Source of the DNA: a virus
DNA length: 36,195 nt
Reading direction: 5' to 3' (one strand)
Virus record (IMG/VR): IMGVR_UViG_3300042402_001603
Coordinates: 1 to 36,195 of that record
This document shows positions 1 through 36,195 of the stretch, piece by piece (the first letter of the stretch is position 1; each line of letters starts with the position of its first letter). A program made the translations under genes and the position numbers. The notes under the pieces were generated by a model. That model was not told the DNA's origin. It did no database searches and saw only the letters and a program-made list of their open reading frames with translations.

Positions 1-930
1 GATCCCAACAACACGTTTGAATCTCCTGTCACAGTGAGAACAGGCAGCGGAGTGTTGGCCAACCCAAGTTTTGTAAACAGGGGTTCGGGCTACGTTACCG
101 GCAGTGGAGAAGTAGACATAGGTGATGGTTATTCCGATCTGTTCCAGCCAGGTTCGTTTGTAGCCATGAGAAGAATTAGTGATCAACCAGTGCCAGGAGC
201 CAACGTGGTGTTCAGTCATTTACCTGACAGAACTTTCAAGTTGGTCAACGTGGTCACATTCTTGGGCACCAACGATGGCGCTTACACAGCATTCTTCCAA
301 ATTAGTCCACAGTTGACTATATCAGAAGCACCAACAGATGGAGTCACAGTTGAAACCAGAATTAGATACAGTCAGGTACGATTAACTGGACACGATTTCT
401 TGGACATAGGTACAGGCAACTTTGCGGAAACTAATTATCCAGGACTCAGCACCCAACCCACTGTTGCTGCCAATGAAACAGTGGATAACGGAGGAGGTCG
501 TGTATTCTTTACCTCAACCGATCAAGATGGTAACTTCCGAGTGGGAGATCTATTTGCCATTGAGCAGTCAACTGGTATTGCTACACTGAATGCAGATGCA
601 TTTAATATTTCAGGACTGCAAGAACTTAATTTGGGCAACGTGACATTAGGCGGTGGGTCAGCGACAATCACTGAATTCTCTACAGACCCGTTCTTTACAG
701 AAGACTCTGACAACATAGTGCCTACACAGCGAGCCATTAAGGCCTACATTGCGGGTCAAATTGGTGGAGGTGGTGCTAGCTTAAACGTGAACTCGATTAC
801 AGCAGGTAGTGTTTTTATTAGTTCTAACATTATAACTACTACCACTGGATCAGCAATTAAAATGAATGCTACCTTTGAATTCAGAGGTGGAGTCACAGGA
901 ATACCTTTGGCGTTCAATTACTTTTTATAA
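1..930 (+). CDS. Large tail-fibre/virion structural protein, C-terminal part (5' end outside window)
   Basis: The frame is open from the first base, so this is the C-terminal ~309 residues of a longer protein; the in-frame GTG at 34 is not taken as its start. The sequence is low in Cys and rich in Gly, Thr and Asn, with short beta-type segments. It contains stretches I associate with large tail-fibre-like structural proteins of marine T4-like phages, such as GHDFLDIGTGNF, STDQDGNFRVGDLF and DNIVPTQRAIKAYI. The DNIVPTQRAIKAYI stretch resembles the segment before a trimerised fibre tip. It is followed by a late promoter and a row of small virion-type genes, which fits a fibre/adhesin module. 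The exact role (long fibre, whisker or baseplate fibre) cannot be told from this fragment. Confidence 0.75.
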   Translation, partial: DPNNTFESPVTVRTGSGVLANPSFVNRGSGYVTGSGEVDIGDGYSDLFQPGSFVAMRRISDQPVPGANVVFSHLPDRTFKLVNVVTFLGTNDGAYTAFFQISPQLTISEAPTDGVTVETRIRYSQVRLTGHDFLDIGTGNFAETNYPGLSTQPTVAANETVDNGGGRVFFTSTDQDGNFRVGDLFAIEQSTGIATLNADAFNISGLQELNLGNVTLGGGSATITEFSTDPFFTEDSDNIVPTQRAIKAYIAGQIGGGGASLNVNSITAGSVFISSNIITTTTGSAIKMNATFEFRGGVTGIPLAFNYFL

Positions 931-938
931 ACTAAATA
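931..938 (+). promoter_or_regulatory. T4-type late promoter octamer (leadered class)
   Basis: ACTAAATA resembles the T4 late consensus TATAAATA. It lies just after the fibre stop codon and 17 nt before the ATG at 956, with a Shine-Dalgarno GGAG at 943-946. It probably drives the small-protein/adhesin operon. Confidence 0.6.
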
Positions 939-955
939 CAACGGAGAAATAAATT

Positions 956-1276
956 ATGGCAACAGGAAGATTAGGAATAGCGGATCTAGCAGCAGTTACA
1001 AACACAACAGTGTATACGGTGCCTGCTACAACATTCACAGTAGCAACTCTCAGCATATGTAACAGAAGTGCCTCTGCAATCACAGTAAGAGTAGCAATAG
1101 CTTCTGCAGCTACCCCAGTTAACTCAGAATTCATTGAATATGACGTTCAAATTCTAGCCAAGGGTGTTCTTGAACGTACTGGTATTGTCATGGATGCTGG
1201 AAAATTACTAGTAGTTAGATCCAGTTCAATTGATGTATCTGCTGTGGTTTACGGCATAGAAACTTCAACTGCATAA
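956..1276 (+). CDS. Small virion-type protein, paralogue 1 of 3
   Basis: 106 residues of predicted beta-rich sequence with no membrane segment or signal peptide. It is clearly related to the products at 1552-1866 and 1866-2192. All three begin MA[TS]G, have a Y-T-x-P-A segment near residue 22, an x-N-R motif near residue 40, an IE(Y/F) segment, an L-E-(K/R) motif and a small hydrophobic C-terminal strand ending near G-x-E. The start is set by GGAG 943-946 at good spacing. The position between a fibre and adhesins suggests a small fibre-tip, decoration or baseplate-associated protein. I do not recognise the family by name. This copy has one Cys, in the segment SICNR. Confidence 0.65.
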   Translation: MATGRLGIADLAAVTNTTVYTVPATTFTVATLSICNRSASAITVRVAIASAATPVNSEFIEYDVQILAKGVLERTGIVMDAGKLLVVRSSSIDVSAVVYGIETSTA

Positions 1277-1287
1277 AGGAAAACGCA

Positions 1288-1542
1288 ATGGCTCGAAAAA
1301 TTCATACAGGAATTGCCTCTTCAGGGGGTGGCGGTTCACTAGGATCACTAAGTGTAATAGGTAACACTCTAACTTCAGTGACAACCAACGAAGATATTGT
1401 GTTAGATCCAAACGGAACTGGTACTGTAAAACTTCCCAATGCTTACCTGGCCAGGGCTGGAATAACTGCAAATTCTGTTTTGCCGAAAAATTATATAGAC
1501 AATAATATTTCTCCAGGTCCACTTTTTATTAAATTTGATTAA
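1288..1542 (+). CDS. Small fibre-like protein, unknown function
   Basis: 84 residues starting MARKIHTG after an AAAGGA ribosome-binding site. It has a Gly-rich linker (SSGGGGSLG, about residues 11-19) followed by NEDIVLDPNGTGTVKL, a segment of the kind seen repeatedly inside tail fibres of marine myoviruses. It could be a free-standing fibre fragment or a fibre-tip cap. The gene sits between two paralogous ~105-residue genes with short gaps on each side, so it is most likely co-transcribed with them. No catalytic motif is visible. Confidence 0.55.
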   Translation: MARKIHTGIASSGGGGSLGSLSVIGNTLTSVTTNEDIVLDPNGTGTVKLPNAYLARAGITANSVLPKNYIDNNISPGPLFIKFD

Positions 1543-1551
1543 GGAAATATT

Positions 1552-1866
1552 ATGGCAAGTGGAATTATAAGTAAAAACGCACTAACTTCTACGCTGACAA
1601 GTTATTACACATGTCCAGCTAATACAACTGCTTTTGTTTCAATAAATATATCAAATAGAACAACTGGTACTGTGACCACTAATATAAATTTAAGTACAAC
1701 AGGTTCTGAAAATTTAGGTGGATATATAGAATTTACATCACCTATTGCAGCAAATCAGGCACTGGAAAAAACAGGCATAGTACTAAGTGCTGGTCAACAA
1801 ATTTTAATTTCGGCAAGTAGTACTTCTACTACTTACGTAATTTTTGGATATGAGAGGGCAATATAA
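1552..1866 (+). CDS. Small virion-type protein, paralogue 2 of 3
   Basis: 104 residues, related to its neighbours at 956 and 1866 (see the MASG start, YYTCPANTTAFV, ISNRTTG and LEKTGIVLSAGQ segments). TAAGGA lies upstream of the ATG. The stop codon overlaps the next ATG (TAATG at 1864-1868), so translation of copies 2 and 3 is probably coupled. Codon use is more AT-rich than in copy 1, suggesting that the copies did not arise by a very recent duplication. Function unknown; a virion decoration or fibre-associated role is inferred from position. Confidence 0.6.
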   Translation: MASGIISKNALTSTLTSYYTCPANTTAFVSINISNRTTGTVTTNINLSTTGSENLGGYIEFTSPIAANQALEKTGIVLSAGQQILISASSTSTTYVIFGYERAI

Positions 1867-2192
1867 TGGCTACAGGACTTTTGGCTTCGGCTAATTTAAA
1901 CGGCACCAGCGACACTATAGTGTATACTGCTCCAGCAACAGCGGATGTTCTTGTAGTTGCAAAGATTTTTCTTACCAACAGAAATGCTTCTGCAATATCT
2001 GTGCGATTAGCACTAGGTAGTTCTGGTGAAACTGCAATAGGCGCTGGGAATTCTATAGAATTTGATGTAACATTGCCTGCCTATGGAATCTTAGAAAGAG
2101 GAAATATTATGCTTGGAACAAGTCAACGTATCCTTGCAAGAACCGGTACCGCAGGAGTATCTGTTGCGGTGTGCGGTGTTGAACAACCATAA
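1866..2192 (+). CDS. Small virion-type protein, paralogue 3 of 3
   Basis: 108 residues, closest in layout to the product at 956: MATGLLASANL, VYTAPATADVLVV, LTNRNASAISVR, IEFDVTLPAYGILERG. It starts inside the stop codon of copy 2 (TAATG overlap) with no Shine-Dalgarno of its own in clear view, as expected for coupled translation. No enzyme motif, signal peptide or transmembrane segment. Three diverged copies in a row next to adhesin genes suggest subunits of a hetero-oligomer or alternative tip proteins, but this is inference. Confidence 0.62.
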   Translation: MATGLLASANLNGTSDTIVYTAPATADVLVVAKIFLTNRNASAISVRLALGSSGETAIGAGNSIEFDVTLPAYGILERGNIMLGTSQRILARTGTAGVSVAVCGVEQP

Positions 2193-2207
2193 TATAGGAG
2201 TTTTTAA

Positions 2208-2768
2208 ATGGCAAAAGTAAATTATTGGGCGCTGTGTGAAAAAGAACAAGACGGCACAGCATTTCCGTTCGGACCCCATAGAGAAGAACCACCAGACGAA
2301 ACTTTACCAATGGATGAAAGACACGTTTGGGTTCAATTAGATGATCAAGATGGTTACTATATTTGGCAAACCTGGGACTTTTTAAACAATGGTAGAATGC
2401 ATGAACGTTATAGAGGTCTTAGTTTTAGAGACTTTAAGTTCAATCTTGTAAATAAAACATGGACTGTTGCGGAACCTGTTCGAGTAACCTGGCAAAATGT
2501 GCGAGATACCAGAATGGCAAGATTAGGAGATACTGACTGGGTAGTGGTAAAATATACCGAATTAGGAACTCCGTTACCAGTTGAGTGGGCAACGTGGAGA
2601 CAAGATCTCAGAGATTGGCCTGCAACGCAAGAAGCTGCAGGTCTTACTCCTGAACAGGCATTAGAAAATTTAGACCATCACTATGATCCAATTACCAAAG
2701 CACGAAGAGTAGCTTTGGGATTGCCTTTAGAACCAGCACCGCACAGTCCAGATAAGGCTATTTTATAA
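2208..2768 (+). CDS. Tail/tail-fibre assembly chaperone-like protein (Phage_tail_APC type)
   Basis: 186 residues. The segment at about residues 100-150 (RDTRMARLGDTDW, then PLPVEWATWRQDLRDWP) matches the pattern of phage tail assembly chaperones (Pfam Phage_tail_APC): an R-x2-R-L-x-x-T-D-W motif, then a Pro, then E-W-x-x-W-R-x-x-L-R-D-x-P. The N-terminal ~90 residues are Trp/Asp-rich and may be a separate beta domain. Such proteins are commonly encoded next to receptor-binding fibres and help them fold or attach. Here the gene directly precedes the three Gly/Cys-rich adhesin-like genes and overlaps the first by TAATG, which supports that role. The ribosome-binding site is TAGGAG about 10 nt before the ATG. 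Confidence 0.65.
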   Translation: MAKVNYWALCEKEQDGTAFPFGPHREEPPDETLPMDERHVWVQLDDQDGYYIWQTWDFLNNGRMHERYRGLSFRDFKFNLVNKTWTVAEPVRVTWQNVRDTRMARLGDTDWVVVKYTELGTPLPVEWATWRQDLRDWPATQEAAGLTPEQALENLDHHYDPITKARRVALGLPLEPAPHSPDKAIL

Positions 2769-3682
2769 TGTCACGTTTTATTGGTAACCCGGGTGTAATA
2801 GATAATTTACAGGAAAGTGGCAATTTTGCCATGACTGGAAATTTGGTGGTACCAGTATCACCAGCATCTAGTTCTGCACTTATTCCGTTATCGAATGCAT
2901 GTACTTGCTTAGACCCTGGTACAAAACGTACTCAGTGTATGGTTAGTATCTACAACTGTTCTTGTTGTCAATCTAACGGCGGTGGCGCAAATCAAGTTGC
3001 CTGTACTTGGGTAGTTCCGGCAGCAGTACAAAGAGCCACATTTCAAATGTGGGGAGCCGGCGGAGGTGGTGGACGCGGCTGCGGCCCAGCAGGTCGAGGT
3101 GTAGGAGTTGCCGGCGCAAGCGGTGCATTTGTTCAATTTACTGCCTGTGTTACTGCCGGCGACACTTGGTGCCTAAAGGCAGGAGGCGGCGGAACTGGAG
3201 TAACTTACGGTGGTCAAGGATGCAGAGGAGATTGTAGTTGCATCTGTCGGGTGGGCGGCGGCCTCAATGTAACTGCATTCGGTGGCGGCGGAGGACCTGC
3301 TTGTAGAGATTGTAATGGCAGCATTGGAAGTTCTGGATCATATGGTGGCTGTTTTGGAGTTAATGATGCTACGCTTATGGTAGGTCCATGCATATTAAGA
3401 TGCGGTCAACGAGTAGTTGGTAGAGGACCTTATTGTGCTTGTGGATACTGTTGCAGAAGTGCTAGTCAGCGCGGCGGCGATGCATTTATGAGTGGTGGCG
3501 GCGCTTGGGGAAACTGTAGATATTCTGGAGGACCTTGCTCGGATTCCGGAGGTAAATTTGCACTCGGACCCGGCGGCGGCGGCGCTGGCGGTACAGGACA
3601 CGGTAGTGGTCAAGGACTATATTCAACACCGTGTTGTAGAGGCGGCCGAGGCGGCGCCGGAATGATTCTAATATGGATGTAA
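2768..3682 (+). CDS. Gly/Cys-rich adhesin-like protein A
   Basis: 304 residues with a short N-terminal attachment-like part (MSRFIGNPG, residues 1-~75) and a CTWVVPAAVQRATFQMWGAGG hinge (about residues 80-100). After it comes a long domain of glycine runs broken by aromatic, Asn and Cys residues, ending GGAGMILIWM. I count about 27 Cys, near 9 percent of residues, including CSCC, CSCIC and YCCR clusters. The hinge and Gly-run layout recall glycine-rich phage adhesins such as gp38 of T4-like phages, where polyglycine-II helices pack and loops bind receptors. That is a resemblance in style, not proven homology. It belongs to a tandem family with the genes at 3687 and 4584. The start overlaps the stop of the chaperone-like gene. 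Likely role: receptor recognition at the fibre tip. Confidence 0.7.
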   Translation: MSRFIGNPGVIDNLQESGNFAMTGNLVVPVSPASSSALIPLSNACTCLDPGTKRTQCMVSIYNCSCCQSNGGGANQVACTWVVPAAVQRATFQMWGAGGGGGRGCGPAGRGVGVAGASGAFVQFTACVTAGDTWCLKAGGGGTGVTYGGQGCRGDCSCICRVGGGLNVTAFGGGGGPACRDCNGSIGSSGSYGGCFGVNDATLMVGPCILRCGQRVVGRGPYCACGYCCRSASQRGGDAFMSGGGAWGNCRYSGGPCSDSGGKFALGPGGGGAGGTGHGSGQGLYSTPCCRGGRGGAGMILIWM

Positions 3683-3686
3683 TTAT

Positions 3687-4574
3687 ATGAGTAGATTTGT
3701 ATCAGGTAGAACAATGCGCCCCGGCACTGATCTAGTTAACGGAATAGCTAATACTGGAGCAACAGCTACAGGTGAAATTCTACAAACAGGAACTCCTGCA
3801 GGCACAACCGATCTAGTTACAAAAGGTTATGTTGATGCATTGGTATTAACATTGCCATTACCGGGAAATACACTTTCCTGTAATTGGATAGCAGCTGGAG
3901 ACAGTGGTACTCAGTGTAACGGCACATATACAGTACCTACTGGAGTTTCAAATATTTTTGTACAAGTTTGGGGAGCCGGTGGTGGCGGCGCCATGAATTG
4001 CAGTTGGAAAGTTGGCGCACCCGGTGGCGGCGGCGGCTATGCACACAAGTCGATCGCAGTATCGGCAGGCCAGGTATTTTGCTATTGTGCAGGTCACGGT
4101 GGTCAAGGCGGTTGCTATCCCAGCAGTAAAAACGGACAGACTGGATGCCATTCAGTGTTTTGGGGTCCAACATCAGGTGCCAGTCATTGCGTAATCGGCT
4201 GCGGCGGATGTGGCGGCGGATGCAATGGAACAGGTTATAGCCGCCGATCCTGTGGTGGTTGCTCACAGGGCGGCGACGTTAATATTCAAGGTGGAGAAGG
4301 ACATCAACAAAGCTGTTGTTCCTGCGGCGTAACCAAGTGTGCCAACACCTTATGTTATACAGCTCAAATTTTTGCAGGGGGTTCTTTTTTAGGAGCCCCA
4401 ACAAGATACTTGTATGCTTGTTACGGATTGTGTTGTCCTGGCGCTACACTAGGCGGCCACGGCTGCGGTATGCCTTTTGGCGGCGGTGGCTTTGGCGGCC
4501 TATCTGGATTTTACAGCGGCGGTTGTGCCTGCGGATCGTCCGGTGGCGGCGGCGCAGTAGTAGTCTGGTTTTAA
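3687..4574 (+). CDS. Gly/Cys-rich adhesin-like protein B
   Basis: 295 residues, paralogous to A and C. It starts MSRFVSGRT, has an N-terminal fibre-type segment (TPAGTTDLVTKGYVDAL, about residues 36-52), the YTVPTGVSNIFVQVWGAGGG hinge (about 80-100), and a Gly-run domain with about 24 Cys ending GGGGAVVVWF. The TTDLVTKGYVDAL motif occurs in many phage fibres and probably marks the attachment or trimerisation end. The variable part between the hinge and the C-terminal strand differs strongly from A and C, as expected for receptor-binding loops under selection. Four bases separate it from gene A. Disulfides would be unusual in a cytoplasmically assembled virion, so the Cys could bind metal or oxidise after lysis. 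Confidence 0.7.
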   Translation: MSRFVSGRTMRPGTDLVNGIANTGATATGEILQTGTPAGTTDLVTKGYVDALVLTLPLPGNTLSCNWIAAGDSGTQCNGTYTVPTGVSNIFVQVWGAGGGGAMNCSWKVGAPGGGGGYAHKSIAVSAGQVFCYCAGHGGQGGCYPSSKNGQTGCHSVFWGPTSGASHCVIGCGGCGGGCNGTGYSRRSCGGCSQGGDVNIQGGEGHQQSCCSCGVTKCANTLCYTAQIFAGGSFLGAPTRYLYACYGLCCPGATLGGHGCGMPFGGGGFGGLSGFYSGGCACGSSGGGGAVVVWF

Positions 4575-4583
4575 GGGGAAAAA

Positions 4584-5471
4584 ATGTCACGTTTTGTATC
4601 AGGGTTTACAGAAAGCAATGCTATATTAAATAGGGCACCAGTTTTTACCACAGGCGGGTCAACTACAGGTGTTATCAGCACCTCTGCTACTCCAGCAGGT
4701 AATGCTGTTGCAATTAAAAGCCAGGCAGATCTTTTGGGTACCGGTGCTGGCGGCAGTGCTGTCAACGGTGTAAGTGTACTTAGTGTCATTGGGACAACAG
4801 TTAGTCCAACTGCCTGGTATAGTGGCGGGCCAACAGCACGCGGATGTACTTGGACAGTTCCATCGGGAGTGAATAGAATATTTGCTCAAGTTTGGGGCGG
4901 TGGCGGAGGTGGCGGAGCTCCTGGTTGTAGAGCAATGAGCGAAGCTGGCGGCGCTGGTGGTTATACTCATCAAACATATGCAGTACAGCCCGGCGATGTA
5001 CTTTGTATATGTGCCGGAGGGGGAGGCTGTCGAGGATTTTGTTGTGGTAGACCCGGCGGTAATGGCACAATTAGTTATGTATGTAATTCTACAAGAGGAA
5101 TACAGCTTCGAGCATACCCTGGGGTTGGGGGACGTTGTAGAGTTACAAGTTACGGAAAAGGCGCCGGTGGCAGCGGCAGTGGTGTCGGCGGCGGTTTTAA
5201 TTTAGTGGGGCAATGCAGTCAATCCGACGGCGACTGTTCTTGCCATAAATATTGCGACGGTAGACATCGTGCATATCAATTTGCCATAGGCGGAGCAAGT
5301 TTTGGCGGATTTAATACTACACAAGCTGGACCTGCATTTGCATTATGTACAGGTAGCTGCGGAATGGGAAATACTAGCCCCGGCGGCGGTGGCTCCGGTA
5401 CAGGAATGAGCTATCCAAGTAGTAACAAAGGCGGACATGGTGGCCCAGGCCTGGTCATGATCTGGTATTAA
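4584..5471 (+). CDS. Gly/Cys-rich adhesin-like protein C
   Basis: 295 residues, third of the tandem family. It starts MSRFVSGFTESNAIL, has an N-terminal fibre-like part with TPAGNAVAIKSQADLLG, the CTWTVPSGVNRIFAQVWGGG hinge (about residues 91-110) and a Gly-rich domain with about 15 Cys, ending GGPGLVMIWY. The ribosome-binding site AAGGGG lies just before the ATG. The three proteins share the hinge and the last ~10 residues (G-rich, then hydrophobic, then W and an aromatic or Met), while the middle is diverged. It is the last gene before the modification-enzyme island. A hairpin that could end or attenuate the adhesin transcript follows at 5482-5520. Confidence 0.7.
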   Translation: MSRFVSGFTESNAILNRAPVFTTGGSTTGVISTSATPAGNAVAIKSQADLLGTGAGGSAVNGVSVLSVIGTTVSPTAWYSGGPTARGCTWTVPSGVNRIFAQVWGGGGGGGAPGCRAMSEAGGAGGYTHQTYAVQPGDVLCICAGGGGCRGFCCGRPGGNGTISYVCNSTRGIQLRAYPGVGGRCRVTSYGKGAGGSGSGVGGGFNLVGQCSQSDGDCSCHKYCDGRHRAYQFAIGGASFGGFNTTQAGPAFALCTGSCGMGNTSPGGGGSGTGMSYPSSNKGGHGGPGLVMIWY

Positions 5472-5481
5472 TTAAAATATA

Positions 5482-5520
5482 TTGCACATACTAACTGATT
5501 GAGATATATAGTATGTGCAA
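5482..5520 (+). promoter_or_regulatory. Perfect 12-bp inverted repeat enclosing the halogenase start codon
   Basis: TTGCACATACTA (5482-5493) is the exact reverse complement of TAGTATGTGCAA (5509-5520), with a 15-nt loop. The GTG start (5515-5517) lies in the right arm, so read-through RNA from the adhesins would hide it. The loop and stem base hold GATATATA (5503-5510), 6/8 identical to the late octamer. No U-run follows, so a simple terminator is less likely. Confidence 0.6.
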
Positions 5521-6696
5521 AAAATATCTATAATTGGACGAGGAACAGCTGGCTGCATTTCAGCAGCTCACTTTCTGTATCATACTGATTGTTACGTAGA
5601 CTTTTATTATGATAACAATATCAAACCTCAGGCAGTGGGAGAAGGTTCAACCCTTGTATTGCCCACTAGACTGCATCAAATAATAAATTTTCAACACCAA
5701 GATTTATCTATAATTGATGGCAGTTTTAAATACGGAATAAAAAAAACAGGTTGGGGATCAGGCACCGAATTCACCCATAACTTTGCCCCACCTGGTGTTG
5801 GCTATCACTTTAATGCAATAAAGTTACAAGACCACATTCTAAAAACAATTTCTAACAACCCAAGATTACGCATAATTGAAAATCACATCGATCATAAAGA
5901 CATCGACAGTGAATACATTTTAGATTGTGCCGGTAAGCCTAACAGTTATAACGATTATACAATGTCGGAGTTTATTCCGGTAAATTCAGTTTACGTAACA
6001 CAATGCTATTGGGATTATGCCAAGTTTCAGCACACCCTAACACTTGCAAGACCTTACGGATGGGTTTTTGGTATCCCGTTGCAAAATCGATGCTCAATTG
6101 GTTATCTGTATAACAACAATATTAATTCGTTGGACGAAATTAAAGAAGATGTAAAACACATCTTTGAAGATTATAAATTAACTCCCAGTGATCATACTAA
6201 TTCGTTTAGTTTTCAAAATTATTATAAAAAAAATAATTTTGATGGACGAGCTGCATATAATGGAAACTCGTCATTCTTTCTAGAACCATTAGAAGCAACA
6301 TCAATTTCATTTATGGACAACATCAACAGATTAGCCTACGATGTATGGTTCAACAAACTAGATCAAACAGTGGCCAATCAATATTATAATAAACACATAA
6401 CAGAAATAGAAAATGTTATTATGTTGCATTATTTTGCAGGATCACAGTTTGACACAAATTTTTGGAAATTTGCAAAGTCCAAAGGTGAAACTAATATGAA
6501 ACAGGCTATAAACAATAAAAAATTTATAGAAATGATAGATTTTTCAAAATTGAATAATTCAAAGCTAGCATCAAATGAAGATTTTGGTACGTGGCATCTA
6601 AATTCATTTTATCAGAATTTACACAATCTTGGGTTATATGACAAGTTTGCACAATTGAGAAATTCGCATTCACAATCTAACATACTGCAAAATTAA
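5515..6696 (+). CDS. Flavin-dependent (tryptophan-type) halogenase-like protein
   Basis: 393 residues. The N-terminal FAD-binding motif GRGTAG is at residues 8-13. The segment VGEGSTLVLP (41-50) followed by GSFKYGIKKTGW (69-80) matches the GE-A/S-T-x-x-P and catalytic-Lys region of PrnA-type halogenases, with K72 in the Lys79 position. The hallmark WxWxIP appears as W183-V-F-G-I-P188, with the second Trp replaced by Phe, and FFLEPLEATSI near 257-267 matches the PLES/T segment. Known members chlorinate or brominate Trp or other aromatics using FADH2, halide and O2, and halogenase-like genes occur in cyanophages. This one is shorter than PrnA (about 540). The start must be GTG at 5515, because TAG at 5509-5511 closes the frame. 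Substrate unknown; free Trp, a protein residue or a glycan/lipid aglycone are all open. It needs a flavin reductase, presumably from the host. Confidence 0.78.
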   Translation: MQKISIIGRGTAGCISAAHFLYHTDCYVDFYYDNNIKPQAVGEGSTLVLPTRLHQIINFQHQDLSIIDGSFKYGIKKTGWGSGTEFTHNFAPPGVGYHFNAIKLQDHILKTISNNPRLRIIENHIDHKDIDSEYILDCAGKPNSYNDYTMSEFIPVNSVYVTQCYWDYAKFQHTLTLARPYGWVFGIPLQNRCSIGYLYNNNINSLDEIKEDVKHIFEDYKLTPSDHTNSFSFQNYYKKNNFDGRAAYNGNSSFFLEPLEATSISFMDNINRLAYDVWFNKLDQTVANQYYNKHITEIENVIMLHYFAGSQFDTNFWKFAKSKGETNMKQAINNKKFIEMIDFSKLNNSKLASNEDFGTWHLNSFYQNLHNLGLYDKFAQLRNSHSQSNILQN

Positions 6697-6699
6697 CAA

Positions 6700-6707
6700 A
6701 ATAAATA
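6700..6707 (+). promoter_or_regulatory. T4-type late promoter octamer (leadered class)
   Basis: AATAAATA, 25 nt before the ATG at 6733, followed by a Shine-Dalgarno AGAGGA (6722-6727). It probably starts transcription of the modification island downstream of the halogenase. Confidence 0.5.
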
Positions 6708-6732
6708 TAAGATAGTTTAATAGAGGAAACCA

Positions 6733-7716
6733 ATGAAAAAAGCGATTTTTATTAATGGAGGATTAGGAAGACAAATATGTTCAATTCCTGCATTAGAAAA
6801 ACTTTATGCCACTACTGATGATTTTATTGTTGTAGTAGAAGGTACAGTAGAGGCCTTTCAAGGTCATCCATATCTCTATAGAAAAACTTATCCAATTTGG
6901 ACAAAGAATTTATTTGAAGATCAGCTTAAACACTGCGAAATTGTTACCCCCGAACCCTACAGGCTCAATAGTTATTTCAATCAAAAATCTCACCTTATAG
7001 AAGCATTTGACGAAATCATTAATAATACTACAGACCATTCGGATCTAACCATTCCTAATTTATATCTCAATAAAGAAGAAGAAGTGTATGCTGCTAATAT
7101 TATTAATCAAGCAAAATTAGCCTCAGGAAAAAATAAAATAGTAATAGTGCAACCTTTTGGAAGAAGTGTAATTTACGAAAATGAATTCTTATATGACAAA
7201 TCTAGCAGAAGTTTTAGTAAAGAATTATATTTAGAATTAACCAAACGACTGAGTGAATACTATTGCGTAATAGTAATGAGTGAATTCCCAGTAGCTGAAG
7301 ACAAGTGGTCGTTTAAACCAGCTAACTTAAATATTAGAACATATATGGCGCTGATTGAAACTTGTAATTATTTTATAGGTTGCGATAGTAGCGGACAGCA
7401 CATGGCAAGAAGCTTTAACAAACCTGGCACAGTTATTATGGGTAGTACATTTACAGAAAATGTATCATATCAAAATCATTTCCAAATCTTAGAAAAAGAT
7501 CAGGAAAAAATGTACAGTCCAATACGTATAACAGATTCTGTGCCAGATATTGATCTAGCCGATAGAGCTAACGATACTATAATGGATTTCAGTGAAGACG
7601 AAATCGACAGTATGTATCAAAAAATACAAATAGATATTGAGAAAAAAACAGCCAAGGATATACTACTACCGCCTACTCAAATTTCTGAGAAGCCTGTGCA
7701 ATCGTCATGCTGTTAA
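6733..7716 (+). CDS. GT9-type (heptosyltransferase-like) glycosyltransferase
   Basis: 327 residues with a GT-B layout. The N-terminal Rossmann half opens MKKAIFINGGLGRQICSIPAL (residues 1-21, with GGLGRQI like the GxLGD loop of GT9). The C-terminal half carries IVIVQPFGRS (136-145) and FIGCDSSGQHMARSF (214-228), the D-S/T-G-x-x-H-x-A nucleotide-sugar signature of ADP-heptose:LPS heptosyltransferases. The usual second Pro/Gly pair follows as KPGTVIMGST. It probably transfers a heptose or similar sugar, consistent with HldE/HldD-type genes 7 kb downstream in the same island. The C-terminal tail ends QSSCC and is not part of the GT fold. Acceptor unknown: host LPS core or a phage adhesin. A Shine-Dalgarno AGAGGA lies upstream. 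Confidence 0.65.
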   Translation: MKKAIFINGGLGRQICSIPALEKLYATTDDFIVVVEGTVEAFQGHPYLYRKTYPIWTKNLFEDQLKHCEIVTPEPYRLNSYFNQKSHLIEAFDEIINNTTDHSDLTIPNLYLNKEEEVYAANIINQAKLASGKNKIVIVQPFGRSVIYENEFLYDKSSRSFSKELYLELTKRLSEYYCVIVMSEFPVAEDKWSFKPANLNIRTYMALIETCNYFIGCDSSGQHMARSFNKPGTVIMGSTFTENVSYQNHFQILEKDQEKMYSPIRITDSVPDIDLADRANDTIMDFSEDEIDSMYQKIQIDIEKKTAKDILLPPTQISEKPVQSSCC

Positions 7717-7720
7717 TACA

Positions 7721-8251
7721 ATGTATATAGTTGACAACGAATTATTTGATGAAACATTCATCGAAATGTTTGATAATTATTGCACTGAATCTGTTCCTTG
7801 GTTTTACGGAAGAAAATCAGCATTAAACAAAGACAATCTAATATGGGGATCAACGCTTTACGAACAGGGCGGACCTCATAATTTTTTTGCTGAATATATT
7901 TTAGCTAAGTTTTCAAAAAAATATCAAATGCAGTTTGAGATGATGAGCTGTGTGTTAAACGGGCAGACCAAAGATCAAAACACCTCTTGGCACGTGGACC
8001 TTTATTCTGGAGATTATGATATTGACAACAAATACACACTCGTGTATTATGTTAATAAAGTGTGGAATGATCCAACCGGGCAAACTGAAATAAGACTGCC
8101 TGATGGAGACATTGCAAAAATAAATTTTGAATCAGGGAAAGTAGTATGCTTTCCTAGTAAATATCAGCACTTTGGAGCTCCTCCAAGTAACGATAATGTG
8201 CTAAGAATAACATGTGCTCTTAAATTAAATTTGTTAGGAAGAATAGAATAA
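7721..8251 (+). CDS. 2OG-Fe(II) oxygenase-like protein 1
   Basis: 176 residues; the start ATG is 5 nt after the GT9 stop, giving a normal oxygenase N-terminus (MYIVDNELFDETFIEMF). An in-frame ATG at 7637 would only add residues antiparallel in meaning to the GT9 tail. The double-stranded beta-helix signature is visible: SWHVDLYSGD with H91 and D93, a strand TLVYYVNKVWNDPTGQTEI, then GKVVCFPSKYQHFGAP with distal H150 and 2OG-binding R162 in LRIT. This matches the H-x-D...H...R iron/2-oxoglutarate site of prolyl-hydroxylase-like enzymes. Expected reaction: hydroxylation of a protein residue or sugar, coupled to decarboxylation of 2-oxoglutarate. The substrate cannot be told. One base separates it from the carbamoyltransferase gene. 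Confidence 0.72.
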   Translation: MYIVDNELFDETFIEMFDNYCTESVPWFYGRKSALNKDNLIWGSTLYEQGGPHNFFAEYILAKFSKKYQMQFEMMSCVLNGQTKDQNTSWHVDLYSGDYDIDNKYTLVYYVNKVWNDPTGQTEIRLPDGDIAKINFESGKVVCFPSKYQHFGAPPSNDNVLRITCALKLNLLGRIE

Positions 8252-8252
8252 A

Positions 8253-9950
8253 ATGAAAGATACTTATATTTTAGGAATGTCTAGAGGACATAACAGCAGT
8301 GTTTGCTTACTTAAAAACGGCGAACAAATATTTTATATAGAAGAAGAGCGACTAACACGACATAAGCATGACGGAACTCCGTTTAGAGCATTAGAAGAAA
8401 CTAAAAAATTTACAGATCGAATCGATGCTGTTGCAATAGCACACACAGATAATGGTGCTCCCCAATCAGACTGGTGTTCAAATAATGTCTATGTAGAGCT
8501 TTTAAGAAAACATCATCTTATCGATCACAATACTCCGGTATTTTTGATGGGACATATTCATCATCAACTGCATGCCGCCTGCGCATTTTACAATAGTGGG
8601 TTTGATAGTGCTGTTGCTATTATTGTTGACGGTGCCGGATCGAGATATGACGGCACTAATAATATGGGTATACCAATTACATTTTGGGAAGCAGAATCAA
8701 TTATCGAATGTGGTTATCCAACAGAGTTTACCTCTCTTTACAAAAATTATCAAACAAATTACGGAACAGCAAGACAACCTATCAAGATAGAAAACGTTGA
8801 TGATGGTCGATGCTGGATTGCTGATCAACCCGGTATTGTTAAGTGTTATGAAGCTGTTACACAATATTGTGGATTTTCAGCAATTGAGGCAGGAAAAACA
8901 ATGGGCCTTGCCCCTTACGGCGAATCCGACAGTAGAATCCCAGATTTTTTCTTGTCTAATGGTGCAAGTAACCGTAATTTAATTACACCTACTATCCCAT
9001 CTGCAGCAGAAATTAATACAAATAATTACGAATTTCTTGCCGATCCTACGTTGGTCAATCAAAAAAATCTTGCCTATAAATTACAATTAGATACCCAACA
9101 AGCAGTACTTGATTTAATTAAAAAGGGAATTGAATTATCGGGCAATAAAAATGTAGTTATTGCAGGAGGATATGGTTTAAATTGTGTGGCAAATTATTTC
9201 TATAAGAAAAATCTTCCGGCAGATATTAACTTGTATGTAGAGCCTATTAGTCACGATGCCGGCACATCAATCGGTGCTGCAAGACTTGTGCATTTTAAAG
9301 AATTTCAAAATGACGTAAAACATCCACAGACTAATATATATCACGGGCCAAAATATACTATTGACGTTGATCAATTAATAGAATTAGATGATTTTAAAGC
9401 AACTACAGTATCGTACTCAGATATTGCTGGACTCATAAGAAATAAAAATATCGTTTGCATGTTCCAAGGTGGCAGCGAAGCTGGTCCACGTGCTTTGGGA
9501 AATCGAAGCATTTTATTTGATCCTACTGTGCCTAACGGCAAAGACATTGTTAATCAAGTTAAACGTCGTGAGTGGTTTAGACCATTTGCAGGTACGGTAC
9601 TAAAAGAAAATGTACACGAATGGTTCGATATGGCAGGAATGGAAGAAAGTCCGTTTATGATGTATGCAGTAGATGTAAGAAAAGAAAAGTTAGGTGTTGT
9701 GCCGTCTATTACTCACGTGGATGATACCTGCCGAGTTCAAACTGTTACAGAAGAACAAAATCCTCATTACTACAAGTTAATCCAAGAATTTAATAAATTA
9801 AGCAATGTGCCAATTTTGTTCAATACAAGTTTTAATCTAGGCGGAGATCCACTAGTAGAAACTATCGACGATGCATTAAGCACTTTAAGAAAAAGTGATT
9901 TAAAATACTTGTACCTACCTGAAGTTTCTTTGTTGTTGGAAAAAAAATAA
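8253..9950 (+). CDS. Carbamoyltransferase (NodU/CmcH/TobZ family)
   Basis: 565 residues, the usual length of the family. The N-terminal Kae1/ASKHA-like domain has MKDTYILGMSRGHNSSVCLL and the metal-site segment GHIHHQLHAACAF (residues 100-112), followed by VDGAG. The C-terminal domain has GPRALGNRS (411-419), REWFRPFAGTVL and FNTSFN, all hallmarks of O-carbamoyltransferases that use carbamoyl phosphate and ATP via carbamoyladenylate. Known substrates are sugars of Nod factors and antibiotics, and a 7-O-carbamoyl heptose occurs in Pseudomonas LPS core. Carbamoyltransferase genes are also found in cyanophages. Next to heptose genes and a GT9 transferase, a carbamoylated sugar is a reasonable guess. 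The stop overlaps the next ATG (TAATG at 9948-9952). Confidence 0.88.
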   Translation: MKDTYILGMSRGHNSSVCLLKNGEQIFYIEEERLTRHKHDGTPFRALEETKKFTDRIDAVAIAHTDNGAPQSDWCSNNVYVELLRKHHLIDHNTPVFLMGHIHHQLHAACAFYNSGFDSAVAIIVDGAGSRYDGTNNMGIPITFWEAESIIECGYPTEFTSLYKNYQTNYGTARQPIKIENVDDGRCWIADQPGIVKCYEAVTQYCGFSAIEAGKTMGLAPYGESDSRIPDFFLSNGASNRNLITPTIPSAAEINTNNYEFLADPTLVNQKNLAYKLQLDTQQAVLDLIKKGIELSGNKNVVIAGGYGLNCVANYFYKKNLPADINLYVEPISHDAGTSIGAARLVHFKEFQNDVKHPQTNIYHGPKYTIDVDQLIELDDFKATTVSYSDIAGLIRNKNIVCMFQGGSEAGPRALGNRSILFDPTVPNGKDIVNQVKRREWFRPFAGTVLKENVHEWFDMAGMEESPFMMYAVDVRKEKLGVVPSITHVDDTCRVQTVTEEQNPHYYKLIQEFNKLSNVPILFNTSFNLGGDPLVETIDDALSTLRKSDLKYLYLPEVSLLLEKK

Positions 9951-10564
9951 TGCTCTATATTGATAATGCTTATCAACAATGGATCGATTATTTACTAATT
10001 AATAAGGACAGTCCTAAAACTGCTAGAGAATTTATGTGGACGCAATCTGAATGCGAAAAAATAAAACAAGCAAGCAACAGTCTAGAACTTGTTCCGGCAC
10101 AAATTAATTCAGAAGATCAGACGATTGACGAATCGTTTCGAAAAGTTAATCGATGGCTTCTACCAAACAACGAAAAATTTTCTTGGATATATACCAAGGT
10201 ATGTAACACACTGCTATCAGCCAACAAAGATTTTTGGAATCTTGATGTTAATCTTATTGAAACAATAGAATTACTGCAATATAAATTTGATCCAACCTCG
10301 ACTATTCAAAGTCATTATAACAAACATAGTGACTTTGGCGGAAATTTTACCACACGGAAAATATCATACACTGCATTATTGTCAGATCCATCTGAGTTTT
10401 CAGGTGGAGATTTAGTATTATATCTTAGAACTGATATTACACTACCAAAAGAGCAAGGACAAGTTATATTGTTTCCGTCATTAGCATTTCATGAAGTATT
10501 GCCAGTTACACAAGGCGAAAGATGGGCGCTAGTTACTTGGATGAAAGGAAGACCTCTACGATGA
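9950..10564 (+). CDS. 2OG-Fe(II) oxygenase-like protein 2 (PKHD/PiuC type)
   Basis: 204 residues. The helical N-terminal ~110 residues are followed by a jelly-roll domain with YNKHSDFGG (H126, D128), ISYTALLSDPSEFSGGDLVL (138-157), a GQVILFPSLAFHEVLPV segment (distal H181), and GERWALVTW (R191). The pattern closely follows PKHD-type hydroxylases such as PiuC/YbiX. Iron-binding H-x-D...H and 2OG-binding Arg are all present, so the protein is probably active. It overlaps the carbamoyltransferase stop (TAATG) and the sulfotransferase start (ATGA), so the three are translationally coupled. Substrate unknown. Confidence 0.78.
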   Translation: MLYIDNAYQQWIDYLLINKDSPKTAREFMWTQSECEKIKQASNSLELVPAQINSEDQTIDESFRKVNRWLLPNNEKFSWIYTKVCNTLLSANKDFWNLDVNLIETIELLQYKFDPTSTIQSHYNKHSDFGGNFTTRKISYTALLSDPSEFSGGDLVLYLRTDITLPKEQGQVILFPSLAFHEVLPVTQGERWALVTWMKGRPLR

Positions 10565-11421
10565 AAGATATACATTTTATTATAGGTCTTCCTAGAACAG
10601 GTTCTACAACACTGACTGCTGTTCTTGATCAAAATCCAAATTTTTATGCTACAGGAACTACACCAGTTCCTAGCATTGTTGAGTCTATTGTAAAAAATAT
10701 GGGACCGCAGTCAGATTTTACATCTACTGATCATAAGGATTTAAAAAAACGATTCTACGGAATGGTAGAAGGCGCGATTCGAGGCTGGCACGAAACTGAA
10801 ACTGATAATCCTGTAATTTTTAGTAAAGGTAGACCTTGGATAATGTTTTATGACGAGTTAAAAACAATATATCCAAAGGCAAAATTTATTTTTTGTGTTC
10901 GAGATCTACGAGGAATTATATTAAGTTTTGAAAAACTTTTACCTGAATTTCCGTATCTAAGATTTTCTTTACCCGAATATCAAGGACTTACTCCTCATCG
11001 GTTAAATCAAAAAGATAGAATAGAATTTTGGCTTAAAAATCCTATGAGTGCCCTCGGCATTTGTTTACCGTTTTTTTCAAAGTTCTATGATCTTTATAAA
11101 AAATGTCCTGACGATTTCATTGTTATGCGGTACGAGGATCTTACTAAAGATCCGCAGACTACAATAGCATCATTATATAATTCGTTAGGGTATGACCATT
11201 TTCAACATGACTTTACGAATTTAAATCATAAAATAAAAGAATACGATTCGGCATATTGGGCGTATGTTGATCATACAGTAGGTAAAGAAATCGTATATCG
11301 AGAGCCAGACTATTCAGTTTTAGGCGAACATAATCAGGGAATCATAGATGACAACATTGAATATTACAAACTATTCTATCCAGAAATTTTCAGACATACT
11401 TCAAAACGTAGTCGTTTTTAA
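10561..11421 (+). CDS. PAPS-dependent sulfotransferase-like protein
   Basis: 286 residues from the ATG at 10561, which overlaps the upstream TGA as ATGA. An earlier in-frame ATG at 10522 would bury the start inside the oxygenase. The 5'-phosphosulfate loop is GLPRTGSTTL (residues 9-18). The 3'-phosphate motif is visible around residues 108-125 as FIFCVRDLRGIILSFEK, including the conserved R and S. A later FIVMRYEDLTKDP segment also fits the family. These enzymes move sulfate from PAPS to hydroxyls or amines of sugars, lipids or tyrosine. The downstream gene starts 74 nt before its end. Confidence 0.8.
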   Translation: MKDIHFIIGLPRTGSTTLTAVLDQNPNFYATGTTPVPSIVESIVKNMGPQSDFTSTDHKDLKKRFYGMVEGAIRGWHETETDNPVIFSKGRPWIMFYDELKTIYPKAKFIFCVRDLRGIILSFEKLLPEFPYLRFSLPEYQGLTPHRLNQKDRIEFWLKNPMSALGICLPFFSKFYDLYKKCPDDFIVMRYEDLTKDPQTTIASLYNSLGYDHFQHDFTNLNHKIKEYDSAYWAYVDHTVGKEIVYREPDYSVLGEHNQGIIDDNIEYYKLFYPEIFRHTSKRSRF

Positions 11422-11926
11422 AAATATTCTGTCAGCTGAAACTTGCAATCAAATTGCAACATATTCTCGCACATTATTCGAAGAAGGCAAAATGTCAAAA
11501 AACATGGCTGGAGATAATCGATGGCGTTATCGAATTCTAGATAACAAATTTAAACCTATTGACGACATTATTACATCATTTAACGAAATATTTAATCAAC
11601 ACAACGGTACTCCTGATACTAAAATTGGAAATATTATTACCTATAATATTGCACCAAGTTACATACAACGCCATAAGGACGACTACGGTCCGTTTCATCT
11701 AAGAATTAATTTAATTACGGAAAAACCAGAGTTTAGTGGCAATCCGATTATAGATGGATTACTTTACAAGATTTTACCAGGTGATGGTTGGGCATTTAGT
11801 CCGTCGCACACGGCTCACGGAACTACAATACTATCTACTGACAGTAGAGTTAATTTAAGTATGGGTTGGAATTTTGACAATTTAGAGGATTACAAAAATG
11901 CATTTATTTCTATTAGTTCCCAATAA
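11348..11926 (+). CDS. 2OG-Fe(II) oxygenase-like protein 3
   Basis: 192 residues. The ATG at 11348 lies inside the end of the sulfotransferase gene (74-nt overlap); no ATG or GTG placed nearer the junction keeps the conserved N-terminal strand (VVVFKNILSAETCNQI, about 21-36). The catalytic set is Y-I-Q-R-H109-K-D111, distal H157 within SPSHTAHGTT, and R167 in DSRVNLSMGW. H154 is an alternative distal ligand. The arrangement fits 2OG-Fe(II) hydroxylases. It overlaps the downstream fusion gene by 29 nt. Both long overlaps are typical of the compact packing of this island. Substrate unknown. Confidence 0.65.
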   Translation: MTTLNITNYSIQKFSDILQNVVVFKNILSAETCNQIATYSRTLFEEGKMSKNMAGDNRWRYRILDNKFKPIDDIITSFNEIFNQHNGTPDTKIGNIITYNIAPSYIQRHKDDYGPFHLRINLITEKPEFSGNPIIDGLLYKILPGDGWAFSPSHTAHGTTILSTDSRVNLSMGWNFDNLEDYKNAFISISSQ

Positions 11927-13157
11927 CAGCGGCAGTTCTATATTACATGATCTAATTGCAACCTCTCCCGATGTTGCAATCTTACCAAGTGAAGGACAGT
12001 TTTGCGATAACTTTGTCGGACCACTTGCTTACCAGTATGGTATTGCACATTTTTTTACTAAAAAAGAAGATATATTTAGAAACAAAAAAAATTATGAATG
12101 GGAAATAATTAAACGTCAATGGAAATTTCATTGGAATAATTCAAATCCCAACGCAACTGTATTTTTACAAAAAAGTCCTCCAGATATATTACGAGATGAT
12201 ATGTTAACGGAAGAGTTTGAGGATACTAAGTTTATTATAATGATTAGAAATCCTTATGCTATGGTCGAAAGTATTTTACGTGCAAATCCAACGGCATCGT
12301 TAGTAGATGCGGCTACTCATGCAATTAGATGTTTAGAAATACAGCTTGAAAATAGTGAAAAATATTTAAATGATTTAGTTTTTAAATACGAAGATCTAAC
12401 AAACAATACTACTGAAATTGTTAAACAGATAGAAGAATATTTAAACATTACTAGAATAGATAATAATAGAATTTTTAATACCAAAGGATACTCTTCAAAA
12501 ATTTTAAATATGAACGAGTTTCAAATTAAAAAATTATCGGACAAACAATTAAAAATTATAAATTCTGTATTTTCTAAAAAAATGACAGTATTGTCTGAAT
12601 GCGGTTATGAACTAATTGAATCAGAAAATTTTAATTTTAAATTTATATCTAATTTAAATGTAGAGGTCTTAAAAAGTAAGCTAGTAGGCCTTACTGACAA
12701 TGTTTGGAATGAATTTACGTTCAGACAAGAAACTTATGATGTTCATGCAAAGACACTGACTATTCCTTTAATTTTTAGTAAAGATTTTGAATCAGAAAAT
12801 GTAACTTATCATCCTTATTTTGAACGTTTTACTGATGAGATAAAAGTATTAACTGCGATCTTTGAAGAGAAATTAGGTTTTGGATATATAACCAGGGCAA
12901 TTTTGGTAAATTTAAAAGCTAATAGCACTATACCCGAACATATAGATTCTGGCAGTAGTTTAGACGCCTGCCACAGAATGCATATTCCTCTAATTACAAA
13001 TACACAATGTGATTTTAGAGTTGGTTTAGAAACAATACAAATGAAAGCTGGAGAGATATGGGAAATCAATAACACTAATAAGATTCACAGCGTAAAAAAT
13101 CTCAGTAACGAAGATAGAATTCATTTAATAGTTGACTGGATAACTATTATAGATTAA
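11898..13157 (+). CDS. Sulfotransferase-like / Asp/Asn-beta-hydroxylase-like fusion protein
   Basis: 419 residues in two parts. Residues 1-~240 look like a sulfotransferase: P-loop-like VPNNSGSSILHDL (7-19), KFIIMIRNPYAMVESIL as the 3'-phosphate motif (near 111-127), and VFKYEDL. Residues ~255-419 look like an aspartyl/asparaginyl beta-hydroxylase type 2OG oxygenase: IPEHIDSG with H348 and D350, HRMHIPL, GEIWEINNTNKIHSV with distal H397, and DRIHLIVDW. The first part departs from the standard PRTGST loop, so its activity is less sure than that of the gene at 10561. A single protein could sulfate and hydroxylate the same acceptor in turn. The start ATG at 11898 overlaps the previous gene by 29 nt. 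Confidence 0.62.
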   Translation: MHLFLLVPNNSGSSILHDLIATSPDVAILPSEGQFCDNFVGPLAYQYGIAHFFTKKEDIFRNKKNYEWEIIKRQWKFHWNNSNPNATVFLQKSPPDILRDDMLTEEFEDTKFIIMIRNPYAMVESILRANPTASLVDAATHAIRCLEIQLENSEKYLNDLVFKYEDLTNNTTEIVKQIEEYLNITRIDNNRIFNTKGYSSKILNMNEFQIKKLSDKQLKIINSVFSKKMTVLSECGYELIESENFNFKFISNLNVEVLKSKLVGLTDNVWNEFTFRQETYDVHAKTLTIPLIFSKDFESENVTYHPYFERFTDEIKVLTAIFEEKLGFGYITRAILVNLKANSTIPEHIDSGSSLDACHRMHIPLITNTQCDFRVGLETIQMKAGEIWEINNTNKIHSVKNLSNEDRIHLIVDWITIID

Positions 13158-13167
13158 GGAATATGTT

Positions 13168-13797
13168 ATGAATAATATATATAGTTGTAATTTCCCTAAC
13201 GTGGGTTTTATGGGATGTGATTTATCGGATGACGAATTTTTACCAATCTTAGAAGAAGCATTGGAAATACAAAAAAATTTTAGTCAAGCACAACCTATGA
13301 ATGACAAGTTAGTTGGCCATATTGAACACGAATACTTAATGATCAAGACTCATAATCTTATCGAAAATTTGAGTACACAAATGGCATTAAAATATCAAAT
13401 AGCATATCAGTCATTTAAAATTCCTGAAAAATCTAAATTGTCAATGGACGGTGCGTGGATCAACTTTCAAAAAAAACATGAATTCAATCCACTACATAAT
13501 CATTCTGGTGATTTTAGTTTTGTAATATATGTTAAAATTCCGTATACTATAGAAGAAGAGAAAAAATATAGTGCAAAAGTTCCGACACACTTACAAGTTC
13601 CGGGCAGTTTTCTCTTTCATTATACAGATGCATTGGGGCAGATTGCACCGTGGTGTATTCCTACTGATCAATCGTATGAAAAGCGAATGATAATATTTCC
13701 TGCAAAAATGATGCACACTGTTTATCCGTTTTACTCATCGGACGATTATAGAATTTCTATTTCAGGAAATTTAAGAGTAGAAGCTATCGATAGTTGA
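13168..13797 (+). CDS. 2OG-Fe(II) oxygenase-like protein 4 (TIGR02466-like)
   Basis: 209 residues after an AAGGA ribosome-binding site. The core is FNPLHNHSGDFSFVIYVKIP (around residues 109-128), in which H-x-H plus the acid that follows takes the place of the usual H-x-D, as in the putative oxygenase family TIGR02466. Further on are RMIIFPAKMMHTVYPF with the distal His and DDYRISISGNL with the 2OG-binding Arg. Related genes are frequent in cyanophages and other marine T4-like phages. The long insert before the FPAK strand (THLQVPGSFLFHYTD) resembles a lid. No substrate is known for this phage family; a protein or glycan hydroxylase is inferred. Confidence 0.65.
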   Translation: MNNIYSCNFPNVGFMGCDLSDDEFLPILEEALEIQKNFSQAQPMNDKLVGHIEHEYLMIKTHNLIENLSTQMALKYQIAYQSFKIPEKSKLSMDGAWINFQKKHEFNPLHNHSGDFSFVIYVKIPYTIEEEKKYSAKVPTHLQVPGSFLFHYTDALGQIAPWCIPTDQSYEKRMIIFPAKMMHTVYPFYSSDDYRISISGNLRVEAIDS

Positions 13798-13816
13798 CAA
13801 AATACAGGCAATTAAA

Positions 13817-14179
13817 ATGAGACTAACGGGATTTGTTAAGAAAGGTTGGGGCCACGAATTAATTTGGGCAACTACTGACAAATATTGCGGAAAAATAATG
13901 GTATTTGAAAAAGTCGGATCAAAGTTTTCTATGCACCTTCACAAAGAAAAAGACGAAACTTGGTTTATTAATTCTGGTAGTTTTAAATTAAGAATATTAG
14001 ATACTAACACAACAAATATAACCGAACAAATACTAAAGCAAGGCGATATATGGCATAACCCGCCTATGTTACCCCATCAAGTAGAATCCTTAGAAGAAAA
14101 TTCTAGTATTTTTGAAGTTAGTACACCAGATTCAGTTGAAGATAATTTTAGAATATTTCCAGGAGACAGTCAACAATGA
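13817..14179 (+). CDS. Single-domain cupin (mannose-6-phosphate-isomerase-type)
   Basis: 120 residues with a textbook cupin metal site: H40-L-H42 and E47 in motif 1 (SMHLHKEKDETWF) and H87 in motif 2 (HNPPMLPHQVES). The N-terminus (FVKKGWGHELIWA) resembles the C-terminal cupin of type II phosphomannose isomerase/GDP-mannose pyrophosphorylase enzymes. Such free-standing cupins in sugar clusters act as sugar-phosphate isomerases or epimerases, or only bind a sugar phosphate. Here it sits directly upstream of a HAD phosphatase and heptose genes, so a sugar-phosphate step is plausible. It cannot be equated with GmhA, which has a different fold. The stop overlaps the next ATG (ATGA). Confidence 0.65.
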   Translation: MRLTGFVKKGWGHELIWATTDKYCGKIMVFEKVGSKFSMHLHKEKDETWFINSGSFKLRILDTNTTNITEQILKQGDIWHNPPMLPHQVESLEENSSIFEVSTPDSVEDNFRIFPGDSQQ

Positions 14180-14661
14180 CGACTTTGTACTTAGACATGG
14201 ACGGTGTTGTAGCAGACTTTAACGGTTATGCTAGCGAAATTTTAAATAAACAACAGATTATTCACGATCGATGGGATGACGAGGATTGGAATGTATTAAA
14301 AGAAAATCCTAGACTCTATAGAAATTTAAAAAAAACCAAAGAAGCCGATCTAATTGTAGAGTTTTGTAAAACATATTGCAAAAAGAACAAATATCAACTA
14401 TTGTTTTTGACTGCGGTTCCTAAGGCTAATGACATTTCGTGGGCCTTTTATGATAAAGTATTATGGATACAAGAACACTACCCAGATATTCCTGTTATGT
14501 TTGGTCCGTATAGCAAAGACAAACACACGCACTGTATACCCGGCGATATTTTAATCGATGATCGTACTAGCAATATTAACGAATGGAATAATGTCGGTGG
14601 TGTTGGTTTATTATACAAAAACAACTTTGAAGAAATTCGAAATATATTATTAAATGACTAA
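14176..14661 (+). CDS. HAD-family phosphatase (5'-nucleotidase/NT5C-like)
   Basis: 161 residues. HAD motif I is DMDGVVADF with nucleophile D7 and acid/base D9. Motif II is FLTA (T79), a Lys candidate follows (K114/K116), and motif III is DILIDDRTSN (D128, D129). The layout resembles deoxyribonucleotidase-like HADs found in phages more than GmhB, which has a DRDGT motif I and a zinc loop not seen here. In this position, between a cupin and the HldE-type genes, it could still supply the missing heptose-1,7-bisphosphate phosphatase step; that is a hypothesis. It overlaps the cupin (4 nt) and the adenylyltransferase (8 nt). Confidence 0.68.
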   Translation: MTTLYLDMDGVVADFNGYASEILNKQQIIHDRWDDEDWNVLKENPRLYRNLKKTKEADLIVEFCKTYCKKNKYQLLFLTAVPKANDISWAFYDKVLWIQEHYPDIPVMFGPYSKDKHTHCIPGDILIDDRTSNINEWNNVGGVGLLYKNNFEEIRNILLND

Positions 14662-15058
14662 AGTTTTTGTAAACGGAACGTTTGATATTGTTCACTTAGG
14701 ACATATAAAACTTTTAGAATATGCAAGGTGTTATCCTAATTCGTTTATTCTTGTAGCTATAGATAGTGATATTAGAGTAAAACAGTTGAAAGGTAATAAT
14801 CGTCCGATAAATTCACAATACGACCGTTTAAATTTATTATCGGCATTGAAATTTGTAGATCAAGTAGAAATTTTTAATACTGATCAAGAACTCATAGATT
14901 TAATCAAAGATTTTAAACCCGATGTGATGGTTAAAGGCAGTGACTATCAAGGTCGGCCTATTATAGGTGCAGAATACTGCAAAGAGATAAAATTTTATGA
15001 CAGAGTTGAACCATACTCAACAACAAAAACAATACAAAATATTACTCATAGGGGATAA
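14654..15058 (+). CDS. hldE (C-domain): ADP-heptose synthase adenylyltransferase domain (HldE C-domain-like)
   Basis: 134 residues, a free-standing nucleotidyltransferase of the RfaE2 type: VNGTFDIVHLGHIKLL with H14-x-x-H17, IDSDIRVKQLKGNNRPI (37-52), then PDVMVKGSDYQ (89-99) and the STT motif (122-124) before the C-terminus. The LKG-x-x-RP and VKG-x-DY elements favour heptose-1-phosphate adenylyltransferase over glycerol-3-phosphate cytidylyltransferase. Known role: heptose 1-beta-phosphate plus ATP gives ADP-D-glycero-heptose and PPi. In E. coli it is the C-terminal half of HldE; here it is separate and lies upstream of the kinase, overlapping it by 62 nt. Ligation to the kinase domain is lost, so the product presumably diffuses between two proteins. 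Confidence 0.75.
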   Translation: MTKVFVNGTFDIVHLGHIKLLEYARCYPNSFILVAIDSDIRVKQLKGNNRPINSQYDRLNLLSALKFVDQVEIFNTDQELIDLIKDFKPDVMVKGSDYQGRPIIGAEYCKEIKFYDRVEPYSTTKTIQNITHRG

Positions 15059-15755
15059 TTGTACAGACATATATCAATATGGCACTGTTGATCGTATTAG
15101 TCCCGAAGCCCCAGTTCCTGTATTTAAATTTAGTCACGAAGAAAGCAGACCCGGCATGGCCGGCAATGTCTGTAATAATCTAATAACCTTAGGGTGCAAT
15201 GTTTATTCTGTATACGGAGAAAACAGTACAAAGACTAGATTAATTGATATTAGAAGTAAACAACAGATTGTAAGAATTGACAATGATGTAATCTCTACAC
15301 CAGTAAAGATTAACTACAACTTAGACACCTATGATGCTATTGTGGTTAGTGACTATAACAAAGGAACAGTTAGCTATGAGCTAATAGAACAATTGATTGA
15401 AACCAAAATTCCTGTATTTGTAGATACAAAGAAAACAGACTTAGATCGTATGCAAGGAGCGTGGGTTAAAATTAATGAACTAGAGTATAGCAAAATTAAA
15501 AGTGAATGCAGTGGGCTTATTGTTACACGTGGTCCTAGTGGTGCAGATGCTATACATCAGCAGTATAGTTCCAAGGCACCAAAAGTAGAGGTGGTAGACG
15601 TTACAGGTGCAGGAGATACTTTTCTTGCTGCACTGGCCTACAATTACCTACACACTAAAAATATAACAAGAGCAATGGATTTTGCCAACCTAGCTGCTGC
15701 TGTTACAGTTCAACACGTTGGATGCTATGCTCCAACAATGGAAGAAATTTTATGA
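14997..15755 (+). CDS. hldE (N-domain): D-glycero-heptose-7-phosphate kinase-like (HldE N-domain, PfkB/ribokinase fold)
   Basis: 252 residues. Its N-terminal part matches HldE closely: YKILLIGDNCTDIY (13-26), VDRISPEAPVPVF (31-43), ESRPGMAGNVCNNL (49-62). The PfkB signature DVTGAGDTF is at 201-209 with catalytic D207. Known role: ATP-dependent phosphorylation of heptose-7-phosphate at C1. It is about 65 residues shorter than the HldE kinase domain, with a deletion between GENSTK (75-80) and IVRID, a segment that normally helps form the lid and dimer interface. The ATG at 14997 lies inside the adenylyltransferase gene; it is the only ATG that keeps the first beta strand. It overlaps the epimerase gene as ATGA. 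Confidence 0.78.
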   Translation: MTELNHTQQQKQYKILLIGDNCTDIYQYGTVDRISPEAPVPVFKFSHEESRPGMAGNVCNNLITLGCNVYSVYGENSTKTRLIDIRSKQQIVRIDNDVISTPVKINYNLDTYDAIVVSDYNKGTVSYELIEQLIETKIPVFVDTKKTDLDRMQGAWVKINELEYSKIKSECSGLIVTRGPSGADAIHQQYSSKAPKVEVVDVTGAGDTFLAALAYNYLHTKNITRAMDFANLAAAVTVQHVGCYAPTMEEIL

Positions 15756-16621
15756 TAGTATTAACAGGTGCGGGTGGCTTTATTGGCAGCGTAGTGTTGG
15801 GATATTTAAACTCTCAACAAATAACTGATATTCTTATAGTTGATGATTTGCCTTATGAAAATCAATATAAAAATTTAATCGGTAAACAGTATAAAAGGCT
15901 GTTATCAATAGATGATGTTGATTTAACTAATGAAAATATCACCGGAGTGATACATATTGGTGCTAATTCGAACACTTTAGAAAAAAATTGGAGTTCAATT
16001 TATGCCTCAAATATTAACTCAACAAGAAAGTGGAATACATTTTGTAAAGAACGCAACATACCTTTTATTTTTACTTCTAGTGCAGCCGTTTATGGTAATG
16101 GTCAGGGCCCGATGAATCAATATGCGTTTAGCAAACTACTCAGCGAGAATGAAATAGACGGAGTTATTCTTCGACTATTTAACGTATACGGACCTAATGA
16201 ATATCACAAAGGTAGAATGGCTTCTTCAATTTTGCATTGGGTTGATCAACTTGACAAGACCGGGGAAATAAAAATATTTGAAAACAGTAAGAATTATTTT
16301 AGAGATTTTATATGGGTCGAAGATGTAGCAAAAACCATATATCATTTTATGTATAAAAATTATCAACCTGGAACTTACGATCTAGGCACTGGAAATAAGG
16401 TAGATTTTGAAACTATTGCAGATGTGATTATAGATCATACAGGCTCAGGAACAAAAAAATTCATAGATATGCCAGCTGATCTTAAAAATCAGTATCAAAT
16501 TAATACTCTTGCTGATACTAAATCGCTGATCAGTTTAGGAGTAAACGTTGAGAATTTTATTCAAATTAATACAGGTATCGAAAAATACATAAAGTATCTA
16601 TCAAACTTGCGTTACATTTAA
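15752..16621 (+). CDS. hldD: ADP-glyceromanno-heptose 6-epimerase-like (HldD), short-chain dehydrogenase fold
   Basis: 289 residues from the ATG at 15752, which overlaps the kinase stop. The NAD(P) loop is TGAGGFIGS (5-13), followed by TDILIVDDL. The catalytic set is S109/S110 in TSSAAVYG and Y124-x3-K128 in QYAFSKLL. The specificity region follows E. coli HldD: LRLFNVYGPNEYHKGRMAS, then IFENSKNYFRDFIWVEDVA, YDLGTGNKVDFETIADVI and DLKNQYQINTLADTKSL. This is a stronger match to HldD than to general UDP-galactose epimerases. Known role: ADP-D-glycero- to ADP-L-glycero-D-manno-heptose. It is shorter than E. coli HldD (310) by loop trimming in the middle. It is the last gene of the island, and its stop codon abuts the next late promoter. 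Confidence 0.8.
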   Translation: MIVLTGAGGFIGSVVLGYLNSQQITDILIVDDLPYENQYKNLIGKQYKRLLSIDDVDLTNENITGVIHIGANSNTLEKNWSSIYASNINSTRKWNTFCKERNIPFIFTSSAAVYGNGQGPMNQYAFSKLLSENEIDGVILRLFNVYGPNEYHKGRMASSILHWVDQLDKTGEIKIFENSKNYFRDFIWVEDVAKTIYHFMYKNYQPGTYDLGTGNKVDFETIADVIIDHTGSGTKKFIDMPADLKNQYQINTLADTKSLISLGVNVENFIQINTGIEKYIKYLSNLRYI

Positions 16622-16628
16622 ATAAATA
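16621..16628 (+). promoter_or_regulatory. Late promoter, 5 nt before ATG (leaderless class)
   Basis: AATAAATA, then ATAGT, then the ATG of the cupredoxin-tipped fibre at 16634. It overlaps the HldD stop codon by one base. No Shine-Dalgarno. Confidence 0.62.
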
Positions 16629-16633
16629 ATAGT

Positions 16634-18475
16634 ATGGCCAAAATACCCGTATACGATGCAGTAAGAATAATTCCTAGAGATTCCGGATTTCTAAATAGAA
16701 ATTCAGGGTCAAGGGGTGAAGTTTTTTACGATCAAGCAGCTAACACTCTCAGAATTTACAACGGATCGACAGTCGGCGGTGTAAGTTTAGCAAAAGCAGA
16801 TTTAACCAACGTTTCCAACTCAGACTTTCTTTCTAAGGCTAATTCGGCAGGATTTAGCGGCGGCGTTCAGACAGGAGTAGCTGGCAAAATAGCCTATTAT
16901 CCCAGCAACGGGTCTCAGGTAAACGACCTCACAGAACTTAGTTGGACTACTAATACAAGTACGTTATCATTATTGGGAATCTTAAATGTTACAGGTCAAA
17001 AAAATCGTATAAGATTTCATTGGGATACATTAGCAGATCTCATTAGTGAAGTTTCACCGGTAGACTATCATGGTATGGTAGCACACGTACACGATACAGG
17101 AAAATTGTACTATGCTCATGCAGGTGCTTGGGTGCCAGTAGCCAGCGAATCCAGTTTGCCTAATTCGTTTAACACTGTGGCTGTTGCAGGACAGAGCTCT
17201 GTGATAGCTAATTCTACTGCCGACACACTCACACTAGCTGCTGGTTCTAATATTACTATTACCACCGATGCTAGTACAGATACTATAACTATAAATTCAA
17301 CCACTAGCACAGGGTCTATTACGTTTGTAGGAACAACTATAGATTCAGCAGACAGTTCCACCATCACATTTACTCCCACAGTGGCCTTTGACAGTGATGT
17401 GGTTGTGGGTAATGAAATTGTGTTTGCAGACGGTTCAAGACAGGCTACATCAGCTGTGGGTGTTCCAGGACCTACGGGACCTATTGGACCAACAGGTGCA
17501 TCGGGATCAGGATCAGGCGATGTGCTCAGTGCAGGTGGCAGCTATGTAGATAACCGAATTGTGCGCTACGATGGTACAACAGGCACCATTATACAGGTCA
17601 GTAGTGCCAGTATATCAGATGCCGGATTACTGACTGCTACCAGTTTTAGCGGTAATGGCAGTTTGATAACTGCTTTGGATGCCACTCAATTGACTAGTGG
17701 TACTGTACCCGATGCACGTTTTCCAGTCACACTGCCAGCTGCTAGCGGTATAAATCTCACCGCCTTAAATGCTACAAATTTAAGCAGCGGCACTGTTCCA
17801 GTCTTGAGGTTGGGCACAGCAGGCACAAGAGATGCTACTACATATCTAAGAGGCGACAACACATGGGCCACAGTCGCTGGAGGTGAAGGTGGAGCAGCAT
17901 CTAATAGTTTTGCAACCATAGCGATAGCTGGACAGAGTTCAGTAGTAGCAGATTCAGCCACAGATACACTAACGTTAGTGGCTGGTACAGGTATAACACT
18001 TACAACTAATGCTGGTACAGATACGGTGACAATCACTAGTACTGCATCAGCGGGCGCTACAGCGTTCACCGAGCTGAGCGATCGTGCAGATCTTACCGTT
18101 GACCAATTTTATCTACCAGCAATTACGAGACTCAATGTGACTAATAACGGCGCTAGTGCATACAGATTTGATCAATACGGCAGCGACGACGACCCTACGA
18201 TATATGCAATAAATGGAACTACCATAGCTTTTAACCTCAATGTAATTGGTCATCCTTTCTTGATACAGAATAATACAGGCACAAATTACAACGCTGGATT
18301 GATTCACGTTACCACAGGAGGCACAGTGACTACGGAATCAGCTGCTCAAGGAAAGACATCCGGTACATTGTATTGGAAAATTCCAAGCGACATATCCGGT
18401 AACTACCGATATCAGTGTAGTGTTCATGCTGCTATGGTAGGTACTATTGTAGTTAAAAACTTTATTAGTATTTAA
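16634..18475 (+). CDS. Tail-fibre protein with collagen-like run and C-terminal cupredoxin-like domain
   Basis: 613 residues. The N-terminal part (MAKIPVYDAVRIIPRDSGF) looks like a virion-attachment end. Two diverged ~48-residue repeats begin at residues 177 and 424 (NSF[NA]T[VI]A[VI]AGQSSV). A short collagen-like run GPTGPIGPTGASG lies near 278-290, and typical fibre segments follow (SGNGSLITALDATQLTSGTV; TTYLRGDNTWATV). The last ~110 residues form a cupredoxin-like domain: IGHPFLIQN with H540, GTLYWKIPSDISGNYRYQC, then C595-x2-H598-x2-M601 and MVGTIVVKNF. His, Cys, His and Met in this order are the type-1 copper ligands, and the C-x2-H-x2-M spacing is that of amicyanin. Its function could be metal binding or a structural receptor-binding tip. 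It ends 4 nt inside the convergent minus-strand gene. Confidence 0.75.
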   Translation: MAKIPVYDAVRIIPRDSGFLNRNSGSRGEVFYDQAANTLRIYNGSTVGGVSLAKADLTNVSNSDFLSKANSAGFSGGVQTGVAGKIAYYPSNGSQVNDLTELSWTTNTSTLSLLGILNVTGQKNRIRFHWDTLADLISEVSPVDYHGMVAHVHDTGKLYYAHAGAWVPVASESSLPNSFNTVAVAGQSSVIANSTADTLTLAAGSNITITTDASTDTITINSTTSTGSITFVGTTIDSADSSTITFTPTVAFDSDVVVGNEIVFADGSRQATSAVGVPGPTGPIGPTGASGSGSGDVLSAGGSYVDNRIVRYDGTTGTIIQVSSASISDAGLLTATSFSGNGSLITALDATQLTSGTVPDARFPVTLPAASGINLTALNATNLSSGTVPVLRLGTAGTRDATTYLRGDNTWATVAGGEGGAASNSFATIAIAGQSSVVADSATDTLTLVAGTGITLTTNAGTDTVTITSTASAGATAFTELSDRADLTVDQFYLPAITRLNVTNNGASAYRFDQYGSDDDPTIYAINGTTIAFNLNVIGHPFLIQNNTGTNYNAGLIHVTTGGTVTTESAAQGKTSGTLYWKIPSDISGNYRYQCSVHAAMVGTIVVKNFISI

Positions 18476-18750
18476 TTTTTCTGAGTCTGCGACCAATCTC
18501 TAATCCTAGTTTCTAATTTTTTTCGCAGATCTGATATTTCTTGTTTCATTTCATTACCCATAGTTGGTAACTGTCTAGAGTATATCATTTCTAGATGCAT
18601 GTTATCAAGTTTTTTAATGCTATAGGTTAACTTTTGCAACAATTGCACGGTTTCATTTTTTACATTGCCCTCTGGCATGGTGGCTATCACTGATTCATAT
18701 TTTTCACAGTCTTTGATAAATCTAGTAGATTTTTGCAGTATGCTTGACAT
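18472..18750 (-). CDS. Small helical protein, unknown function
   Basis: 92 residues, mostly charged and helix-prone with heptad-like Leu/Ile spacing (QLLQKLTYSIKKLDNMHLEM and ISDLRKKLETRIRDW), so a short coiled coil is likely. No catalytic motif. It is the last gene of the minus-strand operon gp14-gp15-Nudix-like-this gene. The start lies within the preceding gene (29-nt overlap) and the stop overlaps the stop of the + strand fibre gene by 4 nt, so the two operons collide tail to tail without a visible terminator. It may be a neck/tail accessory or chaperone, by context only. Confidence 0.55.
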   Translation of the reverse strand: MSSILQKSTRFIKDCEKYESVIATMPEGNVKNETVQLLQKLTYSIKKLDNMHLEMIYSRQLPTMGNEMKQEISDLRKKLETRIRDWSQTQKN

Positions 18751-19120
18751 TTTCTAACTCCAATATAGTTTCAATTTTTGTACGAATTATGGTATTGCTC
18801 AGTGTGTTTTTTAAACCTGTGTGCAATTGTTTAGGCAAGTGATTTAACGATGCCCAACTTATAGTAGCAGCTGATGTTGTGAGAAATTCATCATCAACTA
18901 GACAGATATAGGTACCGTATTCAAATCCACGATCTTCACTGAGATACAATTCTATAGGTAAAATTTTACCTACTGAGAAATTATTTAACAACGGTTCAGC
19001 ATCTTCTAATAGACTGCTGCTTCTCACAAATGTAGGCACAGTCCATTTGGCATCTTCTAAAATAAGAAGAATTCTTTTGGTGTTTTTGCTTAGAAACAGT
19101 AGGCCGGCACGTTGTTGCAT
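18722..19120 (-). CDS. Degenerate Nudix-like protein
   Basis: 132 residues. The opening QQRAGLLFLSKNTKRILLILEDAKWTVPTF and the later GTYICLVDDEFL...SWASLNHLP strands follow the Nudix fold. The catalytic Nudix box (G-x5-E-x7-R-E-x2-E-E-x-G) is not present; the equivalent stretch VRSSSLLEDAEPLLNNF lacks the REXXEE core. It is therefore probably a non-hydrolytic relative, or my fold assignment is wrong. It lies directly downstream of gp15 on the minus strand. An octamer GATAAGTA sits exactly 5 nt before its ATG and overlaps the gp15 stop, so it has its own late promoter candidate. Confidence 0.5.
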   Translation of the reverse strand: MQQRAGLLFLSKNTKRILLILEDAKWTVPTFVRSSSLLEDAEPLLNNFSVGKILPIELYLSEDRGFEYGTYICLVDDEFLTTSAATISWASLNHLPKQLHTGLKNTLSNTIIRTKIETILELENVKHTAKIY

Positions 19121-19125
19121 CTAGA

Positions 19126-19133
19126 TACTTATC
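19126..19133 (-). promoter_or_regulatory. Late promoter, 5 nt before ATG (leaderless class), minus strand
   Basis: Minus-strand GATAAGTA, then TCTAG, then the ATG at 19120. The preceding T makes TGA, the gp15 stop, so promoter and stop are fused as TGATAAGTA, as at 29962-29970. Confidence 0.5.
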
Positions 19134-20616
19134 AAGCGTCTAGATCAAATCTCCAATATCCGGCAGCATATTCGCCCTCAAATGATCGTAACCATTGTGT
19201 ACTATCCCACTTGTATTGTACACCTGTGGTCAAGTTAGTAAAATATTGAATAGTTGTTACAGAGCTAGGATCAAACGTTTCTTGCCATACAGTCCCGGTC
19301 CATTGAATTATAGAATTGGCCTTGATCACAGTGTCATTGCCTATGAGATCTTTCCAAGCATCTGGTCCATCGTAGGCAGTTGACCCGGAATCAAAGTTGT
19401 TCCAGCCGGCGTTTTCCACGTGTTGTCCTACATTGGTACTGTTATTAACATCGTCTAATACTAGATATCGTGTTCCCACAGGAATTGCAGCAATACTTCC
19501 AAATTTCTCAATAGGACTAAACTTGTAAGGATCAACAATAGCAGTTACCGGTGATATTGTATTGGTAGGTACTGTATCCATATCGAGGTCTACTACTAGA
19601 TAAGTAGGATCAATTTCATTTACGGTAAATGTACCTGTGACTTCATAACCACTGGGTTGAGTAAAATGTATTCTACTGGTACCTGTATACCCGCCGTGAA
19701 GCTCTAATACCTTGTACCAATCTAGTCTTTGTTGATTGCCTTTGTAAGGAGTTTCATCTAATCCCAAGGCCAATACTGCTTCATAAACATTTAACACAGT
19801 AAGATCATACAATCCTGTAGTCTTGTTTAATATTAGCAATACACCAAATTGATCCACAGTATTTTGTACCTGGGTAGTTGCACTTGCACTATCACCGTTG
19901 AATATGAGATCTTCTAGACCTAACAGTTGACCCGATTCTCCAAACACATTCATGATGATGTTTTTAATAATACCCATCTTTTTAACTTTAGCTGGCGGAC
20001 TGATCCAAATAGGAGTTTGAAAATCTAGAGTACAAATATCAATGTCACTTTCTGTTCCTTGCGGAATGGTTCTAGAACTAAAATTAATGCTGCTGAGATC
20101 TACCACACTGATACTGGTCCAGTCAACATAATTATCTGTGGTTTGAATTTCAAGACTAGGGTTAAACAACACTAGAATCTGTTCCAACAATTGAAGTTTT
20201 TGATCTGTATTACTGGTCCAAATTTCTGCTTTCATAGACAGTTTGAATGGAGTAGGCATGAGTCTTTCCACAGTGTAGCCACCGCCTTGTATGCCTCCGT
20301 ATTCTCTTTCACCTTCGAGATTGGTAGTATATTGTCGTTCTCTTACAGATAGTTTACTAACAAAACTATAGTCGCTGATTCTAGAATTATCTAACTCAAG
20401 ACCACTGATATAACAGGCTATTCTAGGCACAGTTGACAGTTTGTTTTCACTATTGTCTTTAATCATGCTAGCAACCTGTCTGGTCATATCACCATACAAC
20501 ACAGGCACGTGTCGCTCCTCGGGAACATCGCCTCCAGTTTTGTATTTGAATCCTATAAAGATTCTCATAAACTGGGTGACATATCGTCTTACCTGCGCAT
20601 CGTAAAAATAATCCAT
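19132..20616 (-). CDS. gp15: Tail sheath stabiliser/completion protein, gp15-like, with long C-terminal extension
   Basis: 494 residues. The N-terminus MDYFYDAQVRRYVTQFMRIF resembles T4 gp15 (a YFYNSSFRRY...-type start), and the following ~230 residues keep the gp15 order: an early VPVxYG segment, PRIACYISGLELD, PTPFKLSMKAEIWTSNTDQKLQLLEQIL and FQTPIWISPP. gp15 forms the hexameric ring that caps the sheath and tube and joins the tail to the neck. T4 gp15 is 272 residues; here ~250 further residues contain W-rich beta repeats (AWKDLIGNDTVIKANSIIQW, WDSTQWLRSFEGEYAAGYW) like those inside the sheath protein. It overlaps the gp14 stop as TAATG. Transcription is opposite to the rest of the morphogenesis genes. 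Confidence 0.78.
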   Translation of the reverse strand: MDYFYDAQVRRYVTQFMRIFIGFKYKTGGDVPEERHVPVLYGDMTRQVASMIKDNSENKLSTVPRIACYISGLELDNSRISDYSFVSKLSVRERQYTTNLEGEREYGGIQGGGYTVERLMPTPFKLSMKAEIWTSNTDQKLQLLEQILVLFNPSLEIQTTDNYVDWTSISVVDLSSINFSSRTIPQGTESDIDICTLDFQTPIWISPPAKVKKMGIIKNIIMNVFGESGQLLGLEDLIFNGDSASATTQVQNTVDQFGVLLILNKTTGLYDLTVLNVYEAVLALGLDETPYKGNQQRLDWYKVLELHGGYTGTSRIHFTQPSGYEVTGTFTVNEIDPTYLVVDLDMDTVPTNTISPVTAIVDPYKFSPIEKFGSIAAIPVGTRYLVLDDVNNSTNVGQHVENAGWNNFDSGSTAYDGPDAWKDLIGNDTVIKANSIIQWTGTVWQETFDPSSVTTIQYFTNLTTGVQYKWDSTQWLRSFEGEYAAGYWRFDLDA

Positions 20617-22007
20617 TATTCATCTGCCTCTGGTCTAAGAGCCTTGCTGAGACTCTGTCTTTCTTTCACAATGTGTCCATTTATTGTGTCGGTATTTGTA
20701 TTGTTAATAAATCCAGCTTTTTGTGTCTGTCGAACATCCTTGCCTTCAAATTGATCACCGGCCCCAACATCACTTGGTCCTAAGTTATTCATAGTCATTC
20801 GTACCTTGTCTTCGACTTTGACCCATCTTGATCCGTTGTATCTAAACAATCTATAAGGGAAATAATCTTTACGTAGACAGAATTGACCATTTGCAGGTGC
20901 TAGAGGAAAGGCTATGCCGGCTGTGAATGGAGCACCGTTTGGAGGAACACCATCACCAACAAGATATCCGTTATAAGCAGATACTTCTGATGATAACAAG
21001 GCAGTGGCAGCAGTGGATCCTACATACACAGGAGTACCATCGGTGTTAAACAAGAGATTGCCTGCTTCATCAGTAGCCTGAGTTTCTAAGCTAGCATCTA
21101 ATTGACTGGTATCTGCGCTGACTAGAACTGGTAATTTATCTTCGTCTATTGTGAGAGTATAAAACTGCGTGGTGTCCGAGCCGCTCCTTGGAGCATCTGT
21201 TTCAGCTTGATCAAGAACTGCCTGTGTAATCTGCATTTCTTTTTCGTAGGTGCTCATTATGTTTCGTAAGCTGTCGGCTAGTTCATAATAGGTAGCATTA
21301 GGAGGTGCAACTCCAGTTACTTCTTGTAGCACTGTATAATTTTTTCCATCCAACCCAGTAACAACATCGCCTGGATAATAGGTTACAGCAGAGTTGTATG
21401 TGCCAACCATTGCATCTTTGTTAGCAACTTGGTCTAGTATTTCTTTAAATTCTTGACTATCAACTAATGGTTTGCATTTGGCACGATATAGATGCGGGTA
21501 CCAAGTAACTGAAAATCCTTCAGCGGCCCTGTTTACTTCTTCAATTACATAGAATCTTTTAAGAGCAAATTGAAGATCATTAAGAGCGTGATCGTCTTTG
21601 AGGTGCGGCAGTTCTATAACATCTCCGCTGATCAATTTACGACCTAGTTTTTCAATAGTATCGTTGATGTGAAAGGTGATAAAAACTGTATCGTTTTGTA
21701 GGAATAAGCCAAACTGACTGAGATTAAAATCTAGATCTTGCAGGCTGTATACACCTCTCATTACATAGATATCGGGATCATATTTGCGATCTCTATTTTC
21801 TAAAAACAGCAAATCTTGTATCTGTGTGGGATTGCTGGTGTTATACACGGGTAGAGTAGGCGACGCTGGGCTTCCTGTGGATCCAGGGCCTAGATATCGG
21901 TGTATAAAAACATCAGTACCTCCAACCTGGAACATTTCCCAGATATTTTTATCTATAAATTTATAATCATTGCCCTTTTCAGGACGGTAAAGGCTCAGTC
22001 TTGGCAT
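20616..22007 (-). CDS. gp14: Neck protein, gp14-like, enlarged
   Basis: 463 residues from the ATG at 22007 (MPRLSLYRPEKGNDYKF). Features shared with T4 gp14 are GGTDVFIHRYLGP near the N-terminus, DIYVMRGVYSLQDLDFNLSQFGLFLQNDTVFITFHIND, GDVIELPHL and the FYVIEEVNRAAEGFSVTWYPHLYRAKCKPL segment. gp14 joins gp13 in the neck ring on the portal. T4 gp14 is 256 residues; the extra C-terminal ~200 residues include a Tyr/Pro-rich beta region (YYPGDVVTGLDGKNYTVLQEV). An alternative start at 22013 (MTMPRL) would begin upstream of the predicted transcription start. It shares its promoter region with gp13. Confidence 0.72.
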   Translation of the reverse strand: MPRLSLYRPEKGNDYKFIDKNIWEMFQVGGTDVFIHRYLGPGSTGSPASPTLPVYNTSNPTQIQDLLFLENRDRKYDPDIYVMRGVYSLQDLDFNLSQFGLFLQNDTVFITFHINDTIEKLGRKLISGDVIELPHLKDDHALNDLQFALKRFYVIEEVNRAAEGFSVTWYPHLYRAKCKPLVDSQEFKEILDQVANKDAMVGTYNSAVTYYPGDVVTGLDGKNYTVLQEVTGVAPPNATYYELADSLRNIMSTYEKEMQITQAVLDQAETDAPRSGSDTTQFYTLTIDEDKLPVLVSADTSQLDASLETQATDEAGNLLFNTDGTPVYVGSTAATALLSSEVSAYNGYLVGDGVPPNGAPFTAGIAFPLAPANGQFCLRKDYFPYRLFRYNGSRWVKVEDKVRMTMNNLGPSDVGAGDQFEGKDVRQTQKAGFINNTNTDTINGHIVKERQSLSKALRPEADE

Positions 22008-22014
22008 AGTCATA

Positions 22015-22026
22015 TATTTATAAATA
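22015..22026. promoter_or_regulatory. Palindromic bidirectional late promoter (gp13/gp14)
   Basis: TATTTATAAATA is its own reverse complement, so it presents a perfect T4 late box TATAAATA on the plus strand (22019-22026) and on the minus strand (22022-22015). On + it ends 5 nt before the gp13 ATG (22032); on - it ends 7 nt before the gp14 ATG (22007). The two RNA polymerases could not bind at the same time, giving mutually exclusive firing. Confidence 0.78.
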
Positions 22027-22031
22027 ACAGT

Positions 22032-22790
22032 ATGAGCCAAATAGACCAATCTAAGCAAGAAGTTTTTAGTTATTGCAAAGCCATGCTGGGTGACGGCATG
22101 ATTGATGTAGAACTAGATCCTATTCATTACGAAACTGCACTAAACAGAGCACTAGGCGTATTTCGACAGCGGTCAGACAACGCTGTTGAAGAAAGTTATG
22201 CGTTTTTAACACTGAGACAAGATCAACAAGAATATATTTTGCCTAAAGAAGTACAACAAGTACGGCAAATTTTTAGACGTAGCATAGGATCCCGTACAGG
22301 CAACGGCACTGGTGGCACAGTATTTGAACCATTCAACCTAGCCTATACTAATACCTATTTGTTAAGTTCGACAAATATGGGAGGACTGTTAACCTATGAA
22401 TTATTCAGTGGTTATCAAGAATTAGTAGGCAAGATGTTTGGTTCATTTATTAACTTTACTTGGCAACCACAGAGTCGCAAAATAATGATTCAACAACGTC
22501 CTCGAGGCGATGAAGAAGTAATGCTGTGGGTCTATAACACCAAGCCAGATTTTGCTATCATCGACGATACCTATGCAGGGCAATGGATCAAAGACTATAG
22601 CCTAGCCAACTGCAAAATGATGCTAGGTCAAGCACGTGAAAAGTTTGCTCAAATTGCCGGACCTCAGGGTGGAAGCAGCCTAAACGGTGCGGCAATGAAA
22701 GCAGAAGCCACTGCTGAAATTGAAAAACTTACAGATGATTTGATGAAATTAGTCCCAGGCGGTCAGGGATATACTTTTATTATAGGTTGA
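22032..22790 (+). CDS. gp13: Neck protein, gp13-like
   Basis: 252 residues. It has QSKQEVFSYCKAMLGDGMIDVELDPIHYETALNRALGVFR near the start, LTLRQDQQEYILPKEVQQVRQIFRR, FNLAYTNTYLLSST and a WQPQSRKIMIQQRPRG strand, all characteristic of gp13-type neck proteins of T4-like phages. gp13 joins gp14 to seal the filled head and provide the tail docking surface. T4 gp13 is about 309 residues; this one is shorter at the C-terminus. The start ATG is 5 nt after TATAAATA with no Shine-Dalgarno, so the mRNA is predicted to be leaderless. The stop TGA is followed at once by the hairpin of the kinase gene. Confidence 0.78.
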   Translation: MSQIDQSKQEVFSYCKAMLGDGMIDVELDPIHYETALNRALGVFRQRSDNAVEESYAFLTLRQDQQEYILPKEVQQVRQIFRRSIGSRTGNGTGGTVFEPFNLAYTNTYLLSSTNMGGLLTYELFSGYQELVGKMFGSFINFTWQPQSRKIMIQQRPRGDEEVMLWVYNTKPDFAIIDDTYAGQWIKDYSLANCKMMLGQAREKFAQIAGPQGGSSLNGAAMKAEATAEIEKLTDDLMKLVPGGQGYTFIIG

Positions 22791-22795
22791 CCACG

Positions 22796-22837
22796 ATAAT
22801 ATTCTCCTGTATACTTTATACAGTTGGAGAATATTAT
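22796..22837 (+). promoter_or_regulatory. Ribosome-binding-site-sequestering hairpin before dNMP kinase
   Basis: ATAATATTCTCC (22796-22807) is the exact reverse complement of GGAGAATATTAT (22826-22837), with an inner TGTATA/TATACA pair (22808-22813 and 22817-22822) around CTT. The GGAG Shine-Dalgarno (22826-22829) and AT of the start codon are inside the stem. Read-through mRNA from gp13 would therefore be poorly translated for the kinase. T4 uses comparable hairpins before e, soc and 49. Confidence 0.7.
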
Positions 22838-23489
22838 GATTATTGGAATTTGCGGTTTTATTGGCTCAGGCAAAGACACAGTTGCAGACTATCTGGTGAA
22901 TTTTCACGAATTTAGAAGAGAGAGCTTTGCATCGACTCTCAAAGATGCAGTGTCATCAGTGTTCGGTTGGGACCGTACCATGCTAGAAGGCCGTACCAAA
23001 GAAGCTAGAGAGTGGCGTGAACAAGTAGATCCATGGTGGGCACAACGACTTGATATGCCCACATTAACTCCTCGTTGGGTACTTCAATATTGGGGCACAG
23101 AAGTATGCCGCAAAGCATTCCATGATGATATTTGGATTGCCAGTTTAGAAAACAAACTACGTCTAAGCAAAGATAATGTAGTGATTAGTGATTGCCGCTT
23201 TCCTAACGAAATTCAAAGTATTCGAAATGCCGGTGGCAAGATTGTTTGGGTGCAAAGAGGAAACCTACCTGACTGGTACCAAGTGGCACTTGATGCAAAT
23301 GCAGGGCACAATTATGCATTTCAAGAATTAAAGATGCGTAAGATTCATGCTAGCGAAACTGCTTGGGTAGGCACAGAGTTTGATGCTATTTTAGATAATA
23401 ACTTTACTATTGACAACTTATACAAACAGGCTGCATTAATAATCGGCAACGAGATCGCCCTGTCGCCAAGTGATTCCTTCTTTGCCTAG
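22836..23489 (+). CDS. gp1: Deoxynucleoside monophosphate kinase (T4 gp1-like)
   Basis: 217 residues from the ATG at 22836, which has GGAG 7 nt upstream. The P-loop is GFIGSGKDT (residues 7-15). RESFASTLKDAVSSVFGWDR, then REWREQVDPWWAQR and LQYWGTEVCRKAFHDDIW follow T4 gp1 and related phage dNMP kinases. VVISDCRFPNEIQSIRNAGG is the second conserved nucleotide-binding region. Known role: ATP-dependent phosphorylation of dNMPs (dGMP, dTMP and hydroxymethyl-dCMP in T4) for phage DNA synthesis. A nucleotide-metabolism gene between neck and sheath genes is out of its functional group, and the strong hairpin over its start suggests separate control. Its last 54 nt overlap a minus-strand gene tail to tail. 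Confidence 0.85.
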   Translation: MIIGICGFIGSGKDTVADYLVNFHEFRRESFASTLKDAVSSVFGWDRTMLEGRTKEAREWREQVDPWWAQRLDMPTLTPRWVLQYWGTEVCRKAFHDDIWIASLENKLRLSKDNVVISDCRFPNEIQSIRNAGGKIVWVQRGNLPDWYQVALDANAGHNYAFQELKMRKIHASETAWVGTEFDAILDNNFTIDNLYKQAALIIGNEIALSPSDSFFA

Positions 23490-23771
23490 TATTTGAGCAC
23501 AGTTAGAACATACAGTTTTTAAATTGCTGTGTCGACAATTATCTAGATTACCATCCATGTGAAATACTCTAAAAACTTCTTTGTGGGCACAACGAAACCC
23601 GCACTTGTCGCATTGATTTTTAATTCGATATCCGGAACGATGCCATCTAGGAATACCAAACCCTAGACCGCGAGACATACAGATTTCGCAAAGGCTTCGA
23701 TAATAAATCTTGTTGTTTTTTTTATAGTTTACCGCACGGGGTCGTTGTCCGCACTTACAAAGGGGTCTCAT
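23436..23771 (-). CDS. Small zinc-ribbon/HNH-like protein
   Basis: 111 residues with four paired Cys sites: C5-x-C7, C28-x2-C31, C54-x2-C57 and C88-x2-C91. The C-terminal half has H71-M-D-G-N75, N83 and L-K-T-V-C-S-N-C, a pattern resembling H-N-H endonucleases bound by two CxxC knuckles. The terminal His usually found after the last CxxC is absent (CSNCAQ), so catalysis may be lost. It is read against its neighbours and overlaps the end of the dNMP kinase. Reality is supported by TGTAAATA exactly 5 nt before its ATG on the minus strand, the same spacing as several certain late genes. A homing-endonuclease-like insert or a small regulator are both possible. Confidence 0.58.
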   Translation of the reverse strand: MRPLCKCGQRPRAVNYKKNNKIYYRSLCEICMSRGLGFGIPRWHRSGYRIKNQCDKCGFRCAHKEVFRVFHMDGNLDNCRHSNLKTVCSNCAQILGKEGITWRQGDLVADY

Positions 23772-23776
23772 AACTT

Positions 23777-23784
23777 TATTTACA
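23777..23784 (-). promoter_or_regulatory. Late promoter, 5 nt before ATG (leaderless class), minus strand
   Basis: Minus-strand TGTAAATA, then AAGTT, then the ATG at 23771 of the zinc-ribbon/HNH-like gene. It stands divergent to the sheath promoter 53 bp away. Confidence 0.5.
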
Positions 23785-23836
23785 CCTTTTCAGCCCCTTT
23801 TCCATCTTGCATATCCTGGGGTTTTTTAATGATGCC

Positions 23837-23844
23837 GCTAAATA
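23837..23844 (+). promoter_or_regulatory. T4-type late promoter octamer for the sheath gene (leadered class)
   Basis: GCTAAATA, 34 nt before the sheath ATG, followed by the Shine-Dalgarno TAGGAG (23865-23870). The predicted leader is about 30 nt, suited to a highly translated gene. Confidence 0.6.
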
Positions 23845-23878
23845 ATAGTACATTGATTTAACCCTAGGAGACAGTCGA

Positions 23879-26800
23879 ATGGCACTAATATCACCAGGCG
23901 TAGAAGTACAAGTAATTGACGAGAGTTTTTATACTCCAGCTGAACCAGGTACGGTTCCGTTAATTGTTGTAGCCACTGCTGAAAACAAAATAAACGGAGC
24001 TGGCACAGGCACAGCTTCAGGTACCACTGCAGCCAATGCAGGTAAGGTATTTAGAGTTACAAGTCAACGAGAACTTGTTGAAACATTTGGTTCACCGTTC
24101 TTTGAAAAGACAGTATCGGCCAGTCCTATACACGGTGGAGAAAGAAACGAATACGGTCTACTAGCTGCCTACAGCTTGTTGGGTGTTTCAAATTCTGCAT
24201 TCATACTACGTGCAGACATTAACCTAAATGAACTAGAAGGTAAAACAGATGCACCGGGAGCGGACCCAGCTGATGGCAAGTGGTGGGTAGACACACAAAC
24301 CACCACTTGGGGTATTAACGAATGGAACGGATTGGCCCTAGCAGACAGTGGTCAAAAATTCACTGCTAAAACTCCATTAGTACTTACAGACGCTGATCTT
24401 GATAATATCAACAGTAATGCTCCTAAAACATCAGTAGGCACAATCGGTGACTATGCTGTGGTGTTTCAAACAGCAGCCGGCGACGGAACATTTTTAGCTG
24501 ATGATGAGCTGGTAAGAATATACTACAAGAGTGCAGGCAATGCCACTGCTGGTATTACAGCTGGTACTTGGGTACTAGTTGGTAGTCCCGAATGGACTGC
24601 TAGTCACCCTACAGCATTCAGTTCAGCAGCGGTAGGTGCAGTATCGGGCACATTTACAATTAATGATACTACTATTTCGACCGGAAGTCTTGCTGCTACC
24701 GTTACTAGTATCAATACATTAATGAATGGCAGCGGTATCACTGCTGTGGCCAGCAACAACAGATTGTATCTATACAGTGACGGTACTTCTACAGCTACAG
24801 GTGGTGATTCTACAGCAATTGGCGGTGGAACTGGTGGTATCATACTTGCCAATACATCTGGTACCCCATTGGCTTCATTGAACATTGCAGCCGGTACATA
24901 CATGTGCCCAGTACTTGCCCAGCAACCACACACTAGCGTGCCGCTATTTAAGAGATCAGATTTTGGATCTACTGTAAACGCTCGTCCTACAGGTTCTGTA
25001 TGGCTTAAAACTACCGAACCAAACAATGGATCTCGTTGGAGAGTAAAACGCTACAATCAAAGCACTGATGCTTGGGTAGCCAATGAAGCACCTTTGTACG
25101 CAACTCCGCACTCCGCTTTGTACTTTTTAGATAAATCCGGTGGCGGTGCAAATCTTCCTAAAGATGCATTATTTGTGCAAACAAATGCAAGAGAAGATGC
25201 AGGATCATATTCTGCAATCGGTGGTGGTATTCCTCCTTTTGATGCCCTAGATGCAACACTGGCTACCACTACTTTTAGAATATTTAAAAGAGCGGCCAGC
25301 GGTACAACTACAATTAAATCTAAAATTATTACTACCGGTACACTGAGTGCAGTAGCAAGAACTTTCACAATCAAACAGTCGATTGTTGGCGACGCCGCAC
25401 TAAGTTCAGCAGCTTCATTTACATTCACAGCAGCAGGCACAGCAGACGATGCATTTACAATTGCAGGATTGATTAATGCTGCTAGTTACACTGATTCAAC
25501 TGGCGCTGCTATTACAAATAATGTAGTTGCCAGTGTTACTACCAGCAACGAATTGGTAATCACACACAAGACAGGCGGTGATTTTAGACTAACTGATGTT
25601 ACACTTACTGCAATCGGTACATTGTTCCCAGTCTACAATCTAGCAACAGGTGCTGGCACCAGCAATTTCTACGCATTGTCGGGTGGGTTGGCCACAGGAG
25701 CACAAGAAGGTTATTTGGCTTCCTTGTGGATGCCATTGGTCAATGATGTGTTTGCTGCTACTCCAGATGCTCCATTAGAAGAGCCAGCAGATGGACAACT
25801 ATGGTACAATCCTGCCTTTGGCGAAGTTGATCTAATGATTCACAGTGGCACAACCTGGGTGGGCTACAAATCAGCATCAAGTCCGTACTTTGCTAATAAC
25901 ACTGATGACGAAGGTCCCATTGTATCCGCAAGTATGCCAACAACACAAACTGACGGCGGTGCTTTGGTCAACGGTGACATTTGGATCAGCACAGCTGATC
26001 TAGAAAACTTCCCTAGTATATACAAATTCAACAATGACGCAGGCAATCAAATTGCACTAAAATGGGTGTTGGTTGACAAGACTGATCAAACTTCAGAAGA
26101 AGGTGTTTTATTTGCAGATGCTCGTGCAGGCACAAGCGGAGGCTCAGCCACTGCTGCACCTACTGGATCAATCAAAGATTTATTAAGTAGTAATTTCTTA
26201 GATCCAGACGCACCGGATCCAGATCTATATCCCAAAGGCATGTTGCTGTGGAATTTACGTAGAAGCGGTGGAAACGTCAAGAAATACAACAATGGCTATA
26301 TTGACACTACAGCAGATAACGAAAGACAATCCGGATCACCGAGTATGGAATTATACTGGCCAGATCGTTGGACTACTGCTAGTCCTAACAATGAAGATGG
26401 TTCAGGCAGCTTTGGTCGTAAAGCACAGAGATCAACTGTGGTTGCTGCATTGAAGAGTGCTATTGACACCAGCGAAGAAGCACGTGACGAAGAACGTAGA
26501 AACTTCAACCTAATTGCTTGCCCTGGATACCCAGAAGCACTTAGCAATCTAATCAACTTGAATCTAGATCGTAAGGTCACAGCTTTTGTAGTTGGTGATA
26601 CACCACTGCGTCTAAAGAGCGATGCAACAAGCCTAACTACCTGGGGTACTAATGCTAATCTAGCACTGGACAACGGAGATAATGGTATTGTTACCTATGA
26701 CGAATATGCAGCGGTTTACTATCCAAATGGATTTACCACTGATCTTACAGGTGCTAATGCTGTAGTTCCGGCCAGCCATATGATGTTGAGAACTATTGCC

Positions 26801-27349
26801 CTAAGCGATCAAGTAAGTTTTCCTTGGTTTGCTCCGGCAGGTACACGTCGTGGCGGTATTACCAATGCTACAGCAGTAGGATACATTGATTCGTTGACAG
26901 GTGAATTCCAAAGCGTTGCTCTAAACAACGGTCAAAGAGACACACTCTATGATCTAAAGGTTAATCCGATTCCGTTCTTTGTTGGCACAGGACTAGTAGC
27001 TTACGGTCAAAAAACTCGTGCAAGAAATGCATCAGCACTGGATCGTATCAACGTGGCACGTTTAGTAGTTTATCTACGCAGTCAGTTGACAAAACTTGCT
27101 CGTCCATATATCTTTGAGCCAAACGATCAAATCACTCGTGACGAGATCAAACAAGCTGTAGAAAGTTTGTTGCTGGAACTAGTAGGTCTAAGAGCTATCT
27201 ATGACTTTGCAGTAGTATGCGACGAAACCAACAACACACCAAGTAGAATTGATCGTAATGAATTATATGTAGATGTTGCCATTGAGCCAACTAAGGCCGT
27301 TGAATTTATTTACATACCATTACGTCTCAAGAACACAGGTGAGATTTAA
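23879..27349 (+). CDS. gp18: Tail sheath protein, gp18-like, greatly enlarged
   Basis: 1156 residues against 659 in T4. The N-terminus ALISPGVEVQVIDESFYTP is the standard sheath opening. The C-terminal ~280 residues carry the sheath domain: CPGYPEALSNLINLNLDRK (from about residue 879), FPWFAPAGTRRGGITNATAVGYID, NPIPFFVGTGLVAYGQKT, ALDRINVARLVVYLRSQL and the final EFIYIPLRLKNTGEI. This domain joins neighbouring subunits and drives contraction. The middle (~100-870) holds several surface-type inserts, including repeated D/N-G-x-(L/V/I)-W modules (SVWLKT, QLWYNP, DIWIST) and Thr/Ala/Ser-rich beta domains. Such inserts probably project from the sheath surface. A strong ribosome-binding site (TAGGAG) and late promoter lie upstream. 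Confidence 0.92.
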   Translation: MALISPGVEVQVIDESFYTPAEPGTVPLIVVATAENKINGAGTGTASGTTAANAGKVFRVTSQRELVETFGSPFFEKTVSASPIHGGERNEYGLLAAYSLLGVSNSAFILRADINLNELEGKTDAPGADPADGKWWVDTQTTTWGINEWNGLALADSGQKFTAKTPLVLTDADLDNINSNAPKTSVGTIGDYAVVFQTAAGDGTFLADDELVRIYYKSAGNATAGITAGTWVLVGSPEWTASHPTAFSSAAVGAVSGTFTINDTTISTGSLAATVTSINTLMNGSGITAVASNNRLYLYSDGTSTATGGDSTAIGGGTGGIILANTSGTPLASLNIAAGTYMCPVLAQQPHTSVPLFKRSDFGSTVNARPTGSVWLKTTEPNNGSRWRVKRYNQSTDAWVANEAPLYATPHSALYFLDKSGGGANLPKDALFVQTNAREDAGSYSAIGGGIPPFDALDATLATTTFRIFKRAASGTTTIKSKIITTGTLSAVARTFTIKQSIVGDAALSSAASFTFTAAGTADDAFTIAGLINAASYTDSTGAAITNNVVASVTTSNELVITHKTGGDFRLTDVTLTAIGTLFPVYNLATGAGTSNFYALSGGLATGAQEGYLASLWMPLVNDVFAATPDAPLEEPADGQLWYNPAFGEVDLMIHSGTTWVGYKSASSPYFANNTDDEGPIVSASMPTTQTDGGALVNGDIWISTADLENFPSIYKFNNDAGNQIALKWVLVDKTDQTSEEGVLFADARAGTSGGSATAAPTGSIKDLLSSNFLDPDAPDPDLYPKGMLLWNLRRSGGNVKKYNNGYIDTTADNERQSGSPSMELYWPDRWTTASPNNEDGSGSFGRKAQRSTVVAALKSAIDTSEEARDEERRNFNLIACPGYPEALSNLINLNLDRKVTAFVVGDTPLRLKSDATSLTTWGTNANLALDNGDNGIVTYDEYAAVYYPNGFTTDLTGANAVVPASHMMLRTIALSDQVSFPWFAPAGTRRGGITNATAVGYIDSLTGEFQSVALNNGQRDTLYDLKVNPIPFFVGTGLVAYGQKTRARNASALDRINVARLVVYLRSQLTKLARPYIFEPNDQITRDEIKQAVESLLLELVGLRAIYDFAVVCDETNNTPSRIDRNELYVDVAIEPTKAVEFIYIPLRLKNTGEI

Positions 27350-27351
27350 TG

Positions 27352-27359
27352 AATAAATA
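27352..27359 (+). promoter_or_regulatory. T4-type late promoter octamer for the tail tube gene (leadered class)
   Basis: AATAAATA directly after the sheath stop, 20 nt before the gp19 ATG, with the Shine-Dalgarno CGGAG (27366-27370). It allows tube synthesis independent of sheath mRNA. Confidence 0.6.
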
Positions 27360-27379
27360 CAATATCGGAGCATAAGACA

Positions 27380-28015
27380 ATGGCAATTACATCATTAACA
27401 AACTACTCGATTAACCCATCTGGTCCTGGTTCAAATACCGGTATGTTGATGCCGAAACTAAAGTATCGCTTTCGTGTTACTTTATTAGGTTTCGGCACAT
27501 CGTCTAGTACAGAACTTACCAAACAGGTCATGGACGTTACTCGACCAAAAGTTTCTTTTGAAGAAATCCCAATCGAAATTTACAATTCCAAGATCAAAAT
27601 TGCAGGCAAGTACACCTGGGAAAATATTACACTGAACCTCAGAGATGATGCCAGCAGCAATATTATCAGACTGGTTGGTCAACAGATTCAGAAACAATTT
27701 GATTTTCATGAGCAGGCCAGTGCTCGCTCTGGTATTGACTATAAGTTTACCACACGTATCGAAGTGTTAGACGGTGGTAACGGTGCTGCTGCTCCTGTTG
27801 TTTTAGAAACCTGGGAATGTTATGGTTGCTTCTTGCAAAACACTGACTATGGTGATTTAAACTACACAACTAACGAACCAGCTACAGTGGCTTTGACTAT
27901 TGTTTATGACAATGCAATGAACACACCAGATGCAGTTGGCGTTATTGGCGTAGGCACAGCTGGCACAGCTAGACCGACAGCTAGTGCTTTATCAGTAGGT
28001 AGTTCAGGTATTTAA
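27380..28015 (+). CDS. gp19: Tail tube protein, gp19-like
   Basis: 211 residues (T4 gp19 is 163). Tube features in order: LKYRFRVTLLGFG (about 26-38), VTRPKVSFEEIPIEIYNSKIKIAGKYTWENITLNLRDD (the loop and hairpin that stack tube rings), QIQKQFDFHEQASARSGIDYKF, and the final beta strands ETWECYGCFLQNTDYGDLNYTTNEPATVALTIVYDN. Hexameric rings of gp19 form the rigid tube through which DNA passes. The C-terminal ~35 residues, rich in Gly, Ala, Thr and Ser (GVIGVGTAGTARPTASALS), are extra and probably flexible. A strong terminator follows the gene. Confidence 0.9.
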   Translation: MAITSLTNYSINPSGPGSNTGMLMPKLKYRFRVTLLGFGTSSSTELTKQVMDVTRPKVSFEEIPIEIYNSKIKIAGKYTWENITLNLRDDASSNIIRLVGQQIQKQFDFHEQASARSGIDYKFTTRIEVLDGGNGAAAPVVLETWECYGCFLQNTDYGDLNYTTNEPATVALTIVYDNAMNTPDAVGVIGVGTAGTARPTASALSVGSSGI

Positions 28016-28030
28016 TTAATACCCGAACAC

Positions 28031-28060
28031 AAAAAAGCCCGAATATATCGGGCTTTTTTT
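28031..28060 (+). terminator. Rho-independent terminator after tail tube gene
   Basis: AAAAAAGCCCGA (28031-28042) pairs with TCGGGCTTTTTT (28048-28059) around a 5-nt ATATA loop and ends in a 7-T run. The symmetric A-run on the left would let it work on both strands. Confidence 0.9.
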
Positions 28061-28063
28061 ATG

Positions 28064-28071
28064 ACTAAATA
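28064..28071 (+). promoter_or_regulatory. Late promoter, 5 nt before ATG (leaderless class)
   Basis: ACTAAATA, then ATTAT, then the ATG at 28077. It follows directly on the terminator, so the gene needs its own promoter. No Shine-Dalgarno. Confidence 0.62.
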
Positions 28072-28076
28072 ATTAT

Positions 28077-29159
28077 ATGGCCAATAAGTTTACAAGATTT
28101 TTAAATAGTGCTCTCAGAGGACCCAAGGGTGTAGTTGGGAATTTTCAGCATGCCACTCGAATATTTGTTGACAATAACTATCGGTTGGCTCCTAGAACCA
28201 AATTTCTTTATTACGCAGTATTCTCAGGCGCTGAACGTGAAGTTAGTTTACTGATTAAATCAACTGATCTGCCCAAATTTAATTTTGATACGTCAAATAA
28301 AAATGTTTATAATCGTACCAAACACGTTTATAAGAAAATAAATTATGAACCTCTTAGTTTAACATTTCACGATGACAATGCTGGTCTAATGCATTCATTG
28401 TATTCGGCCTACTATGCACATTATGCTAGCGACGGAGGAAACAGTCAAGGCAATCATCCTATGAGTCTGTTTAATTATTCCGGAAGTTACGGAATGGGAT
28501 TCGACACTCCAACAAACTTTTTTAGAAAAATATCATTGTACACCTTAAGTAGGCATAGGTTTAACGGATATGAACTATTGGCACCTAGAATTAAATCTTG
28601 GTCTCACGGACAGGTAGACTATGCATCAAATGAACCACTAGATAACACAATGACTGTTGACTATGAAGGTGTAAAATATCTTTCAGGCAGTGTGTCCTAT
28701 GGCCAACCAGATGGTTTTGCAAGCCTATCTTACGATGTTGTGCAAAGTCCAAATGTCTTAGGCGGTTCACTAGGACTGGGTAATGTTCTTGGTCCAGTTG
28801 GAGATGTCTTAGGTGGTATTGAATCTGTATTTGGTGATGTAACTAAAAAGAATATATTAAAAAATCCAGGCGGATTTATAAGCACAGCAATTTCTCAAAT
28901 CAATACCTACAAAAACAACGGAGGACAATTCCCCACAGTAGACGGAGTTATTGGAGAATTGAGAAATCCCGCAAATATTTTAACTGCGGCCAACACTGTT
29001 GGTGGCATTGTAGGGGCTAGTTTTCCTAAAATAGGTGCTGCACTGGGTTCTATTGCAGCTACCACTGCTACTAGAAAAGTTTTACAAACACAGTCAGCTA
29101 ATAACACATTCCCGTTGTCATCCGGCAGCAGAAACGAAAGTCCAACTGAATTTCCATGA
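28077..29159 (+). CDS. Second tail-tube-related protein (gp54/gp19-like)
   Basis: 360 residues. A tube-like domain spans about 38-235: TKFLYYAVFSGA, VSLLIKSTDLPKFNFDTSNKNVYNRTKHVYKKINYEPLSLTFHDDN (same strand-loop-strand layout as in gp19), FRKISLYTLSRHRFNGYELLAPRIKSWSHGQVDYASNEPLDNTMTVDYEGVKY. The C-terminal ~125 residues are Gly/Val-rich and helical. In T4 the tube initiator gp54 is likewise a longer gp19 relative, so a baseplate-tube initiator or terminal ring is the best guess. It lies between gp19 and the head-completion genes rather than with the baseplate genes. It overlaps the next gene by ATGA. Confidence 0.6.
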   Translation: MANKFTRFLNSALRGPKGVVGNFQHATRIFVDNNYRLAPRTKFLYYAVFSGAEREVSLLIKSTDLPKFNFDTSNKNVYNRTKHVYKKINYEPLSLTFHDDNAGLMHSLYSAYYAHYASDGGNSQGNHPMSLFNYSGSYGMGFDTPTNFFRKISLYTLSRHRFNGYELLAPRIKSWSHGQVDYASNEPLDNTMTVDYEGVKYLSGSVSYGQPDGFASLSYDVVQSPNVLGGSLGLGNVLGPVGDVLGGIESVFGDVTKKNILKNPGGFISTAISQINTYKNNGGQFPTVDGVIGELRNPANILTAANTVGGIVGASFPKIGAALGSIAATTATRKVLQTQSANNTFPLSSGSRNESPTEFP

Positions 29160-29527
29160 GCACAATTAATTTACCAGCAGTTACAAAAACAGATAGTGCT
29201 GCAAGTACAAAATTATTTTTTGATACTTACGGCCGCCGACCTTTAGAATTTGGCTCCAATGAAGTTGCTGCTAGCATAGGATTCTTTACAAGTAGAGGAT
29301 TTGAAGAAGAAGCAGCCTTGACCACAGCCATGACCATACTGCGTCAGGCCAAAGTTGATGGCGTCCAAGTTTTTGAAATATTAGACACCTTGAAAGAACT
29401 CAACGGTACACAACTTAGTGCAGTGGTTGCACAGATTCTCAACAAGTATCGTCCCAATACATCTTCATTAGGATTTAGAGCCCTAAATGTTATTAAGATA
29501 AATCAAACTAGAAATATTTTACCATAA
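29156..29527 (+). CDS. Conserved small tail-module protein, unknown function
   Basis: 123 residues, mostly helical: KTDSAASTKLFFDTYGRRPLEFGSNEVAASIGFFTSRGFEEEAA, then TAMTILRQAKVDGVQVFEILDTLKELNGTQLSAVVAQILNKYRPNTSSLGFR. I recall proteins of this plan in the same neighbourhood in marine T4-like phages, without an assigned function. The final NQTRNILP resembles the ends of those proteins. It is coupled to the genes on both sides (ATGA at its start, TAATG at its end), so it is probably made together with the tube-like protein and gp4. Soluble, with no Cys and no membrane segment. Confidence 0.65.
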   Translation: MSTINLPAVTKTDSAASTKLFFDTYGRRPLEFGSNEVAASIGFFTSRGFEEEAALTTAMTILRQAKVDGVQVFEILDTLKELNGTQLSAVVAQILNKYRPNTSSLGFRALNVIKINQTRNILP

Positions 29528-29964
29528 TGGCCAAATTTGCTCAAGGAAGATTCGAAATGAAAAATCCTGGCAAGTATGTTGGGACTAAAACACCATTGGC
29601 AAGATCAAGTTGGGAATTTGTATTCATGCGGATGTTAGACGAGCATCAAGGTGTAGAAAAATGGGCCAGCGAAAGTATACAAATACCCTATAGAGATCCG
29701 CTAACAGGAAAATATACCATATATGTTCCTGATTTTTTTATTACCTATGTTGACAAGAACGGAGCAAAACATGCGGAAGTGGTTGAAGTAAAGCCAGCTA
29801 GTCAAACGCTGTTGGCAAATGTTGGCAAGAGCGTTTATAATCAACAACAGTATGTAAAGAATATGGCCAAATGGGAAGCCGCCACTAAATGGTGTAAGCA
29901 GCAAGGTATTAAATTCCGTGTGGTCAACGAAGAGCATATTTTTCATCAAGGTTCAAAACGCTGA
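29527..29964 (+). CDS. gp4: Head completion protein, gp4-like (TnsA-like nuclease fold)
   Basis: 145 residues, close to T4 gp4 (about 150). The opening GRFEMKNPGKYVG is typical of gp4/gp50 homologues. A possible restriction-like active site is visible: E30 in SSWEFVF, D69 in VPDFFI, and E87-V-K89 in EVVEVKP, as in TnsA-type endonucleases. gp4 acts late in head maturation before tail joining; particles lacking it are blocked at that step. The ORF overlaps the preceding stop as TAATG. Its own TGA stop is the beginning of the next promoter (TGATAAGTA). Confidence 0.8.
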   Translation: MAKFAQGRFEMKNPGKYVGTKTPLARSSWEFVFMRMLDEHQGVEKWASESIQIPYRDPLTGKYTIYVPDFFITYVDKNGAKHAEVVEVKPASQTLLANVGKSVYNQQQYVKNMAKWEAATKWCKQQGIKFRVVNEEHIFHQGSKR

Positions 29965-29970
29965 TAAGTA
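29963..29970 (+). promoter_or_regulatory. Late promoter variant, 5 nt before ATG (leaderless class)
   Basis: GATAAGTA, then TTGCT, then the gp16 ATG at 29976. It overlaps the gp4 stop as TGATAAGTA. It differs from the usual box at the A-to-G position, like the minus-strand copy at 19126-19133. Confidence 0.48.
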
Positions 29971-29975
29971 TTGCT

Positions 29976-30464
29976 ATGACAAAGAAACTTGAAGAATTAT
30001 TTAATTTAGACGACAAACAGATAAATGTTGTGCCTAAGTCTATCAACGAAGAATTAGTAGAAAAAGCCACAGAAGTAAAAAGTCTAGATGACAGTATTGA
30101 AGCTGTGAATCAAATAACCAAGAGTTTACCACAGATAATTGAATTGAATGAGTTAAATGACAGTGATCTAGATAATCTTGCCAACAAAGCTGAAAAGGCC
30201 TATGATGATCTCATGGATCTAGGTATGAATGTTGAAGTTCGTTATAGTGGGCGTATATTTGAAGTAGCAGGCGGAATGCTTAAAAACGCCATTGATGCTA
30301 AATCTGCTAAGATAGATAAAAAGTTAAAAGCAATAGATCTACAACTAAAAAAATACAAGATTGATAAAGATAACAACGAAGATTCAAATGACGTAATTAA
30401 TGGACAGGGTTATGTAATTACAGATCGTAACGAACTCATTAAGAAATTAAGCGGAAAAGCATAA
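29976..30464 (+). CDS. gp16: Terminase small subunit, gp16-like
   Basis: 162 residues (T4 gp16 is 164). The acidic N-terminus is followed by a central long-helix hairpin, roughly residues 66-125: LSDLDN-type start, NKAEKAYDDLMDLGMN, the RYSGRIFEVAGGMLKNAIDAKSAKIDKKLKAIDLQLKKYKI segment and a C-terminal GQGYVITDRNELIKKL. The order of helical oligomerisation core plus a short C-terminal strand and helix (a G-x-x-x-x-T-D-x-x-x-L/I-x-K-x-L type end) matches gp16 of T4-like phages. Known role: forms a ring that recognises phage DNA and stimulates the gp17 ATPase. gp17 is encoded 1.9 kb downstream rather than adjacent. Confidence 0.72.
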   Translation: MTKKLEELFNLDDKQINVVPKSINEELVEKATEVKSLDDSIEAVNQITKSLPQIIELNELNDSDLDNLANKAEKAYDDLMDLGMNVEVRYSGRIFEVAGGMLKNAIDAKSAKIDKKLKAIDLQLKKYKIDKDNNEDSNDVINGQGYVITDRNELIKKLSGKA

Positions 30465-30467
30465 ATA
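30460..30467 (+). promoter_or_regulatory. Late promoter, 5 nt before ATG (leaderless class)
   Basis: CATAAATA, then CTAAC, then the ATG at 30473. It overlaps the gp16 stop (TAA at 30462-30464). 7/8 match to TATAAATA, no Shine-Dalgarno. Confidence 0.62.
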
Positions 30468-30472
30468 CTAAC

Positions 30473-31042
30473 ATGAAACCATTTACAGAATATCTTGCTG
30501 AAAGCAAAAAAATCTATAACTTTAAAGTCAAAGTGGCTGGAGAATTGCCTGAGGCTTTTCAAGAAAACTTGAAGACAGCACTAGATCGCTGCAAATGTAT
30601 CAAGTTAGAAAAAATCAAGACTACACCAATACAGGCATTACCTTTGGACTTCCCTACAATGAAAAATTGTGAAGTAACTGTGTTTGAAGTAATTTGTGAA
30701 TATCCTATTACAGGACCAGAAATAACCAATGATGTCAAGGCACTGGGACTCGACGAATCCAGCTTTCGTGTACGAGGTGGTAGTGAACCAACAGAAGCTG
30801 ATCAAGTTCTGCTAGACAACGAACCATCAGGACAAGCACTGTTAACAGATTCCAACTACAAAGAAAATACAAATGCCAAACATAAAGACTATTTTGGTGA
30901 TGACTTCAACAAAGGCTTTTTAAAAGACCTTGAAAAAACTGCAAAACAACGTAAAAAAGATCAAACTGGGCCAACAGAATATAAGCTGCCCAAAGGCAAG
31001 ACCGACAAGTTAGGCCTTAAAAGCGCAATGGGGAGCAAATAA
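30473..31042 (+). CDS. Capsid-targeted internal/core protein candidate
   Basis: 189 residues. The N-terminus MKPFTEYLAES aligns with the capsid-targeting sequence of T4 internal proteins (MKTYQEFIAEA), including the M-K-x-aromatic-x-E-aromatic-I/L-A-E frame and the (L/I)-x-E cleavage site of the gp21 protease, here predicted after E10. Residues ~15-100 form a compact domain (YNFKVKVAGELPEAFQENL...FEVICEYPIT), and the rest is Lys/Asp-rich and extended (KHKDYFGDDFNKGFLKDLEKTAKQRKKD). Proteins with such a leader are packed into the prohead core, cleaved, and in T4 injected with the DNA. Its position between the terminase subunits and near head genes fits. It overlaps the next ATG as TAATG. Confidence 0.6.
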   Translation: MKPFTEYLAESKKIYNFKVKVAGELPEAFQENLKTALDRCKCIKLEKIKTTPIQALPLDFPTMKNCEVTVFEVICEYPITGPEITNDVKALGLDESSFRVRGGSEPTEADQVLLDNEPSGQALLTDSNYKENTNAKHKDYFGDDFNKGFLKDLEKTAKQRKKDQTGPTEYKLPKGKTDKLGLKSAMGSK

Positions 31043-31929
31043 TGGACTTTAATCAACTGTTAGCCAAGATGAGAGACTTGGATCAACCAACTACACAATC
31101 AATGCCTGCTACAGAAGCCTGCGGTGATGCACCTATGCCTATGAGTATGCCACCGTCGGTGACTAGTCAAACACCACCGCCAAGTCATCCTAGTATGAGT
31201 GTGAATCTCAATGCACAAGGTATGGACAACATTGAAAGTTTAATGAAACTTATGACTAAAGTTAATCCAGATATGATTAACCAGCCATCCAAGATGATGC
31301 CAATGCCTGCCATGACTGCAATGCCATCGTTGACTCCTCCAGGACCTAGTATATCTGCCATAGGTGATCTTGGCAATCTAGATGCCGGCCCTTTAAAGAT
31401 GCTGCCAGATCTAGACATGGATGAACCACACGACGAGCCAGATGCAGATAATATGGGCGGCCCAAGCGACATGGACTCAGATAATATGCCCGGCGACAAT
31501 GATCTTGATAAAGACTCAAGCGATCGTGATGATCAAGACGATCAAGATGACGACATCGGCGGCATGGAAAAAGATGACGAAAAGAAAAATGAGTATGCCA
31601 ACGAGCCGGAAGAAAAATACAAAGACATTGACTATATGGTCAACAAACTTGCTGGTGGTATGAATGGCCCTAAAGGCACATATCCCAAAGTAGCCGGGGG
31701 TGACAATCCTATGCAACGTGTTGAAACTGTTGATTTAAGAACTTCTATTAGAAATGAACTACGTGATCGTTTAGCAGAAGCTAAGTCTAAAAAGTTTGAC
31801 GCATTAAAGCACGTTAAAAACCCTACCAAAGGTGAAAAGGCTGCTGCTAAAGATGTTAAGCGTGGTAGTTATCCAGACCGCGCAGCAATGTTAAAGTCAG
31901 CTGAAGCTGATGGTAGATTAAAAGATTAA
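31042..31929 (+). CDS. Acidic virion/core-type protein, unknown function
   Basis: 295 residues with three compositional regions. Residues 1-~125 are Met/Pro-rich (MPMSMPPSVTSQTPPPSHPSM). About 130-195 are very acidic (DPDADNMGG..., then DKDSSDRDDQDDQDDD). The C-terminal ~60 are basic (RLAEAKSKKFDALKHVKNPTKGEKAAAKDVKRGSYPDRAAM). An EEKYKDIDYMVNKLAGGMNGPKGTYPKVAGGDNPMQRV segment (~190-230) looks like the conserved part. A low-complexity acidic protein next to a capsid-targeted gene suggests a scaffold or prohead-core component. LRDRLAEAK contains an L-A-E site of gp21 type. This is inference from composition and position; the family is not identified. Confidence 0.6.
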   Translation: MDFNQLLAKMRDLDQPTTQSMPATEACGDAPMPMSMPPSVTSQTPPPSHPSMSVNLNAQGMDNIESLMKLMTKVNPDMINQPSKMMPMPAMTAMPSLTPPGPSISAIGDLGNLDAGPLKMLPDLDMDEPHDEPDADNMGGPSDMDSDNMPGDNDLDKDSSDRDDQDDQDDDIGGMEKDDEKKNEYANEPEEKYKDIDYMVNKLAGGMNGPKGTYPKVAGGDNPMQRVETVDLRTSIRNELRDRLAEAKSKKFDALKHVKNPTKGEKAAAKDVKRGSYPDRAAMLKSAEADGRLKD

Positions 31930-31939
31930 GGAGCTATAA

Positions 31940-32320
31940 ATGGGATCATTTACAAGAACTAACGGACTCAACTGTACCGTAGCCACCCTGTATAATTTAA
32001 ATGCTAATGCATTTTTAATCACGGTGAAAAATGCAGCAGCAAGTGCTATCGATCTAAGAGCAGAAGATGATGCTGTAGATGAAACTGTTGAACAAATTGT
32101 TAAAGAAATTAATCCTTTAATGTTTTTTGTTACTAACAGCAATGCAGGCACAATACATGTGATCATGGATCAAAGTGTAAATTCAGCTGCAGAACTGCAG
32201 GTACGCATTAGAAGAATTGGTCTTGACGGAAGTGGTGCAACCACTACCAGCATCGGACCTAACGATATCGACATCAGTGGAACTACCGTAGCCGCAGCAG
32301 CCAGCATTACTGTAGCATAA
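31940..32320 (+). CDS. Small virion-type protein, unknown function
   Basis: 126 residues after an AAGGAG ribosome-binding site. Beta-rich with helical insert: MGSFTRTNGLNCTVATLYNLNANAFLITVKNAAASAIDLRAEDDAVDETVEQIVKEINPLMFFVT, then HVIMDQSVNSAAELQVRIRRIGLDG, and a Thr/Ala-rich tail with DIDISGTTVAAAASITVA. The tail resembles the end of decoration or fibre-type proteins. It is not obviously related to the small paralogues at 956-2192, although length and beta content are alike. A strong terminator follows, so it ends the gp54/gp19-like-to-here transcript. A head decoration or neck role is possible. Confidence 0.6.
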   Translation: MGSFTRTNGLNCTVATLYNLNANAFLITVKNAAASAIDLRAEDDAVDETVEQIVKEINPLMFFVTNSNAGTIHVIMDQSVNSAAELQVRIRRIGLDGSGATTTSIGPNDIDISGTTVAAAASITVA

Positions 32321-32334
32321 AAAAATATAAAACC

Positions 32335-32362
32335 AAATAGGCTCTTCGGAGCCTATTTTTTT
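32335..32362 (+). terminator. Rho-independent terminator with UUCG tetraloop
   Basis: AAATAGGCTC (32335-32344) pairs with GAGCCTATTT (32349-32358) around a TTCG loop, followed by further T residues to 32362. It ends the transcript just before the terminase promoter. Confidence 0.9.
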
Positions 32363-32363
32363 C

Positions 32364-32371
32364 AGTAAATA
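32364..32371 (+). promoter_or_regulatory. Late promoter, 5 nt before ATG (leaderless class)
   Basis: AGTAAATA, then ACAGT, then the gp17 ATG at 32377. It directly follows the terminator. The 5-nt spacer ACAGT is identical to that of gp13. Confidence 0.62.
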
Positions 32372-32376
32372 ACAGT

Positions 32377-33966
32377 ATGGCAAAATCACTAGACGGTAAT
32401 TTAATTAAGAAAGCACACGCACCTCAACGATACACGTTAGAGGAAGTCAAGCATCTAGAAGCCTGTATGGATCCTGTCAACGGTCCGCTGTATTTTTGTA
32501 AAAACTTTTTAAAGATTCAGCATCCAGTACGCGGCTCAATTCCATTTGTGCCCTACGAGTATCAAGAACGATTGATTCAATCATACCACAACTATAAACA
32601 GTCTATTGGTATGTTGCCTCGTCAGATGGGCAAGACTACTTGTGCTACAGGATACTTACTATGGTACACACAGTTTGTACCAGAAGCACAAGTATTGATT
32701 GCGGCCCACAAGTACGAAGGTGCGCAAGATATCATGAATAGATATCGATTTGGTTATGAAAATCTTCCTGATTTTATTCGTGCCGGCGTGTATTCATACA
32801 ATAGAAATACTATTGAATATGATAACGGTGCTCGTATACAGGCAGTAACCACAACAGAAAATACAGGTCGTGGTAAGTCTCTTTCACTAATCTATTGCGA
32901 TGAGTTTGCATTTGTGCAACCACCAGAGAAAGCCAAAGAGTTTTGGACTGCATTATCACCTACGCTGTCAACAGGTGGTAAATGTATTATTACATCAACT
33001 CCTAACAGTGATGAAGATCAATTTGCACTTATTTGGACAGAAGCTCAAAATCGTTTTGATGAATTTGGCAATGAAACTGAATTAGGAGCCAACGGATTCC
33101 ATAGTTTTTTTGCACACTGGAATGAACACCCTGATCGCGACGATGCTTGGGCTCAAACAGAACGAGCCAAAATAGGAGATGAACGATTTCGTAGAGAATT
33201 CGATTGCGAATTTTTAATTTTTGATGAAACACTGATCAATGCTGTTAAACTTGCAGAACTTAAAGGTGTTGATCCTATAATGACTATGGGTCAAACACGT
33301 TGGTATAAAGAAATCGATTCCAGATGCACTTATCTAGTGTCATTAGATCCTAGTCTTGGCACCGGTGGAGACTATGCTGCAATACAAGTGTTTGAAATGC
33401 CTAGTATGATTCAGGTAGCCGAGTGGCGTCACAATCTAACTCCTATACAGACTCAAGTAAAACATCTAAGAGAAGTCTGCAAATACATTCAAGACAGAAG
33501 CACAGAACTAGGTGGCGCAAGTTCGCAGATTTACTATAGTGTAGAAAATAATACATTAGGCGAAGCTGCATTAATTGTGATCAATAATATAGGTGAAGAA
33601 AACTTTCCTGGACTGTTCCTAAGTGAGCCTATACGTAAGGGTCATGTTCGAAAATTCCGTAAGGGATTTAATACCACACACCGTACAAAAATAACCACTT
33701 GCAGTCAGCTCAAACATATGCTAGAAACACAAAAGATGAAGATTAATAGCAAGCCTTTAATTTCTGAATTAAAAACTTTTGTAGCCCACGGAGTAGGATT
33801 TGGAGCCAAGACCGGAGAACACGACGATCTTGTAAGTGCAACATTATTGATACTTCGTATGGCCACTATTCTCAGCGATTGGGATCCTAAAATCTATGAA
33901 AAAATGACAGAAAAACTCACAGAAGATCAAATGCCAATGCCGATCTTTGTCAGTAGCGGGTTTTGA
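32377..33966 (+). CDS. gp17: Terminase large subunit, gp17-like
   Basis: 529 residues (T4 gp17 is 610). The ATPase domain has a Walker A-like R82-Q-M-G-K86-T-T88, Walker B LIYCDEFAF with D175/E176, and a coupling motif TSTPN near 207. The RNase H-like nuclease domain begins VSLDPSLGTGGDY with D324, includes the YSVENNTLGEAAL segment, and has D483/D484 in EHDDLVSATLLIL. gp17 cuts concatemeric DNA and pumps it into the prohead through the portal. The sequence lacks the N- and C-terminal extras of T4. The start is set by MAKSLDGN 5 nt after the late box. The stop TGA begins the next promoter (TGATAAATA). Confidence 0.95.
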   Translation: MAKSLDGNLIKKAHAPQRYTLEEVKHLEACMDPVNGPLYFCKNFLKIQHPVRGSIPFVPYEYQERLIQSYHNYKQSIGMLPRQMGKTTCATGYLLWYTQFVPEAQVLIAAHKYEGAQDIMNRYRFGYENLPDFIRAGVYSYNRNTIEYDNGARIQAVTTTENTGRGKSLSLIYCDEFAFVQPPEKAKEFWTALSPTLSTGGKCIITSTPNSDEDQFALIWTEAQNRFDEFGNETELGANGFHSFFAHWNEHPDRDDAWAQTERAKIGDERFRREFDCEFLIFDETLINAVKLAELKGVDPIMTMGQTRWYKEIDSRCTYLVSLDPSLGTGGDYAAIQVFEMPSMIQVAEWRHNLTPIQTQVKHLREVCKYIQDRSTELGGASSQIYYSVENNTLGEAALIVINNIGEENFPGLFLSEPIRKGHVRKFRKGFNTTHRTKITTCSQLKHMLETQKMKINSKPLISELKTFVAHGVGFGAKTGEHDDLVSATLLILRMATILSDWDPKIYEKMTEKLTEDQMPMPIFVSSGF

Positions 33967-33972
33967 TAAATA
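33965..33972 (+). promoter_or_regulatory. Late promoter, 5 nt before ATG (leaderless class)
   Basis: GATAAATA, then TAACT, then the ATG at 33978. It overlaps the gp17 stop as TGATAAATA. 7/8 match to the T4 late box. Confidence 0.62.
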
Positions 33973-33977
33973 TAACT

Positions 33978-35981
33978 ATGGATGCAACAAACAACATTGC
34001 CACTGATCTATTCTACAAAATTCGTAGTAGATTTTCTGGCCTAAAATTAGGCAACGATACAGGTGCTATCACTATCAATCCCGAAGAAGCAAGATTCTTT
34101 GATTTTGATTACAAAGACGGTGAAGCAGCTATCGGTCATGTAAGTATCAGTCTTGCTGAAAATAATTCTATTAAAGTATATTTCAGCACAGGTATTACAG
34201 AAAGTATGGATACCTTACAGAAAGAAGGCTGGTATGGATTCTTAAAAGAATTGCGTTTATTTGCAAAAAGAAGATTGATGAGCTTTGATACTAGAGATAT
34301 TGCCAAAGACAATCTAGATCGCAGAGACTTTGCGTTTTTAAGTCAATACAATGCACCGAAACAATCACAATCACAATCAAATACAGTTAACCCCACAGTT
34401 GGAGAATCAATTATGAGCGAAAGCGCAATGTATGGTAGCAAGAACGTCAGCTTCCAAAAATTAATGGACACCCGCCTAATCATCAAACACAGTAAGGCAG
34501 TTATGGACGACACTGCTCCAGGTAGTAGAACAAGAAACATTGGTGCGTTATTTGTAGAAAATCAAGACGGTGAGCGTTTTAAATATCCATTTATTCATCT
34601 AGCAGGTGCCCGTGCCATGCAACGTCACGTAGCCAATGGTGGATTGCCCTATGATGAACTTGGAAAAAGTATTGTAGGTATGAGTGAAGAAATTGCGCAA
34701 CTAAAAAGTTTTGAAAGTTATGTTGTTCGCAATGATCTAATGAATTCAATGAACAACTCTATTGTAGAACGATCATCGCAGTATTTAAATGGGCTAAGAG
34801 AACAAATCAAAGCACTGGCTAAACAAGGTCATTACGAGGCATACAAAGAAAATTTCCAGGCAACAGAACCCTTAGAGATTCCACAAGACGTAGTAGAACA
34901 GTACACAGATCAGTTCACAGTAAGAAATTTCAAAGAAGATATTAAATCAGTATTTCCTGTTCTATATAGAATAATGAAAGAAAACGAAATAGGCTATGAC
35001 GACATAGTCGAAATGACGCAACCAGACGTAGTAGAAAACGAAGTTGCTGTAAATTACAACGACCCATTTGCTAGATTCGAAACTTGGGCAATGGGGCTAG
35101 GCGAAGCTTCGGCAATTGCTAGCGAAGACCAAGAAGAAAAATCAGCAGCCACAAAAGAATTACAAGAGCTAGTAGGCCAAGCATTTCCAGCAGGAGTAGA
35201 TGGCACAAATGCCATCGAAAGCCTAAAAGGTATAATTGAAGATCCACAATTATTTCAATCAATTAAAGAACAATCAAGACAAGATTCAGAAATAGATGCA
35301 AGAGGTCTAGTAAAAGAATGGTTAGAACAAAATGCGCCAGATGCTCTAGAACAACTAGACTTTGGTGATTTTGTTGAGCCAGAAGGTGAAGCGCCGGCGA
35401 CTGACCAAGGGGGTGATATAACAGCGCCAGAAGCACCACAAGAAGAAGCCAATGGTCCAAATAAAAGTGATGTTCCTGCTTTTATGAGAAAAGACAAAGG
35501 CGATGATGATTGGAAAATGAGCACCAAGGATATAGATGACGAGAAAACAAAATCGCCAACTAGCTCCGCTGGTCTAGCACGTAGAAAACAAGAACTAGGT
35601 ATGGGAGAAGCTGACACAGAACCGTCTAAAAAAGACGATGATGATCGTTCTCCTCCTTGGGATGCAGATGATGAAAAGTCAAATTTTAAAAAGCCCAACA
35701 ATCCGAACCGAACAGGTCAAGATAGTGCTAGAGCATTAGCACAAAAAGGCATGCAGTCTAAAATGAATGTTCAAGAGTTAGCAGAATTTGTTCATACATT
35801 TTATGATCGTGAATCAGGCACATTCCCTAAAGGCCCAGAAGGCGTTGCTATTATGGTAGGCAAGAAGTTTGGTGAACAGGCAGAAATGGTTGCTCGCAAA
35901 ATGGTAGAAAGAATGGCTCCACAACAGCAAGATCCGCAGATTGCAGAACTTGCTCGTATTAGAGAACTTGCAGGCTATTAA
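33978..35981 (+). CDS. Large protein of unknown function, probable virion protein
   Basis: 667 residues from the ATG at 33978; the in-frame TTG at 33963 is upstream of the promoter-predicted start and is rejected. Residues 1-~120 form a compact alpha/beta domain (YKIRSRFSGLKLGNDTGAITINPEEARFFDFDYKDG, KEGWYGFLKELRLFAKRRLMSF). A Gln/Ser linker (QSQSQSNTVN) leads to a second domain at about 145-380 that includes GSKNVSFQKLMDTRLIIKHSKAVMDD and the AGARAMQRHVANGG helix. About 430-610 is low-complexity and acidic (EDQEEKSAATKE... KKDDDDRSPPWDADDE). The C-terminal ~60 residues are folded again (VQELAEFVHTFYDRESG, GVAIMVGKKFGEQAEMVARKMV). No known catalytic motif. It may be a packaging or internal protein. 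Confidence 0.65.
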   Translation: MDATNNIATDLFYKIRSRFSGLKLGNDTGAITINPEEARFFDFDYKDGEAAIGHVSISLAENNSIKVYFSTGITESMDTLQKEGWYGFLKELRLFAKRRLMSFDTRDIAKDNLDRRDFAFLSQYNAPKQSQSQSNTVNPTVGESIMSESAMYGSKNVSFQKLMDTRLIIKHSKAVMDDTAPGSRTRNIGALFVENQDGERFKYPFIHLAGARAMQRHVANGGLPYDELGKSIVGMSEEIAQLKSFESYVVRNDLMNSMNNSIVERSSQYLNGLREQIKALAKQGHYEAYKENFQATEPLEIPQDVVEQYTDQFTVRNFKEDIKSVFPVLYRIMKENEIGYDDIVEMTQPDVVENEVAVNYNDPFARFETWAMGLGEASAIASEDQEEKSAATKELQELVGQAFPAGVDGTNAIESLKGIIEDPQLFQSIKEQSRQDSEIDARGLVKEWLEQNAPDALEQLDFGDFVEPEGEAPATDQGGDITAPEAPQEEANGPNKSDVPAFMRKDKGDDDWKMSTKDIDDEKTKSPTSSAGLARRKQELGMGEADTEPSKKDDDDRSPPWDADDEKSNFKKPNNPNRTGQDSARALAQKGMQSKMNVQELAEFVHTFYDRESGTFPKGPEGVAIMVGKKFGEQAEMVARKMVERMAPQQQDPQIAELARIRELAGY

Positions 35982-36001
35982 AATTTAATATCAACCAGAT
36001 T

Positions 36002-36026
36002 GGGCACTTAGGTGCCCTTTCTTTTT
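36002..36026 (+). terminator. Rho-independent terminator
   Basis: GGGCAC (36002-36007) pairs with GTGCCC (36012-36017) around TTAG and is followed by TTTCTTTTT. It closes the morphogenesis operon before the signal-peptide gene. Confidence 0.88.
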
Positions 36027-36116
36027 GGCTATATTGCTTGTCAACGAAATCGTTGGCTACCGCGTTATATATATGTAGGGGTAGAAATTCCTACTTAACC
36101 AAAAGGAAACTTTAAA

Positions 36117-36195
36117 ATGAAATCAGCAATCGCAATCCTCGCTACCGTGTTCGCAGTATCAGCATTTGCACAAGCACCTGCTAAGAAAGAAGAAG
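36117..36195 (+). CDS. Secreted protein with Sec signal peptide (3' end outside window)
   Basis: The first 26 residues are visible. M-K-S then a hydrophobic core AIAILATVFAVS and a signal peptidase I site A-F-A just before Q19; the mature part begins QAPAKKEE. The ribosome-binding site is AAAGGAAA (about 10 nt upstream). Short Lys/Ala/Glu-rich secreted proteins with this start are common in beta- and gammaproteobacteria, which hints at the host. It follows a terminator and has a 90-nt leader with AT-rich stretches (TTATATATAT 36065-36074) rather than a TAAATA late box, so it may be expressed at another time. Function cannot be told from the fragment; a periplasmic phage protein would be unusual. 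Confidence 0.7.
   Translation, partial: MKSAIAILATVFAVSAFAQAPAKKEE

Follow-up and report, generated by a model that had tools for sequence, protein, structure and literature searches.

A fibre-like phage tail protein with a predicted C-terminal cupredoxin domain and a complete set of type-1 copper ligands

Results

Organisation of the locus

The window, by which the whole analysed stretch of 36,195 nucleotides is meant here (positions 1 to 36,195 of the IMG/VR virus record IMGVR_UViG_3300042402_001603), contains on its plus strand at 16634-18475 an ORF for a tail-fibre-like protein of 613 amino acids, which matches PHROG 677 and carries a cupredoxin domain. The N-terminal segment (aa 1-69, MAKIPVYDAVRIIPRDSGFLNRNSGSRGEVFYD..., 16634-16840) was delimited by comparison with relatives; it is 75% identical to aa 1-69 of L014 and is also common to L009, L066 and L095, whereas L002, L005 and L022 are without it and yet have the same C-terminal part. 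This segment is probably the virion-attachment end. A shaft repeat was located by cross-matches in relatives, with the first copy at aa 177-223 (SFNTVAVAGQSSVIANSTADTLTLAAGSNITITTDASTDTITI..., 17162-17302) and the second one, also covered by the PHROG match, at aa 423-470 (17900-18043). The cross-matching stretches in relatives correspond to aa 177-240 and aa 423-478, and no repeat of at least 30 bases was found at the DNA level. Residues 276-291 (GVPGPTGPIGPTGASG, 17459-17506) form a short stretch of collagen-like sequence, which suggests a trimeric fibre.

The cupredoxin domain, as delimited by AlphaFold2, Foldseek, VIA-align, the profile comparison with PDB and hhalign, covers aa 495-611 approximately (nt about 18116-18466), and its strands begin at about aa 497. 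An earlier note, made from the sequence, had placed a cupredoxin-like domain with complete type-1 copper ligands at 18248-18475; the C-terminal location was right, but the domain starts earlier. The first ligand, His540 (CAT, 18251-18253), lies in the conserved H-P motif as IGHPF, aligned to the ligand His of PetE, and is directly followed by Pro541 (18254-18256), which is near-invariant among 257 distinct domains and is replaced by Asn in PetE. Cys595 (TGT, 18416-18418), assigned from conservation and alignment as the thiolate ligand, is the sole cysteine of the domain in the window, and His598 (CAT, 18425-18427) and Met601 (ATG, 18434-18436; axial) were assigned as the other ligands from conservation and from hhalign against PetE. 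The ligand loop reads CSVHAAM, with a C-x2-H-x2-M spacing that is invariant in the alignments, and it is directly followed by aa 602-608, which the model shows as its last strand (E123-129 in the construct of 134 aa). The four residues, the amicyanin spacing and the place just before the last strand were thus found as the note had described them. C-x2-H-x2-M was seen just once in the window when all reading frames of 100 aa or longer were considered, which speaks against a chance occurrence, and a second cupredoxin domain was not found in the window, with only weak shaft matches of 6.3 and 2.4 bits.

Elsewhere in the window, three consecutive ORFs at 2768-5471 (304, 295 and 295 aa, respectively) are glycine-rich and cysteine-rich and alike in layout, and they are probably fibre or adhesin proteins. 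The region between the fibre genes (5515-16621) holds a non-structural cluster including a cupin and an NDP-sugar epimerase, in which possible flavin-dependent halogenase, carbamoyltransferase and sulfotransferase-like ORFs were recognised by eye.

Fold and cupredoxin membership

The C-terminal domain of the 613-aa protein is predicted from sequence profiles and structural models to be a cupredoxin with the complete type-1 ligand set. With an alignment of 70 sequences, AlphaFold2 gave a pLDDT of 93.6 and a pTM of 0.83 for the domain, so the structure prediction proposed in the note returned a high-confidence cupredoxin fold, a Greek-key beta-sandwich; the prediction from the single sequence (pLDDT 30.5) was uninformative. 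All 50 matches listed by Foldseek against PDB were cupredoxins or multicopper enzymes. The best superposition by VIA-align was with a Cu nitrite reductase domain (Z 11.6, 108 residues, 2.3 A), and the N-terminal cupredoxin domain of 2dv6 was aligned at Z 10.9 with 22% identity.

Profiles of 18 and 70 sequences were compared with the PDB sequences, and solely cupredoxin-type copper proteins were among the matches listed. For the 70-sequence profile, the 48 matches at E<=0.01 were without exception blue-copper, CuNIR or CuA-type chains, with a best E value of 3e-6, 1.2e-5 for plastocyanin and 6.4e-5 for amicyanin. Cu nitrite reductases, plastocyanin, amicyanin, rusticyanin, pseudoazurin, azurin and CuA domains were all represented in the PDB profile matches, and nothing meaningful was obtained from PDB by phmmer, whether with the domain alone or with the full-length protein. 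By hhalign the domain was aligned with phage PetE (E=2.1e-7, probability 93.6), with H540, C595, H598 and M601 all in register with the PetE ligands. Judging from the predicted fold and this alignment, the four residues would come within bonding distance of a single site. In the reverse search, petE was recovered from two cyanophage genomes by the 70-sequence tail-domain profile, and tail proteins were picked up by Pfam Copper-bind in three of six records.

At E<=0.01 the NCBIfam plastocyanin, NCBIfam amicyanin and Pfam Copper-bind models matched 29, 26 and 34 of the 70 members, respectively. The domain in the window scored 15.6-15.9 bits against Pfam PF00127 Copper-bind (E=0.017-0.022), below the curated cut-off of 21.2 bits, and is therefore filed in the cupredoxin superfamily and not as a PF00127 member; the related phage tail domains scored 14.4-21.0 bits and one Bacteroidota member 23.9 bits. 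The plant 'At5g54830-like domain' of Pfam (PF25489) also matched 14 of the 70 members at E<=0.01 (best 6.7e-6), from which PF25489 may be a related cupredoxin. The structural matches to the model in BFVD included A0A481Z6J5 and A0A481YVH3, which are small 'beta-sandwich proteins' of Pithovirus/Marseillevirus-like genomes (giant viruses).

Conservation and joint loss of the ligands

Among 257 distinct, mostly complete domains, 243 carry all four ligands His/Cys/His/Met, each position being 96-98% conserved, and the loss of Cys595 or His540 among homologues, which the note had named as a result that would speak against a copper site, is accordingly rare. The family evolves fast, and few of its residues are conserved as strongly as the four ligands. 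In an 18-sequence alignment, in which the others are 32-81% identical to the window sequence, no columns are invariant except those of the four ligands, P541, Y593 and G603, and the full set is kept in 46 of the 54 resolved domains at <60% identity. A disulphide as the reason for the conservation of the cysteine was rejected, since 210 of the 247 domains bearing the ligand Cys are without any other Cys.

Departures were found in eight of the 251 domains with all four positions readable, of which four have lost four ligands, two have lost three, one has lost two and one has lost one. When the losses were shuffled among sequences, none of 20,000 trials reached the observed count of losses of at least three ligands, with the same outcome when only the 54 readable domains with <60% identity were taken, although this figure is not a formal probability as the sequences are related. 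The joint loss of three or four ligands points to one cooperative metal site under selection rather than four independent residues. The losses are spread across different proteins, several degenerate copies lying in the same ORF as an intact copy (L302, L315, L324 and L306). The ligand-less copies retain the remaining domain signature, from which the metal is not strictly required for folding.

In tail-associated ORFs such as L211, L223, L229, L256 and L268, between two and four cupredoxin copies are present, and some copies with an erased metal site lie beside intact ones.

Family distribution

The search for the same module in other phages, as proposed in the note, found it in many phage tail proteins. 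By tblastn with the domain, 280 phage records were obtained at E<=1e-3, nearly all of Synechococcus/Prochlorococcus phages, with one podovirus (P-GSP1); their annotations were 'baseplate wedge tail fiber connector' (gp9), tail fibre, S8 peptidase or hypothetical protein. Scans of viral contigs with five queries gave 26, 269, 390, at least 574 and 50 relatives, respectively, the counts overlapping between queries and at most 80 relatives per query being kept. Among phages, members of the family are carried by marine T4-like cyanophages and by uncultured phages, where they belong to tail fibres, to S8-peptidase-like tail proteins or to gp9 baseplate connectors.

In 96% of the 257 distinct domains the residue after the first ligand His is Pro, and this HPF form appears from the sequences to be a distinct cupredoxin subfamily. 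Asn at this position is typical of blue copper proteins, where it helps to hydrogen-bond the region of the Cys ligand. HPF-form domains also occur in Bacteroidota and in a small number of other bacteria, where several of the proteins begin like lipoproteins, which makes the module common to proteins of the cell-surface type and phage tails. In one Bacteroidota lipoprotein-like domain (L338:3001-3312), Tyr stands at the position of the ligand Cys, which is kept in the near-identical L334.

A second, more divergent type, HP(F/L/I)xFS...YYxCxxHxxMG, was seen in cyanophage baseplate wedge and peptidase S8 proteins (L028:4100-4260, L035:4500-4640, L040:1430-1560 and L032:4530-4660) and is probably another cupredoxin subfamily.

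Position in the protein and the gp9 label

In the clade of the window protein, the intact domain forms the exact C-terminus behind at least three different N-termini, as expected for an exchangeable distal part, and the description as a fibre-like tail protein with a C-terminal cupredoxin is supported. That the domain ends the fibre, as the note had it, agrees with this clade but does not extend to the family, in which only 161 of the 257 distinct domains lie within 12 aa of the reading-frame end. Of the same 257, 86 have more than 100 aa downstream, being internal or repeated with up to four copies per ORF, so that a tip role is not general; for the window protein, the cupredoxin domain may sit at the fibre tip.

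The match to PHROG 677 (E=4.9e-47), a family labelled 'baseplate wedge tail fiber protein connector', is best over aa 400-611; it spans the shaft repeat and the cupredoxin domain and not the gp9-type N-terminal baseplate-binding part, and no PHROG match was obtained for aa 1-89. Judging from these alignments, the gp9 label of the window protein derives solely from the shaft repeat and the cupredoxin. All 70 members of the domain alignment match PHROG 677, of which the cupredoxin is the C-terminal part (profile about 301-412), and the label may therefore spread to unrelated tail proteins via the common cupredoxin domain.

Discussion

Comparison with known copper and metal proteins

The predicted domain has the same cupredoxin fold as amicyanin and plastocyanin (PF00127), with a His and then Cys-His-Met before the last strand. 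It differs from them in lying within a tail protein, in having no signal peptide and in having Pro for Asn after the first His, and the window domain and most of the phage members tested fall below the Pfam cut-off. The C-x2-H-x2-M loop is shared with amicyanin, a spacing that does not by itself make the phage domain an amicyanin. Amicyanin is the periplasmic electron acceptor of methylamine dehydrogenase, and nothing similar is expected on a fibre. The N-terminal domain of the Hyphomicrobium Cu nitrite reductase (2dv6) and those of two-domain laccases were aligned by VIA-align at Z 10.3-10.9 over about 96-101 residues at 2.2-2.7 A; these are enzyme domains, whereas the phage protein has one cupredoxin domain in the window and no type-2 or trinuclear site was identified.

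PHROG 677 (cyanophage gp9, T4-GC 398) has a cupredoxin as its C-terminal part in common with the window protein, which it matches through the shaft repeat and the cupredoxin only. The Bacteroidota HPF-type domains (L334, L336, L341 and others) carry the same signature, GHPF...C-x2-H-x2-M-x-G, in cellular proteins with apparent lipoprotein signals, unlike the phage fibres. The auxiliary gene product PetE of cyanophages has the same fold and ligand set and is encoded in the same phage genomes as the tail domains, but it is a soluble protein of its own, in which the motif is PHN and the loop, C-x2-H-x4-M, is longer. Metal-containing tail tips are known from T4 gp37 and P2-type spikes, in which octahedral His-only iron sites are formed in trimers. 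These proteins and the 'Ferrojan Horse' likewise place a metal ion in a host-facing tail protein, while the site in the window is a predicted mononuclear, Cys-containing cupredoxin site inside one domain.

Interpretation of the metal site

In the reading that we favour, with some confidence, the C-terminal domain is a genuine cupredoxin, the metal site of which is intact; it belongs to a large family of modules in the tail-fibre, baseplate and tail-associated proteins of marine T4-like and other phages, is copper-bound in the virion and has a structural or adhesive use rather than one in electron transfer. Family membership, the predicted fold, ligand conservation and joint ligand loss come from the present data, and copper as the metal, the time of its loading, the trimeric display and the structural or adhesive role are what we infer. 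Having no signal peptide, the domain would be produced in the cytoplasm of the host, unlike ordinary cupredoxins, which are exposed to copper only beyond the cytoplasm. Copper would be loaded during or after lysis, the hosts having plastocyanin and other copper proteins. Free copper is very low in the cytoplasm and in seawater, which makes copper loading uncertain, and the site may instead take up a different soft metal, for example Zn(II). The bound ion would pin the strand of the first His to the Cys-His-Met loop and the last strand, and the pinned strands would give a rigid, stable domain with a structural or adhesive surface.

Stabilisation of the tip, metal sensing at the cell surface and binding to a copper-related receptor were the candidate roles put forward in the note. 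A metal-bearing site could instead be used for receptor binding or host uptake, via a copper-handling protein or a copper-binding glycan on the host surface. The C-terminal place of the domain behind interchangeable N-termini in the clade of the window is the usual one for receptor-binding parts, the same family occurs in Bacteroidota lipoprotein-like proteins that are probably at cell surfaces, and the 'Ferrojan Horse' proposal of iron in phage tails offers a parallel; many family members, however, hold the domain internally or beside peptidase-type proteins, and conservation of the ligands extends even to proteins with a baseplate-connector annotation; we regard this use as rather unlikely. 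The erasure of all ligands in some copies that keep the rest of the domain signature would suit a plain beta-sandwich module, in which the site is empty or holds another metal (Zn) and conservation reflects an ancient folding constraint. High conservation together with joint loss fits a shared metal function better than such a constraint, and the beta-sandwich reading is unlikely.

Less credible again is a redox role, either electron transfer or a thiol/copper switch acting on the host envelope at attachment or DNA injection: the ligand set is that of electron-transfer cupredoxins and is kept entire, including the axial Met, but no redox partner or companion gene was seen, virions are without metabolism, and Pro in place of the PetE Asn after the first His should, from general knowledge, alter the hydrogen bonding of the thiolate. 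A chance arrangement of His/Cys/His/Met in a non-cupredoxin fibre domain, to which the sub-threshold Copper-bind score and the poor single-sequence model might have pointed, is contradicted by the family-alignment results (PDB profiles, AlphaFold2, Foldseek, VIA-align and hhalign) and has almost no credibility left.

Novelty and significance

Phage PetE (plastocyanin) is already well known (PMC3037559). The S-SM1 proteome comprises 41 virion proteins, and T4-GC 398 is not named in the main text of that paper (PMC3037559). No paper on a cupredoxin, plastocyanin or type-1 copper site in phage tail proteins was found in the literature covered, outside which most subscription journals lie, and the module in phage tail proteins is apparently unreported so far. 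PHROGs describes it as a tail connector only, and the scores of the phage domains just under the Pfam cut-off would explain why it was overlooked.

A wider reading, in which marine phages regularly build functional, copper-loaded blue-copper domains into the fibres and baseplates of their virions and these domains form a separate HPF family shared with Bacteroidota surface proteins, is offered tentatively, as it falls somewhat short of being probable. If it is true, these virions would be copper-carrying particles, the attachment or stability of which would depend on copper. If the sites hold copper, marine phages of very high abundance would carry a metal cofactor in their tail proteins, and a conserved module that now goes under labels such as 'hypothetical protein' or 'baseplate wedge tail fiber connector' would gain a function. 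The copper chemistry of the ocean and copper-rich hosts would then be linked to phage attachment or particle stability, and the 'Ferrojan Horse' idea for iron would have a parallel in copper.
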